From Ceratodon purpureus (Eukaryota; Streptophyta; Bryopsida; Pseudoditrichales; Ditrichaceae), in the NCBI GenBank assembly GCA_014871385.1, contig CM026426.1, forward strand, positions 92,687,927-92,751,926: a stretch of 64,000 bases of DNA, in the 5' to 3' direction. Both the position numbers and the translations under genes were made by a program. The notes below the pieces were generated by a model. That model was given only the letters and a program-made list of their open reading frames with translations, had not been told where the DNA came from and searched no databases. Numbering within the stretch: the stretch's first letter is position 1; each line of letters opens with the position of its first letter. Positions 1 to 64,000 of this stretch are shown piece after piece.

Positions 1-411
1 TCTACGATGCGTCGTAGAGTGAAGCGGTCCAGTAAAGGTCCAATAGAGGTTCGTCCATATATTTCGAGATATACTGTTGGGACTACCTTGTCTTTACCTG
101 TGGCTGTGGTTAAACGTAGATTATCTATAATCAATGAGGATGGGATCACCGACAAGACCAAAAGACGGAAGGTCAAAAGAATTGTGACTATGGTGGTGGA
201 TGGTACAATTGACCACGAAGTGCGCAACATTCATTCCACAATGGAGGAGTATGTGCCCATTAATTGCGGAGATGGAGATGACGAGGGCTCAGATGGATCG
301 CAAGATAGGCGTCCAGAAGCACCTAATGATGAAGACATTGTTCTAAGAGTACCATTGGGGATGCCCAGTACTAGAAAGAATCTGCCACGGCGCACTGCCA
401 GAAAAAATTAA
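1..411 (+). CDS. 3' end of an unidentified ORF, 5' partial
   Basis: The frame is open from the left window edge and stops at 411, so the ATG at 7 need not be the real start. About 136 codons are visible. The product is strongly basic in its first half (repeated KRRK/RR patches), has an acidic stretch near residues 88-110 (DGDDEGSDG) and ends in a basic tail. I recognise no domain. It is followed by A-rich DNA and then LTR-like sequence with a TATA box, so it could be the last ORF of a plus-strand retroelement, but no catalytic motif supports that. The composition looks coding rather than random, but function cannot be assigned. Confidence 0.35.
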   Translation, partial: STMRRRVKRSSKGPIEVRPYISRYTVGTTLSLPVAVVKRRLSIINEDGITDKTKRRKVKRIVTMVVDGTIDHEVRNIHSTMEEYVPINCGDGDDEGSDGSQDRRPEAPNDEDIVLRVPLGMPSTRKNLPRRTARKN

Positions 412-469
412 AAAAAGTAATACATCTTTCAGCATATTACATATAGAAGTTATATAGACAAAGTATAAT

Positions 470-768
470 ATATATGACTCAAAAAATATATATCTTTACT
501 CTAGATATAGAAGTAAAGAATAGGCTAGACTCTCAGTCATAGTCTAAGATAGACTCTACTTCTTTTTGGGAAGGAATTAGTATATAAAGGCTTGGAGGTG
601 AGAAGGTGAGACACTTCTTTGGGTGATCACTTCTCTATGGTTGGGTGGTGAACCTTTAGTCAATATATTTTGATCTTTGTAGTTCTATTATAGATATATT
701 GATTTATTATCTTTCCTTAGTCTTTTTGTTTGAGAGTTGGTGGCAAACCTGTTGGGAGGTTTGTTACA
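470..768 (+). repeat. possible LTR or solo-LTR remnant
   Basis: A-rich DNA after the ORF leads into a TATA box (TATATAAAGG, about 571-580) and then a T-rich stretch ending in TTTGTTACA at about 768. A promoter followed by a CA-3' end resembles U3-R-U5 of a plant LTR. I found no second copy, no primer-binding site and no target duplication, so this is only a suggestion; an ordinary promoter is an alternative. Confidence 0.2.
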
Positions 769-1654
769 CTTAAACAGATAATATAGGAGTTAATAGAAAA
801 TAGATGATGTTTTATATGTAGAAAATATTTTTTGGTTTTCCCTGAGAATGCAACTTAGAATCAAATACGAAAAGTTTTACAAGTTTTAAAAACTTCAACT
901 TAGAAAAAAAATTAGATAAGTCTTCAAATTGTTTTTCCTTTATCCTCAAAAAAGATTTTTCTCTGCCCTAGTTTTTGAGGTGGGGCGGGAATTCCACCCC
1001 AAAAACTCAGGAGGGACATCAACGTTATATTCCGTGTCGGGAGGTGCGTTGATTTCTATAGGACAAAATCCCAAAAGGGAGTTACGGTTTGGTATCTACC
1101 AATGTGAATGTTATTCTCTGTAATTTTTGATACTCATGTATAAGTTGCCAATTCATTCAAAAAAGAGCCAAGAAGAGCGGATGTCAGCCAGAGAAACTGC
1201 TCCAATCAAGCTGCATGGTACATGTCGGAACCAGAAAAACTAGACAACGCAATGATCATGATTGGTGAAATGTACACCACAAGACAGGAATCTACTTCAA
1301 AAGACATTCCAAGAATGTAAAAACATTAGAGATTACAATTGTCCAAGTAGATGTCCCCTGAATTATACATGTCGAGCGTAAAGTGAACATCAGTGCCTCT
1401 TTGTCATGTGGTCATTTGCAAACAGGTTGAACCCCGACCATTGCATTTATTGTTCACGTGAATTTGGTCCAAAATGACTAAAATGAAAGAATGACAGGTC
1501 CGTCTTTATGCTACCCTACCAATTCATTTTTAAGCACAGCTGTTCCCCCAAATGCCATCAAAATGGGTCATTAATCACGTCCTTAAACTGGTAGTCCCCG
1601 CATCAATGCCGAGGTTACCTCCCCTTTTCCAAATTTGGAGTTAAAAAATCTTGA
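769..1654. other. no gene recognised
   Basis: AT-rich DNA with short ORFs lacking homology that I can recognise. No repeat structure or RNA gene was seen. Confidence 0.5.
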
Positions 1655-2842
1655 CTATTGCTTTGATTCGTTCAGAGCTCTGTGAGAGGTGAAGAGACCA
1701 CACAGGATTAGGGTTCCAAATGGTGCAAAGTATGTCCGCTTTATATATCCGGACTCTGGGTTTAAACTCCAGATCTCCTCTATTGACACACCGCATGCAC
1801 ACACAGCGGCTGCAGACCACCCGCCTGCAGACAACGGCCTTGCGACATGCGGGCGAGGACTTGCGGTGGATGGCAGTGAGATCGGCACCGGATGTCCAGC
1901 CTGCATGGAGGATCCGGCAGCGCCGGCAGCACCCTCGACCTCCGAGCCTTTCACCAGCGGTCCCACTTTTAAAAAATCAACATCTTCATGTTCTTCATCT
2001 TCGTCTTCTACATCTGCCTGCTCCTTGTACTCTTCGTAATCGCCGTCTTCGTCATTAGGCATTGCTCATGGGGAATCAGTGGGCCCTAGGGAGGCAGCGT
2101 CGATTCCCATTTGATGGCGTGTCTCCAAATTCGAGAGCCTGCTTGCCTCCTTCGCGGCAGTAGCTGCATCCCAGAGCTCCTTCTCCCGGTCTTCTTCTTC
2201 ACGCTCACGGCGGTCCTCCTGAGCCAACCTCTTTCGTAGTTTTTTTAATTCCTCCACTTGCCGCAGGCAAATGTAATCTTGAGCTTCCAGAGAATCAATT
2301 CTACTCGGCAATGTCATCAACATGATGCTATTATGCTCCTTCATTTGAGCTACTTTCCGGACACTCGCTTGGGCCAGAATTTCTTGAGCCGTAGCCTGAG
2401 CATAATCTGCCCCTACCTTCATCTTGTCAGCTTTCTGCGATTCCTTCGCAGCCTTGCACCCAGACAGACAAGCTCTTCGAGATGGATGCACCTCATCCTC
2501 GTTTGATTCCTCGATAATGGATCTGGATTTAGCAACGTCATTGGGTTCTTGTTAAGAGGAGTTGGCCCGGCGTTTTTGTGGTGAGACTTGCTTGCCACTA
2601 CTCCCTCCATCTGCCCACCGAGAAGAGTCTTTGACAAGGAGCCACCAATGTTCAAACATATAATCCATATTTTTGGAGCTTTTAGTGCGCAACAGATCTT
2701 TGGACATCTGCAACAAGTCCGCTAAAATCCTCCCACTTAAATCAAGACTCTGGACCTGTTGATCAACACCAATAAACTTGCTCAAATCATGTTTTATTTG
2801 GCCCCATTTGCTTTCCAACGACCTCGCCTCTCTAAACCCCAT
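1655..2842 (-). pseudogene. NAM-associated C-terminal-domain-like protein, broken
   Basis: One minus-strand frame runs from 2842 to 1655, interrupted by only two stops (TAA at 2552-2554 and TGA at 2066-2068). The N-terminal part has the pattern of plant No-apical-meristem-associated proteins and of Myb/SANT accessory proteins: SLESKWGQIKHDLSKFIG, then FEHWWLLVKDSSRW, then a Lys/Arg-rich and coiled-coil segment (about 2430-2150, with REREEEDREKEL), and after the second stop an acidic tail (DEDGDYEEYKEQADVEDEDE). The N-terminal Myb helices are not visible in frame, so the gene is also truncated. Such proteins commonly accompany PIF/Harbinger transposases or derive from them; no transposase lies beside this one. 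Confidence 0.55.
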
Positions 2843-2878
2843 ATCTGCTGGCCTATGTTCTTCCTAATGGCACCCAAT

Positions 2879-3111
2879 TCGCTCCCAAAATGCAATTGAT
2901 CGTTGATGGTTGCCAACAATTGGATCTTGGGAAATCTAAAGAACGCTCCTGGTGAATTGCCGCTCCTCCTCCGACACGTAATTCTGACCCTTTTCGCTCC
3001 CAAAATGCCATTGACCGTTTATAGTTGCCAACAATTGGGTCTTGGAAAATCAAAAGAATGCTCCTGGTGAATTGCTGCCGCTCCTCCTCCGACTCGTAAT
3101 TCTGACCCTTT
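2879..3111. repeat. tandem duplication, two units of about 115 bp
   Basis: Unit one begins at 2879 with TCGCTCCCAAAATGC and unit two at 2994 with the same word. Both continue through GTTGCCAACAATTGG, GCTCCTGGTGAATTG and a CTCCTCCTCCGAC tract to GTAATTCTGACCCTTT. The copies differ by several substitutions and a small indel, so the duplication is not recent. Confidence 0.85.
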
Positions 3112-3404
3112 GCTCCATGAGTAGAAGGTGAATCGGCAAACCTCCTACGACTACGTGCTGCCAATTGACGCCCACGACCTCGCAAACCGCTTGATCCCCC
3201 AATGTCATGGCCCTCCACCTCGCTCCCCATTTGACCTCGCACTGCTCGACTGCGAAGTCCCCCCGCTGCAGCTCCCCAACTCACCAAACCCACATTCCCC
3301 AAGTTTCTGCCGGCTCCGACACCCACTCGACCTCCATTCAGCGCCGGCGCCCCCCTGCGTCGACCCGCCTGCCGAGAATCACCTGCAGGCTGCCACCTGC
3401 CTGC

Positions 3405-4283
3405 CCTCGCCACTAAGGGCGGGGCAAAAGAGAGGGTCCGCGGAGGCTGCCCCGCCCTCGCCCTGCTCGCACTCTCCCCCGCAGCCCGACCCCGTGACTG
3501 GGCCGCCCTGTCTCCTCGACCCGCGCTCCTCTCCTGTCCCGCTCCCCGTCATCGCCTTGGTCCCCGCAGCTGGGGCTCGGGCTCGCAGGCAGCTCAGCTC
3601 ACCCCGTCCCCCTTTGTTCACCCTCTCCGTTCTCGACGGTTCCCCACGTTCCTAAGCACCTAAAAAAATAAAAAAAAAAAATTGAATTCAATTGTACTAT
3701 CCTATCACTGCGGCGTAGCCGCAGTAGTTCCCTACGCCGGAACGGCGTCTTAGGGTTGATGACTCCTTTGTCGAATATTCTTCATCCTCTTTGGGTTTAT
3801 AACATGTTTTGGGTTTTAGGTTTAGGGTTTAGGGTTTAGGGTTTTAGGGTTTAGGGTTTAGTTCCCAAAATACTAACCAAAATATGTCATAAACCCAAAA
3901 AGGATGGAGAATATTCGACAAAGGAGTCATCAACCCTAAGACGCCGTTCCGGCGTAGGGAACTACTGCGGCTACGCCGCAGAGACAGGATAGTACAATTG
4001 AATTCAGTTTATTTTTTTATTTTTTTAGGTGCTTAGGAACGAGGGGAACCGTCGGGAACGGAGAGGGTGAACAAAGGGGGAGGGCTGCCCGCGAGCCCGA
4101 GCCCCAGCTGCGAACTAGACCAAGCGACGAAGGCGATGACGGGGAACGGGAGGGCCTGAACGGGGAGCCCAATCACGGGGTCAGGCTGCAGGGGCTCAGG
4201 GCGGGGGAGGTGAAGGCAGGGCGAGGGCGGGGCAGCCTCCGCGGACCCTCTCTTTTGCCCCGCCATTAGTGGCGAGGCCCGCC
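3405..4283. repeat. long inverted repeat, arms of about 400 bp
   Basis: The left arm (about 3405-3813) and right arm (about 3876-4283) are reverse complements with scattered mismatches. Both carry a GC-rich outer part (GGGGCAAAAGAGAGGGTCC on the left, its complement on the right), a poly-A/T patch, the small palindrome CTGCGGCGTAGCCGCAG, a second palindrome around CGCCGGAACGGCG, and GATGACTCCTTTGTCGAAT. The loop is a telomere-type array. The outer edges fade and no target duplication was found. It could be a foldback transposon, a MULE-like TIR pair, or a rearrangement. A transcript across it would form a long hairpin. Confidence 0.85.
3806..3860 (+). repeat. interstitial telomere-type (TTTAGGG)n array
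   Basis: About six to seven consecutive copies of TTTAGGG with some TTTTAGGG variants, the plant telomere unit, all in one orientation. It occupies the loop of the surrounding inverted repeat. Confidence 0.85.
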
Positions 4284-4927
4284 TGCCTCCCGGTCGTTGA
4301 AGCTCAAGCTGGGGCGGAACTCCCTTGCGACCCCTCCACGTGCACGCCTCCCTGCCATCACAAAAAACAAAACCACGAGGCAAATTTAAACCCTAAAGAC
4401 CCGCTCCAGTGGTCGCTTGAAGACTCCTTTAGCTACAGAGTTTGAGGCAGCGTATATTTTGTGAAAACAGAGAGGGGGAGCGAATCGCACCTAGCCCCTG
4501 AGTTTCATAGCCTTTGTGGCTTTTCCACCTTCGAAGAATCAAGTTACCCTGGCTCCTCGTAAAAACTGTCCCTGCAAATGTGGCACCACAAATTTTTATT
4601 TCTTCATTTGTTAGTGGCGAATGATTTTTTTTTACTATAACATAAATGGCGACTTGGAGTTCAGAATCTCTTCTGTTGTGGCGCCTGACCAGAGTTTCGG
4701 TTCCAATTTGGCGAATAAAAAAAAATACAGTAAGAGATTACAAAACACAGACGAAAAATAAACTCACAAAAACAATGCATTAGATGGGGGAATTGAACCC
4801 CTAAACTGCCCACTGCAGCGTCTAATCCCACCCACCCCAACCCAGTGAGTATCAATTGACAGAATCATGAGCAAAACTCATGTAAACCACAAGCATAAAC
4901 TTGCAGACGTTATGGAGACAAAGGAGC
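4284..4927. other. no gene; small tRNA-minihelix-like fold
   Basis: No coding region recognised. On the minus strand 4779-4826 can fold as an outer 8-bp stem (ATTAGACG with CATCTAAT) enclosing a T-arm-like hairpin, GGGGTTCAATTCCCC. D and anticodon arms are missing, so this is not a functional tRNA; it may be chance or an old tRNA/SINE remnant. Confidence 0.3.
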
Positions 4928-7420
4928 TCACAATCCGGCCCCATGCCTCGCCTTTGATTCCCTCCAGTGATCAAATGCAACATTATATGGGAATGATTCG
5001 AGAGAATACCAGGTCTGAGAAAACATCCGAATGCATGTGTCGAGATTGCCTTGCAGCCGATTCCTCACCTTATTCTTCACAAAACTTAGTGTGGAAAAGG
5101 TTCTCTCGTCCTCACAGGACCCCAAGACAGCAGTCACGGCAATCTGCGCTAGTTTCATGTACTCGGAAATTTTGTTGAGCAGCAGGGCATTGCAGCCGAG
5201 CTTCTGCCACAGTTTAGTCACGGGGTTAGTGTCATGTGGCAATTCCATTGCCTTCTTCGCATGTGACCGCAAGGTCAGCTTAAACAGCACCTGCTGCACG
5301 CTTAGAAGGTGTGGATCAAGCGGCGCTTTAACCTGCCTCACCCCATCGGCATTCCCTTCGCTGGTTACGGTTTTCTCTTGGCAAAACCAGCGCTTGATCA
5401 CCTCCAAGTGAGTGACGAACAAGTCGTCACAATTATCCTGCAGCCAGTATTGGGGAAAAACGATTCCCAAAGCTTCCATGAGGTCGCAGTGAGGGAACCG
5501 CCTATCCAGCTAGGAAATCAACATCTCCGCAGCGGCTGCACACTGCCCCTTCACGGAGCTTATTATGCTCTCGAGATCTTCTCTGCTCACAGACTGCTGA
5601 TGTCCGGTTACCAGATCCACCACATAAGCAGGATACGTATGACCATGAATTCTGAAGCCAAGGCTTTTGGCACCACTATTCAGATCCGTTACCCACTCAT
5701 GGAAGATGGTATGAGACTGATCGGTTACAATATCATGGAATAACTGAAAGTGCATCGGCTGGAAAGAAGAGGCTGAGTCAAGGTACATTTCGTAAATCTC
5801 ACCTTGGCAGATTTTTACAGCTGCTATGAAGTCACTGATGAACACATGCCGAGATTGTGCGAACTTGATCAGTCACTGTATGGACTCTAGCAGGGGCAAA
5901 ATGCAAGGCAGAGAAAAGAGAGTAGTAACATCAAGGAGAAGGGCAAGGTTTTTTTTTGCGGCATTTTCCCTGGGAGCATCTTCGGCAAACTTCACAATGA
6001 GTGTCTTGTATTCACCACAGATACGCTTGAGAGGCTCAAGGAGGGAGATCCATCTGGTCTGGACCTGTCTTAGAATTTTAAGCCCCTCTGTCTCCACAAC
6101 TTCGGCAAGTTTGATAAACTCTAGATGTCTCTTAGGGGAATTTGAGAAATACGCGTACAAGCTTTTACACAAGCTTTCGCACTTTTGAACAAAGGGCAGA
6201 CCACTCAATGCTTCGACTGCGAGGTTAGTTCTATGTGCGAAATCATGCACACCCACAACATAAGGAGCATGGTGAGCAGTGAGCCTCTGGATCACACCAG
6301 AGCGAGATCCCTGAAAAACAGCAGCCCCATCAGCTCCGAAGCAAATCAGCTTCTGTGCAAGGTCAGCATCCTCCATTCCCCCATGGTACTGTAACTGAGT
6401 GACAATCATCTCGGTCAAATTCTCGGCATTGGCATCGCAGTCAACACAACGAATACAAATCACATGAGATTCACGAATGAAATTGACAGAGTAATAGACG
6501 TGAACACTAAGCCACTGTGTGTTGGCTCCTGCAATTACCTCATCTGCCGAAGCAGAGATGAAAGAGGCCTCAGCAATTCTGCGTTTCAAGCGGTCTGCAC
6601 ACACCTTGGACATGGCTGCAGCGAACTCCCACCCCGCAGGCTGACCCCAGTGTTTCTTCGGTAACTCCGGGACCATGAGCAGCGTCAAGAGTTCCCCCAT
6701 AGCTTGGTAATCCGCCATCGGCCTCCCCTGCTGCAGAACATGCAGGCAGCAACAGAATTGCACAATCTTCCTCCGCCTCTCCTTTGTCACCCCAGCTAGC
6801 ACTTGGGTTATCACGGTTTGTCCCCCTTTTGCGAAAAAAATTCGCTCATTCTTCACATGTTGATTCGTGCCTAGATAGAAGAACTCCCCGCGCCTAATCT
6901 TCCCCATATCAACCATCGCCTTCCTCCTCCCGGCGTGTTTGTAGAGGCTGTCAATTTTCGGTACCAGTAGCTTCTCTCGCGCCTCGACATCGGAGCAGAT
7001 TTTGCAGCGCACTTGCATAATTGAGCCATCGCAGCCAACCACCGCCTCGGCCCAAGGTAACTTCGCCGCCCACGAGTCTTGGAAATGCCGTCTGGAGTCG
7101 TAATTCTTCTTCCTCTTCTTCGATTCTGCCTTCTCTTCTGCTGTGACTTCTCCAACGACCACACACTCCGGAAGTCGCTTAGCCGGTGTGGACAACTCTT
7201 CGACCACCGTTCAGTCTGCTTCTCCGCCACCAACATCCGCCACGATCGATTCAGGCTCCAGCTTCACCTGCAAAGACAGTTTCTCAGCGAGCCCATGGAA
7301 AGTAGAATCGAAAGACGAAGACGGATCAAAACCCCCCTCGGCTGCAGACCCCTTCAGACGGCCCTCGTAGAGAAATCTACGTAAGGATGCCTGAATGGCG
7401 GTCAAAACCTTGAAAGCCAT
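4928..7420 (-). pseudogene. hAT-family transposase, three in-frame stops
   Basis: One continuous minus-strand frame of about 830 codons begins at ATG 7418-7420 (reading MAFKVLTAIQAS) and is broken only by TGA 7211-7213, TGA 5873-5875 and TAG 5510-5512, with no frameshift. Features in order are a charged N-terminus; a BED/TTF-like zinc region (CKIC followed by SLYKHAGRRKA, about 6.95 kb); RNase-H-fold segments with SASADE and CFGADGA; and, near 5.1 kb, the hAT C-terminal dimerisation region (EDERTFSTLSFVKNKVRNRL). The organisation resembles ZNF862/KIAA1586-type hAT proteins. The upstream side is cut by the Gypsy insertion at 7876, so the 5' end of the element may continue beyond 17035. Terminal inverted repeats were not identified. 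Confidence 0.88.
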
Positions 7421-7870
7421 CGGACAGACAGACCCCCCCTCGAAAACAATGCAGCAGATTAGAATTCCGCAGAAGTACCCAAAATCCCACAGAACCCAAT
7501 TGCGTACAAAAACCCGAAGCCCAATGATCGGAGGAGATAGTCCAAAAACCCAAAACCCAGAACCGAATTGCCCACAAAAACCCACAGCCCGCAACAGGAT
7601 CCAATCAACCTAAGCGCCCAATAGCCCAAAACCCATAACCCATCTCAAAACAAAACCCCGGAGAAGAATCACTGAGACAACAACAACAAGCGCATGACAA
7701 ATCACACACTACAGCAAACAGATGGAGCGGGTTGAGTGACTTAGCTTCCGAGGCCCTCATTAAGTACACAGTTCGACTCTAGACAGCAGCAGATTGAGCG
7801 AAGCACAGCGCAAACAATGCAGACACCTGCACCAGCCAAAATCACACAAGAAACCAAATCCCTCCCTGAC
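7421..7870. other. 5' flank of the hAT gene, no separate gene
   Basis: The hAT frame stays open for some way upstream of 7420 (to about 7594) but reads as low-complexity hydrophobic protein, so it is treated as leader. No promoter element was recognised. The Gypsy LTR begins immediately after. Confidence 0.4.
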
Positions 7871-7875
7871 AAAGT
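7871..7875. repeat. target-site duplication AAAGT (left)
   Basis: AAAGT directly precedes the left LTR and is repeated exactly at 17031-17035 directly after the right LTR, defining the Gypsy insertion. Confidence 0.95.
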
Positions 7876-8542
7876 TGTTAGCCGGGGTGGTCCTATGGAG
7901 GCAATGATCAGGGGAGAGTCTAAGTGTACTGGGGTCGAGTTTGGGGCAAGTGGGTTGATATGTGAGAACCGGCAGGGCACGGGGATACCCGGATTGTCTT
8001 ACCGAATATCAAGAGAGCCGGACTTCCAACCGTTAGGGTAAGTCCAACGAGGAGACGAGGGGTCCTTGGTCCCCTGAGGTCCTCGGTGCTAGAGACGGTG
8101 TAGGAAGTCCTTGGTGTTTCAGGATTCAGCGAGGTCAGCGTATCGAGAGGAGGCACTTCATCGTTCAGGGAAAGAGTAAGAGTTGAATGCGAGAAAGGGA
8201 CGGAAGAGAAGGCAGCGAAGGAAGGATACAAGAGAAAGCAAGAGCAGCAAGCAGGTGATTCAGAACACAGTAGATTTTTATCAAGGCATAGTCTTTTCTA
8301 TTAGAGGTCGTCCAAAGAAACAGAGTTTCAGGAGTACAAAATAGACTCTTGCTCACGGCCGTGGCCTGGAGAGAGTCAGAAACCTAGCTCCTAGTTCAGA
8401 GTCGGATTCAGAGAGAGCTTTGGCGACTAAAACCTAGACTTTTATACTATGGTTGCCGTCCCTGGAGACCGTAGAGACTGGGAGTCGTGGCCTGCTGATG
8501 CCGTCCTCGACTTCAGTTCGGGCCGCCACTTGTGTGGTAACA
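7876..8542 (-). repeat. 3' LTR of the Gypsy element (667 bp)
   Basis: It begins TGTTAG and ends GGTAACA on the plus strand and matches 16364-17030 base for base apart from about five differences. The stop codon of the extra ORF lies about 100 bp inside it. The purine-rich AAAGATGGCAAAA on the minus strand next to its inner edge is the likely polypurine tract. Confidence 0.95.
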
Positions 8543-10736
8543 TTTTGCCATCTTTGTGAGATTGCAATCTGTCCCTAGATTGCCGGCGGTCTTCAAGCCT
8601 TGGATCTGCGATGCGCGGGTCCTTATCGGGGCGTGTTGTTTCTCGAGGAAGCTGTGCCTGGCGCCGAGGAGGAGCTTGACCCCCGTACAGGTTAGCTATA
8701 GCTGCAGCCACACCTCTATGAATTAGACTGTGCTTCGCTCGGGAAGTCACGGAGTGTTGATACACATCGAACACAGTTTTTCCTAAATCCTTGTTGCAAG
8801 CCGGGCATTGTACGTGGTCAGCTTCGGGGTCTGTATATCGAAATGCTAAGTCGGAATTCTCCTGGAAATATTTGGTGACTTGAGCTACTGCTGTGGCTAA
8901 CTCTCCCTCAGCCTCGCTATCATCGCTAGCCTGCTCCTCTAGGTCATATTCCTCTTCTATGCGTTTCAATGCATCCTTGTGGAATTTAATGGTTGATGCG
9001 TGGAGGCGTGGTGATATCTGGGACGTCTCCTCGATGTCCGTGAGGTGCTCGGGGATGTCCACATGCTCGGAAGGATCGTGGAGGACTGCTGCTGGCGTTG
9101 CGTGGTGTGGTGCTCCTGATCCCTGCCCCAACTCCGATGATGGTGGCAATGCCCTTCGCGGTGGTGATTGATATACTCCCTTGCCCTTGTCCGTATTGGT
9201 TGCTAATATAGGATCTTCGTAACTCTCCGGCTCCATGGCTTCCCAATCGTTGTCCGAGTGCTCCAATTCGAGGGCAGCCATGGCGTCGTCGATGCAGGCG
9301 TTGATGAAATCGGTAGGAGGATTTACTTCTGTAGGTGGCTGAGCTTGTAAGATCCGATATGCAATGGAAGCTATGGCGTGGGTGGCGGTGTGCGTCCAGC
9401 CAACCTTGTTGACTTCGAAGTTCTCGCGAGCTTGATCAATTGTCAGCTGCTCTAAGCGCAATTTTTCATGCTCCGCCTGTGTTGGTTGTTTCATGGTTGG
9501 GGCCTGCTCCGTGGTCAACGCCTTACACCGTGCCAAGTACTCCTTCTTGAGCTGCTCCAATCGCTGCGCCTTCTCTTCTGCGTATGTCTTCTCTCTGGCT
9601 AGTAAATCCATCTGTTCCTGCGTGTTTCCCACCTCTAGTTCCAGGTTGGCAACGCGATTTCGGAGATTGGTGAGTGTGGCTTAGGCTTCCTCCAATTGCT
9701 GGCGATACTCTGCCTTTGTGGACTCCAAGACCCTGTCAACTTGTGCTTGGGCGTCTTGGAGCGCCTGAGCCGTCTTCTTCCTGGTGCGTTCCTCTTGGTC
9801 CTTGTGTGCCGTGTTTAGCTTCTCTTTCTCTTGCTCCGTTGTATGTGTGAACTGTATTAGTTCGTCCACGATGGCTGCTAATGCTTTGGTGCGAGGTCCC
9901 CATGCTGTCTCCTGTGTCACGGCCCCCTCATGTTCCTGCTCCGCAACGCGTGGGCGCTTGTGGCTGTGGCTGGGTGCTGCAAGTTCAAGGGCAGGGACGG
10001 CGGGAGCTGCCATCTTCCGCTGGATGTCCAAGAATGTGCCCAGAGCAGGTGCGCGATTCTGTCGTCGATGGTAGGAAAGATAATGCTGGATGTAGGCCGT
10101 GAGGAATGGACCAATCAAACTCTCGTAATCGTGCGCTCGGCGGTGTCCACGCAGCTGAACTCTGAAGTTCTCGTCCACGAGAAGCCCCCAATTAATCTTC
10201 TCCCCAATGTCCGCCATGAACAGCAGCGTGAGTTGGTCCGCGGTGATCACGTTGCAATTGTTTTTGAAGAACACTTGGCTCAGGATGCCCCGGATCCGCG
10301 AGAACCATGGTTCCGGGAGGACCTTGCCCAAAACAAAGACGTCATAGCAATTATCAGCTCGGAGAGGAGTGTTGTGTACCAGAGTTGGGAGGTCAGGCCG
10401 CGGATGCAGACACGCGGGGCTCCATTCGGTGACGCCCGTGCCGTCCCAGCCGAAGAACGCATGGAGGTAACGACTGGAGTACTGCACGAGGATGCCATCG
10501 ACATAGCCGGAAGGGTAAGGCTCGTCCTCACTTCGCTCCCTCATGGACTGCACAAACTCTCGACAAAGTGCCAAATCTGTTTTCCCTGCCATAAATGTCC
10601 AATACTTTACTAACCCGGTCTTTGTGGTCCAGACCATGTCGGCCCGGCGCTTCCAGTCGAGGATCTGCTGTGGGACGGAGTATGGAGGAGCGGGTTTGCG
10701 CGGCTTCGGAGCCATGGCGTCCCTGGTGAGCAACAA
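8442..10736 (-). pseudogene. extra Gypsy ORF: coiled coil plus SGS3-like zf-XS zinc finger
   Basis: A single minus frame from ATG 10736 (or more likely 10715, MAPKPRKPAPPYS) to 8442, about 760 codons, is broken only by TAA 9681-9683. The N-terminal 230 residues have the spacing of plant transposon-protein domains (WFSRIRGILSQVF, TADQLTLLFMADIGEKINWG); this match is weak. A long coiled coil follows on both sides of the stop (TEQEKEKL, EKAQRLEQLKKEY). Near 8.8-8.7 kb is CPACNKDLGKTVFDVYQHS followed by KHSLIHRGVAAAI, resembling the zf-XS finger of the silencing protein SGS3 (CPAC, distal His, then HR with a helix). It lies in sense orientation after pol and ends inside the 3' LTR. Its function is unknown; a role in RNA binding or countering silencing is speculation. 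Confidence 0.7.
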
Positions 10737-10820
10737 GCGCGAGAGCGGAAGGCAGGGAGAGGAGAATGGTGATGGTGTGGAGCAGAATGAGCACTGGGCT
10801 TGGTCCTTGGAGAAGAAGGC

Positions 10821-13800
10821 CTAAGCAGTGGGCTTTGATGGGAGCTGAGGTGATGGACTGGGCAGAGAGGCGGCCTGGATGTGACGGGGTGCCTTGGAGG
10901 ATGGCTGGAGGGGAGACATTGGCGGCTGTAGCCGACCAGGATGTGATGGGAGGGCTGGCAAGGATGGTGGCGGCGGCATCCGAGCAAGGCGGCGCGAGAT
11001 GTGAGGTGATGCAGTCTTGTCACCATGATAACTTTGAGATTTTTGAATTTTCCTAGTGTGAAGGGGGAATTGGAAAACTTGGATGAGATTCACACTTACT
11101 TCAGGGCAGTTGGTCTGGGTGTCTGTGGCAGATGGGACGTCTGGTTTGCCATGGTTGCTGGGTGTGGTGTCCATGGTGTTAGTATGGTGGGGCGGATCAG
11201 AGTCTTCACCATCTTGGATTTCTTCGGTGTCCAATGTTTTATTGATCTCACCCAGACTCATTGTTGGTGCTGGTTGCTCCATTGGAGTATGGTAGTGTTT
11301 CAGCTTCGTGGCGTTGACAATGGTAGCCTGGGGATCGAAATTCTCGTTGTGTATAAGAAGTACAGTATTATTTGGGAGCACCAAGTGTACACGGTAAGGG
11401 CCGTGCCATATGATTTCAAATTTTGTTTTGCGCTGTTTTGGGTCTTGGGGGCACCATAGGACATAATCTCCTTTCTGGAACAGTCAAGGAGGTTTGGACG
11501 CCTGGAAATGTTGGGCACTCAGCTGTTGTTTTTTGGTGATGTTTTGCAGAGCTAATTCTCGTAGCTCCTCCAAGTGATGAATGTCTTGTAATCTGGCGGC
11601 CAGGACCCTGTGCGGTGTATAATCTCGGGGTGATATCGTTTGAAACATGGGGGCGATATATTCGGTGGGGAGTAAGGGTTGGATACCATATACTAACTCA
11701 AATGGGCTGGCCTTGGTGGCAGTCTTGGTCGCCACTCTGTAAGCCCATAGGGCAGCGGGGAGGTATGTATCCCAATCCATTTTGTTGGCTTGAATAAATC
11801 GCCGCATCATGTTGATCAGCGTCTTGTTAGTTGACTCAGCCTGCCCATTCCCTTGGGGATAGTATACGGTACTCGTGCGATGTTTTATGACATGGTTGTC
11901 CATAAGTTCGTCAATGACGGCATTGACGAAATGGCTACCCTGATCAGACATGATCTCCAAGGGATAGCCAAACCGAGTGATGATGTGCTCATATATGAAG
12001 CTAGCTGTTACCATGGCGGTGTTAGTGCGTAGAGGCTTGGCTTCTACCCATTTAGTGGTGTAATCCGTGGCAGCTAAAATGTACCGGAAGCCGTGCTTGG
12101 TAACAGGCTTGATGGGACCTATGAAATCTAACCCTCAGCGTAAAAACGGACCTAAGGGTGGGATCGATTTTAAAGGTACTTTTCCTTGATACTGGAAATT
12201 GGTCGTCGATACTTGGCATGCATGACATTTTTTGATATATTGATGAACATCCCGATACAATGTAGGCCACCAGTATTTAGCCATTAAGATCTTTTTGATG
12301 GTCGTATCCGGCCCTTGGTGACCTCCGGCTGAGCCATCGTGTAGATGAGCCATGATCTCATCCTGCCGATCTTTGGCGACGCAGATGCAGGTTTCACCAT
12401 CCGGACCTTGTCGGTAGAGGTGTCCTCGTACCACGGTGTATGGCAGGGTGCTTCGGACGAAACTGATTTTCCTGGTGCCAGTGACGTCCGTAGGTAACGT
12501 GCCCGTGGTTAGGTATTGGATGTACGGATGTCTCCAATCCTTGGTGTCCTTGCTGGTGAGTGCTGCTGACTGTATATATGGGTCATTGAAGGAGTTGTCT
12601 ATGCCGTCCTGGGTAGCCGTGGTGTCCCTGGAAAGGTAATCCGCGACAATGTGTCTTCGACCAGGTACGTAAACTACCTCAAAGTCATATTCGAGTAAAA
12701 TCATAATCCATCGTGCTACTCGTCCCGTGACTAAGGGCTGATTGACTAAATATGATAAGCTGTGATGATCGACAATGAACCGAAACCTATTGCCTAGAAG
12801 ATAGTGTCTGAATTTTTTCACAGCATAAATCATTGCCAGGGCCTCTCGTTCGGTTGTTGAGTAATTTCTTTCTGCCTGATTTAACAACCGGCTAGCATAA
12901 GCAACAGGTTGATCATGTTTTCCGTTGATTCGTTGTGCCAGCATTACGCCGACCGCGATGTTCGAGGCATCTGTGTGAACATGAAACAGCTTAGTCCAGT
13001 CAGGTGCGATCAGAATTGGCGCATTGGAGTAGGCTGTTTTAATCTTGTCAAGGGCTTCTTGGGCGGCAGGGGTCCAGTCCTGCGGGTAAGAGTAACGAGC
13101 ATGGTTAAGGGCTGTGATTGGTGCCGTAATATGTGCTAACTTCTCAATGTAGATCCTGTTGAACTGAGACAAACCAAGAAGTCGTTGGACGCCCTTTTGG
13201 TTAACCGGAGGCGTCATGTTGAGTATGTCCTGTATTTTTTCGGGATCCGGTAGTTTCCCATATTTACATCCAATATACCCCAGAATTATGCCGGCAAAAA
13301 ATAAAAACATACATTTGTCAGCATTTAAGCTAACACCGTTGGCCCTGCAGGCATCGAAAATTTGTCGTAGGTGTGAGACATGATCTTGTTGGGAGCCGTA
13401 GACAGTGCCGTCGTGTAAGTATATGCGAAAAAACCTTTTTAGGTATGGTCGAAAGATTAGCTCCATAACCCGCTGAAAAGTCATGGGGGCATTCTTGGCG
13501 CCAAAGGGCATCCTTTCGAACTGATAGGGACCCCGTTCCGTAGAGAAGGCCGTTTTATTTTTGTCTTGGTCGGCCATGGCGACCTGGTAGTATCCCGAGA
13601 AGCAATCTAGGAATGAATACATTTCATGTCCTGCTACCTTGTCGATTATTTCCTCCATGTATGGCAACGGGTAGTGGTCTTTCCTCGTGGCGGCGTTGAG
13701 TTTTCTAAAATCGACGCATATCCGTAGGGTGCCGTTTTTCTTCGGAATGATGACCATCGGGGACAGCCAGGGGGCAGAATCAACCGGAAAAATAAATTTG

Positions 13801-14279
13801 GCTTTTAGCAACTTATCTAACTCGGCTTTTACTCGAGTGGCATAATTTGGATTCATGCGATAGCGCCGTTGTTGTACAGGATGTGCATCCGGTACTAAGT
13901 CTATAGTGTGTTCTGCGAGTGTTCGAGGGATCCCCTTTAAGTCTTCGTGTCCCCACGCAAAGATGTCGTGGTACTCATGGAAAAGCTCAATGGCGGCCTT
14001 CTTGATGTCTGCTGGTGCCTCTGCATTTATCTTGATGAACTTGGGGTCCGCGGTTGTTCCTAAATTGACCAGCTCTACCTTACCCTTGGCTCCATGTGAC
14101 CATCCATTTACTGTCTGATCCTTTAATGTTTGGACAGCGGGTGGCGCATTGATCGTGACCGTTTCCTTGATCTCTTGTGTAAAGTGAGCAGGGATATCCA
14201 ATTTGTCTGGTTCGGGTACTAGACTGGCGAGATGAATTTCTGCAAGAGGTACGAGATCAGGGTCGGCTTGGAAGACCAA
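10821..14279 (-). pseudogene. Gypsy pol: reverse transcriptase, RNase H, integrase
   Basis: The frame reads through TGA 12135-12137 and TGA 11484-11486 without frameshift. RT is at about 13.85-13.2 kb: PKKNGTLRICVDFRKLN, the first catalytic Asp in YSFLDCFSGYYQ, and the active-site box reading YLHDG where the family has Y-x-D-D. RNase H follows (HVHTDASNIAVG, TEREALAMIYAVKKFRHYL). The integrase HHCC finger (HDGSAGGHQG then KKCHACQ) precedes the first TGA; the DDE core lies after it ([20 protein letters not shown]). A C-terminal segment (GDYVLWCPQD, WHGPYRVHLV) ends at 10821 without a chromodomain. Both TGA codons fall at positions that are sense codons in relatives. The RT Asp-to-His change should abolish catalysis. 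Confidence 0.93.
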
Positions 14280-14285
14280 GGCCTC

Positions 14286-16301
14286 CTATTCTTGCGATAG
14301 CCCTTGGAGCCAATTAGTGCTAGCATGGTTCCTAATCTGATCCGCTTTGGCTCGAGTGACGCAACTGTCGACGGGTATTACTATGGTTCGTCCATGATGT
14401 TGAATACGGATTTGGTTCCTAGACCAGTCATGGATGGCGTTCATATCCCGCAACCAAGGGCGTCCTAAGATGACTGGAAAATTGCTTCGTTCCGGCATGG
14501 ATATAATAACAAATGTTGCTGGTGTTGTTACTCCGTGGGTGGTGATGGCTACAGACAACAGTATTCCCATTGGTGTGACAGGAGCGTCATTTGCCATCCT
14601 GAGTATAAATTTGGCGGCTTTTGGCATTGGAAGGCCAAGATTTTCTCGGAGCTGGTTACTCATGACGTTGACTCCGGATCCGCCGTCAACCAGGACATTA
14701 GTTAATTCAAACTGTCCTAGTTGCATGAGGATGACCGCGGCGTCCGGATCCAAGGTTGTCGTGTTGACTTCAATGGTGGTTGGTTCCCTGGTTGGTGTGG
14801 ATAATGCTGCCTGCTGTAGATATTTTTGTAGCTCAGGACTTAGCTGAATCAGTTTGGACAGCGTGATTGTTACGTTGGTACTATCTATAACTTGCTGTAG
14901 ATCAGACGTCAGTGGTGTTTCTAATTCGTCTTGTAAATTGCGACGGATCTGGTGCAACCGTTCCCAATGATTTGCTGGAAATGGCTTCCTGGGTTCGATG
15001 GCGTGGTCAGTGGTTTTTTCAGCGGGGACCGCTTTAGATCTTGTTGACACCGCGGCAGTTGTAATGGCTGCTATCTTGGCCTCGGCACCGGGTATTTCGC
15101 TGATAGTGACGCCCCCCCTTCTTGGTAGCTGTGGTGCCCCTGGCGTATCTGACTGAGATGAGGCCGCCGTGGCCCATCGTTGGCGTAATACCGGGCATTG
15201 TCCCCGTCTATGGTGCAATGATCCGCATTCCCAGCACGCGTCATTTTGACCGGGCTGAAATGCGTCTACTCCAATTTCTTCAGCCTGCATGGCGGCAGCG
15301 GTGGGTCTAGGTCGTCGGCCTTCTTCCGGGCGTGGTGTGCTAGTTGCAAACCAGCACCGGCCTGGATGTATTTTGCCGCATGTGTTGCATGGTGCCGCGG
15401 CTACGCTGGTATCTGTCCGAAAAACCGGTAAGGGTAGGAGCGGGGTTTGCAACTTTTGGAGAGCCCCTAGCTCTCTGCTGATGTCGTTGGCGGCACCGAG
15501 AATGTCTTGGAGAGTTTTGACCCCGCGGATGACAATGCCTTGTTGTATCCATGGTAGTAACCCTTTTTTAAACCATTCGCACAAGTAGTCTTCTTCAGGT
15601 TTCTGGCTAAGTTTATCGGCCAGTTGTTTAAACCGATCATAGAACTTGTCTACAGGCTCCTCCTTGCCGTGGGTGATGCTACCTAGTGCCCTGAGAATCT
15701 CCGAACTTGTCTTTAATTTTCTAAATTTTTGTAAGAAACTAGTTTCCATTTCTTCCCAAGTGGAATGAGGATGATCTGTCTCAAAATCAATATACCAATT
15801 TATGTGATTCCCTTGCAGTGTGGTTCCAAAAATGTTTTGCAAGTCTGCCGGGTTGGTCACGCCGTTGGTTCTAGCGATGACCTTGAATCGCCTAGTATAA
15901 TAGTCTGGGTCGCCAGTGTCGTCGAACACGGGATATTGTATCTTTGGCAACTTGGTATGACTGTCATGACTGCCCAGACTCTGTGATGTTGCTGCCGTAG
16001 GATTTCTCCGAGGTAGCGTGGCTGAAGGTTATACCCCTCCTGGGACCTGTGAGGTTTGTCCAGCGTGGTCTAATGGTAGCTCGGCTAGTGGTTCTTGAGA
16101 ACGGCTTCCTTGCAAGTTTTGGTACTGTTCACTTAACGTGGCCAGCTTGGCGTTTGTTGCATCATTTTTCGCGGCCAAGTCGGTCATCTGTTGTTTCATC
16201 CATTGTAAAAATTCTTTGGTGGCGTCGATGTCATCTTGGACTGTAGTTTCTTCGCCTTCAGTAATTCTAGCTGCTTCAGCAGCGACTTTCCTTGGAGGCA
16301 T
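14286..16301 (-). pseudogene. Gypsy gag and aspartic protease
   Basis: The start ATG at 16301 is 63 bp inside the 5' LTR edge and reads MPPRKVAAEAARITEG. TAA 16029-16031 interrupts the N-terminal part; the frame then continues to TAG 14286-14288, which directly separates gag-protease from pol. The retrotransposon gag domain is at about 15.95-15.45 kb (WEEMETSFLQKFRKLKTSSE, DKFYDRFKQLADKL). A CX2CX4HX4C zinc knuckle (CWECGSLHHRRGQC) lies at about 15.2 kb. The retropepsin region has VDGGSGVNVMS in place of the usual DSGA/DTGA, followed by FPVILGRPWL. The gag-pol TAG followed by G could be a readthrough site or simply another nonsense mutation; I favour mutation. Confidence 0.9.
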
Positions 16302-16340
16302 GATTTGACGTTGGTCTCGATCTCCCCTAGATCAAATTTC

Positions 16341-16360
16341 CATCCCCAGCATGGTCGCCA
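16341..16360 (-). promoter_or_regulatory. primer-binding site of the Gypsy element
   Basis: Three bases inside the 5' LTR the minus strand reads TGGCGACCATGCTGGGGATG. It starts with TGG (complement of CCA) and resembles the Asp-tRNA-type primer sites (TGGCGCC...GGGGA) common in plant Gypsy elements, with differences. The tRNA assignment is tentative. Confidence 0.7.
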
Positions 16361-16363
16361 AAA

Positions 16364-17030
16364 TGTTAGCCGGGGTGGTCCTATGGAGGCAATGATCAGG
16401 GGAGAGTCTAAGTGTACTGGGGTCGAGTTTGGGGCAAGTGGGTTGATATGTGAGAACCGGCAGGGCACGGGGATACCCGGATTGTCTTACCGAATATCAA
16501 GAGAGCCGGACTTCCAACCGTTAGGGTAAGTCCAGCGAGGAGACGAGGGGTCCTTGGTCCCCTGAGGTCCTCGGTGCTAGAGACGGTGTAGGAAGTCCTT
16601 GGTGTTTCAGGATTCAGCGAGGTCAGCGTATCGAGAGGAGGCACTTCATCTTTCAGGGAAAGAGTAAGAGTTGAATGCGAGAAAGGGACGGAAGAGAAGG
16701 CAGCGAAGGAAGGATACAAGAGAAAGCAAGAGCAGCAAGCAGGTGATTCAGAACACATTAGATTTTTATCAAGGCATAGTCTTTTCTATTAGAGGTCGTC
16801 CAAAGAAACAGAGTTTCAGGAGTACAAAATAGACTCTTGCTCACGGCCGTGGCCTGGAGAGAGTCAGAAACCTAGCTCCTAGTTCAGAGTCGGATTCAGA
16901 GAGAGCTTTGGCGACTAAAACCTAGACTTTTATACTATGGTTGCCGTCCCTGGAGACCGTAGAGACTGGAAGTCGTGGCCCGCTGATGCCGTCCTCGACT
17001 TCAGTTCGGGCCGCCACTTGTGTGGTAACA
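16364..17030 (-). repeat. 5' LTR of the Gypsy element (667 bp)
   Basis: The partner of 7876-8542, with the same length and termini. Minus-strand transcription of the element should start here. The target duplication AAAGT follows at 17031-17035. Confidence 0.95.
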
Positions 17031-17035
17031 AAAGT
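17031..17035. repeat. target-site duplication AAAGT (right)
   Basis: Exact copy of 7871-7875. Confidence 0.95.
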
Positions 17036-18639
17036 ACCAGCGGAACAGGCAACATCCCAAAATCTCACAAAACACCAAGCGTACACATTGTGTGTGGCCC
17101 CCCCACAAATAACACTCTGCAAACATGGCGAAGGAAACCTCCATATATGGGATCACAATGGCGACCAAAGGCGGCGATGAAGTTCAAGAATAGTGGCAAT
17201 CATGGACAGAAAGGAGGAGAAGTGGGCGATTATGGAGGACAGGAGAGGAGCGTGATGGCGAAGGAGAGTTAGAGTGGAGGAGAAAAGACGGCACCCGACG
17301 AGACAGCCAGGAGGTTCAGCTGGCCCCACCCCAACCCGGCGAGACCCTGATCCGGCGAATGGTATATGTATATACCCTTTTATTTACTGTGTACCCGGAG
17401 CCAGTACCCGGTTGGGGTAAGATCCTGGCGAATTTTCGCCTGTATATTAAACGCTGGTTTGAGGCTCTGAATTTAAGGAACCCGTAAGGAGTCTTCACAC
17501 CTGGCGCTTGGGTGGCAGTCCTAGAGAAGATGTCCCGGTAAAAGTAACCTGCCATTCCCAGTTGCGGTGGTCAGTATCCCCGAGCCGACGTGTATGCCTA
17601 CATGGCATGCTTGTAAGACCGGTCCTTGGCGAGGCAACTTGAGCTAATTTCCCGCCCACTATGATAAATCAGCGAAGTTATTAGTTCATCACAATTTGCT
17701 CGAAATGTACATTTACGACTGCTTTGCATGGTCCTATCTATTCGAGCTATGGAGGGCAAATTAGAAAACACCGCCCGTGGGTCTTATCGCAGTTAAATCG
17801 GCAACTACAACAGTCTGGGCGGTGCATGGCGATCCTTGAAGGCAATGAGGGCGTTCATAAATCCATGGTTTCGGCAGAGTACGTACCTCATTTCCAGACG
17901 TGAATTGTTGGTATGCACCACCTCGCTCCATCGTCATGTTCCATGCAATCTCTATGTATTTCAAGTTCTCGTTTCTCTGCATATCGTTCATGTTTCATGG
18001 ATTGTCAGCTTCAAACTGCAGTATGCACGAATTAATTTGTTTTTCACAGTGATGATTTTTAAACGGTGTTGCCTAGAATTCATTGGTCTCTGTGTCAGAC
18101 CTTCAATACAATCTTTACATTTCGTCTGTTTTAATTGATGCACATTCGTAGAATAGAAACATGCCTGTCTTGCTTCGAAATAAATGTGAAAAGAGATTGT
18201 GACGTTATTTCAGCTCGTTTCCCCGCTTGGTCAGTGCGGCCCTCCATACTCATGAATTTGAATCGTCAATACAGTGTGGCATTATGTATTCAATCAGATG
18301 TAGCTCCTCTTCCTTGCGGTCACCTGTTACAATTGCATAGCAGAGACGTTTGTATCAGTCATGGAGAACCGCGCTGACCCCCAACAGTTTAACGCCTCCA
18401 TTTGTCCCGCGCCTTGGGCTGTCGACGGTACATTAAACCCCCTCCTCGCACTTGTGTGTTATTTCATTTCCACTGATGTATTCGTGTTCCTTCTGATTGA
18501 AAATTCATCACTGCTATAGTAGACATTGTGTCGACGAGATAGAGGATCCTTCGGAGAATTGACCTTCACACAAGAAACGCACACTCCGATGCTCCAATGA
18601 GAATGACGAACAATATAAAAGAGTGAAATTTTAAACATT
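17036..18639. other. no gene recognised; probable continuation of the hAT flank
   Basis: Removing the Gypsy element joins 7870 to 17036, so the first few hundred bases are the original upstream flank of the hAT gene. Beyond about 17.6 kb the DNA leads into the Harbinger accessory gene. Terminal repeats of either element were not found. Confidence 0.4.
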
Positions 18640-20160
18640 GTGCAAATTGTGGTTTTTTCAGGTTCCCCTCGGATGGCAAATGTTACAGCAAACCACTCTC
18701 TTGGTCGTGGCCTGCTGACTGTGGTTGCAGCACGGGGAAGACCCCTTCTATCCTCCGTTTTTAGAATGGCACGGCCATCACTGACGAGACCAGCTGCAGC
18801 TGCATCCCCTCCTTCTAATACGAGCCAGGCCAAGAGAGCTAGAAAGGACCCGGGTCCTAATTGGATCCCACAAGAGATTTTCGCTCTTATTCAAGCCAAG
18901 CGTGACCAGTACCTTAAGGAGTTAGATACAATTGACGGTCGAGACTTGATGACACCAGATACATGGAAATGGCTTCGGGTTTCACAACATATCATGAGAG
19001 CTAGACATTCACCTTGTTTCCGTGACGGACCTTCATGTAAAACCAAATGGAATCAATTGATTCCGGACTATAAAAGCATTGCAGATTTCCTCAGCCGCAC
19101 ATGTAGAAACGCACCTGATTACTGGGATATGAGTGCCGCTGAACAAAAGTCAGAAGGCTCTTCGGGCAAGATGTACTTGACGCTTTGCATGACTAGTACG
19201 GGAATCGCCCCTAGATCCAACCCCCCCCCCACATGAGAGACCTACTGTCACCGAATGACCGCAACTACAGAGCAGTTTAACATGGCATGAATGACGATAT
19301 GGATGACGTGTAGAGCGAGCCAGAGACCGAAGACCCTATGGACATGCCGCAGCCTGACAACCCCGAACAACAGAGGACTCATCACCACCGCAGACTCCCC
19401 GAAGTCGCATGTCAACACCAGGACGTCAGAGTGCCCAGCCGGAGACCACACCAAACCATATGTTTCGGGCATTCGATGGCATGCCTTCGGGGGTATAGCC
19501 GCATGTTATCAGCTCCTCCGACACTTCTCAGAATGCTTCTCAGAATGCTGTTCATAAGCGTCTAGGAAACACAGCCGTCAGAAGGAAGAATGTTTCAGGC
19601 CATAGTGTTATTGCAGAGGCGACCAACGCCACAGGGGCAGTGATGGCTGCGCAGATGCAAGAAATTGCGGACGCCAGTCGTGAATTGGAGAGTTCTAAAG
19701 TTGAGGTCCAGCTAAAGTTTTTTTCGGAGCAAATGGAATATCAAAGGGAGAAGGACAAACGCATGTACGAGAACGCAGCCGTAGCTAACGAAAATGTACG
19801 ATTGGCAATCATGAAGCAAGGTGAGATGGTCAGTTGTTTATCTCAATTGTCAAGTGTATTGAGCACAGGGTTGAGTATGTCAACCAGAACAAAGAACTTG
19901 CACATGCCACCGCATGGCCAACATGGATTTCAAAGGCCCTATGATCATCTGCCCCCATTCGGCCAAGGAGGTACCGAGGGTATGCACCCTTCTACGACCC
20001 TACCTACCGCTACTGCATTTCAAAAACCACCTGAAGCCCCAACTGCTAGACCAGAGTATGGCCCAGGTGGGAGCTGAGCATATCATGCTGTCCCCAATGG
20101 ACACGATATGCATGTTGCTCCTGATCCTGGAACAACCACTAGATCTACCAGAGAGCCCCA
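18640..20160 (+). pseudogene. Harbinger 1 Myb/SANT-like accessory protein, broken
   Basis: The first block (18640-19236; the likely ATG is internal, 18766, reading MARPSLTRPAAAA) contains a trihelix/SANT-like DNA-binding region: NWIPQEIFALIQAKRDQY, then SCKTKWNQLIPDYKSIADF and YWDMSAAEQK. It ends just after a run of ten C at about 19219-19228. The following acidic and Pro-rich linker is scattered over frames. A second block (19640-20077) is a coiled coil (QEIADASRELESSKVEVQLK, QMEYQREKDKRM) with a Pro/Gly-rich tail. Such proteins help the Harbinger transposase enter the nucleus and bind DNA. Frameshifts mean this copy is non-functional. Confidence 0.8.
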
Positions 20161-20474
20161 AGCAACATTAAACAATCTAGCTTTCAGTGCTGGTAATACG
20201 TCTGAGCCTCTGTTCAACTCCGACTGAGTGCACTCTGAAAGTGTGACCCTGAGAAGAACTCTTCTTTAGTAATAGGGGACTGCTCCTGTGAGCAAAGATG
20301 CATTCCCCTTCGGAGATCGCAGACACCTGCACAACAAGTAGAATCCGAAATATGTTAGTTCTAGGTAATGCTTAAGGTTAGTGAGGCAGTGCACTACAGA
20401 TATGAATGTGATTGATCACATGTTCTACGTTTGACTGATGAATAAACAGAGCATTCTATTCTATAGCTTACTAC

Positions 20475-20476
<2 letters not shown>

Positions 20477-20506
<30 letters not shown>
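20477..20506 (+). repeat. poly-T tract, 30 bp
   Basis: Thirty consecutive T between the two convergent genes of Harbinger element 1. Confidence 0.95.
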
Positions 20507-20672
20507 CACAACTCTGTACGGTTAGCTTCTACGCACATTTCACTCAATTTACAAGCAGTTTGACCAAACATATATAACGAAGGTGCAGCAGGCCCCGAAC
20601 AAGATCAAAGTCTATCCTACATAAGTGTACATAATCCGAAGAAAAAAAAAGATGGACTTACTGGCGCTGAAA

Positions 20673-22047
20673 TTAACGCTGGCCTCGCTTTTGTATGCTC
20701 AGGTACAGCCCGGGTTGAGTTCGTTTCTCGTTCCCTTGTACCTCCGCTACATCATCCTGGTTTTGGTCACCGCCATCTGCTCCACCTCCCTGATCGTCCA
20801 GGACAGCCCCATCCATGCCCTCATCCCGCAAAATCTCTAGCAGTGTCGCAACCTCCTCATGTGATTGAGCGAGAAGGATATTGTGCAGTATCGCACAGCT
20901 GAGAATTACGTCTGGCATGAATGCTACATGCAGATCAGACTTCACCAATAATTCACGAAAGGACTGCTTTAATATGCCAAAAGCATTTTCCACTACGCAG
21001 CGGCCCCTTCTCAATCTCCGATTGAAGAGTGCTTTAAACATGGAGAGCAGAGCATGAGTCCTATGGGGTACCATTAGCCAGGGCAATAACGGGTACCCCA
21101 AGTCTCCTATGATGTACAATGAGAAATCATTAACAGCATGTTGGGCACCCATGAGGTTATTATGGGTCGCCACCCATGAGGTTATTATGCGTCGCCAAAG
21201 TGTAGAGGGAGGAGCGCCGTAGCATTCTAGAGTCATTGGTGGATCCAGGCATACCTACATAGAAGTCAAGGAAACGCTTCTCACTGTCCACGACAGCTTG
21301 ACAATTCATGGTGTAACCATCGCTTTTGAAGTAATAGTAATCCGCAGGACCAACGGCCGGTTTAGATATGCTGACATGCATTCCGTCTATGGCACCAACG
21401 ACCCCAGGCAGTCCACAGAGGTTTTGGAACTTCACCTGAGTTTCTATCATTCTATCACCCCTCGGCCACATAATCTAGACTCTGAAGCTGTCATTAATCG
21501 CATGCACTACTTCCCTCAGGACCTTCGACACAGTACTGGTGCCGATGGCAAACATTTCATTATACACGGTTAAATTTGCCCCATGCAACAATTTGAACAG
21601 AGTACATGCCACCCGGATTAGTACTGGAATCGCAAGACGATATCTCGTGTTCTCTCTTTCCACATGGAGCTTCAAGAGATCTCCTAAAGCTATGATTGGA
21701 GGTTTTGTCATTCTAAACATTTGGACCCATCGACTATTGTCATACTGTTCTAACAGGAATCTGCTGAACCAGGTAGTAGACCTAGGTTTCACCTAGTACC
21801 CGACATCCTCATCTAAAAAATTGTATGACAAACATAACCTGAAATGATGGAGGGTTGCACGCATCTGATTGTGAGCATCGTTGAAGTGGTCGTCGAGGTT
21901 TTCGACTATCGCTACGAACGGATCCTCCTCTACAGTGTCTGATGCGATTAGTTCCGGAAGAGCAGCGGCATCCTTGTTGTTGAAAAGCAAGAGCAGTAGC
22001 CAGACGCTGAAGGTAATGGCTGTCGTCGGGTCAAAAACTCGCTCCAT
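20673..22047 (-). pseudogene. Harbinger 1 DDE transposase, broken
   Basis: The minus-strand frame starts at 22047 (MERVFDPTTAIT). TAG 21793-21795 sits where relatives have Trp (before VKPRSTTWFSRFL) and TAG 21475-21477 follows DSFRV. The catalytic triad is visible: Asp in GVVGAIDGMHVSI, Asp in GMPGSTNDSRMLRRS, and Glu in VVENAFGILKQSFREL. Between the second Asp and the Glu the frame shifts because a 25-bp unit is duplicated in tandem (21146-21195), so ATHNNLMG is encoded twice in different frames. The protein ends at 20673 after an acidic Gly-rich tail (DDQGGGADGGDQ). Apart from the stops and duplication the sequence is well conserved. Confidence 0.92.
21146..21195. repeat. 25-bp tandem duplication causing a frameshift
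   Basis: The unit CACCCATGAGGTTATTATGG plus GTCGC at 21146-21170 is repeated at 21171-21195 with one change. Since 25 is not a multiple of three, it shifts the transposase frame. Confidence 0.95.
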
Positions 22048-24728
22048 TTCGGCACCCTTGACCCCTGTATGGATATTAAACGTTTCCCTCGCGACGTCAC
22101 CTACGCTGCATGATCACAACATTATAGAAGTTAACGACATACCGGAAACAAACGCAGGTCAATAGCCATCGCCTCCCTCACATATGTTCACGTCAATTAA
22201 TTAGAATTCTTCACAGTGCACATGCTTTCAGAAATTAACAGAGTTCTTTTTCGAAAACAATGAACTATATAGAAAGTTGACACCCACAAAGTGGATGCGG
22301 GCAACCGATCAAACCACAACTTCAAATGTGGAACGGAGGAAGTACTTACAGAGGTTGCGAAATCGAAGTCGATGACTCCCACCCAATTACTCGGCAAGAA
22401 AAACAAAACTTCTCGACATTCCCAGTGCACAACTCCAACCTATGACTCTAATAAGTGACGCACTACTTCAGCAGGAGCGCTGGACAAGAGCACTCGGACT
22501 CGCTCAAAGCAAACGGGGAAACAATTGAATCTTAAACCCAATTACGGTGTCCAAAAAAACAACGACCACAGCGAACTGAAGCCCTTCATCCAGAGAACAA
22601 ACTGAACGGGAGGGACTACAACAAATAGTATGAGTACCATGAGAGACAACGACAACAAAAGAAAGTGATCATGAATCGCAGCCCAGACAAGATCCACGAG
22701 AGACTGATTGAGAACGAGACAGTGTGAGGTTGAGTGGGACTGGTGCCAAGCGCATGATGAAATGGTGACGGGTTAAAACCCTACTAAAGTAGAGATGGGT
22801 ATTTCCGCCAGTTTAAGCCATTCAGCATATTTGGGATTGAGAAAACTGTGGGGATAAAACTTATACAAATAGAAGTTAGGTTGAAAATCACAAATCTGAT
22901 TTTTTAATATTCTTTTTGGAATTTATCAAATTTTCATGAATATTTGAAGTGCAACATTGTAGACCACTATTTCTGTGAGTAGGTATATGCAATACAAAGA
23001 TTCTTACATGGAGAACATGATAGGTTGTTATACAATCTGCTGAGTGTGGTAGTCAGGTGTTGTCTGCTCAGATATTGATGCACTGATAGGCCACGGAATT
23101 AGAATCCAGACAGGAATACCCATCTCTATCTTACCCAGATGTGATGGGCTGGGAAAGTGGTCACCTAGTACCTCATCCAGTCACCAATTACTAATTTAAT
23201 TTCTGATATGTGTGAACACGACATACATGAAACCCCATCAAATAAGTAGGAAGCGATGAGTCTGGGCCCAGTCCGTGTGAACAAGTTGCAGATTTTTACT
23301 CAAGGGGTCTTACACGAATACAGGGACCATTACAAAAAGTCAGGTGTGAAGGGGCCTTAAAGCTACTAAAACCGCTTAGGAGCGACGTTGCGGGACTCTG
23401 TAGGCTCCGGCCCCGGGTTTCAGAGTAACGGTGCGGATGCTCTCACAGAGAGGAGAGTTCATAGGAGACAAAGAGAGGTTGAGCCATAATTCAGAAGGAA
23501 AAGTTGGAAAGAGGCTTTGTTAAGTCTTCAAGAGCTGTCCTATGATTGCCATAAGAAAACTGGTGACTTCTCCATCAATTATCATAAAACTAGTGATTGA
23601 ATAGGTTTCGTAGAAGGATCAAAAAATTCAAAGCTTGAATTCTGTATTTTCTTGCGATGGACAGTGAATACTCTGATCCTGGTTTGATCCATCCAGTAGG
23701 TGGGTTTCAAACGCAGGCATTGCTCAGAGCCCGTGAAATGACAACGGCTGTGTCTTGCTAAGGTACAGTTACTTAATCTGAAACGTGAACTGGTCATGGA
23801 TGCATCCATATCTGCCGGTTACAGATGTGTGAATTCATCTAATAGATAGGTTTAACAAAAGCGGGGATTTATGAACTCTTTAAGTCCAGATTCCAATGGG
23901 CAATGTGGCCGTTGTTTTGAATCGATCATGATTCGAAAGATCTCATGATTACATACCAAGGCAAATAGAGGTCTTGAATCCCTACGGAAAAGTGTTGAAT
24001 GGCCTTCAAGAGTGAAGATTTATTCAGGACTTAAAAAAGCAAAGAATATTGAGATGATTTAGTCATGATCAAATTGCTGATGCGCCACGATGCTAACTTT
24101 GCTTGAAATCTTGAAGTACGGTGAGTAGTTTTGTACCACTACCACTAACCTAGGGGAACGAACATATACTTCATTCACGTTAGTCTCAGTGAGTCAAATC
24201 TTCTCCTTTCTTCATCTTCTTTCTTCGTCTTCTTCCTTGAGCCACAACTGAGTGTAACGAACAAATTCGTCCAATTTCAACCAGTGCCGTATTCACGGAT
24301 TTATGTCACAGATTCATCTCAGGAATCAATGGTTTGCCGATAGTCCCCATCAATTGTCAAAGTGGAGGAAATGAATAACCTAAGTCTGATTAAGAATTAT
24401 GAAATTATTCCACAGTTACGTCAACCGCATATCCATTCATCATATTTCCATGGTTAATCACCAACTTGATAACATTCTTCAGACACCCCCTTGGTCACTC
24501 TCTCAAAGACGTCTTTCTAACTATACCATATTTTCTATAGGCCTAAAAATTCAGCTGTAAGAGATGGCAGACTTTCTTGTAGGAACTCAGATGTGAATTT
24601 ACATATTTTGTTTTTCAACGCAGCACGACGAAGGTGAGGTCCGAACTACTGGAGAATGTTCTGAAGATCATTCGAATTAAAACAAGAACCAATCATGTAA
24701 TCCAGATACACATGCTGGAAATAAGTAA
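22048..24728. other. no gene recognised
   Basis: Includes the upstream side of the Harbinger 1 transposase and then AT-rich DNA. Short ORFs have no recognisable domains. No repeat array or RNA gene was seen. The PLAC8 promoter should lie near the right end, but no clear TATA box was found. Confidence 0.5.
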
Positions 24729-25352
24729 TTGTTGAGCATGTCGTACAATTTGAACAAAGACAAGTTTGAGGTAAGAAAGCGGCTGGCCAACTCATGGGAG
24801 ACACCCCTGAGCTGGACGTTCTGCTCGGCGCCCTTCTACTGCTGTTTCACCATGCTTTGCCCATGCTGCGCAGCCTACCAACAACGCGCCCGAGCGCTCC
24901 TATATAACTGGTCGCGTTACATCTGCTGCGCGGGCATGATGCCCTGCAGTGGCAGCCTGGGCGAGCGCAACTGTCCCCAGCTCTGCCTGGCGCTGGAGGT
25001 GACCTGCTGCTTCAGCATTGCAGTGCAGACTACCCGCATGTTGATTCAGGACGAGCTCCAACTCCGGAACTCTTTATGTGACAATTTCATTATTGGCGCT
25101 ATGGTGTGCTTGCAGTACCTGAACTGTGTCTGCGACCTGATAGCCTGTGTGGCCAGTTTTGCAGCCACCGAATCGGATGGCACCTTCGGCTGGCTCGGAG
25201 AAATGAGTGTCCTCATTGATCAAATCTCTCAGTCGTGCTATTGTGTTGTTTGCTCGTGTCTTCAGACACAGCAGCATGTTGAGCTCAATAAGAGGGATGG
25301 GGTGCTGCTTGTCAGAACTGCTCCTAATATTCAGAAAATGACCAGGACATGA
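24729..25352 (+). CDS. PLAC8-family cysteine-rich membrane protein
   Basis: An intact 207-residue ORF. The PLAC8 domain covers about residues 30-195: APFYCCFTMLCPCCAAYQQR is the Cys-rich N-terminal signature, followed by the plant-specific RALLYNWSRYICCAGMMPCSG, CPQLCLALEVTCCF and IQDELQLRNSLCDNFIIGAM, and ending VCSCLQTQQHVELNKRDG. This layout matches plant PLAC8 proteins of the plasma-membrane or vesicle type, some linked to cell size or metal transport; the role here is not predictable. Hydrophobic Cys-rich stretches near residues 33-48 and 120-140 could be membrane segments. No intron is needed, whereas plant relatives often have introns, so it may be a retrocopy. The start could be M1 or M4. 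It is the only intact, clearly recognised host gene in the window. Confidence 0.88.
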   Translation: MLSMSYNLNKDKFEVRKRLANSWETPLSWTFCSAPFYCCFTMLCPCCAAYQQRARALLYNWSRYICCAGMMPCSGSLGERNCPQLCLALEVTCCFSIAVQTTRMLIQDELQLRNSLCDNFIIGAMVCLQYLNCVCDLIACVASFAATESDGTFGWLGEMSVLIDQISQSCYCVVCSCLQTQQHVELNKRDGVLLVRTAPNIQKMTRT

Positions 25353-26894
25353 CATGCCGAGCATGTATGGTATATAATTTGTCTAGCAAAATGTTCTTAC
25401 ACTGCCAAAATGTTTGATACTCGTGGGACAGACCTAACTTTGCAAATTGTATGGTAATTAAAATCCATCCAAAATATACCCATTTTTAGAATGATTGTGT
25501 TCTGCAATCCATATACTGTGTTGATGAATATGGTGATTTAACGATACGAAATATTTTACTTAAACCTGTCAATAGTTGAACCCTAAACCACCAATGAATT
25601 GTAAATCCACCTCCAAGAAAATCCTCCTCTCTCTCCCTCCTTCCTCTTGCTTCGTTTCTCTTTGTCTCCCATCTGTAGAGACAAAGAGAGGTAATACACT
25701 CATCACCAAAATGACTAATAACTCACAAGCAACAAACGATCATCCTCACCAACCCAAATGAAGCACCAGTAACTCTTAATTAGAGATTAACAAAAGCCCA
25801 AGCTCAAAATCAGAGACACCCAACTGAAATCCACATCAGAGAAACAGAAATAGCTAACACAGTGATGTAGGGAAGTAGCTCAAGGTACCAATTTGAAGCT
25901 CCAGAGCCGGCTCTTTTAAACAGATTTTGATAGTTATGATTTTGATAGTCATGCGACGATGTCTGAAACATGACACTTTTTTAGAAACAGCCATCTTCGC
26001 ATGAAACAGCAAGTACAGCAGTTTTGTGACTGAAATCCGGACTGCTCAGGCTCTAGAAGGGCTTTGTGTATGAATTTCAGAATGGAGATTTGTGTTGTCA
26101 CAATGGTGTGCTCCTTGACTAATGTTATTTTTTGGGAAAATGTATGTGGAGGATATGTGGGGGATTGATTGTATTATCTTTATGGGCTGGATATGTTGTT
26201 GATGAGGTTTTATGAGTACCTTGAATGCGTACCATGTTTACAATCTGATTTAGTGGGTATATGTGATAATCTATTATCTGCTAAGAAACACATTGCTACT
26301 GCTCCTACACAGAATTGGTGCAGATGATCTTTGCTGGACACACTCTAATGAAGGATAGTTCTTCTTCTTTTGATAACCTCTAATTTCAAGATATCACTTA
26401 CAGGGTAACTGAACAAGGCCCTTGCGACGGGCCTCAAGAGTTTATATGCTGTGGGGATGGATCCCAAAAATCAGGCCCGATTGGGGGCTGGAAGGTCCCC
26501 AAATGAGGACCGCCTTCGGGCCGGCTCCAGGCTGTGTATAAACTCGACCTTAGAGTGGCAGGCAGAACGCAAACAATTCCGTTCACGGCGACTATGAGGA
26601 CGCAATGGTCTTGTCACATATATGTACCCAGAACATTTGGCTAGTAATTTCCCCACCTTCAGATCTTGGCTGAACCGTCATGTTCGGATGCTCCAATCTG
26701 AAGGATTCCCTGTCTGTCCGGAGTTGGCGGAGCTGCATTGCAGACCACATCATATTGCGTTCATGTGGGCATACGGGTGTCATAATAGGTAACCCCAAGT
26801 CCCGTGACAGTCATGTGACATTCAACTCAGGATTAGCATCGGTGGCTGCAGACAACTCTGTTGTCAACGTGGAAATACTAAAAGATATATATTA
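25353..26894. other. no gene recognised
   Basis: AT-rich DNA after the PLAC8 gene. A short plus-strand ORF at 26680-26898 overlaps the start of the next ORF and may be an upstream piece of it; it has no domain I know. Confidence 0.4.
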
Positions 26895-27416
26895 TTGATT
26901 TCGCATGGTAAACTCAATTGCATCGTGATGCAAGGGGACTGGATTAAGTCAAACGATCAAGGCAGGGCCTCCATACGGAAAGATAGTCTAGGATTTTGGA
27001 CCGTGCTATTCAATGCTCGAGAGCGAGGATCGCATGTGAACCCTTTCATTTCCTCCTTGAATAAATCCCAACTTTACTTCATGGACGACGGAATCCATGA
27101 GGGTTGGAAGGTTGTTCTCTGTCACGAGCCTAGAAGCCGCCGGGTGACAGAGGACAAGGATTCACCCGAGTTTGACAGAGCTGGCGAGTCCTTTCCTCTA
27201 CCAACCGGCTACCAAGCCGAAGACGACAATGACGTATGTAAGAAAGGATTTGCTGAAGTCAAAGACATAATTGTCGACACTGACTGTCTACGACTAGTGG
27301 ACGCCAAAGCTCGAGTCGTAGAGGAGGAGGCTTTCTTAGACGATGGTGCAGGCTTTCTTGGAAGAGGCTCTCTAATACGTCCACTGACTACAATGCTGCA
27401 GAGTTTGTCGGATTAA
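26895..27416 (+). CDS. unidentified 173-residue ORF
   Basis: An open frame of 173 codons in an otherwise AT-rich region. The product is hydrophilic and balanced in charge, with no signal peptide and no membrane segment. It contains GFWTVLFNARERGSHVNPF and HEGWKVVLCHEPRSRRV, followed by an acidic second half (VVEEEAFLDDGAGF). I recognise no family. It may be the 3' exon of a larger gene, with 26680-26898 as earlier sequence, or a decayed transposon ORF. Confidence 0.35.
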   Translation: MISHGKLNCIVMQGDWIKSNDQGRASIRKDSLGFWTVLFNARERGSHVNPFISSLNKSQLYFMDDGIHEGWKVVLCHEPRSRRVTEDKDSPEFDRAGESFPLPTGYQAEDDNDVCKKGFAEVKDIIVDTDCLRLVDAKARVVEEEAFLDDGAGFLGRGSLIRPLTTMLQSLSD

Positions 27417-29455
27417 ATTCATATGTGCCAGCTCCCAGTATGTATGACGTTTCACACACCTTACAGACTAAACTTAGATTTTCTACATGATTTTGTTACA
27501 TGTATCATCCCAGTCCAGTGGCCTAATTATACCTTATTGGATCGGATTTCTCATGAAACCACTCGACGGTGGAGAGTCGTGATTTTTTATTAAAGTGTCC
27601 TATTTTTTTCCAAATGTGTGCACTTCTCTTTGATAATTCTGATGACACTGGTCTCCTCGGTCAGTACTTGAATGATGCAGTCTGTAGTCATCATTTGCTT
27701 AAAACTGCAAGGTCTATTTTTATGTAATCCAAAGTCCATTTGATGAAGTAGTTGATTCTCTTTAAGTAAACAACACTTTTAGGGGCTGAGTTGGAATCAT
27801 ATGTTTATGTTGTTGAATTTTTTTATTAGAGAGTGCTTTTTATTATTATATTCCAATTCACAAAGGCAGAGAAGTAATTCATTGATCATAAGAAGATGCT
27901 GGTCCAATGTAGAGATCTAGAAGTGAATATAAGATTTTGGGCCAGATGCTCCTCTGTCAAATCAAACTTCTATAACTGCTTTATCTGAGTATGATTCAAG
28001 TTTTGCTACATGATTATTATGCCCAATTGGATTGTTCGTAAGACACAATCATTTTTCAAGGATTACATGTTGATTCAAAATATTTTGCGATGGACCAATA
28101 GAAGTTCCATCCATATTATTTTGTTTACTAAATAATTCATATTGTTTAAATCTGTGATTCATTTCGATACTAGAAAGAAGAAGGTATTGCTGATATGCCT
28201 ATGACTATGAGAATTTGATTCGAATTTTAAGTAATTCCTCGAGTTCGTATTTTAAAAGTATAGTAGGCGCGATTTATATTACATTACTGACGCTGGGATA
28301 TGGAAATCGTAAACGTAATGTTGCCTTGTTGCAGATCGTGGACCCTGACTGTGTATGGACCTTGTCACGGGATGGTTTGTGCAGCATAACAAATTCCATA
28401 TCACGTAAGAGTTCTCTTTTGAACACACTTTTGCCCCCTTTACACTTTGTGGTCCACATTTTGGGGTACCTTCGCGTTAGCACAGTAGTAAGAAAAAAAA
28501 CTCGAACGTGTTTTCATTACGGATTTTTGGTTCTGGTTTTTTTGGCTGGAGGGGCCACGTAAGCAAGGTGGCATGGATTATGCATTACCCATCGGAATGG
28601 ACCCCAACCTCCCCAGTAACAATCATGGATTGGAAATGACTGCAGTAAATTTGACAAGTGGGGGTAAACTGACAGTGCGTGCCTTGGTAGTGGAAACGGG
28701 CAGGGAGGGCAGTGTGGTTTCTTTTTTGGGCAGGAGGACCGAAACCTGACCGTCTCTCTCTCCTCTTCCAAACTGACCCCCCCTCCTCCTTCCTTCGCAA
28801 CGTCTCCTTGACACTTGTGCTCTCGGCGTTTTCTTCTTCACGTGTGCAGCATACGCGGATCCGACTCTCTCCATGTTGACGTCAAAACTTGTAGTTCTTT
28901 CGTCGCGTTAGTTGTATGCCCGATGTAGTTGAAGATCCTGGTTTGGATGCGTGATTCCATTCTCGGAGCTCGTTTCAATTTCGCGTGCGTTTGAGGAGCT
29001 CGCCATTGGAGAGGCGACAATCCGCTGCGGTGGATATATATGCCCACAGCATTTGCCCAGGTGCGTCTCCGTTCAACAACATTATGTTTTATTTTGCGAC
29101 TGTTCGCTTGTATGTTGTTATCCTTCAGATGCTCCGCTCTATGTTCCTATTCAGGTTCGAGGTGTCCACTTTCTAAATTCTAATGCATGTGCTGTTGTGG
29201 ACCAGGTAGGAGTTGCGAATTGCGCACCGGTGTTGTTGGTGCAACGTCGTGCACAGGCTACTGGTAAGCCTCTGGCCGCATATGTTAGCAGGAGCCAGGT
29301 AAGCTTCCTGTTGTCCTTGCTTATTGCCGATTGCACTCGATTTTGCCTTGCCTGGTTGTTAAAGGCTCTGTCATAGCTCCTCCGATCCTTCGTCATTCCC
29401 TTCTACGTAGGTTAGGGTTCTAGGTCTTTGAGTCGTCTCTGTCTAATCCTCTCAG
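27417..29455. other. no gene recognised
   Basis: AT-rich until about 28.5 kb, then more GC-rich DNA that is probably the 5' flank of Harbinger element 2. No terminal repeats were identified. Confidence 0.4.
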
Positions 29456-30653
29456 ATGGATCAGCATCTAAACCTTGAAAATGTCGCGTTCTTCTTGCCG
29501 TTCCTCGTTCTGCTCCTGCAGAACGTTGTGGACGGCATGTTCCGCCAAGAGTCAGATATTCCCCCCAACAAGGGAGATGTCTGCGTTGATGTGGACCAAG
29601 TCCATGAGACACTAGTCAGTATGAACACCATAGTGTCCTCTTTTCTGCACGACTTTCGTGTTGTTTATGCCACGACATTATTGGACCAAGAGCTCGGTTG
29701 GTGGGTGCTGCCATGGTCCACATCCTGGTTTTCAAGGTTTGTGTTACAGAAATACGATGATAACTGCTGGCTAGAAAACTTCAGAATGTGAAAGAGTGCA
29801 ATTTTCTCTTTAACTAATATCCTCAGGCCGTATATCGAGAGAAGTAACACACACTATCGACTAGCAATCCCTTTAATAGTGTGTGTGGCCTGTACGTTGT
29901 TCAAGTTATACCACAATGTCTCCCTCTTCATGTGCTCGGAGTTCTTCGCAATTGGGACTAGCACGGCGTCTGGAATTATTCGAGACGTTGTGAAAGCCAT
30001 CAATGACTAGCTCAGGCAGGAACTCTCATGGCCGCAAAGTAACCGGCTCCAATTGACGATGGCACAGTTTCGGGAATTCAGTGGACTCCCTAGGGTGGTT
30101 GGTGCGATAGATGGTACGCACTTCCACATATGTAAACCCAACCATTACCCCTGAAGACTATTTCTACTTTAAATTAGGAGGCTTCACCATGCAATGCCAA
30201 GCGGTTGTGGACCGGGATCGTAAGTTTATTGACATTTTAGTGGAGATGCCTGGCTCAACTAATGATGCCAGGCAACTAAGGCGTTCTTTTTTGTATCAAA
30301 AAGCTACTACAAGTGACCTCTTCAACCCAGCTGACTCCGTGGAAGGCTTTGTCCCGTACCTGATTGGGGTTAAAGGCTATTCCATTTTTCCATGGCTAAT
30401 CACTCCATACAGGGACATTCCCGGGGGGCGCAGAAGTGTACAGGAACTATAATTCAATCAAAGACTATTGAGGGCAAGGAGTGTTGTAGAGAATGCCTTT
30501 GATATTCTGAAACAAACTTTCAGGGAGCTCCACAGTGCGACTGATCTCCATGTTACCCTTTTGCCTGACGTAGTTGTATGTTGCTGCATTCTCCATAATT
30601 TACTTCTGGATCAAACATCTGATGAGGTAGACAGGCTCTTGGCCATGCTATAG
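29456..30653 (+). pseudogene. Harbinger 2 DDE transposase, broken
   Basis: Pieces in order are the N-terminal region (MDQHLNLENVAFFLPFL), TSWFSRFVLQKYDDNCW ending at a stop (29791), then RPYIERSNTHYRLAIPL in another frame, the first catalytic Asp (GAIDGTHFHI, about 30105), a frameshift close after it, the second Asp in EMPGSTNDARQLRRS (about 30.26 kb), and, after another stop (30452), the Glu in VVENAFDILKQTFREL (about 30.5 kb). The protein ends at 30653. Several stops and frameshifts make it non-functional. Confidence 0.88.
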
Positions 30654-31094
30654 AGACAGGGAATGGCTGCAGTTCACGATGACGACCCTATGCAGGAGCG
30701 GCCGGCAGAGGATGGGCCGCCCCCTGATCAGGTGCAGGGTGAAATGAAAAGGCGAAATCTTGCAGCTTTCCTTGTGCAGGATCGCCCACTTCTCTGATGG
30801 TTACTGAATGGTGGGCGGGAGGTGCTGCGCTGGTTCTGGCTGGTGGAGGGTTGGGATGGTGGGCGGGTAATCCAACCATGTATGCATCGCACGATTAAGT
30901 AAGGCCACGTAACTTATTGCATCCATGTATTTATTGCATAAATTGGTTCCTCTCTTTGAGGGAGAGTTGAGCCTCACAATACGTTTTTTTTGACGCACTA
31001 AAGGCGTCAAATCTGATAACTGTACTGTCTATGGACTAACGTGTGGACCGCATGTGCAAGGACAAAAACGGGTGAAAACAACAGCATGTAGAGC

Positions 31095-31109
31095 GGGGGG
31101 GGGGGGGGG
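31095..31109 (+). repeat. poly-G tract, 15 bp
   Basis: Fifteen consecutive G between the two convergent genes of Harbinger element 2, comparable to the poly-T in element 1. Confidence 0.9.
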
Positions 31110-31474
31110 AACAAGAGATTGACATCACGAGCACAGGGCTGCGGTGCATTATGGACGTTTGGTAGCATAGCGACATAGAAGACGGGTGGGAAGTAGAACT
31201 GGACTCTAGGTAAACATCAATAAACACTATAGATGTTAGTAGACTGTAATGTCAAAGCTACAAGCTTTGGAATACCTTGATCTTATGTAGACTAACGTGC
31301 TGGATTAATGTTGTGCAGGTACATTGTAGTCGTCATCTCTTGGCTCTTCATCAGGTGCACCTGCGTTAGAAGTTCCGGGTGCGGTAGATGGAGGTGCCAT
31401 GGGTGCCACTGTCTGCGTTATGGCGTTGGCCAAGCTCGCAAAGGCTTGCACAACCATACCCTGGTTGAGCAGGC

Positions 31475-32583
31475 TCATGCAAGTATGTTCTTGTGCAATT
31501 CAGAAATTTTTTCAAATGTCACTCTATCGCGCTCGCGCTTGTACTGCAACTGCTCTTCAAAATGGCAGGTTTGAACTTCAAGCTTCTCCCTCTCAGTATT
31601 TCTCTGTGTGGTATTGATTTCACTTAGCACTTGCACCATTTTCTTTGCTCTTTTTGTCACACCTTCAGCTAATGCACTCGAATCTGCACTCTTGCGCTTG
31701 CCATATCTTGTACTGCCAATAGTCCGTCTTAGTTCAGCAGCCGTTGACGTAGCTGTGGATGAGAGGATGTGTATTTCTTCAGGTCAACGTCCTTGTCGAG
31801 AGACAGGTGGGATTGCCCCCACCGGAGGTGAACCTGTAGCCGCTGCATTACCATTATGAGCTCTCGCTGCAGCTGCAATGACATGCTCGCCTTGGGCCGG
31901 TGAAGCGCCCAAGCCTGGGGATACATTAAGATTAATGGCATCCCCCTGCCGCCAAAGGAGACGCTGGGGGGTTCTAACAGTCCCCGTATCTGCCCCCGAA
32001 AATGCATGCAGGGAAGGGCTGTGAAAGCCTTCTTGTTGCATCGGCGCTGGCACTCCTCGGGCGCTCCTCGCAGAGGACACCACGGGTGACTCGGTTGAAT
32101 TCACGTGAATTGGTGAACCAACTCCTTCCCTTGCCCTTGGCCACATACCATCTGTCACCCCCTCATACCCATTGACTTCCAGGGCTGATTTCTCGGGAAT
32201 TGGCGCACGCATGCAAATACAATTGGAGCTCCACTTATATTTGCATGCGTCCCTGTCTCTTAGAACATCCCCTTCCCCCTTATCTGCATTGAGAACCATG
32301 GCTATTTTGCCCCACTTTTCAAGCTCGTGGCACATGAGCTCTCAGGGGTCTTCAACTGTCATGAGGTCGACGTACTGTTGACGCTTTGCCTCAATGAGGC
32401 TGAGAATCTCACACTTGGACTAGTTGGGGTCGCGCTCTTTCTTACTCGCTCTCCAGTATCATTCTCTCCATCCCGGCCCCTCCTGACCACCTTGGCCGGC
32501 GCCCTCCCTTGCTGCTGGCTACCGGAAGTATTGCTCTCTGGCATACAGAGAAATACATAGTCAGAATTTTTTTTTATTTTCAA
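31475..32583 (-). pseudogene. Harbinger 2 Myb/SANT-like accessory protein, broken
   Basis: On the minus strand near 32.43-32.25 kb the frame reads SKCEILSLIEAKRQQYVDLM, with a TAG just before it where element 1 has the Trp of its SANT region and a TGA a few codons after it, then ELEKWGKIAMVL and RDACKYKWS. A Pro/Ser/Gly-rich linker follows to 31784, and a coiled coil (KLEVQTCHFEEQLQYKRERD) ends at 31475. Order and spacing match the element 1 accessory protein. Confidence 0.75.
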
Positions 32584-33044
32584 TACTACTCTCTTAACTT
32601 GGGCATCGGAGGGGTGTTCTGTGTGTGTGCAGGTTGCGTGAGGACGGCAGGTGCCCCAGACGCATACAGGTAATTTCCTACAACCTAAGGAACAACATGG
32701 TCTTTTCTTCTAATTCTCCAGTTCAACTTTCTCATGGCCGGGAGATGTATTATGTACGTAGGTCCTCTCAATCTATAAGTGAAACAAAGTAAGCAGTAAA
32801 ACAAATGGTACCCTCTCGCAGCTGCGTTGCAAACGAGGGTGGAACTCACTGCACTATACATTCAGGTACTGTGTAGCACTCACTCTTAAGTTCCAAACTT
32901 CACATGAAAATGAAATTACTGGCAATGTAGGTAGACAGATGAACCTCACGGAGATGCGGGTGGGAGATTCAATCTAAGCAAAACCATGTCATAGCTTTCC
33001 AGTGAATGAATTGGAAAGAAAAAAAAAAACGCTCACGTGTGGCC
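32584..33044. other. no gene recognised
   Basis: Mixed-composition DNA between Harbinger element 2 and the MITE; probably includes the right end of the Harbinger element. Confidence 0.4.
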
Positions 33045-33052
33045 ATTGTAAC

Positions 33053-33330
33053 CAAGGTTGTCTAACGGACGGACATGGGCCAAATTTGGCGGACCGGATG
33101 GCACTTCGGACGAACGGACTGGTCGGTCCCCAATATTTATCGGACATAGCGGTCCGCTAGAAAGAAACTAATAAGTATATATCTTCAGTACGTGCAAGAT
33201 AATCTTCAAAATACGTAAGATTGGAACGCTCAATCGTGAGTTGACCAATAACAGACCGGACATGATCCTTAACGGACAGACATGCGGACCGGACGGATGG
33301 TCCGGGCCTTAGGTCCCGTGAACAACCCTG
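33053..33330. mobile_element. hAT-type MITE, 278 bp
   Basis: The element starts CAAGGTTGT and ends ACAACCCTG, imperfect inverted termini, and is flanked by an exact 8-bp duplication ATTGTAAC at 33045-33052 and 33331-33338. An 8-bp duplication with such short termini is the hAT signature. The subterminal 100 bp on each side are packed with CGGAC/GTCCG words (for example ACGGACGGAC on the left, GGACCGGACGG on the right), which resemble transposase-binding subterminal repeats. It has no coding capacity. Its termini were not matched to the hAT gene at 4.9-7.4 kb. Confidence 0.92.
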
Positions 33331-33338
33331 ATTGTAAC

Positions 33339-34781
33339 TGCAGGGGCTGTTGGAACAGCTTCGGTGGCAGGACGAAAACTCTTCACACATTGACGTAGCA
33401 GAAGACACAGAAGTAGATTTTATCTGTGCATTGTGATGGAAAATATTCACCGAGCTACAGTGTAATTGAGAGGCGTATTCATACGTTGAGACGTCTTATG
33501 AAGGCGTCAAAAAATTTCACATCGAGCAGTAAAGTCGGGTAGTCCACTTGGGCAGCATAATAAAAGGCAAAATTCTATCTGAGCAAGCGTGAAAATCTGC
33601 AAGTTAACTACTCCCTTGAAGGCTGTCCCGCAAGCACTCTCCCTAACACTGGTTGTAACTCAATTTTTTTTCTAATTAAAGCCGAATCTAACCTTCTGGC
33701 CTAGTTTCACGCCACCGTTCTCCCACCATCGTAACACAACAGTTAAGTTGTAGTTTACAGATTGTTACACCCGGTGATGACTAGGTTCGGGAATAACAAC
33801 ACCTGCATGGTGTGAACCCACCGCTCCCTACCACTGCAATACCGCGTCGGTTAACTACACCCGGCCCCCTCGTGTGAAGGGGGCATTTAACTGTTGAGGG
33901 TCCTTTGTTGTACCAGAATTACTCGTGTTCATTCAAAACATTCAATACTCTTACTTGAGGAGCAGTATCAAGTAAACGATATTTCTACTATCTTAGCTTT
34001 TTGATCATTTCTTACAGTTATCTTATATTTCACATCACAATTACTAGGTTCCACTTAAAACGAATTTAGAACTGGAAAAGGGTCCTTGATTATACAGAAA
34101 ATGTATGCCTTGTCATGTAGGAGGTTTTCATGAGTTGTTTTATGTGTTCGGGTCACTATAATCGCGCAGTCTTCAAGATAATTGTCACCCTCAAAAGATT
34201 ATATAATTGAATAGGTGCAGAGTCTCCTGTGCACCTCATGATAGGCATGCCCACAAGTCTGATATCAGGGAGCCTTGGGCGTGTTTCCATATAGAAAAGA
34301 TAATGATTTCCTACCTCAAACAACAAAGAGTCAGATGTCATGTAGGAATGTGTCAAGTGGGAAAAATTACCCATTTCCCACATGAATGTCATGCGGGATT
34401 GAGCATTTCCCACATGATTTCCTCCATGACAAGATTTCCAAGTTTCTTCAACGATTGTAGATTTAGGAAGAATTAAATCTTCATATCGACGGCAGAATCC
34501 AAATAGAAATATACATTTCTACAAATCCTCATGTAGAAAATGTTTCTTTGTGGTACATTGCACCATCTTTAAAAATTTCAGAGGATCATCATATATACAT
34601 AGATTTTGGTGGATTTTAGAAGCCATAGAGTTGTATGAAAAATCTGTATATTTTGTATTCAAAAACCATGGATTTGTATATCCAATAGTGAGTTTGGAAG
34701 AATTCAGAATCCGCAGATTTGACGTTTCCACAATGTTGATTTGGTATACTTGAATCTATTCTATTTCAACTATATATCTCC
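33339..34781. other. no gene recognised
   Basis: AT-rich DNA with no coding signal. The left limit of the captured gene fragment at 34.78 kb is where exon-like sequence stops. Confidence 0.5.
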
Positions 34782-35863
34782 AGGTGTACATGTTGATGGA
34801 GGGCCCTTGCGGTACCGAGGCCTGAATTCAACACACAGAAAAATTCAGTACAATATCAACTGAAGACCGATAACAACACAAAATTGTCATGTATACGAGA
34901 TGAATTCACGGCATCAGCAACTTAAATTTTGTCCTTGAAATTCCGTACAAGTAATCAGGTGATTAAGGGATTACCTTGGCAAGCAAGACCCTTCGTTTAA
35001 GTTAAGTACGTTGTTTGTATACTCGTCAAACATAGCCACTATCGATACTACAAAAGCCAAGCTACATTGCAGCAAGTCCTCCTGCATTTATAGCAGTCAG
35101 ATAAGTGAGAGAAGTAAGGACCTAGGAGGAACAAAGAATAGAAATATTTTCCACTTGCTTAGTATCCAAACCAGCTATTATTCGCAACAAGAAGTGATTA
35201 AAAAAAGAGAACTAAGAAATGTATGAAAAAAGTCCAAACTTGAAGTCAAAAATAAATCAACAAACCTGATAGACAACTACGGCCCCAAAGAGCCCCAAAA
35301 TGGGACTGGAGATGATGGCTAACAGAACAAACACAACCACGACGACATGCCATAATATAAGAGCCAAGCCAGCAAACGGGACACACACAGCTCCCAAGCA
35401 GGCACCATGTCGTCCTATTAAGTCGTGAAGTAGTCGAATCCATCCTTTGAACAGCAAGAAGGGGCTCTTGGCTAACGCTACCAGGGTTATGAGAGGAGTG
35501 TCTGCTACTAACCCCAGCACTGCCACGGCCACACATGCTGGTAATTCCAACAACCTGGCAGCTCAACACGGTTAATTGCTGAACCACGCGGTGACATAGA
35601 GCCGAACACCTGTTTCGTAACATGACAAAAGATGAAGATAAAACTTGTTATCACAATCTGAAAGAGCAAAGAGATGCACTTAAGTGCACGCTTCACAAAA
35701 GAAAACATAATGAATGGGGAGCTTAGTTAATGCCGAATGGGACGCCGTCTTTAGGTTCGCTGGTGCGAAAATCGTCAAGATAATCACAAAATGAGTGTAC
35801 AGAGACATTGGTAAAGTCGCGGACAATAGTACATGAGCCGGTCAACGTGCATACAGTTCCGTC
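34782..35863 (-). pseudogene. fragment of an At3g27390-type membrane protein, four exons
   Basis: Four minus-strand exons lie in the correct order for the plant uncharacterised membrane protein family At3g27390. Exon B (35863-about 35727) encodes TIVRDFTNVSVHSF. Exon A (35554-35266) encodes hydrophobic spans with KSPFLLFKGWIRLLHDLIGR and CVPFAGLALILW. Exon C (35081-34975) encodes VAMFDEYTNNVLNLNEGSC. Exon D (from 34821) begins PRYRKGPPS. Acceptor AGs and donors at 35265 (GTTTGT) and 34974 (GTAATC) are intact and phases agree. The donor after exon B is not GT: the sequence reads AACTAAG where AGGTAAG would be expected. The N-terminal exons and everything after exon D are missing, so this is a gene fragment. 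Confidence 0.85.
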
Positions 35864-36135
35864 CTGTAAGACCAACAATATATCAAAAACATCAATTAAA
35901 GATTGAAAAATTACACGCTTGAATAAACATTAAGTATTACAGGAATGAAGAATTGTAACTACTCAACCTAAGTTTAAATCTCACTACTCTTTCCACTCAT
36001 TACAAACGTCAAATCGATTCCTGGATAACTCTATGACAGAGGGGCTCGTGCTGCAGGTTTAAAACATGAATACTATTTTTGTTATTCCGTTTTGATGAGA
36101 GGCACCATTAAAAACCAAAACAAACCCACACTCAC

Positions 36136-36445
36136 CTCTTGCTTATGTCAACATCAGCCTTCTTGCACACCAAGTTAGCAAACTGACGCTCCACTCCCTT
36201 GATGGAGGTCAGCGCGAACATGATCTTCTGGCGCCCATCGACGTTCGTGTTCAACACACGAAGAATGTGCTGAAACTCCTCACCCGCGATAAGCGACTGC
36301 CCACAGCAACCAACACCCACAATCAGTCCCCATGAAAACCCCGAATCCCAAAAATTCCAATCCATGAAAAACACCAGACCCGAACATCAAAATAATCAAG
36401 AAAACAAGAGGATTGCAGCCATGGCGGAGAGGGGGAAGTTACCAT
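36136..36445 (-). pseudogene. RPS18: 5' fragment of the ribosomal protein S18 (eS18/uS13) gene
   Basis: Exon 1 contributes only the ATG (36445-36443), followed directly by a GT donor; exon 2 (36296-36136) encodes residues 2 to about 55: [39 protein letters not shown], then donor GTGAGT. The leader upstream is pyrimidine-rich, as in ribosomal protein genes. The splitting of the gene right after the ATG matches plant RPS18 genes as far as I know. The remaining two thirds of the protein is not found downstream; instead exons of an unrelated membrane protein follow on the same strand within 300 bp. Residues around GVERQF depart from the usual family sequence. This is therefore a truncated, probably non-functional copy. 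Confidence 0.88.
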
Positions 36446-37637
36446 GGTGGAACACTGCAGTAGGTAGGGAAGGGCGTGGCGATGGAGGTGCGGGGGAGTC
36501 GTGAGCTGGGTGTGTGAGCTTGGGAAGGGCTCTCCTTCTCGCACCTCTGCTCTATCTTAGTTAGGGATAGCCGGGGTTTCTTATTTCTATGGTAATTGCA
36601 TCATTTTCATCATGTCTTACTTGATCTATAAACAATTAAGCTTATTGATTTTCTTACAAAAATTTAAAGCCTAAATCATGTTTCTTCTAAGATTTTTTTT
36701 TTTTTGAGTTTTTCCAACATTTTAAATTTCTTTAGATTCTTGAACTCCTTTGGTTTGATTCATTTGCACATGATTGAATTGTCTTGATGAAATTGTTGAT
36801 ACACCTTTACGAACCTAGTTGATGACGTCTTTATAAAAATAAGGCATTTTTCCCCAAATTGTAGAATTGTTAAATTTTTATCCAGGCTCTTTGCAAAGGC
36901 CAAATGCGAACGGGCCTTAAGCCAGCCAAAAGTGAGATGTCCAGTACCTCGGCACACAAAAGTTTCATATGTTCTCTTGATCTATATAGTGAGTCTGAGG
37001 GTGGCTTACAAGAAAGTTACAAAAAGTAACGCAAACTACTTCATAAGCTACCAGCCTGAAGACAAATGAGAGCTAAAACTTGTGTATAACAAAGAAGGTG
37101 CAAGAAAGAGTTCTTCAGACGAAGTTTTTTTGAAGGAGTTGTTGGTTCTCAATGAACGACCAATAATTTCTTTGGATTCTTCTTATGTGTACAATTAGCT
37201 TGCTCTTGGCTCTTGTTTTAAGAGGTTCGTATTGAGGTGAGATTTTCATAGAGGTGCTATACTATGACAATTTATTTTTATTTAAAAATTTGCTTCAAAT
37301 CACGCATACAAAGACAGGATGTGAAGTAGGCATCACATGTTAATAAGAAAGAGTCTCATTTGTGGCCTTTGATAAACGAGGTTCTAAGCATCAACCTTTC
37401 AACTTTCTTTTTGAACTAGAAAGGTTTTTTTTTTTTCCTTTCTTTTTCAACTTCAATAATTGCCTCCTATGCAATTTAATGAAGGGGTTACCAAATAACC
37501 TTCTAGAAAAGCTATTGTCTAAAATTTTTTATTCTTTGTTTTTTATCATTTTGCGCTCCTTTTGTGCTTGTATCTCACGGTTTGGATATTGTAGGATTTT
37601 TTTCTCATGACTTATGTGTTAGACGTTTTGACGAATG

Positions 37638-37639
<2 letters not shown>

Positions 37640-37715
<76 letters not shown>
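37640..37715. repeat. (TA)n microsatellite, about 38 units
   Basis: Uninterrupted TA dinucleotides for 76 bp. Confidence 0.97.
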
Positions 37716-37718
<3 letters not shown>

Positions 37719-40191
37719 CCCATGTGTCCCATTCAATATGTCTTGTAGGTTCTCTAGGGCCAAATTCTATGGGATAGAAAGAACTTATAATACATATTCA
37801 ATGAAACAAAATTCGTATTAAATTTTAGATGTTGATGGTTTGTGTTTTTATGAAGTTCTCTTAGTATTCATTTAGAAGTTTTATATATCATTGAAGCCTT
37901 TGCATAAATTTTGAGTTGTTTGGCAAGGTACTGAAGCATGGCTTTTTGAAAATGCAATTGCAATTGGCAACACGTTTTACGAAATTTGCATGCCAATGTC
38001 CATGTCATATGCATTTTGGAGTGCGAACTTTCAAGGTACTCTTAGACATCCATTTCAAATGCTCTTATCGTATGAAATATCCAATTACTACTTCAATAAA
38101 TATAAGTACCCAATGATTGTCTTCTATATTACCAGTGTTTGAAATTTGAAAAGACATTTTTGGAAATGAAAATCTACTTTGTGTATATTTCTTCTTCTCT
38201 ACTAAAAAATTGATTGATATACTTGAATTAAAAATTGAAGAAGGATTTTCATGATTTTTTTCAATAGAAAATTTAATAGCTTATTAAGAGCATTCCCAAA
38301 TTGGTGACTACAGAAACTAAGTGTAGCAAGGCAAGAGAAGATGGGTCGTTAAATTTAACACCCCTTTCAATCCACATCCTTAACATTAAGTTCGTCCCAT
38401 ATTACTCCATATGCCGAACTTTTTCACACCATGATGACAAAAATTCAAAAGTGCTTCATGCCAAAAAGTTCTACAGTTGTCAACTCTTTCCACAATACGC
38501 GGGTGAAATCTTCCAAAACTTACGTTCAGTGAACAAGACAAAGGGTTTTGGTGGGAGTTAGGTGAAAATTACGTGAGTGGCGAGGCAATCAACCCGTGAA
38601 ATTCCTTGACTGTAATCTCAAAAAAAACCATGAAAAATGCAGCACTTGGAAGTTGAAGAAGAAATATATGTTTTTTTAGTTTTTTCATCACTTAACTGTA
38701 AGATATAATACCCAATTTGGTTTTTCATGTGAGCACAAAATTTGAGAGCAAGATGACCATTAGATTCTTACATTATAAGGATCAAAGTTGCAAAAGAAGA
38801 TTTTTAGGGATTGAATCTGGTTACAAATTTGAATTTTAGAAATTATTATCTTTTTTTTGAATGGGTTAGAAATTTATTGAATGGCAAGGCCATGTTAACA
38901 ATTGAGTTAAGTCTTCAAATATAAAATCTTGTAAGAAAAAAAGACTCATATTAATTTTTTCATAAAACAATTACTAGAAGTGGGCACAAAATGGAAGAAA
39001 ATAGAAAATCATTTACAAGTTTGACATGGAATTGTAAAATGTCAATCTTAACGGTGAGAATGTTGTACCTAGAAGTCTTCACCTAGTGCTTTTTATTTCA
39101 TAACTAAATATTGAAAATTGAGTTTAGAAATGAGCTTCAAAGATTCTTTTGTCCAAACTGCCCAAGAAATATATCCCGTCATAGCTTTTATCCCATTGCT
39201 CAAAATGGATAGATTTAAAGCTTCAATTTTAGATAAAGATCAACCAATCATGAATAAAAATAAAAATAAATTCTAAAAAAAAGTAAAAATTACAAACAAA
39301 AAACAAGAGTAGCATGTTGAAAACAATACTTTTATTGAGTCAAATGCAAAAGAATGTTAATTCATTTTTTTTGTCTAGAAATTTCATTATTTCATAAAGT
39401 CTCAATTCAAACGGTCAAAGTAAATATTGATGTCCACCTTTTAAGTGAAAAATGAAAACTCCTAAAAAAACAATTTTTCTAACTTTTATGAAGGAAAAAA
39501 TAATTTTTTTTGTACATTGCCTAAACGGTGAGAAAGTAGTTTATTTTTGAAAATTTTCAAAGATGACAACATTAAGTATTTATAGAAAAATTCTCAAAGG
39601 TAACAGATATATTTAGCATGGCTGCCCAAACTGCCCGCCGAGCACCAGATTTCACTTCGGATACGATAACTATTTTTAAAAATGTCAAAATGAAAAAAAA
39701 ATAAAAATAGATTCCCTCAAAGTCCTTTTTACAGGAAACATTCTCAAAAAGTTTCAAAAAGTATCCATCCAAATTGAAGTCACAGATACATGCCCAAACT
39801 CCAAATGCGCCCCTAGTGGGCGCATTGTCCTTTAGGGGTTGATTTATTTTTTATAACTTCGGCAAATCTTAAAGCATTTGATATTCCAAGGTCTAGTTTA
39901 CATTGCTTCTAGTGTTGGCTCATGCAAGGATCTCGTTAGTATGGAAAATAAGAGATTCACCTTCCACAAGTAATCACTCCAAACAAAATGAACACCTAGG
40001 ACCTAAAATCAGGTTAACTGTGTACTGTACATGCCAGCTTGGATGCCTCCTTATGTTGGATGCCGGTCTCTTACTGTTGGATGCCGTCACTGAGAGTGGC
40101 TGTACCGGATGGCCTTTCGCGCCTCACTGCCCCTGGAGAACGCGATCTGGGTCAATTGACCCTGAAACCCCGGGCCTATGGCCGCTACCTT

Positions 40192-40314
40192 AGAGCCTCA
40201 TAGTTAAGCAACCAGTTTGTTGCCGATTTCCAAGAGTCTGATAGTTAAGCAACCAGTTTGTTGCCGATTTCCAAGAGCCTGATAGTTAAGCAACCAGTTT
40301 GTTGCCGATTTCCA
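40192..40314. repeat. 41-bp tandem repeat, three units
   Basis: Units at 40192-40232, 40233-40273 and 40274-40314 each contain TAGTTAAGCAACCAGTTTGT then TGCCGATTTCCA and differ only at two or three positions near their start. They follow directly on a more GC-rich patch (40.02-40.19 kb). Confidence 0.95.
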
Positions 40315-41287
40315 AGTAGAAATGCTTGAAATTTTTTGTGTTTTTTTTTCACAGATGAGAGTTCATTTCCTCTACACCTAACCAATTTTTATTTTTTTTA
40401 TTTTTTTTAAAAAATGATTATTATAAGAATTGTTTAATGAAAAGTGAAGAAAAATTCATATCAAATCGAAAATTAGTTTGAAAATTATGAAAATTCCACC
40501 ATGGATGCAGATTATAGAAACAAACATCATGGTATGAAATTGTTTACCCTGAAATTTCTATAATTAGAATTTAGAGGACATTAACCTCTAAAGGTTCTGG
40601 AAATCCGAAATGGCTCTCGACTGTTTTGGGCAGCCTGCATGAAGGGGTTAAAAGTAATATTTTTGCCTAATAATTTTATTGGATACTCCCTACACCACAA
40701 GGTGTATGTGGTAAAATTTGCAAATCCAATTTTCACTTTTAGAATCTACTTCTAGAAATTTTAGGTTTCAAGTCCAAAACGGGCAGTTTAAAATTAGGTT
40801 TTTTTTAGAATTTTGTTTTGGAAATGTGTTCATAACCAATTCACTATTCAAAATCCGAAGTGGCCTTTGTCGAAAAGCTTACCAATTTTACGATGGCAAC
40901 CTCCAAAAATTACAAAAACAATGTTCACGGTTCTTGGTAATTTTACAATTATTTCTTTCAAAATTTGCCAAAATTTGAGAATTAGGAATTTTTCAAATTT
41001 TTTTTTCCAATAATTTAAAAACTAATAGACGTAACTTTTAACCGTTCACTTTTAAAAAAAAACCAAAAACATTTGACGTTATTTAAGTTTTACCATATTG
41101 TGGTTTTTGTACCTTCTTCTAGAAAATAATTTGCTTGAAGGTCAAAAAAGCGTAATGAGACTCTAAAATTTTGCATGAAGGTGCCTAACTTAGTCACCTA
41201 CATGGAAAAAAATATGAGCAAAATGTTTGGGGTAACAATCATCAAGTCTCCCTTGGCACCATTTAGAGTATGCCTTTTGCTCAAAGC

Positions 41288-41289
<2 letters not shown>

Positions 41290-41333
<44 letters not shown>
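41290..41333 (+). repeat. poly-A tract, about 44 bp
   Basis: An uninterrupted A run within AT-rich DNA; no LINE or SINE body is recognisable next to it. Confidence 0.95.
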
Positions 41334-41334
<1 letters not shown>

Positions 41335-42686
41335 AATAAACTTTGAATGTTATAATCTCACAAATGGTATAGATCCAACCGTTGAAATTTGACATGTTAT
41401 TATTTCAGGTAGTTAGGTTCAAGATTTTACGGTTGGATGTACCAAAAAAGTAAAAAAATAAGAATCATACTCCAACTTCTACAAGGTTGTCAAAAATCAC
41501 AGTTTTTGGTTTTAGAGGTCCAAAAACTGCTTGAACCTTTAAGGGTTAAAAATTCACCCAAATTCTTATAAAATATTCAATTTCGCAAAATTTTCCAAAA
41601 TTCCAATTTCAGTAGAAACTAGACTAGCTCACCTTTGTTTTGTTAGTTGGGCTCAAACTCCCAAAACATCATTTTCAAGGAGAAATCTCAGATTTTGAGA
41701 AAGGAGCAAAATACACTAAAATGGCAAATTTTGCCTCTCGTTTTTTATCTTTAGTTCTCTCTCACATGAAGACAAAGGCTGTGATGATTCCAAAGTCAAT
41801 TGGAAACTATTTCCAATCCACGATTCAAGGTACACAAGCAAAAAGTGAATGAAAAAGCTCTTAAAACTTCCCTACAGTTTACCTTCTGTTCGTCCAAACG
41901 CCACAAAATGGCGCCCTTGTCATTACAGGGTTAAGTCCCTCTTGACACTGTTCATGCACAAGGAAACCTCTAACATTCCCACCTGCGTCAAGTAGGAACC
42001 TACTAAAGGTGCCCTATGGATGTCAAACATCCATTTTTTTGGTGCCCTTAACTGTGTACGTGTCGGAGTGTAGAGAATCTCCATTGGTGATCTTTCAAGA
42101 ACGGATTCAAACTTGGACTTCTAAGAGCTTGCTGGAAGTTCCGTATATACATATCTTTTACCGTCGCTGCATAACTTTATCAATACTGCCATGTGCCAGT
42201 TCTCTCCAGGCTTCATGATATCCTCTGCTTTTAGCCGTGTTCTGAAGCTTGTGCAACCCAGGTATTTTCCATAACTACAAGAACAATTGTGATTAACCTG
42301 ATTTTCGTACATGTGATGAATTCTCCGCGTTCTTCCAAGGTGCACGACCTTAAAACGCAGAATTGTAAGTGTTTTAATTTCAGAAACTTTGCTGGAGGGT
42401 ACGATAGACGTGGGTATGGAATATTGGCCAACACTCAAAGACCTAGAGTACAATTTCTGCCAGGTAACGCATCGACCTTTTAAAATTCTAGGGACATATT
42501 GGTGTAGATTCACTCGACCGTTGTTGATCACGTCTACTTCAAGTTGAAACTAGTTTTTTGACTAATACCTCAGTTTCTTGATTTACCTTGTAATCCTGCA
42601 CGTTACATTACATAATCACTGCAATTTCTATTTGGTACCATAATTGTTGAGAACTGGAGTAATAATACGTATAGAAAACGCCTGAG

Positions 42687-42844
42687 TGTTGAGAATCGAA
42701 AAGAAGATCAGGAAGTCCTATGGAATTCAAAGAAAGAATTCAGAGAGATGTAAAGGAAAGAAGTGAGGTCCTTTATACTACGAAGCGCCGCACTCTATGG
42801 ACAAAGGGAGATGTAAGATGAAACCCTAACAGAATATGTTCAAC
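42687..42844 (-). repeat. 3' LTR of the Copia element
   Basis: Starts TGTTGAGAATCG and runs to TGTTCAA, where the expected terminal CA is replaced by the start of the poly-C tract. Confidence 0.92.
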
Positions 42845-42870
42845 CCCCCCCCCCCCCCCCCCCCCCCCAA
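42844..42870 (-). repeat. poly-C (27 bp), polypurine tract of the Copia element
   Basis: Twenty-seven C on the plus strand, i.e. an all-G polypurine tract directly beside the 3' LTR on the element strand. It appears expanded and has eroded the first bases of the LTR. Confidence 0.8.
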
Positions 42871-42912
42871 GCTTAATTCGGAAAGAATTTGAGCTTATTT
42901 GTTTTGTCTTGA

Positions 42913-43335
42913 TTGAGTAGTGTCGGTGGAGACAGAATAGCGCGGGAGCGTGATGAAGTGGGTGGATTGAAGAAGATTTTGGAGATGCTTTTGTGGGCAG
43001 TGGCTGCATTGCTGCTCAAGGTCTTAGAGAAAGTTTTTGAGGCAATAGATCGCTGGTGTCATCAGGAGAGAGAGGAGTTTCACAGTGAGGTGGAAAACAG
43101 AAGAAGAAGGGAGGTTGTCGGTAGAGAGGAGCGAGAGAGAAGGAGTATCAAGGAGGATTATCGTGAGAAGATTTTCCCAACGGAGAAGATAAGGTTTTAT
43201 GCAGTGAAAAGGGGATGGGAAATTGGGGTGGTCAAAAGTTGGGAAGAATGCGAGAAACGTGTACTGAAGTTCTAGGGAGCATTGTTCAAGTCCTTTGCTA
43301 TAATGGAGGAGGTTGCAGCATGTTTGGCAGGTTAG
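42913..43335 (+). pseudogene. viroplasmin / RNase H1 N-terminal-domain-like ORF, antisense in the Copia 3' region
   Basis: This plus-strand ORF starts at 42913 and stops with TAG at 43273-43275; similarity continues in the same frame for about 19 codons beyond. The first 85 residues are charged and helical (KKILEMLLWAVAALLLKVLE, REERERRSIKEDYREK). From about residue 93 the pattern FYAVKRGWEIGVVKSWEECE, followed after the stop by ALFKSF and EEVAACLA, matches the small domain shared by caulimovirus inclusion-body protein and the N-terminus of eukaryotic RNase H1. The domain binds nucleic acid hybrids in RNase H1. Position and orientation suggest capture of host or viral DNA by the retroelement. 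The domain is interrupted, so no function is expected. Confidence 0.6.
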
Positions 43336-43518
43336 GTTCCCTGCTAGTTTAATTGTAGCCAGGACATACTCTCGGTTGTAAGGGTTTTTTGGATTTTTTC
43401 TAAGTATCTCGAATTCCTGCTTGGAGAGGATTTGGGAGTAATAGCTGCTAGGGTTAGAGCCTGCGGGAAGAGTACATATAAGGAGACCCTTGCTTCGAAT
43501 TTGGAGCTCGGTCTGAGT

Positions 43519-45774
43519 CTAGAGTCTCGACGGGATTGGTCTCTGGCTGTTCACTTGGACAAGCCCTAGCTGGTTCCTCAGACGTTCAAAAGCAGTTTGA
43601 CCTAAGGGTTTGGTCAGTGTGTCTGCTATTTGATCGCTAGTGGGGATGTACTCGAGTTTTATCTCTCCTGAGGCAACTTTCTCTCTAATGAAATGATGTT
43701 TGACTTCTATGTGTTTTGTACGACCATGGTAGACAGGATTGTGGGCTAGGTTAATGCTTCCTTGGTTGTCTCCATATATGGTAGTAGGAAGATTGGATTC
43801 TTGAATTCTAAGTTCTCCAAAAAGTCTACGGAGCCACAGGGCTTCCTTGGTTCCTTCTGTGACTGCCATGTGCTCTGATTTGGTAGAGGATAACACAACT
43901 GTTGGTTGTTTTTTGCTATTCCACGTTCTCGGGGAGCTACTTGACATGAACATGTATCCATTTGTGGACTTTTTGTCATGTGTGTCACCTGCCCAATTGG
44001 CGTCGGTGAAACCGTGAAGGTTAAAATCCCCCCCTTGCCGATAGAAGAGGGCAAAGTTCTTGGTGCCGCGGAGGTAGCGATAAATGTGCTTTACAGCACG
44101 GGCGTGGGGTTTCTGAAGTTGATTCATGAACGTGCTTACTATGCTAGCTGCGTACGCAATGTCGGGACGGGTATGGGTTAAGAAAATCCACTTACCGACC
44201 ATGCACTGGTAAAGGGCTTGATAGACAGGGGCAGCATCCATCACTGGTTTGAGGTGCAACTTCTTAGCCATTGGTGTGAAGAGAGGTCGGCAGTCGCTCA
44301 GCCCGAACTCTTCGAGCATCTACCTGATGTAGTTGCGTTGTGTAACAGCAGTCCCTTCGTCAAGAAATTGCAATTCTGGCCCAAGGGAGTGTAAGAGGAC
44401 ATCCAAGTCGGACATCTCAAATTTGGTCTGTATTGCGGAGCGTACCTCTTGGATGTGTACAGCATCGTCGCCCGTTAGGTACACGTCATTGACGTACAGG
44501 ATGAGCAAGGTAAGTTTACAATTCTTGTCGGTGTAATACAAATTGTAGTCTGCGTTTGACTTACAGAGACCCTGGCTGGTGATGTACTCATCAACACGGG
44601 TATGCCAGGCCCTCGGTGCTTGCTTTAGGTCGTAAAGGGCTTTATGCAATTTGCATGCATGAGCAAGTGGTATCGAGGAGTTGAATCCTGGTGGTGGCTG
44701 CACAAAGATGTCTTCGGTAATTTCCCCGTTGAGGAAGGCGGTCTTCACGTTGAGGTGGAAGATTTTCCAACCGCGTTGCCCGGCAAGGGAAATCAAACTC
44801 TGCAGCGTATTCCATTTTACGACAGGTGCAAAGGTATCACCATAGTCAATACCTTCCTTCTGTTGGAAACCCTTAGCAACTAATGTCGCTTTAAATTTTG
44901 CAGGTGTGTTGTCTGCATTCGATTTGATGCAGAATATCCACTTTGTGGCAATGGCTTTACGATGTGCAGGGAGGGTAACTACGTCCCAGGTTCGATTTTT
45001 ATGGATGTAGTCGATTTCGCTTTGCATTGCAGCATGCCATCCTGGATGGACGAGAGCCTCTTCAACCGTGGTGGGCAGGTCTATTGAGCCTGTGACTTTT
45101 GCCATGTTCAAGTGGTAATCACAAAGACGAGAGGGCACTCGGCTGGTACGACCAGAGCAAGTCATGGTTGGGTGGTGGTCCGTCCCGCCGCTGTGGTTCC
45201 GTGGTGACAAGGGTAAGTCTCCAGCATGGTCACCAATCCCCTCGTGGTCGCCAATGTCATGCGAGAAAGGTACAGAAACGGAGAACTCTCCAATAGGAAT
45301 CGATGTAAGTTTTTGATGATGACCAGGTGACTTGACATTCGGTGACGGTACAGCTTGATGGGGCGTGTCACGAATTTCGGCAAAGATGTTTGGAGACTGA
45401 TCCGTTTGCTCTTCTACCCGGGGTTGAAAAGTGAACAGAGGTGTAGGAATTTGAGGAGTAGTGCCGAGAGGGTCATTGGTTGTGGCTTCGGGAGAAATGA
45501 AAATCCCTGCAGGGGCCAGGCCAGAGTGAGCAGGCGAAGAGTACTGCGGAGGCAGTGAACCAGAGTCAAATTGCGGAGCTGGTGATTCCGAGATTGGAAA
45601 TGTGAGCCAGTCCGAAGAGAGAGATTCCTTGGGCACATGTGAAGCAGACGGGGCCTGTGGAAAGCACCATTCATCAAAGAAGACGTCTTTTGAGATGACG
45701 ATTTTTCTTGATGATTGGTGGTAGTTCCTTTGGCCTTTGGATTCGTGGTCGTATCCGATGAATATGCAGGCCAC
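43519..45774 (-). pseudogene. Copia pol: reverse transcriptase and RNase H
   Basis: The frame continues from the integrase after TGA 45796-45798 and is broken by TAG 44320-44322. The RVT_2 domain is at about 45.0-44.35 kb: TWDVVTLPAHRKAIATKWIF, KARL-like KATLVAKGFQQKEGIDYGDT, FAPVVKWNTLQSLISLAGQR. The first active-site region reads HLNVKTAFLNG where relatives have DVKTAFLNG, and the YVDD box reads YVNDV; both are Asp-to-Asn changes. RNase H follows the TAG: GFTDANWAGDTHDKKSTNGY, SSTKSEHMAVTEGTKEALWL, YGDNQGSINLAHNPVYH and HIEVKHHFIREKV. The protein ends at 43519. The conserved Gln expected at the TAG suggests a CAG-to-TAG change. Confidence 0.93.
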
Positions 45775-45795
45775 CGCTCTAAGACTCCACTTCTT

Positions 45796-47272
45796 TCAAG
45801 AGGGAATGGTGTCTAAGACATAAGAACGAAACCCAAATGTCCTTAGATGAGAGATGGAAGGAACAGAACCTATGAATTTGGTGAAGGGTGTGTCTCCACC
45901 ATTTGCTCTAGTGGAAGTTCGGTTTATGAGATAATTGGCCGTGGATACAGCCTCTGTCCAGAGGTGACTGGGTATGTTGCTGTCAAATGCCATGCTCCTA
46001 ACTTTCTTGAGTAGGTTGTTCTTGCGCTCCGCCACGCCGTTTTGGTGCGGAGTATAGGATTGTGTAAATTGGCAAACAATGCTTGTCTCCTTGTAGAACA
46101 GTGAAAATTCTCGAGAATTGTATTCCCCTCCTCTGTCGGAACGTATGATTCTAATCTTGTGCGGTGTCTAGAGTTTGATCATAGTGCAAAATGCCTTGAA
46201 GGTGGCCAGAGTATCACTTTTCTTTTTGAGAAAGTGTACCCAGGTGAATCGACTTAAGTCGTCAATGAGATTGAGAATGTAGGTCGCACCTGATGGAGAT
46301 TGATGGTCCACCAGTCCACAAAGGTCTGAATGAATCAGATGGAGGGGACAGTGGCTCGTAAGTGGCCGTTGAAACCGTTAGACCCAGTGCCTCTTATTGA
46401 TGCTAAGATGATAGCAGCTGCATTCTGTGAATCCGCCGAGTTCATCACCGAAGGAGAAGGTGAGCGCATGATTCGTGATGTCGGTATTCTGGAATGGCTT
46501 TGCTTGCCCAACTGGCATGCAGAGCAAACTGGATCTAATCGCTCTCGTGTCTTGATGGGAGGTAGCCCCAGTACTCTCTTTTCCTGCTGCATGGTGACCA
46601 TGGTTCTGAAGCTTGGATGACCAAAGCGTTGGTGCCATAGTAGCAGTTCCTCATAGGAACGAGAAGGAGGCGTGGCTGTGTCGTGATGTACGTGTTCGGG
46701 ACTTGCTACAGGTGCGGTCTCTGAAGCAATTGCGGCGTTGACTGATGCATCCGGGGGCCGGAAGTGGTATAATCCATTTGCCTTGTTTCGATAACCGGTT
46801 GCTTCTATCTGTTGGGACTTGGGAACTTGAGAATCACAAAGTATCCAAACACAAGTAGCATCAAATAGGACCATTTGATTCGGTTTGCAATCAGTGATGG
46901 ATCCTACTGACAACAAGTTTTTTGTGATTCCTGGTATGTAGAGAACACTATCGAAATTTATTTTCCAAGCGCAGTGGGGATTTCTACACATCCTTTTCCT
47001 TCAACCTGCAGTACTTCCCCACTAGCAGTACTGACTCTAGATTTGTTTTCGGGACGCAGCGAGCTCAGAGAAGAGCGCTGTCCAGTTACATGACAAGAGG
47101 CCCCGCTATCAACGTACCATTCTTTGGGAGAAGAACTTTCCTGGTGATCGAGAATGTTGAACTCAGTGAAGTTTGCCGCCAGTTCGAGCAGCGTGTCTTG
47201 TGCTATCAAGATCTGACCTTCATCTTTAGATTCGGAGTACGGGTCTTCACTGAAGTTGTCTACAATGTTCAC
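45796..47272 (-). pseudogene. Copia protease and integrase
   Basis: The protease lies at 47272-46958 with the active site in WYVDSGASCHVTG. A frameshift near 46.97 kb leads into 46991-46335: the GAG-pre-integrase region (LLLWHQRFGHPSFRTM, CSACQLGKQSHSRIP) supplies the HHCC finger. The integrase core continues in another frame through 46.33-46.0 kb (HSDLCGLVDH, IRSDRGGEYNSREF, TPHQNGVAERKN), with a stop at about 46.17 kb, and the segment 46035-45796 reads SHLWTEAVSTANYLINR before TGA 45796-45798. Confidence 0.88.
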
Positions 47273-47339
47273 GGTCTGACGAGCTCCTAAGCGCTCATGT
47301 CGCGCAGCCCTCCTTTTCTTGAGTTATGCAGCCAATTCG

Positions 47340-47600
47340 AGGCAGGCTCTAAGCCAGTGATCCCGACTGCCACAGTAGTGGCACTCCCCAGAGATCCGTT
47401 TGGATTTGGATCCTTCTTCTTTCCGGTGCGGTGTTGGCCTTCTGTGACCGCCCTTGACCATCACTACTTTAGCAGAGCAATATCTGCTGCAGCTGTAGGT
47501 GCTACGGTTCCAGCAGGAGGATCAACAAGTCGCCATGTATCCTCCTGGGTCAAGAGAATTTTCATCTTGAAGCTCCAAATGTGATAATTGGGATTACCTT
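47340..47600 (-). pseudogene. Copia gag remnant
   Basis: The N-terminal gag signature HIWSFKMKILLTQEDTWRLV is at about 47.6-47.5 kb, and a CX2CX4HX4C zinc knuckle, CHYCGSRDHWLRAC, at about 47.39-47.34 kb. Only about 40 codons separate them, where a full Copia gag has around 150 or more, so the middle of gag has been deleted. Confidence 0.75.
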
Positions 47601-47788
47601 CCAATTTGGGAGCATCCCTTATTGTGTTTTCCCTCAAGGCCATGTAGATCTGGTATTTAGATTGGCCTAAGCTTTCAAACCTTTACAAAGTTCCACTACT
47701 AAGAACCAAAATTCTGCAATAGTCAGAACTATTCTGCAATTGACTATGTTAGTCAGCAAACATTTGAGCATAAGACTCTACACACATC

Positions 47789-47800
47789 GCTCTGATACCA
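47789..47800 (-). promoter_or_regulatory. Copia primer-binding site (initiator Met tRNA)
   Basis: The minus strand reads TGGTATCAGAGC directly next to the LTR, the classical plant Copia PBS complementary to the 3' end of initiator methionine tRNA. Confidence 0.97.
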
Positions 47801-47957
47801 TGTTGAGAATCGAAAAGAAGATCAGGTAGTCCTATGGAATTCAAAGAGGGAATTTAGAGATGTAAAGGACAGAAGTGACGTCCTTCATACTACGAAGCGC
47901 CGCACTCTATGGACGAAGGGAGATGTAAGATGAAACCCTAACAAAATATGTTCAACA
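47801..47957 (-). repeat. 5' LTR of the Copia element (157 bp)
   Basis: Starts TGTTGAGAATCG and ends TGTTCAACA on the plus strand. The target duplication CTGAG follows at 47958. Confidence 0.95.
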
Positions 47958-49655
47958 CTGAGTCCTATTGTTATTTATCTTCTCGATAATGCGTTACGTT
48001 ATCGACCCCCGCTCCAACCCCAAAAATTAGCAATGTCAGGGAAGGAGGGGAGCCCGCGAAAAGGCGGCGGGGATGGGCCCGCTGGGTCATGTGGTTTAGC
48101 CGGGGCCCGCGCCGGTGGTCCACCCGTCCCGGCCCCACCGCCTTGACCGGGTCGGAGCTGGCGGACCCGTCCCTTTCTCCCCAGCCCGGGTTCGGGTTCT
48201 TGGATGTGACGGGCTGGTGTTCTGAGATCTCATCCCCCATTCATCTGCCTTGTGTTGCATTAGAGTTTCGCTCGTAGGTTTGGAACCTGAGTGTAGTGCG
48301 CTGCCTCGGGCTGTGGCGAGGTTTCGAGGTTTGGGTGTAGGTGTTCTTCACGTAGTATTGTTTGGGGGAGTCGATGGCGCACAAGGACGAGGGTCTCTTC
48401 AGAGCTCCGGACTGGAAGTGAGGGAAACCGGCCGAGGGCGACGTCATCGAATTGAGCTTAATGGATGCTCGGCTTGGAATTCCGACTTCAAAAAATTAAA
48501 GGGTTTTCAGGTACATTTGAGTTGCTCATTTAAAAATTGAGGCATGGTGTTATTGATTTTGGTTGAGGGTTTTGGGGTGTTTATTTGTCGCACTGAAGTT
48601 AGTGCTGGGTCACTGCTCGAATGTACTCCCTAATAGTGTGATCTTGGATGCTGGAATCCGCGGGTTCAGTTGAGTTTAGCACTGGTTTGTTTAGGGTTGT
48701 TGAGGGTGGAGCTAGGTGTTTAGAGGATCGTGCGTGTGGGCGGTCGTTTGACAGTGTGGTACCATATTTAGGTGTTGGGAGAGGTGCCAAGCACAAGGAA
48801 GCTGGGAGAGCTACTGGACCAAGAGTCGAGGTATGAAGCTTTGACGAGTTCTATGGAATGGCGGTTTAGGGTTGGGTTGTGGTGTGTTCTAAGTTTTGTG
48901 GCATGTGATGGTTGAATAGATGGGTGGGATAGTATGAACTCGTGGGGCAGTTTTGGTGGGTTTAGGGTGGAGTGGTTGGGATAATGGGTGTGGCACAGTG
49001 GCGGGCACTGATTGGATTGATGTAAGTTGATACGTGGGGCTGCAGGGTGGAGTTGCGTGACAAGAAGCTGGTCTTGGAGATGCAGGAGTTGGCAGACAGT
49101 GCAGCATGCGTTGAAGGAGGGCGACAGTTATGCAAACGTTGAGAGGCTCCTGGGATGCATGTTGATTTCCACTTTTGCATGTGGTGTGGAGGCTACGGGG
49201 TGTTTGGAGCTAGGTGGGTTCTCATTCCCGTCCGACATGGATGGATTGTCTTCGTGGTGGAGTGCTCGAGGAGGAATATCGGTTTAGTAGATTGTTGGCA
49301 GAAGTAGGGAATTGGTTGGGTGGAATGTGAGCGGCTGATTTTACAAATGCTGGGTTTAGGGTTTGGGGGGGTTTAGGGGTTTTATGGTGGATGCAAGTAG
49401 AAAATAGTGACGATTTGTATACTAACCAAAGCAACTTGTGCGCTATTTCTAATGGACAGAGACTACATAGGGAAGAGACGAGGCAGTCTGGACGAGTTTA
49501 AAAACAAATAGAGCGATGGAGATGAGGACCGAGAGGTATCGTGACGGGTCGCAAGACTGGCAGGGAAGCACAGAGGGAGTGTCAAGTGAACCACTTGCAA
49601 ATCCAGGTGTTGAGGGATATGGCGTTGGCATTACAGGAGGAGAATTTTGAAATGA
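47958..49655. other. GC-rich upstream region of copy A, no confident exon
   Basis: Includes a GC-rich block (48.0-48.3 kb) and the first TGTAGTGC octamer (48292). A minus-to-plus change in composition and short open stretches (for example VELRDKKLVLEMQELADSA at about 49.05 kb) may be early exons of copy A, but no counterpart in copy B was verified. Confidence 0.35.
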
Positions 49656-51139
49656 TGGATCCAATTCTACCTTCAAGGTTAATGAGGATCACAGGCTCAT
49701 TGCGGAGCTTGGATGGGATAAGTGGTGGGATATTGTTGTGAACGGGCCAATCAGGTTGGTAGCTGGTACGAAGGTGAAGGACCAGAATCTGTACACGTTC
49801 ACCCTAACCCAGGGTCATGCTAAAAATTGTGTGTGCCTGTTTACAGAGGAAGAGTACGAGGAGCTTGTAGTGGAAGCACATTACAAGTGCCGATATGATG
49901 TTTACCGTGCCCATGGAAAGGAGTAGAGAAGATGGTTTTGGTGCAGGTACTACTACGAGGATTTCTCAGATAAGAACGCTCTCTCCTACCATCGACACAA
50001 AAATTTCTGTAGAGGTAAGCAGACATTGACAGGTGGAAAACGGGGGGGTGTTGAAGATGTACCCTACATTTGAGACCAGTGACACAAAATCAGTGAAGCA
50101 CATACTCTTGAAGCATGGGCTGAAGTTCCCTGAAGTTGAAGGGAAACGACCCTGGGCTCCAAGACTTGGAGAGGTGGCGATTTCGGGTGGTGTGGAAGCA
50201 AAGCCGCCACGGTCATCTTCTTCGAGGGGCTTACAGGTCGGAGGGACAGCTATAGGTGGCGGTAGACAGAGAAAGAACAACACTCGGGAGGGACCGGGGT
50301 CGCCCACAGTGAAAGATCTAGTGGAGGAACTAAAGTCGACGCGTCCATTGAGGAGGCAAAAGAGAAGGATGAAGACGCCTGAAAGTTCCGAATCGGAAGA
50401 CGACACTGCAGTCACAATACAGTCCGGTACTAGTGTAGTGCGAAGGAGTCAAAGGAAGAAGCCCCCGGCTATAGACCCGACTAGGAGAGATGGAGATTGC
50501 GAGGAGGTGGGGGACCATAGAAAAAAGGGGAAAAAACGATTGTGTAGGAAACACAATACATCAGTGTCAGAGAAGGCGCCCTATGAGTCCGAGATAGGAG
50601 GGACAGCGGCCGAGAGTATACAGTTGGAGCAGTTGGACAGTGAAGGATTCGGACCTAGGGAGGCAGCTGGTCTATGCGAGTTGAACGTCGCACAAGAAGT
50701 AGGAGGGGAGGACGAAGACACCACCTTCCATGTAGTGCGAAGGAATTTAGACTTTGTGGCCGGTGAGAAAGAAGAGGTAAATAGAGAGCAGGTCCCTCTC
50801 GAGGATCTTATTGACGTTGGTGACGGTGGGGATCTTGAAAGGGTCTGTACTCCTCGTCCAGGCCCATCAGTAGCTCAGTTTAGAGGGTATAGGAGAGACG
50901 AGGTCATTCGGGCGGCACAAAGTCGTGCAGCCCTGCTAACTATAGGTGACCTACAGGATGTAAATCCTCCTCCAGAGCCACTGTCCGCACCTGGTCTCTA
51001 TCACCTTCTCATGGAAGGGCCAGTCCCGGTTGTTGACAAGGTGTTGTTGACTGCATTGGAGAAATGTATGGAAATGCTCACCGGTATGGAAGCTAGTGGG
51101 CAACTCGGGGTGAAGATTGTCCAAGCTTTGGGTCATTAG
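49656..51139 (+). pseudogene. copy A, exon block 1: C2HC zinc-finger protein
   Basis: The reading matches copy B block 1. NEDHRLIAELGWDKWW is followed by LVVEAHYKCRYDVY, then a TAG (49924-49926), then the degenerate zinc-finger region WCRYYYEDFSDKNALSYHR, where the second Cys of copy B is Tyr. A frameshift occurs at a run of seven G (about 50042-50048). The long frame 50033-51139 then reads LKMYPTFETSD, GLKFPEVEGKRPWAPR, a long charged linker with basic patches (RRQKRRMK) and ends near GLYHLLMEG and KCMEMLTGMEA, which pair with GLYHLIQES and ECMVELRRLEA of copy B. No known family is recognised. Confidence 0.7.
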
Positions 51140-51335
51140 ATTAAGTGGCGCATGGCGCGTGTGGTACGCTGTACTTACCCTCTGATAATAGTCTGTAGTG
51201 TGATACTTACATGAGACAATCTGTAGTGCGATATTTATATGTGACAATCTGTAGTGCGACCATTCGTGTAGTGGAAAGGGTTAGTTTGTTTGTGAGGTAT
51301 TGACGCTATTTGGTTGTATCATCTGTGATGAGCAG

Positions 51336-52189
51336 GGACCAGACACCACTTGTGAGGAAGAAGGAGTACAAACACTGGTTCATCGTGCAGCAAGCTGCTT
51401 GAACCATTACGTGACTGTGCATGACAATGAGGGAAGGGTAACTGAGCTGAAGAGACTTAGTGAATTCTTGCAATACAAGAAATAGGCTAGGAAGTATGAA
51501 GAGTACAAGGTAGCAGCAATGCAAGAATTCAGGGAGTTATATGTACGGAGAGCATTGGAAGATTTTAATTTCTGGAGCGTGCCTCTATTGATGAAGAGAA
51601 CGACTGGTCCTAGTCGCCTCTTTATCAAACTCTTCTCAGGGACCCCCCAATTGGCGGACCACAGCGCCCTTGGAAGCACACCTCAACCGAATTGGAAGAG
51701 ATCATGAGGGTCTTTGCCAAGGAGGTAGGAGAGAACAAGTCCACCTTGGAGGTAGAGTGTCCACACGTGGTGTGTGCTCTGAAGCTTTACATGAGGATGA
51801 CGGAGGGGCGTGGTGTACCACTGGCACACCCAGTTCACGGTATGACAAGGGCGAGGCTCCTGGAGATTGCGAGGGATGGAGTGGAGTCGCGGCGCCTGTC
51901 TGTATGCGCCCAAGATCTGGTTGATATTGGATTTGCATATTTTCCATGTACCTTTGGGAAAACAAAGGAATCGACTTATACTTCTTGCTCAGACATGGTC
52001 GCACTGATGGGGTTTCAAGGTTGGCGTCAGGACGTAGTGCTGCAGAAGATAGAGGATTTCATGAAGAAAATCGCTCGACGTGCTCTTGTAGATCTGTGGC
52101 GAATGCAGGACCATAGACTCGAAGTGGCTGCGATGTGGTATACCCCACCTCCCGAGGATCCAGGTGCACTACGGCACCAATGTGAAGAG
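51336..52189 (+). pseudogene. copy A, exon 2: helical domain
   Basis: The acceptor AG is at 51334-51335 and the donor GTAAGC at 52190. The frame is broken by TAG 51483-51485 and a frameshift before 51692. The second half (51692-52189) aligns clearly with copy B: VECPHVVCALKLYMRM, HPVHGMTRARLLEIARDGVE, SRRLSVCAQDLVDIGFAYFP, MGFQGWRQDVVL, ARRALVDLWR, LEVAAMWYTPPPEDPGALR. It is predicted mostly helical; conserved Cys and His positions (CPH, CAQD) may be structural. No known domain is recognised. Confidence 0.7.
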
Positions 52190-52303
52190 GTAAGCAATGC
52201 TGATAAACGGAGTTGAAGTTTACATTTATGTAGTGTTGTAGTGCAGTTCAAATATCTATATATCTGGGGCTGACATGTAGTGTGTCTTTGGTTGCAATGT
52301 TAG

Positions 52304-52983
52304 GTGTTTTCGAGGGTGAATATGTTGAGGGAGAATATTGACCTCGGTTGGGCGATGCTCGGGTTGGAGAACCAAGAGCCACCTACACAGACACTACGGC
52401 CATAAGTAGAGAAGGTTGTGGATGCACTGACGGAGCTACATACCAAGGAGCAAGATATAGCTTTCAAGGTTCTTGGGTACAATAATGAAGGTGCTCCAGA
52501 GTCATCATCGATGTCTAGCCCTGTTAACTTGGATCATTTGGACATTCCTCAGATGTCCCAGATTGTAGGGTCGCAGTTTCAGCACCATTTGGATTGGACT
52601 CAGATTGCGGTCTCTCCAGATGCGATGTCAGGGGAGAGGGAGAGACGCCTTCTTTGCGAGCACATCAAGGTACCAGCTCCAGTGGTAGTGGAGGACGGTG
52701 GTAGCCAGTGGCATCATAAAACCCCATGCCATCTTCAGTTGAGGCTCGGACATGGATAATCTACGTACTCAGCTACTCCTATGCGTCTACTGGATTATGA
52801 TCACAGTGGGGAGACTTCGTTTCAAGATATGGCTACGGCTCTGATTGATGGGGACATCCGAGGAGCACCGTTGGGGACGATCGAGGTTCAGGTGGGAGAG
52901 GAGGGTGATCCAAACATGGATGCTACAAGGGACGTTGCTGTAGTGCATGGACTAGCTACAGCAGAGTATCACACACCTAGTAG
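52304..52983 (+). pseudogene. copy A, exon 3: linker exon
   Basis: The acceptor TAG is at 52301-52303 and the donor follows AGTAG at 52984 (GTAG). The length of 680 nt leaves two extra bases, exactly as in copy B (662 nt). The start DLGWAMLGLENQEP matches FGWSMLGLDNQQP of copy B. Two in-frame TAA stops (about 52403 and 52757) interrupt it. The rest is low-conservation linker. Confidence 0.65.
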
Positions 52984-53187
52984 GTAGTGTAGCCCTACAA
53001 TTCTCTTGTCCGTAACTTCCTATTGCCATGTGCAAAGTATGCACTACTTCCGTCTTGTTTGCTCTTGCAAAACAGTACCTATCCCTAGCTATAGTGCATG
53101 TAGTTCATGTAGCAGTTTGCTCACTTTAGCATTGTATTGGACATGGATTTTCCGACATTATAAATAAAGGGATTTTTATCATTGCAG

Positions 53188-54214
53188 TTTTGTCAATATG
53201 TCAAAGGAACGAATCTCTTTAGAAGGTGGCCAAGAGAGTGGAGGATACTTGGACTTCTCTTTTGGCGGAGAGAAGATCAGGCTGACCTTGGAGCCAGACT
53301 TGGATATCCTTGATTGTTGTGGCATGGGGTTGAGTCCGTCATTGATGGATTGGTTTGCAGCCTGGTTTAGTGGAGATATCCCTACTGCCGCGCTTATTTG
53401 CAAGACAGAGTTTGCAGTGTCCTTGAGGGCCCTTACTAATTGCTCTGTCTCGGCACAGACACTACGTGGATTCTATGAGACGAACACTTATATTGCCGAA
53501 TTTAGGGGCAAGATTTTGTTCATTCTTGTATTTGACTCCAGGCATTGGAGTTTGGCGGTGATTTCAGATGAGGGCTTCTTCAAGTTTGATTCTGGTTACT
53601 ATACCAATCCCAATTTTCACAGGCCACAACGTCTTCATGAAGCAATGGCCAAAGTGTGGTGCATGGTGAATGGGCACGGTCCGGGTACAACTGAATGGAA
53701 GAGAGCCGCATCTATAAAGTCTTGGGTCCATGCGAGTTGTCCACAGCAGCCTAATGACTCGACATGCGGATTTTATGTGGCCTGCTACATAGTGATGTTG
53801 ACTAACTATCTGAAGCGGACCACCGCAGATGAGAGGATCTGGGAGGAAGCTGTAAGTAAAGTGCACATTGTGGTGTTTGAATAAGTAGTCTGTTGTAGCG
53901 AATGTACTGCTGTAGTGGTTGTAATATTGTGTTGGTTGTAGTGCTGGAGTGGTTTTAGTGCGGTAGTAGGGTTGTTGTAGTGTTATATTATAAGGAATAT
54001 GGGTTCAAGAGGAGGATATATGAATTCTGTTTGACATCAACGGGAATGGTGGAACGATGTGCAGATTTCGGAGTGTTTTGATCACAATGAGGTGTTAGCG
54101 TTACGGAATGCATTGAAGAACGCTATAGTATCTGCACTACGTTGCGGGATGGCGGGTCCCTACAAATGTGAAGTTTCCGTAGGATTGTATGGCGACAACG
54201 TTGGAAGCCCTTGA
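53188..54214 (+). pseudogene. copy A, exons 4-5: C48 (Ulp1-like) cysteine protease
   Basis: Exon 4 (53188-53851) is open; counting from its ATG at 53198, the catalytic set is complete: His116 in SRHWSLAV, Asp131 in FFKFDSGY, Gln184 and Cys190 in CPQQPNDSTCGFYVACY. This is the C48/Ulp1-SENP fold that cleaves SUMO-like substrates. The donor is GTAAGT (53852), the acceptor AG at 54063-54064, and the last exon (54065-54214) reads VLALRNALKNAIVSAL before TGA. The protease exon itself looks intact although upstream exons are broken. Because the exon enters with one base in split-codon phase, it is most likely the C-terminal part of the same multi-exon product rather than a separate gene. Confidence 0.85.
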
Positions 54215-55037
54215 TCGTTGTAGGACACTCGGTGCTAAACGTAGTTTTGTAAATTATTTTTCCAGCCATTTTCTGGCATCGGCTTTGTATTTTTGGATGT
54301 ATATTTCAAATTAAATTTCACTTAAAAAGTCACGGATCTGCGACATGACTCAAGTGTTTTCTAGGGTGCTCAGCTTGAGAAGGACTACTGAATATTTACA
54401 GGATAAATAAATTACGCAAACATATCAAAAGATAAATAAATTATGGAGATTTTTTTAAGAAAATTAAAAAATAAATAAAAAAAATAAAATGAAGTTTATT
54501 CACATTGTAACTTAAAAACATATGTATCTCTATAAATCAAAGATTCAAGGGAACCAAATAAATTACAGATGAGGTATTCCAGTGGAAAATTTAATCACAA
54601 ACTTAAACGAATGAATAGAACAAAAGAGAAAGGAAAATAGGAAATTCATTGCGATGGAAGAACACCATTTCCCTCTATGAAAAAGAGAAAAATAAAATAA
54701 TAATTAATAAAGCAATTTAAATAAAAGTAAAAATAACATTCAAGATGAAACGATCAAGAGATTAATATGTTGAAGTAAAGAAAATTAAAGGGAAATGTGC
54801 AAAGGGAAAATAAAACTGATTAGCTAAGATTAAGGGTATAAGAAAGAATAGACACGATGCATTAAAGTGGAGAATTTATTCCAAAAAAAGCACAAAATGG
54901 TTTAGGGTCAAAATATAATATATACCAAGCCGGACAATGAGCAATTTATAATCTAATATATGGAAGTAATGGGAAACATAACATTAAAATCAAAGGATTA
55001 ATGTGGAGAAAGAGTAGGGTCATAAAGTGGAAAATTA

Positions 55038-55086
<49 letters not shown>

Positions 55087-56639
55087 AAATAAAAAATTAA
55101 ATGCAAGCAAAGAAAAATATAAGGAAATTATGAAGGAAATATAAAATTAAGAGGAAATACTTTAAGACGATAAGATTAATTGTATATGATGCACTAAGGA
55201 ATTAGGATCTCAAACAAAACGATAAAGGTTTGAAGGGAAAGATAATGAAAAATAAATGTTAAAATAAAATTGGGTAATTCAATACAATTACCCGATACAT
55301 TAATGTATCAGTCATTTGCAAATGGAATCGTGAAGAATCATAAATTATATATAATGAAGAATGTCATTCTTTGTGGAGCCAGGGTGGAAAATGAACGTGA
55401 AGGTTCAATCGCACGGATTGAAGTAATGTATATGGAACAAATGATATGAAGGGACACGAAAATGATGTAGGCTAGGGTGAACGATTATATTCATGAGATA
55501 TAAGTTTGAATAACTAGAGAAAAAAATTAACTGGGCAAATGAAAAAATAAAATCCGAGCAGTAATAAAGTTCAAGAATATAAATATCAATCCTAAGTGAT
55601 ATATAAGGATTATAAATAATTTCATATATGTGAGAAATAATATGGTGATACGGATATTCAAGAAAATGTTACATGCAAATATGAAGTTTTGAAGATCATC
55701 GATAGCCAATGACTGTATTCATGCGATTTAATATCCACATAATGAGTTGTTTAGTGGTACATAAAGATTCTATATGTCCTCCATCCGACATGGTTTTATT
55801 AAACCATGGGTGGAATAGAGGAGACCGTACAAATTGGGGGTTTCGAGACGACGTAGATTGAACTCTGACTTCAGAAAACAACATAAAGGTGACCCCTTGT
55901 TTAGGTGGGTGACTCTTCGTACATCAGTTCTCCTCCGTGGCCTTGACTTGTGCTGCTTAGCCGCTGCTCTACAAGGAGGCCTGCTTTGGTCTTTGAGAGG
56001 AGGTCCCGTGGTTCGAATCATGATCTTCCATCGCAGAAGTGGTTCCGTCTTTATTGAGGGACAGAGCTCGTGTGGGGTGCGATCTGGACGTGATTCTACA
56101 ATTCTAGGTTCTTCATGTAGCGTAGTTTCAGAGGGGATAGAGGCGCGGATATGGTTGTGGTAGAGTATAGTGTTGGAGTTGAGACGGTAGCATGGAGTCA
56201 GGTGAGAGATGAGGATTCAAGAAACCAGGGTTAGGGTTTAGTACGCCTTCATGTTTTCTTTGGATGTACCTTTTTTTCCTTGAGGTGGGTGGTCGGGTTC
56301 AGGTCTGTGAAATGCTGGATTCCGACATGTAAAGACAACAGCAAGAATTGGATAGTAGATTTTAGTGGATGCTCAATAGAGGTGGAAGTTGTCCCTTCTT
56401 TTAATGTTGTTTAGGGTTATAGGTGAATATTGGGATTCTCTTTGATTAGGACTGTAGGTGGTTGGAGAGGCTTGCCAGGACGTTGTTTTCACGATTTATG
56501 CTACATAGGGTAGGTGGTATTTTGTTCAATCAATATACAACTTCTCTGTGCGTGATCACACGTTCTGAATGTTTATCACTTCTCGTTTTGGTGGGTTGTA
56601 GATAACAGCCAGAGATTAACAAGGGCATCGTCGCACCAG
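54215..56639. other. AT-rich spacer between copies A and B
   Basis: No coding signal until about 55.8 kb. It contains an (AT)n microsatellite and A-rich DNA. From 55.83 kb the DNA becomes more GC-rich and is probably the upstream flank of copy B. It includes GTGGTTCGAATC at 55999-56010, which resembles a pol III B box but lacks a tRNA fold. Confidence 0.45.
55040..55082. repeat. (AT)n microsatellite, about 21 units
   Basis: Uninterrupted AT dinucleotides in the spacer between copies A and B. Confidence 0.95.
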
Positions 56640-58390
56640 GTTCTCGTAGGTGACACGAGTATTGAGGCCGCGATTGGACCATTGTTGGGGCTAAGGGATG
56701 CGGCGAAGGAAGGCATTGATGCTTCTACGGACCTAGACGTGCAGTTTAAAGAAGGTTCTTCACAGGGTCAACTCAGACAGGCCAGGAGCTGTAGCGGAGG
56801 TACAGCTCACAGTAGACAACGGTTGCCTCCAGCCGTAAGTTCAGGTTCGATATCTTTCCTTGGTGTTGGAGTGACAGGACCCAGAATTCTTTTTCCCGAG
56901 AACGAGAAATTAATAATCAATGAGGATAAGCGTCTTATAGACAGGCTGGGACTGGAGACCTGGAAGATGCTACTAAGGAACGGACCACAAGGTCTACAAG
57001 AGGTACGTCACGTTCTGCCAAAGGAGTTTATCTAAGTCGACCTAGTTCGCATTAAATGTTGGCCACTACAATGCTGTAGTTCTCAGAATCGCTGCGTTAC
57101 ACATGGCAGGGATATACGGTTGGAGGCGAGAGGGTATACAGAGCTGAGTTAAAGCAGGGTAGAGTACCATGCGCATGTCTTTATATTGAGCGGGAATACA
57201 AAGATCTTGTAGTCGAGGCGCACTACACCTGCCGATATCACTTTTACGAGAACCCACATGGCCTCGAAAAGCGTTATTACTACTGGTGTGAGTACTGTCA
57301 CGAGGACTTTAGTGATAAGAATGCAATTTCTTATCATCGTTATAAGGATCAGTGTGACAAGTGGAGGGAAGTTGGTTCAGGAGTTTTGAAAATGTATCCT
57401 ACGTTCACTCAAAGTGAACAACACGTGCTTAAAGGAATCTTACATGAAGCTGGTTTGACATTCCCAGAGAAAGAGGGTTGCCGACCATGGAATCCGAGGG
57501 TACAGCTACCACGTGTAGTACAGCCAGTAACCAAAAAGGACAGGGGCTCTGTAAAGGAAGTGAGACGAGGGACAGGTAAGGATGCAGATATTCTCAATGT
57601 CAGGCCACCGAAGGATGGATCTTGCACTACAGGACAGGGCCAGGTGACAATGGTTTACAAGAAAAAGGACTGCACCGTAAAAGAGTCAACTGAGAGGGCA
57701 AAGACCTCGGTAGTGCAGGAGAAGTTCCCGAGGTGCAGCAAGTCTGTAGTGCAGTACGAGGAGGAAGGTTCTGATTCAGACGAGCCGCATTTCTGGATTA
57801 GATATTCCAAAGAAGACCGCGTCGGGGCATCGCATGTTTCTCCTCAAACAAAGGGACATCGTGAAGGAGTCGTCAAAAAGAAGAGTACTTCGTTGGCTGG
57901 AGCAAGGAAGAGAAAAAAGGACCAGTAGGCTGCGGAAGAGGCGATATCACGGGTTAGGGAGAATCTTAACTCCACCAATTTGCAGTCAGAATATCACGAG
58001 GACGTTTCTCCATTTGTTTCCTCTGCACAGGTTGGGTCGGGAAAAGGAGCCCTTCATTCCGATGTAGTGCATGAAGATGAGCCAATTTCGACTTATACGT
58101 TTCCCGTTGATGCTACTCGAGAGGGCGTACTGGAAGAAGGCGAACGTTACGTAGCTTCTTTAACAGTGGAAAACACATTTCCGAACATTGGCCCACCTCC
58201 CTAGGTTAAGAGTTGCCCAGGGTTGTATCACCTGATCCAGGAATCAGCGGTCAGCACTATCATTGATCGCAAACTCTTGCACAACCATGAAGAATGCATG
58301 GTCGAGCTTCGGAGACTAGAAGCAAGAGACGAGCTAAGAGGGCTCATATTTGCCTCTATAGGCTCATGGATAGCATGGAAAGAATCACAG
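56640..58390 (+). pseudogene. copy B, exons 1-2: C2HC zinc-finger protein
   Basis: The first exon is open to donor GTACGT at 57003 and ends NEDKRLIDRLGLETWKMLL, NGPQGLQE. The next exon runs 57080-58390 in one frame (437 codons) with only TAG 57926-57928 and TAG 58202-58204. It contains LVVEAHYTCRYHFY, then a zinc-finger-like block WCEYCHEDFSDKNAISYHR ending in KDQC (CX2CX12HX5C), then LKMYPTFTQSE, GLTFPEKEGCRPWNPR, a long charged linker with NLS-like KKKSTSLAGARKRKK, and GLYHLIQESAVSTIIDRKLL. Donor GTACAT follows. The two TAGs are the only breaks, so the intact ancestor is probably recent. No family assignment. Confidence 0.72.
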
Positions 58391-58503
58391 GTACATGCGT
58401 GTACAACCCTCATTGTATTCTCGCTGCATCTCAATTCTTTTTTCTCACACTCTCATATTAACACAATAAATGTCTTCGATCTCCTTTTCTATTATGTTTC
58501 CAG

Positions 58504-59367
58504 GCCCAGGGGGAATCTGAGGCACGACAAAAAGAGGACGTGAACTTTGTTATGATGTCTGTGAAGCCCTGGAATCCTTACATTGAGTTGGTAAACCACG
58601 ACGGAAGAAACTCCAAACTTACCAAGCTAGAGCACTACCTGCAGTACCTCAAGGATAAGGCTATGTATGCCTCCAAACGACTCAATGCGGAAATTGCACT
58701 ACAGGACCGGCAGAAGTCACATGTTCTGGGCCAGCTTAAACTGTACGACTGCGAAAGGGAGATGCGATTGGAGGACAGGGATTGGGGTTGGTCCCCCATG
58801 TTTTGGATATTGTGCAAAGAAGGATCTCCTGCACTTCCGCCACGTCCATGGTCTCATACGCAGGAAGAGCTAGACCGTATACTTGCTGCACTACATGTAG
58901 ATGACAAGATGGAGCCTATGTCGCTAGAGCTTGACTGTCCTCATATTGTCCGTGCCCTAAAGTTGTACGCACGTGTCTCCCTTGGACGTCGCTCTCCAAT
59001 TTGCCATCCAGTTACAGGCATGACAAGAGAAAATATACTTGCTATAGCAAAGGACAAAGTAGAGTCAAAACGACTCTCAGCATGTGCCCAAGATGTTGTT
59101 GACATTGGCTGGGCATATTTCCCATGCATTTTAGGGGGTATCTGTGGTCCACTTCGTCGTTGTTGGGGGGATATGCTGGGACTGATGGGCTTTGACGGAT
59201 GGAACCAGGATAACGTACTACACTTAATAGGACAATTTCTTAACCGTGTTGAACGCCGAGCAATATTGGATCTGCACAGATCTGGAAGAAGTTCTGCTGA
59301 GCTTGCCGCTATGTGGTGGGTTCGTGGTCCAGACGATCCTACAACTCTGCGCCTTCATTGCAATGAG
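58504..59367 (+). pseudogene. copy B, exon 3: helical domain (intact exon)
   Basis: The exon has 288 codons without a stop between acceptor CAG (58501-58503) and donor GTAAAA (59368). It starts with a helical charged segment (LTKLEHYLQYLKDKAMYASK, LNAEIALQDRQKSHVLGQLK) and continues with LDCPHIVRALKLYARV, CHPVTGMTRENILAIAKDKV, ESKRLSACAQDVVDIGWAYF, MLGLMGFDGWNQDNVLHLI, VERRAILDLHRSG and LAAMWWVRGPDDPTTLR. It is conserved with copy A at roughly half its positions, the pattern expected of a real protein domain. No known family is recognised. Confidence 0.75.
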
Positions 59368-59481
59368 GTAAAAACATCCAGATAGGACATTTGGTCATCC
59401 TTTCCGTAGCATAACTAAATAATCCCTTCTCTGCATACGTATATGTAAATAGGACATGAAGAGATTGATCTTGCACTACAG

Positions 59482-60143
59482 GTGATGTTGAAGATGTTAT
59501 GTATACGCGAGGACGTGGACTTTGGATGGTCGATGCTGGGCCTTGACAATCAACAACCAGTCCCAGAGGATTTGAAGGAGCCTATAAATCGCGTGGTACA
59601 GTTGCTACTAGAGCTTCGTGAGAAGGAGCTTCACCGCACTTTCACACAGATGGGTATTATGCGACAAGATAAAACGTCTCCCTCACCGCCCTTCCTTACT
59701 GCAAATGTCATGCCGCTTGAAGCAATGGATCCAAGTCACCAGACCGTGGGCAAACATGCTGGTCAAGCACAGACCACTTCTTTGGAAGTGATTTCATTAG
59801 TGGACGCCAAAACTCTCTCAGACATGTCTGAGACGGTGCATCCAGAGGACGACCGGGCCGTGCGGGAGAGAGAACTAGTTTCCTTACACATAAGAAACCC
59901 AACGCCGCCAATAATGCGGACTGGGTCAGGCTGGTTTAGGAAGACTCCAACACATATTGATTTTAGGTTAGGTCTGTGCCGTGTGCTGTCAATGCTCTCC
60001 CCTATTCTTTCATTGAAACTGGTTTCATCAAATGACGCCTGCGAGGAGCAGACATCTATGAATTTGGCAGAGGAGACCCCACCCGGGAGTACAGCGGTAG
60101 CACTGTTTATGTCGCCGATGGATTCAGCTACCGTAAATAGTAG
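59482..60143 (+). pseudogene. copy B, exon 4: linker exon
   Basis: The acceptor AG (59480-59481) is the end of a GCACTACAG octamer. The exon opens VMLKMLCIREDVDFGWSMLG and stays open for 662 nt to AGTAG|GTAGTA, the same exon end as copy A, leaving two bases of a split codon. The remainder is poorly conserved and Ser/Thr/Glu-rich. If the donor is not used, translation would stop at 60145-60147. Confidence 0.7.
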
Positions 60144-60325
60144 GTAGTATATGTCACTGCTCTGCACATGTACACTTCTAGATCCAAATAATATTCTAAT
60201 GGCTATAGAACCCTAGAGCTATACCCTGACTCTTTCAAACCCAGTCTTTATTCTGCACTACATGTTATTACTTTGCACTACATGTTGTTGCTACACTTAG
60301 ATACGGTGTTCGTTTTGTAATGCAG

Positions 60326-61265
60326 TGCCTACGGTCTGATGATGGACCGTATACGACTGGCGCATGACGACACTACTAGAGGACACTTGGAATTCCTTTT
60401 CGATTCGGGCAGTACTATTTTACGCCTAATACCAGACATGGAAGCCCTGGATTCCCATGAAGGATTGCTCACTAAGCCTCTCATAGATTTCTTTTGTCTT
60501 TGGTTTCAGGCATACCTTCCTGACAAGGTTATGCTATGCAATTCTCTAATAGCAACTAGCCTATGTACGCTCATCAAAGAAGGTGACTCAACCAATGCAC
60601 TACAAAGATTTTATAGTAAGAAATCAGGGTTTAAACGGCTGAAGGGTAGGACGATCATCGTTCCCATTGTCGATAGCACACACTGGAGCTTAGCTATACT
60701 GTTGACCTCTGGATTCCTGAAGTTTGACTCAGGTGTGACAGATTCCACTACCTTCCACGGCGGTAATAAACTACATGAATGTCTCGGCAAGTTATGGTGT
60801 ATGGCAATAGGCGAGTCAGAAGGATCGCCCACATGGAATGCATGTTCCGACACAAAAGCATGGACCCAAGTCCGTTGCCCTAAATAGCGTGATGGGTGGT
60901 CATGTGGATACTACGTCATGTGCTTTGTTATCACATCCATGGTGATCCTTGGAAAGGAAAATGAAATTGACTGGACAGTAGAGGTCAGTGCATCTATCCC
61001 TTTTGAGATATCTATTCAGGTGTAGCACTACTTCCTGTTCATATACCGCATGCTGCAATAGCTCCGTGAGAGAGAGGAATCCCATATGGCAAAACACAGA
61101 CTATTACTTAGTTAACGTGGCATTATGTTGATGCAGATGTCCAATGTATTTGACTTTGAGGATGTGTTGGACATGAAACGGAAGCTTAAGAACGCAATGA
61201 CCGAGGCCATGGTCACAGGTGATGTGGACGGACTATCGAGCCGGATTACAGCCGAGGTCAACTAA
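60326..61265 (+). pseudogene. copy B, exons 5-6: C48 (Ulp1-like) protease, nonsense at catalytic Gln
   Basis: The acceptor CAG is at 60323-60325 and the exon runs to donor GTCAGT at 60984; the last exon is 61137-61265 (VLDMKRKLKNAMTEAM, stop TAA). Counting from ATG 60339, His115 in STHWSLAI and Asp130 in FLKFDSG are present, and the Cys lies in GWSCGYYVMC. TAG 60885-60887 stands exactly six residues before that Cys, where the family has its oxyanion-hole Gln. The protease is therefore truncated before its nucleophile. Exon phases match copy A (one base in, phase 0 out). Confidence 0.82.
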
Positions 61266-62044
61266 GAAGCACCAGTGGAGTTTGGCATAGTACGTCCCAT
61301 AGGTAGAGACTTGGGTCCTGTACGTCAGAAGTCCAACCATGTAGCCGCTAGAAAAGGACAGAAAGCATCTATGCAATAGAAACTATAATCGGTTTAGTAT
61401 ATTTTAAATACGTAGTTTCTTGTAGGACTGCAGGAGGATTCAAGTCTTCATCCTCATGTCCCAGGCATTTGTAACCGTCAGTGCCAAGAAGCAATACATG
61501 TGCTCATTTCATAGCCAAATACACGGACATTCGCACTACATGTGCTACAATACCGTCAGACTAATATTTGTACTACATGTATTACATAACTAAGATATTG
61601 AAATAAACAATTTATAAAGGCCAACAACCTGAAATCACATAGTTCCTGACTTGGATATTTGATACTTTAGTAAAATAAACATCAAATTGTATTCCTTCCT
61701 GGATCCGCTATAAAGGGCATGTTAGGTAGTCTAAGCAGTAACTGGATGGGATGGAAAATTAATATGTACAGTCGATGGCTGATCATGTGTCCTGTATTTG
61801 CCCTAAATCTAGTGTTATCTAAATGTGGCCTTCTTAGGAGTGACGACCTTCTGCTTCGGTTTACAGCATGTCTCAGTTTACATGGCAGAATGAATGTAGT
61901 TTTATATAGTATAAAATACCTTCAGCACTACATTAACTACATTATATTTGGAATTCCTTTTTGACTGTGCAAAATACCTTTGCATATATAAAAGATGTCG
62001 CCAAATCCCTCAATCGTATATTTCTTCATTTGAGATCTTGATCT
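61266..62044. other. intergenic, octamer-bearing, with TATA box
   Basis: No exon recognised after the stop of copy B. Octamers are present at 61533 and 61925. TATATAAAA at 61985-61993 precedes the next ORF. Confidence 0.5.
61985..61993 (+). promoter_or_regulatory. TATA box upstream of the 62045 ORF
   Basis: TATATAAAA lies 52 bp before the ATG at 62045, a typical distance for a plant promoter with a short leader. Confidence 0.5.
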
Positions 62045-62479
62045 ATGCTTGCTATGGACTCACGCTCTATTGAGTTGATGGAAGAGGAGGTTATTCACCT
62101 CCTCACTGCTCTTGCTGAAGAGACGCCCAAGAAGGAAGCTGTAAGCAGCGGACCCTCTTCTCCTCTAGTCGTTGGAGTGGTCCAGAGCCGTCACACTTCC
62201 CACGCTATGTGGAGAGCACATCGAGAGGCAGATCGTGGAGCACAAATTCCCGTGAAAACTTTGAAACGACCTATATATACATTTCAGCATTTCCATGAAC
62301 AGCGGAACTTGAAGAAGGTAGTTCCTTTTCCGAAGTCTGGATGGCCCACTACTATACAAGGCAGCAGTTCATATTTGTCCTTAGTGAAGGGTCCAATTCG
62401 TGGAAAGAGTTCCCACTCGGATCTTACATCAAGGCTGTGTGAGTGTAAGTCAGAGGTTTCATGCGTACACAACGTATGA
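62045..62479 (+). CDS. small unidentified ORF between protease and transposase
   Basis: An intact 144-codon ORF with TATA box upstream. The N-terminus is acidic and helical (IELMEEEVIHLLTALAEET); the middle is basic (WRAHREADRGAQIPVKTLKR) and the C-terminus Ser/Cys-rich. No domain is recognised. It lies between the protease gene and the convergent transposase, in the octamer-rich interval, so it is probably part of the same element. It could be an accessory protein or a first exon. The next recognised coding region on the right is on the opposite strand. Confidence 0.45.
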   Translation: MLAMDSRSIELMEEEVIHLLTALAEETPKKEAVSSGPSSPLVVGVVQSRHTSHAMWRAHREADRGAQIPVKTLKRPIYTFQHFHEQRNLKKVVPFPKSGWPTTIQGSSSYLSLVKGPIRGKSSHSDLTSRLCECKSEVSCVHNV

Positions 62480-62754
62480 GATTGGTTTAGACTTCTTACT
62501 TGGATGTCTACAAAGTAGCTCGAAAGGAGAGGAAAGGGAGGGTGCATAGACAGTAATGATTTTCTGTCATGTTTTTTTATTCCATACAATGTTATAAAAA
62601 CGTGGAGATTTGGTCTGTGACAAACTTCTTTTCCACCTGACTACATGCCTCCATTGCAGTAATCTGCATCTACATTTATGTAGTCTACAGTATGACTAGC
62701 ACTACAATGTGTTGCACTACAATAATCCAGTCTCTAGTCAGTCAGGAACACCTT
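62480..62754. other. short intergenic between convergent genes
   Basis: Carries octamers at 62699 and 62714 just downstream of the transposase stop. No clear poly(A) signal was identified for either gene. Confidence 0.5.
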
Positions 62755-63999
62755 CTATACTCGGTGACGCTTACCTGCCCTAGGTACTTCTAGTCTTCCC
62801 AGTTTCCTTTTCAACGACGAGTCGCCTTCTCGCTGGGGGAATTTTGGGGTGGTGTCCTTCACTTCCTTGCCTGCAATTCCACGGGGAATCAACTTCTTGT
62901 ACTTCCCACGTATGTTCTTCAAATCAGCTACCAAGTGGTGGTGTATTTCGGTGTGCTTTCCTGCTGTAATAAGGAGATCCTTTATGAGCTCTGTAGGGTC
63001 GTCCTGTTTAGCTCTTTGGCATTGCGGCTGAGGAACGGGGTTTAATACAATTGGATTCCCCTCAGTACCACCGCATTTCTGTAGTATCTCTTCAGACTTG
63101 AATTTCTTGGTCTGAGATACATCACGAAGATCAATCGGATTAGACTTTGAACCTAGGCCTCCAAAATTATTTACCAGCCCAGCTTGCACTGTATCTGACC
63201 CGCATGTAGCACTGACTTTGTCCTCATTCAAGAGGACCACGGGATCCTCTTTGTCATCCTGTCTGTAATCCGCCTTTGAATGAAAAGCATCCGCCATTGG
63301 AATAGTCCTCTCTATCCCACACCTTGTCCCTGCCTCCCTAAGAATCAACCCTTCATCAATCTTGGGATGCTTCATAAGAAAAACCTTCATAACATGCTTG
63401 CACATAGTGTTTTGTTGTCCAATAAAACAATCACATTGTGCCCACTCAGTGTCGACTCCATATACTGTCCATATTTTGGGATAATTGTCTACGGAAACTA
63501 CCAACGCTATGTCTTCCCCCTCTGGATTCATGTACACATAAGAATCTGGTATTCCATAGGCAAGTTGGATTGCATTCGCAATGAGAAACTCCTGTTTGAT
63601 ATTGCGTATGAAACCAAACTCCTTTAAGGCTCTGTAATACCAGTAGTGCCTTGTAACCTTATTCTTGAGATCATCAGCCAACCAATCCAACCGACGCCCT
63701 ACAAATCTTTGCTTCTCAAGCAACAAAATCCGCTTCAAATTAGCATGGAATGACTCAGTACGAGCATTTGTGTTCTGTCCAGCATGTGGGACATTCCGAT
63801 TACCGGCACAACACATCGCAATTTTCTTTCTCCAGTGATTGTCGATGTATTTCATGAACTTAGCAGCAGAAGGGCATCGCTCCTTGATTTTGTCCAGCTT
63901 GTTGTTTGCCCACGCTATAGGGTCTGTTCCAACTACATACTTCTTGCCGTACAAAACATCACCAACCTCCTTCAGTATATTAGCCCTATCCTCTATCCG
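62755..63999 (-). CDS. MULE-like transposase, C-terminal part with SWIM zinc finger, 5' partial
   Basis: The minus frame is open from the right window edge to 62755 (about 414 codons). Near its visible start are WRKKIAMCC and NARTESFHANLKRILLLEKQ, the pattern around the last catalytic Glu of Mutator-like transposases. A SWIM finger follows: CDCFIGQQNTMCKHVMKVFL (CXC...CXH). The C-terminal 200 residues are a poorly conserved charged extension with repeated SNPIDL/GNPIVL motifs and a basic end (RAGKRHRV). No stop or frameshift is seen in the visible part, unlike most transposon genes here. SWIM transposases accompany C48 proteases in some plant MULE groups, fitting the genes to its left. Confidence 0.82.
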   Translation of the reverse strand, partial: RIEDRANILKEVGDVLYGKKYVVGTDPIAWANNKLDKIKERCPSAAKFMKYIDNHWRKKIAMCCAGNRNVPHAGQNTNARTESFHANLKRILLLEKQRFVGRRLDWLADDLKNKVTRHYWYYRALKEFGFIRNIKQEFLIANAIQLAYGIPDSYVYMNPEGEDIALVVSVDNYPKIWTVYGVDTEWAQCDCFIGQQNTMCKHVMKVFLMKHPKIDEGLILREAGTRCGIERTIPMADAFHSKADYRQDDKEDPVVLLNEDKVSATCGSDTVQAGLVNNFGGLGSKSNPIDLRDVSQTKKFKSEEILQKCGGTEGNPIVLNPVPQPQCQRAKQDDPTELIKDLLITAGKHTEIHHHLVADLKNIRGKYKKLIPRGIAGKEVKDTTPKFPQREGDSSLKRKLGRLEVPRAGKRHRV

Positions 64000-64000
64000 A

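Follow-up and report, generated by a model that had tools for sequence, protein, structure and literature searches.

Results

An octamer-rich Mutator-like element with genes A, B and T

The window, meaning the whole 64-kb stretch of DNA that was analysed, contains an interval rich in the octamer GCACTACA/TGTAGTGC, and this interval is one Mutator-like element (MULE) with defined ends and three genes, A, B and T. Its features are as follows.

47990..64000 within the window, no strand assigned: Mutator-like element (~20 kb), right end at ~67964, beyond the window
49475..53884, + strand: gene A, ORF pieces ~49475-51139, 51285-52213, 52304-52984, 53168-53884
56556..61022, + strand: gene B, ORF pieces ~56556-57032, 57080-58540, 58462-59382, 59449-60144, 60321-61022
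~57287-57355, + strand: C2HC finger of gene B
62755..64116 (window edge 64000), - strand: gene T, SWIM-type transposase, C-terminal exon, open, 453 aa

The window copy (W) was compared with a closely similar copy (C12), a 78% identical copy (C11) and a more distant relative (C2), and the gene order A, B, T was found in all four. An earlier note on this DNA had proposed one large element, and this was borne out by C12, which is colinear with the window element at ~95% identity and stops at the same boundaries. Inspection by eye revealed short terminal inverted repeats, the element starting with GCG, and 9-bp target duplications beside C12 and C11 (two of the three copies inspected), MULE duplications ranging from 8 to 11 bp. 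No matching duplication was seen beside the window copy when its flanks were compared by eye. Membership of the CACTA (En/Spm) group was rejected, the ends being GCG and not CACTA and the target duplication 9 bp and not 3 bp.

Genes A and B are paralogs, each with a C2HC finger and an Ulp1/C48-like domain. They are open in copies such as C12 but broken in the window: gene A has stop codons within its reading frame at 49924, 52403 and 52757, together with a frameshift around 50.0 kb, and gene B has such stops at 57926, 58202 and 60885, so the window copy cannot itself supply the A and B proteins. The finger pattern WCx[YF]CxxDFxDKNx[LI]SYHRx[KR]xxC is present in B of the window copy and in both A and B of C12, C11 and C2; in window gene A the second Cys of the finger is replaced by Tyr. 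The C48 domain scored 21.8 bits in window gene A and, in C12, 23.3 bits in A (above the cut-off of 20.7) and 18.2 bits in B (below it). The scanned piece of window gene B gave no Pfam match to C48, and gene B of C12 matched the Ulp1-like PDB chain 6dg4 (E 2e-4). The scanned exon pieces of A and B gave no Pfam match to DUF1985 or DUF287, the domains of VANC (E up to 0.1; up to 1). Structures predicted with AlphaFold had a mean pLDDT of 45.5 for the finger region of B and 45.3 for its middle domain, too low in quality for a fold search.

Gene T extends past the window to ~67.0 kb. Its SWIM domain scored 15-15.6 bits, under the cut-off of 19.6, and the MULE transposase domain PF10551, unmatched in T, is carried by one of 30 homologs, P0030 (E 4.7e-7, 34% query coverage). 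Conservation towards C2 is 56, 67 and 59% for the transposase pieces T1, T2 and T3, and 32, 44, 39, 59, 33 and 47% for the accessory pieces A1, A4, B2, B3, B4 and B5. With B3 and T3 equally conserved in this comparison (59% each), divergence does not single out A and B.

Distribution and polarity of the octamer

The octamer occurs 23 times as an exact match in the window. The positions are listed below, with exon overlap taken from the ORFs, tandem repeats from TRF and the state in C11 from the alignment.

20391: octamer within the window, outside the cluster
48292..48299, - strand: octamer
50434..50441, - strand: octamer, A exon (ORF overlap)
50731..50738, - strand: octamer, A exon (ORF overlap)
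51222..51229, - strand: octamer in 28-bp tandem repeat 51192-51259
51250..51257, - strand: octamer in 28-bp tandem repeat 51192-51259
52237..52244, - strand: octamer
52939..52946, - strand: octamer, A exon, intact in C11
53937..53944, - strand: octamer in 17-bp tandem repeat 53903-53967
57220..57227, + strand: octamer, B exon, intact in C11
57624..57631, + strand: octamer, B exon, one mismatch in C11
57745..57752, - strand: octamer, B exon, intact in C11
58063..58070, - strand: octamer, B exon, intact in C11
58696..58703, + strand: octamer, B exon, intact in C11
58888..58895, + strand: octamer, B exon, intact in C11
59473..59480, + strand: octamer, B exon, one mismatch in C11
60255..60262, + strand: octamer, outside exon ORFs, intact in C11
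60275..60282, + strand: octamer, outside exon ORFs, one mismatch in C11
60597..60604, + strand: octamer, B exon, intact in C11
61533..61540, + strand: octamer, outside exon ORFs, intact in C11
61925..61932, + strand: octamer
62699..62706, + strand: octamer between B and T, intact in C11
62714..62721, + strand: octamer between B and T, intact in C11

The recount agrees with the earlier note in placing 22 copies within 48292-62721 and one elsewhere in the window, at 20391. Dinucleotide-preserving shuffles of the window never gave 23 or more octamers (0/100; mean 1.48, maximum 5). The end that had been given to the cluster, 62721, was too early, as six further octamers follow beyond the window (64086-, 65372+, 65425+, 65479+, 67454-, 67661+), bringing the total over 48-68 kb to 28. 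The whole genome (362.5 Mb) contains 11,527 copies (5,729 + 5,798 by strand), ~1 per 31 kb, a rate ~44 times below that inside the element; the same word read backwards, used as a control, occurs 8,887 times.

Thirteen of the 28 octamers lie inside ORF stretches with matches in relatives, which were taken as exons with predicted borders, and the other 15 lie outside. Those in exons occupy both strands and all three codon frames. The earlier note had named equal density outside transposase/C48 loci, or an origin in a known satellite or in codon bias alone, as grounds against its reading; these counts, with the non-coding copies, point to neither. Three of the 22 copies lie in small tandem arrays detected by TRF, and three of those past the window (65372+, 65425+, 65479+) are spaced 53-54 bp apart. 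Octamer arrays occur elsewhere in the genome too. An extended or palindromic motif was ruled out, as the base at -1 is C or T in 24 of 28 copies and the flanks show no other preference.

A switch of strand along the interval was also recovered, with all eight copies left of 54 kb on the - strand and 12 of the 14 right of 57 kb on the + strand. Over the whole element the left part has 8-/0+ and the right part 4-/16+ (Fisher p=1.6e-4). This polarity, which the earlier note took to mark the two halves of one large element, is real in the window family, weaker in C11 and absent in C2, whose gene order is identical; it was therefore rejected as a general mark of two halves.

A bipartite motif in related elements

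The octamer is the CT form of a bipartite motif, GCA-N2-ACA, common to related elements. An 18.5-kb slice of C2 contains GCAGNACA 35 times and GCACTACA 10 times, and the motif centre, CT in the window family, is mostly GN in C2. GCA..ACA ranks first in C2 among all words of 3+3 bases with a gap of two (61 observed, 10.2 expected); it also holds first place in group 1 and in each of the two sets of group 3, and second place in group 2.

Close pairs of octamers number 120 genome-wide as against 32 for the reversed control. Of the 100 pairs listed, 55 are no more than 25 kb away from one of the listed matches to T, a zone that makes up 1.1% of the genome, and the clustering of the octamer with transposase/C48 loci that the earlier note had proposed to test was found genome-wide. 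About 81 T loci were listed, and more are expected.

Conservation of the octamer

Twenty of the 28 octamers could be aligned to C11 and 15 of these are intact there, compared with 2165 of 12079 background 8-mers (~18%; local control 17.9%). None of 2,000,000 simulations reached 15 intact octamers. Exonic octamers were intact in 9 of 11 cases and the others in 6 of 9. Base identity to C11 was 154/160 within the octamers and 437/591 in the 15 bases on either side. Codons under octamers were unchanged in 22 of 25 cases against 1551 of 2450 in the background (one-sided p=0.006), a comparison involving only 25 codons. The octamer is a true 8-bp footprint, with conservation confined to the word and including synonymous codon positions. 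This pattern shows selection on the word itself at the level of DNA, within genes too. Comparison of the 426- and 438-type loci of group 3 gave no clear footprint, with four of eight sites kept (control 16-17%), and the motif centre was conserved there as well as the half-sites.

Discussion

The above results suggest, at close to even probability in our judgement, a transposon that carries its own address label, ~30 GCA-N2-ACA sites read by a protein of the element, perhaps for anti-silencing. An element-encoded protein would bind the site as double-stranded DNA. The zinc-finger proteins A and B are the likeliest readers, ahead of T, because a near-identical finger accompanies the same half-sites in the families examined. 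Dense binding along the whole element could then let A and B erase silencing marks, or keep them from acting, on members of their own family alone, the Ulp1-type domain being perhaps the means of doing so; this role is proposed by analogy with VANC of Arabidopsis.

The octamers might instead be binding sites of T for pairing, folding or cutting the element, like the subterminal repeats of other DNA transposons, where short repeated words are often bound by the transposase. T is encoded within the same element, the octamer tracks its relatives, and the polarity in the window family would suit an arrangement about the element centre. However, the sites span all 20 kb and are not clustered at the ends, 13 of 28 are in exons, and the polarity is lost in C2. 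T is also broadly more conserved than A and B towards C2 while the motif centre shifts, a weak argument given the 59% of B3. Binding by T is considered rather unlikely. Conservation proves only that the DNA sequence is selected and does not separate host from element proteins, and the reader could be a host DNA-binding protein, either a silencing factor or a transcription factor exploited by the element. A silencer would be expected to favour loss of the sites and not their upkeep, the spread through exons seems unlike promoter sites, and a centre that varies between element families in one genome would better fit a family-specific partner; a host reader appears quite improbable.

It is scarcely credible that the octamer is a sequence by-product, whether of biased codon or amino-acid use, of a satellite or of a signal at the RNA level, even though some copies sit in tandem arrays (3 of 22), three past the window are regularly spaced and arrays exist elsewhere. 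These origins were rejected because exonic octamers occur on either strand and in every codon frame, and because non-coding copies are conserved (6 of 9); moreover, A and B share a direction of transcription yet bear mostly opposite words.

To our knowledge, VANC offers the best characterised example of a plant transposon undoing its own silencing via a short word in itself. It is described in Arabidopsis and eudicots (PMC5735166, PMC10398659, PMC6446971, PMC13317346), and the words given for the VANDAL21/VANDAL6 MULEs are YAGTATTAY and AGTTGTCC/AGTTGTAC (PMC5735166, PMC10398659, PMC6446971). As portrayed there, the VANDAL system resembles the moss element in being a MULE with a transposase and two further genes, and in having a short word that is dense along the element, locally in one orientation and partly in small tandem repeats, and that varies between related families. 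The moss element differs in its distinct word with a bipartite GCA-N2-ACA frame and changing centre, in having 13 of 28 copies in exons where the words of VANDAL21 are mainly non-coding, in its A and B exon pieces scanned, which lack a DUF1985/DUF287 match, and in its 20-kb length with short inverted repeats; its anti-silencing is putative. KIU/Kaonashi, which are VANC genes bearing Ulp1, and other angiosperm Ulp1 MULEs (PMC13317346) likewise provide a MULE-borne gene with an Ulp1/C48 domain, whereas the moss element unites two paralogous Ulp1-type genes, each with an N-terminal C2HC finger. The same review dates the capture of Ulp1 by MULEs to the monocot-eudicot split, and a moss Ulp1 MULE would therefore be older or independent.

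Short words repeated in a DNA transposon are also known from the subterminal TNPA sites of En/Spm-type CACTA elements, but the words of the moss element fill its whole length, its ends are GCG and its duplication is 9 bp instead of 3 bp. A search of the open-licence literature, judged from its listings, found no comparable self-recognition system in moss.

A fuller version of the address-label reading, and a rather unlikely one, is that self-marking anti-silencing exists outside flowering plants, with paired A and B fingers placed one on GCA and one on ACA, the spacer giving family identity, the label written into exons and a change of spacer splitting families. If a comparable system does exist in moss, it would become possible to test directly how old such systems are and whether they were invented repeatedly, and a natural series of motif centres would be available to pair with protein variants. 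It might also help to explain the persistence of MULEs on a huge, probably non-recombining chromosome.

The transposon and its genes

The copy of the Mutator-like element on contig C12 was found to be colinear with 47990-67964 (window numbering, continued past the window edge) at ~95% identity; both stop there and their flanks are unlike. The C12 copy has CTTTTCTTT on either flank. The copy on contig C11, 78% identical to the window copy in alignable parts, has ATGATTGAC as its flank and the termini GCGTCACGTTAAC... and GCGTCGCGTTAATC..., all read by eye. These stops, duplications and end sequences identify the element as a DNA transposon that is flanked by duplications of 9 bp and has short inverted repeats at its termini, both ends being read in three copies only (window, C12 and C11). 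Unlike C12 and C11, the window copy showed no matching target duplication at 47990 and 67964, and because the duplication is present in two relatives, one flank of the window copy may have been rearranged on this chromosome.

The window contig, C6, accounts for 110.5 Mb of the 362.5-Mb assembly (151 contigs). A review puts the genome of Ceratodon purpureus at 360 Mb and its U and V sex chromosomes at >100 Mb each (PMC8000587). Given these sizes together with general knowledge, the window seems to lie on a moss sex chromosome, probably the V. Two further features were observed:

43519-47323, - strand, copia-type retrotransposon ORFs (named by eye), including reverse transcriptase and integrase-like pieces, finishing a short way to the left of the element
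13372-14027 in the 30-kb stretch of C12 (reversed; L045-L047), ~3 tandem copies of a ~197-bp unit in the AT-rich centre between A and B, with no octamer in these repeats

Genes A and B are rightward and paralogous along their length, each with CxxC-x12-H-x5-C inside a strongly conserved block. In C12, the C-terminal Ulp1/C48-like domain of A scored 23.3 bits, above the cut-off, and that of B 18.2 bits, below it; B also resembles the Ulp1-like chain 6dg4 (E 2e-4) and both contain the H-D-Q-C set, assigned by eye. The transposase gene T is leftward, with a SWIM match in its C-terminal exon scoring under the cut-off, and 1/30 T homologs has a MULE domain. Every exon-sized ORF of C12 is open, exons being predicted from ORFs. 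In the window copy, A is interrupted by in-frame stops at 49924, 52403 and 52757 and by a frame shift near 50.0 kb, and its finger has Tyr in place of the second Cys. B of this copy is interrupted by in-frame stops at 57926, 58202 and 60885; the T exon is open. In several elements of group 2 (one of the groups of T loci), C11 (L048-L050) included, an additional truncated transposase copy, in most cases an ORF of 201 aa, lies ~4-7 kb away from the complete T exon.

Concentration of the octamer

The earlier note had reported a concentration of the octamer GCACTACA at 48292-62721, and 22 of the 23 window copies do lie there; 100 shuffles of the window gave a mean of 1.48 and a maximum of 5. The cluster runs beyond the window to 67661, making 28 copies across 48-68 kb. 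The edges of the word are sharp at eight bases, the sole clear flank preference being C or T at -1 (24/28). The octamer is the top over-represented 8-mer of the window element, TA repeats aside, and tops all such 8-mers in C12 and C11.

Genome-wide there are 11,527 octamers in 362.5 Mb against 8,887 of the reversed control word, and 120 close same-strand pairs against 32. Matches to T numbered 119 (93 of 790 candidates scored), and merging 93 of the 119 match places gave ~81 T loci. The proposed clustering with transposase loci was borne out, 55 of the 100 listed close-pair places being no more than 25 kb away from one of the listed T matches, a zone of 1.1% of the genome. Each of 19 group-1/2 loci, the window's own included, has 5-9 octamers per 4.2-4.4 kb; locus L034 has 3 and ten group-3 loci have 1-3 each. 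Among the other 45 listed places, 12 have a T locus of group 1 at a distance of 25-52 kb and appear to be element parts separated by insertions, five are at C6:54.18 Mb, where the 3.5 kb read contain fragments of T and C48 from a relative that has been rearranged, and some of the remaining 28 are tandem arrays. The octamer also occurs in apparently unrelated tandem arrays at C1:2983863-2984730 and C6:59069520-59069629, with spacings of mostly 191 bp and of 34 bp. Each element (window copy, C12, C11 and C2) has 9-13 copies of telobox-like CCTAAAC, most of which read TTTAGG on the + strand at the left and follow the sense of T towards the right end; the 94 kb of DNA next to the element have 14.

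Selection on the word

Between the window copy and C12, 26/28 octamers were kept, compared with 71% of all 8-mers. Between the window copy and C11, 20/28 octamers were alignable and 15 kept (9/11 in exons and 6/9 outside), compared with 2165/12079 8-mers (17.9%); the retention simulation for this pair took sites as independent. Between C12 and C11, 16/20 were kept against 19.5%. Base identity was 154/160 inside octamers and 437/591 in the flanking 15 bases each side. Where the third base falls in an octamer and the amino acid is unchanged, codons were identical in 22/25 cases versus 1551/2450 (one-sided p=0.006). The retention in C11, the codon identity and the non-exonic retention lead to the conclusion, from comparison of the copies, that selection on the octamer acts at the DNA level, beyond the protein code.

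A bipartite form with a variable centre

The element on contig C2, whose ends were not located and which was therefore used as an 18.5-kb slice, has the same A-B-T order, its exon pieces being 59% (T3), 59% (B3), 39% (B2) and 32% (A1) identical to C12. The slice contains 10 GCACTACA but 35 GCAGNACA, the latter word occurring 3-6 times in the window copy, C12 and C11. In a scan of gap-2 3+3 words blind to the motif, GCA-N2-ACA came top for C2, for group 1 and for each of the two group-3 sets; for group 2 it came second. Loci within a set are closely related and so not independent. Locus L035 by itself has 17 such sites in 3.9 kb (~2 expected). The CT centre was found in 28/47 GCANNACA of the window element and 4/51 in the 94 kb of neighbouring DNA.

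Eleven of 61 C2 sites were alignable to C12 or C11, and 2/11 and 1/11 were shared in place. Since this is close to control-word rates (10 and 11%), the places of sites evidently turn over between C2 and C12/C11 while density stays. In group 3, close copies kept 16/17 sites (control 78%), and the 426 and 438 types kept 4/8 (control 16-17%), with the centre conserved as well as the half-sites. These figures are only suggestive of a footprint in group 3.

The orientation switch described in the earlier note holds in the window copy (left 8-/0+, right 4-/16+, p=1.6e-4), C12 (left 12-/0+, right 5-/16+) and C11 (left 6-/1+, right 8-/15+, p=0.03), counts which share sites by descent, but not in the C2 relative with the same gene order (10/13 left, 22/16 right, p=0.30). 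Small tandem repeats may locally spread a single orientation.

A candidate reader and use of the word

The comparisons demonstrate that one clade of Mutator-like elements carries a selected DNA word with a family-specific centre. The reader of the word would be encoded by the element itself. A and B are the favoured candidates because a near-identical finger occurs wherever the half-sites are the same and, more weakly, because most A/B exons, B3 excepted, diverge more than T where the centre has changed. A single finger contacts ~3 bases, so it may be guessed, boldly, that two fingers read GCA and ACA separately.

The label VANDAL, after the Arabidopsis elements, was ruled out by the exonic sites and the absence of a DUF1985 match in the A and B exon pieces scanned. 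VANC21 binds closely packed words that share one orientation, and it removes methylation within its own family (PMC5735166); here the octamers are likewise dense, and of one orientation at the left of the window copy. By this analogy, the likeliest use of the word would be a VANC-like anti-silencing of the element.
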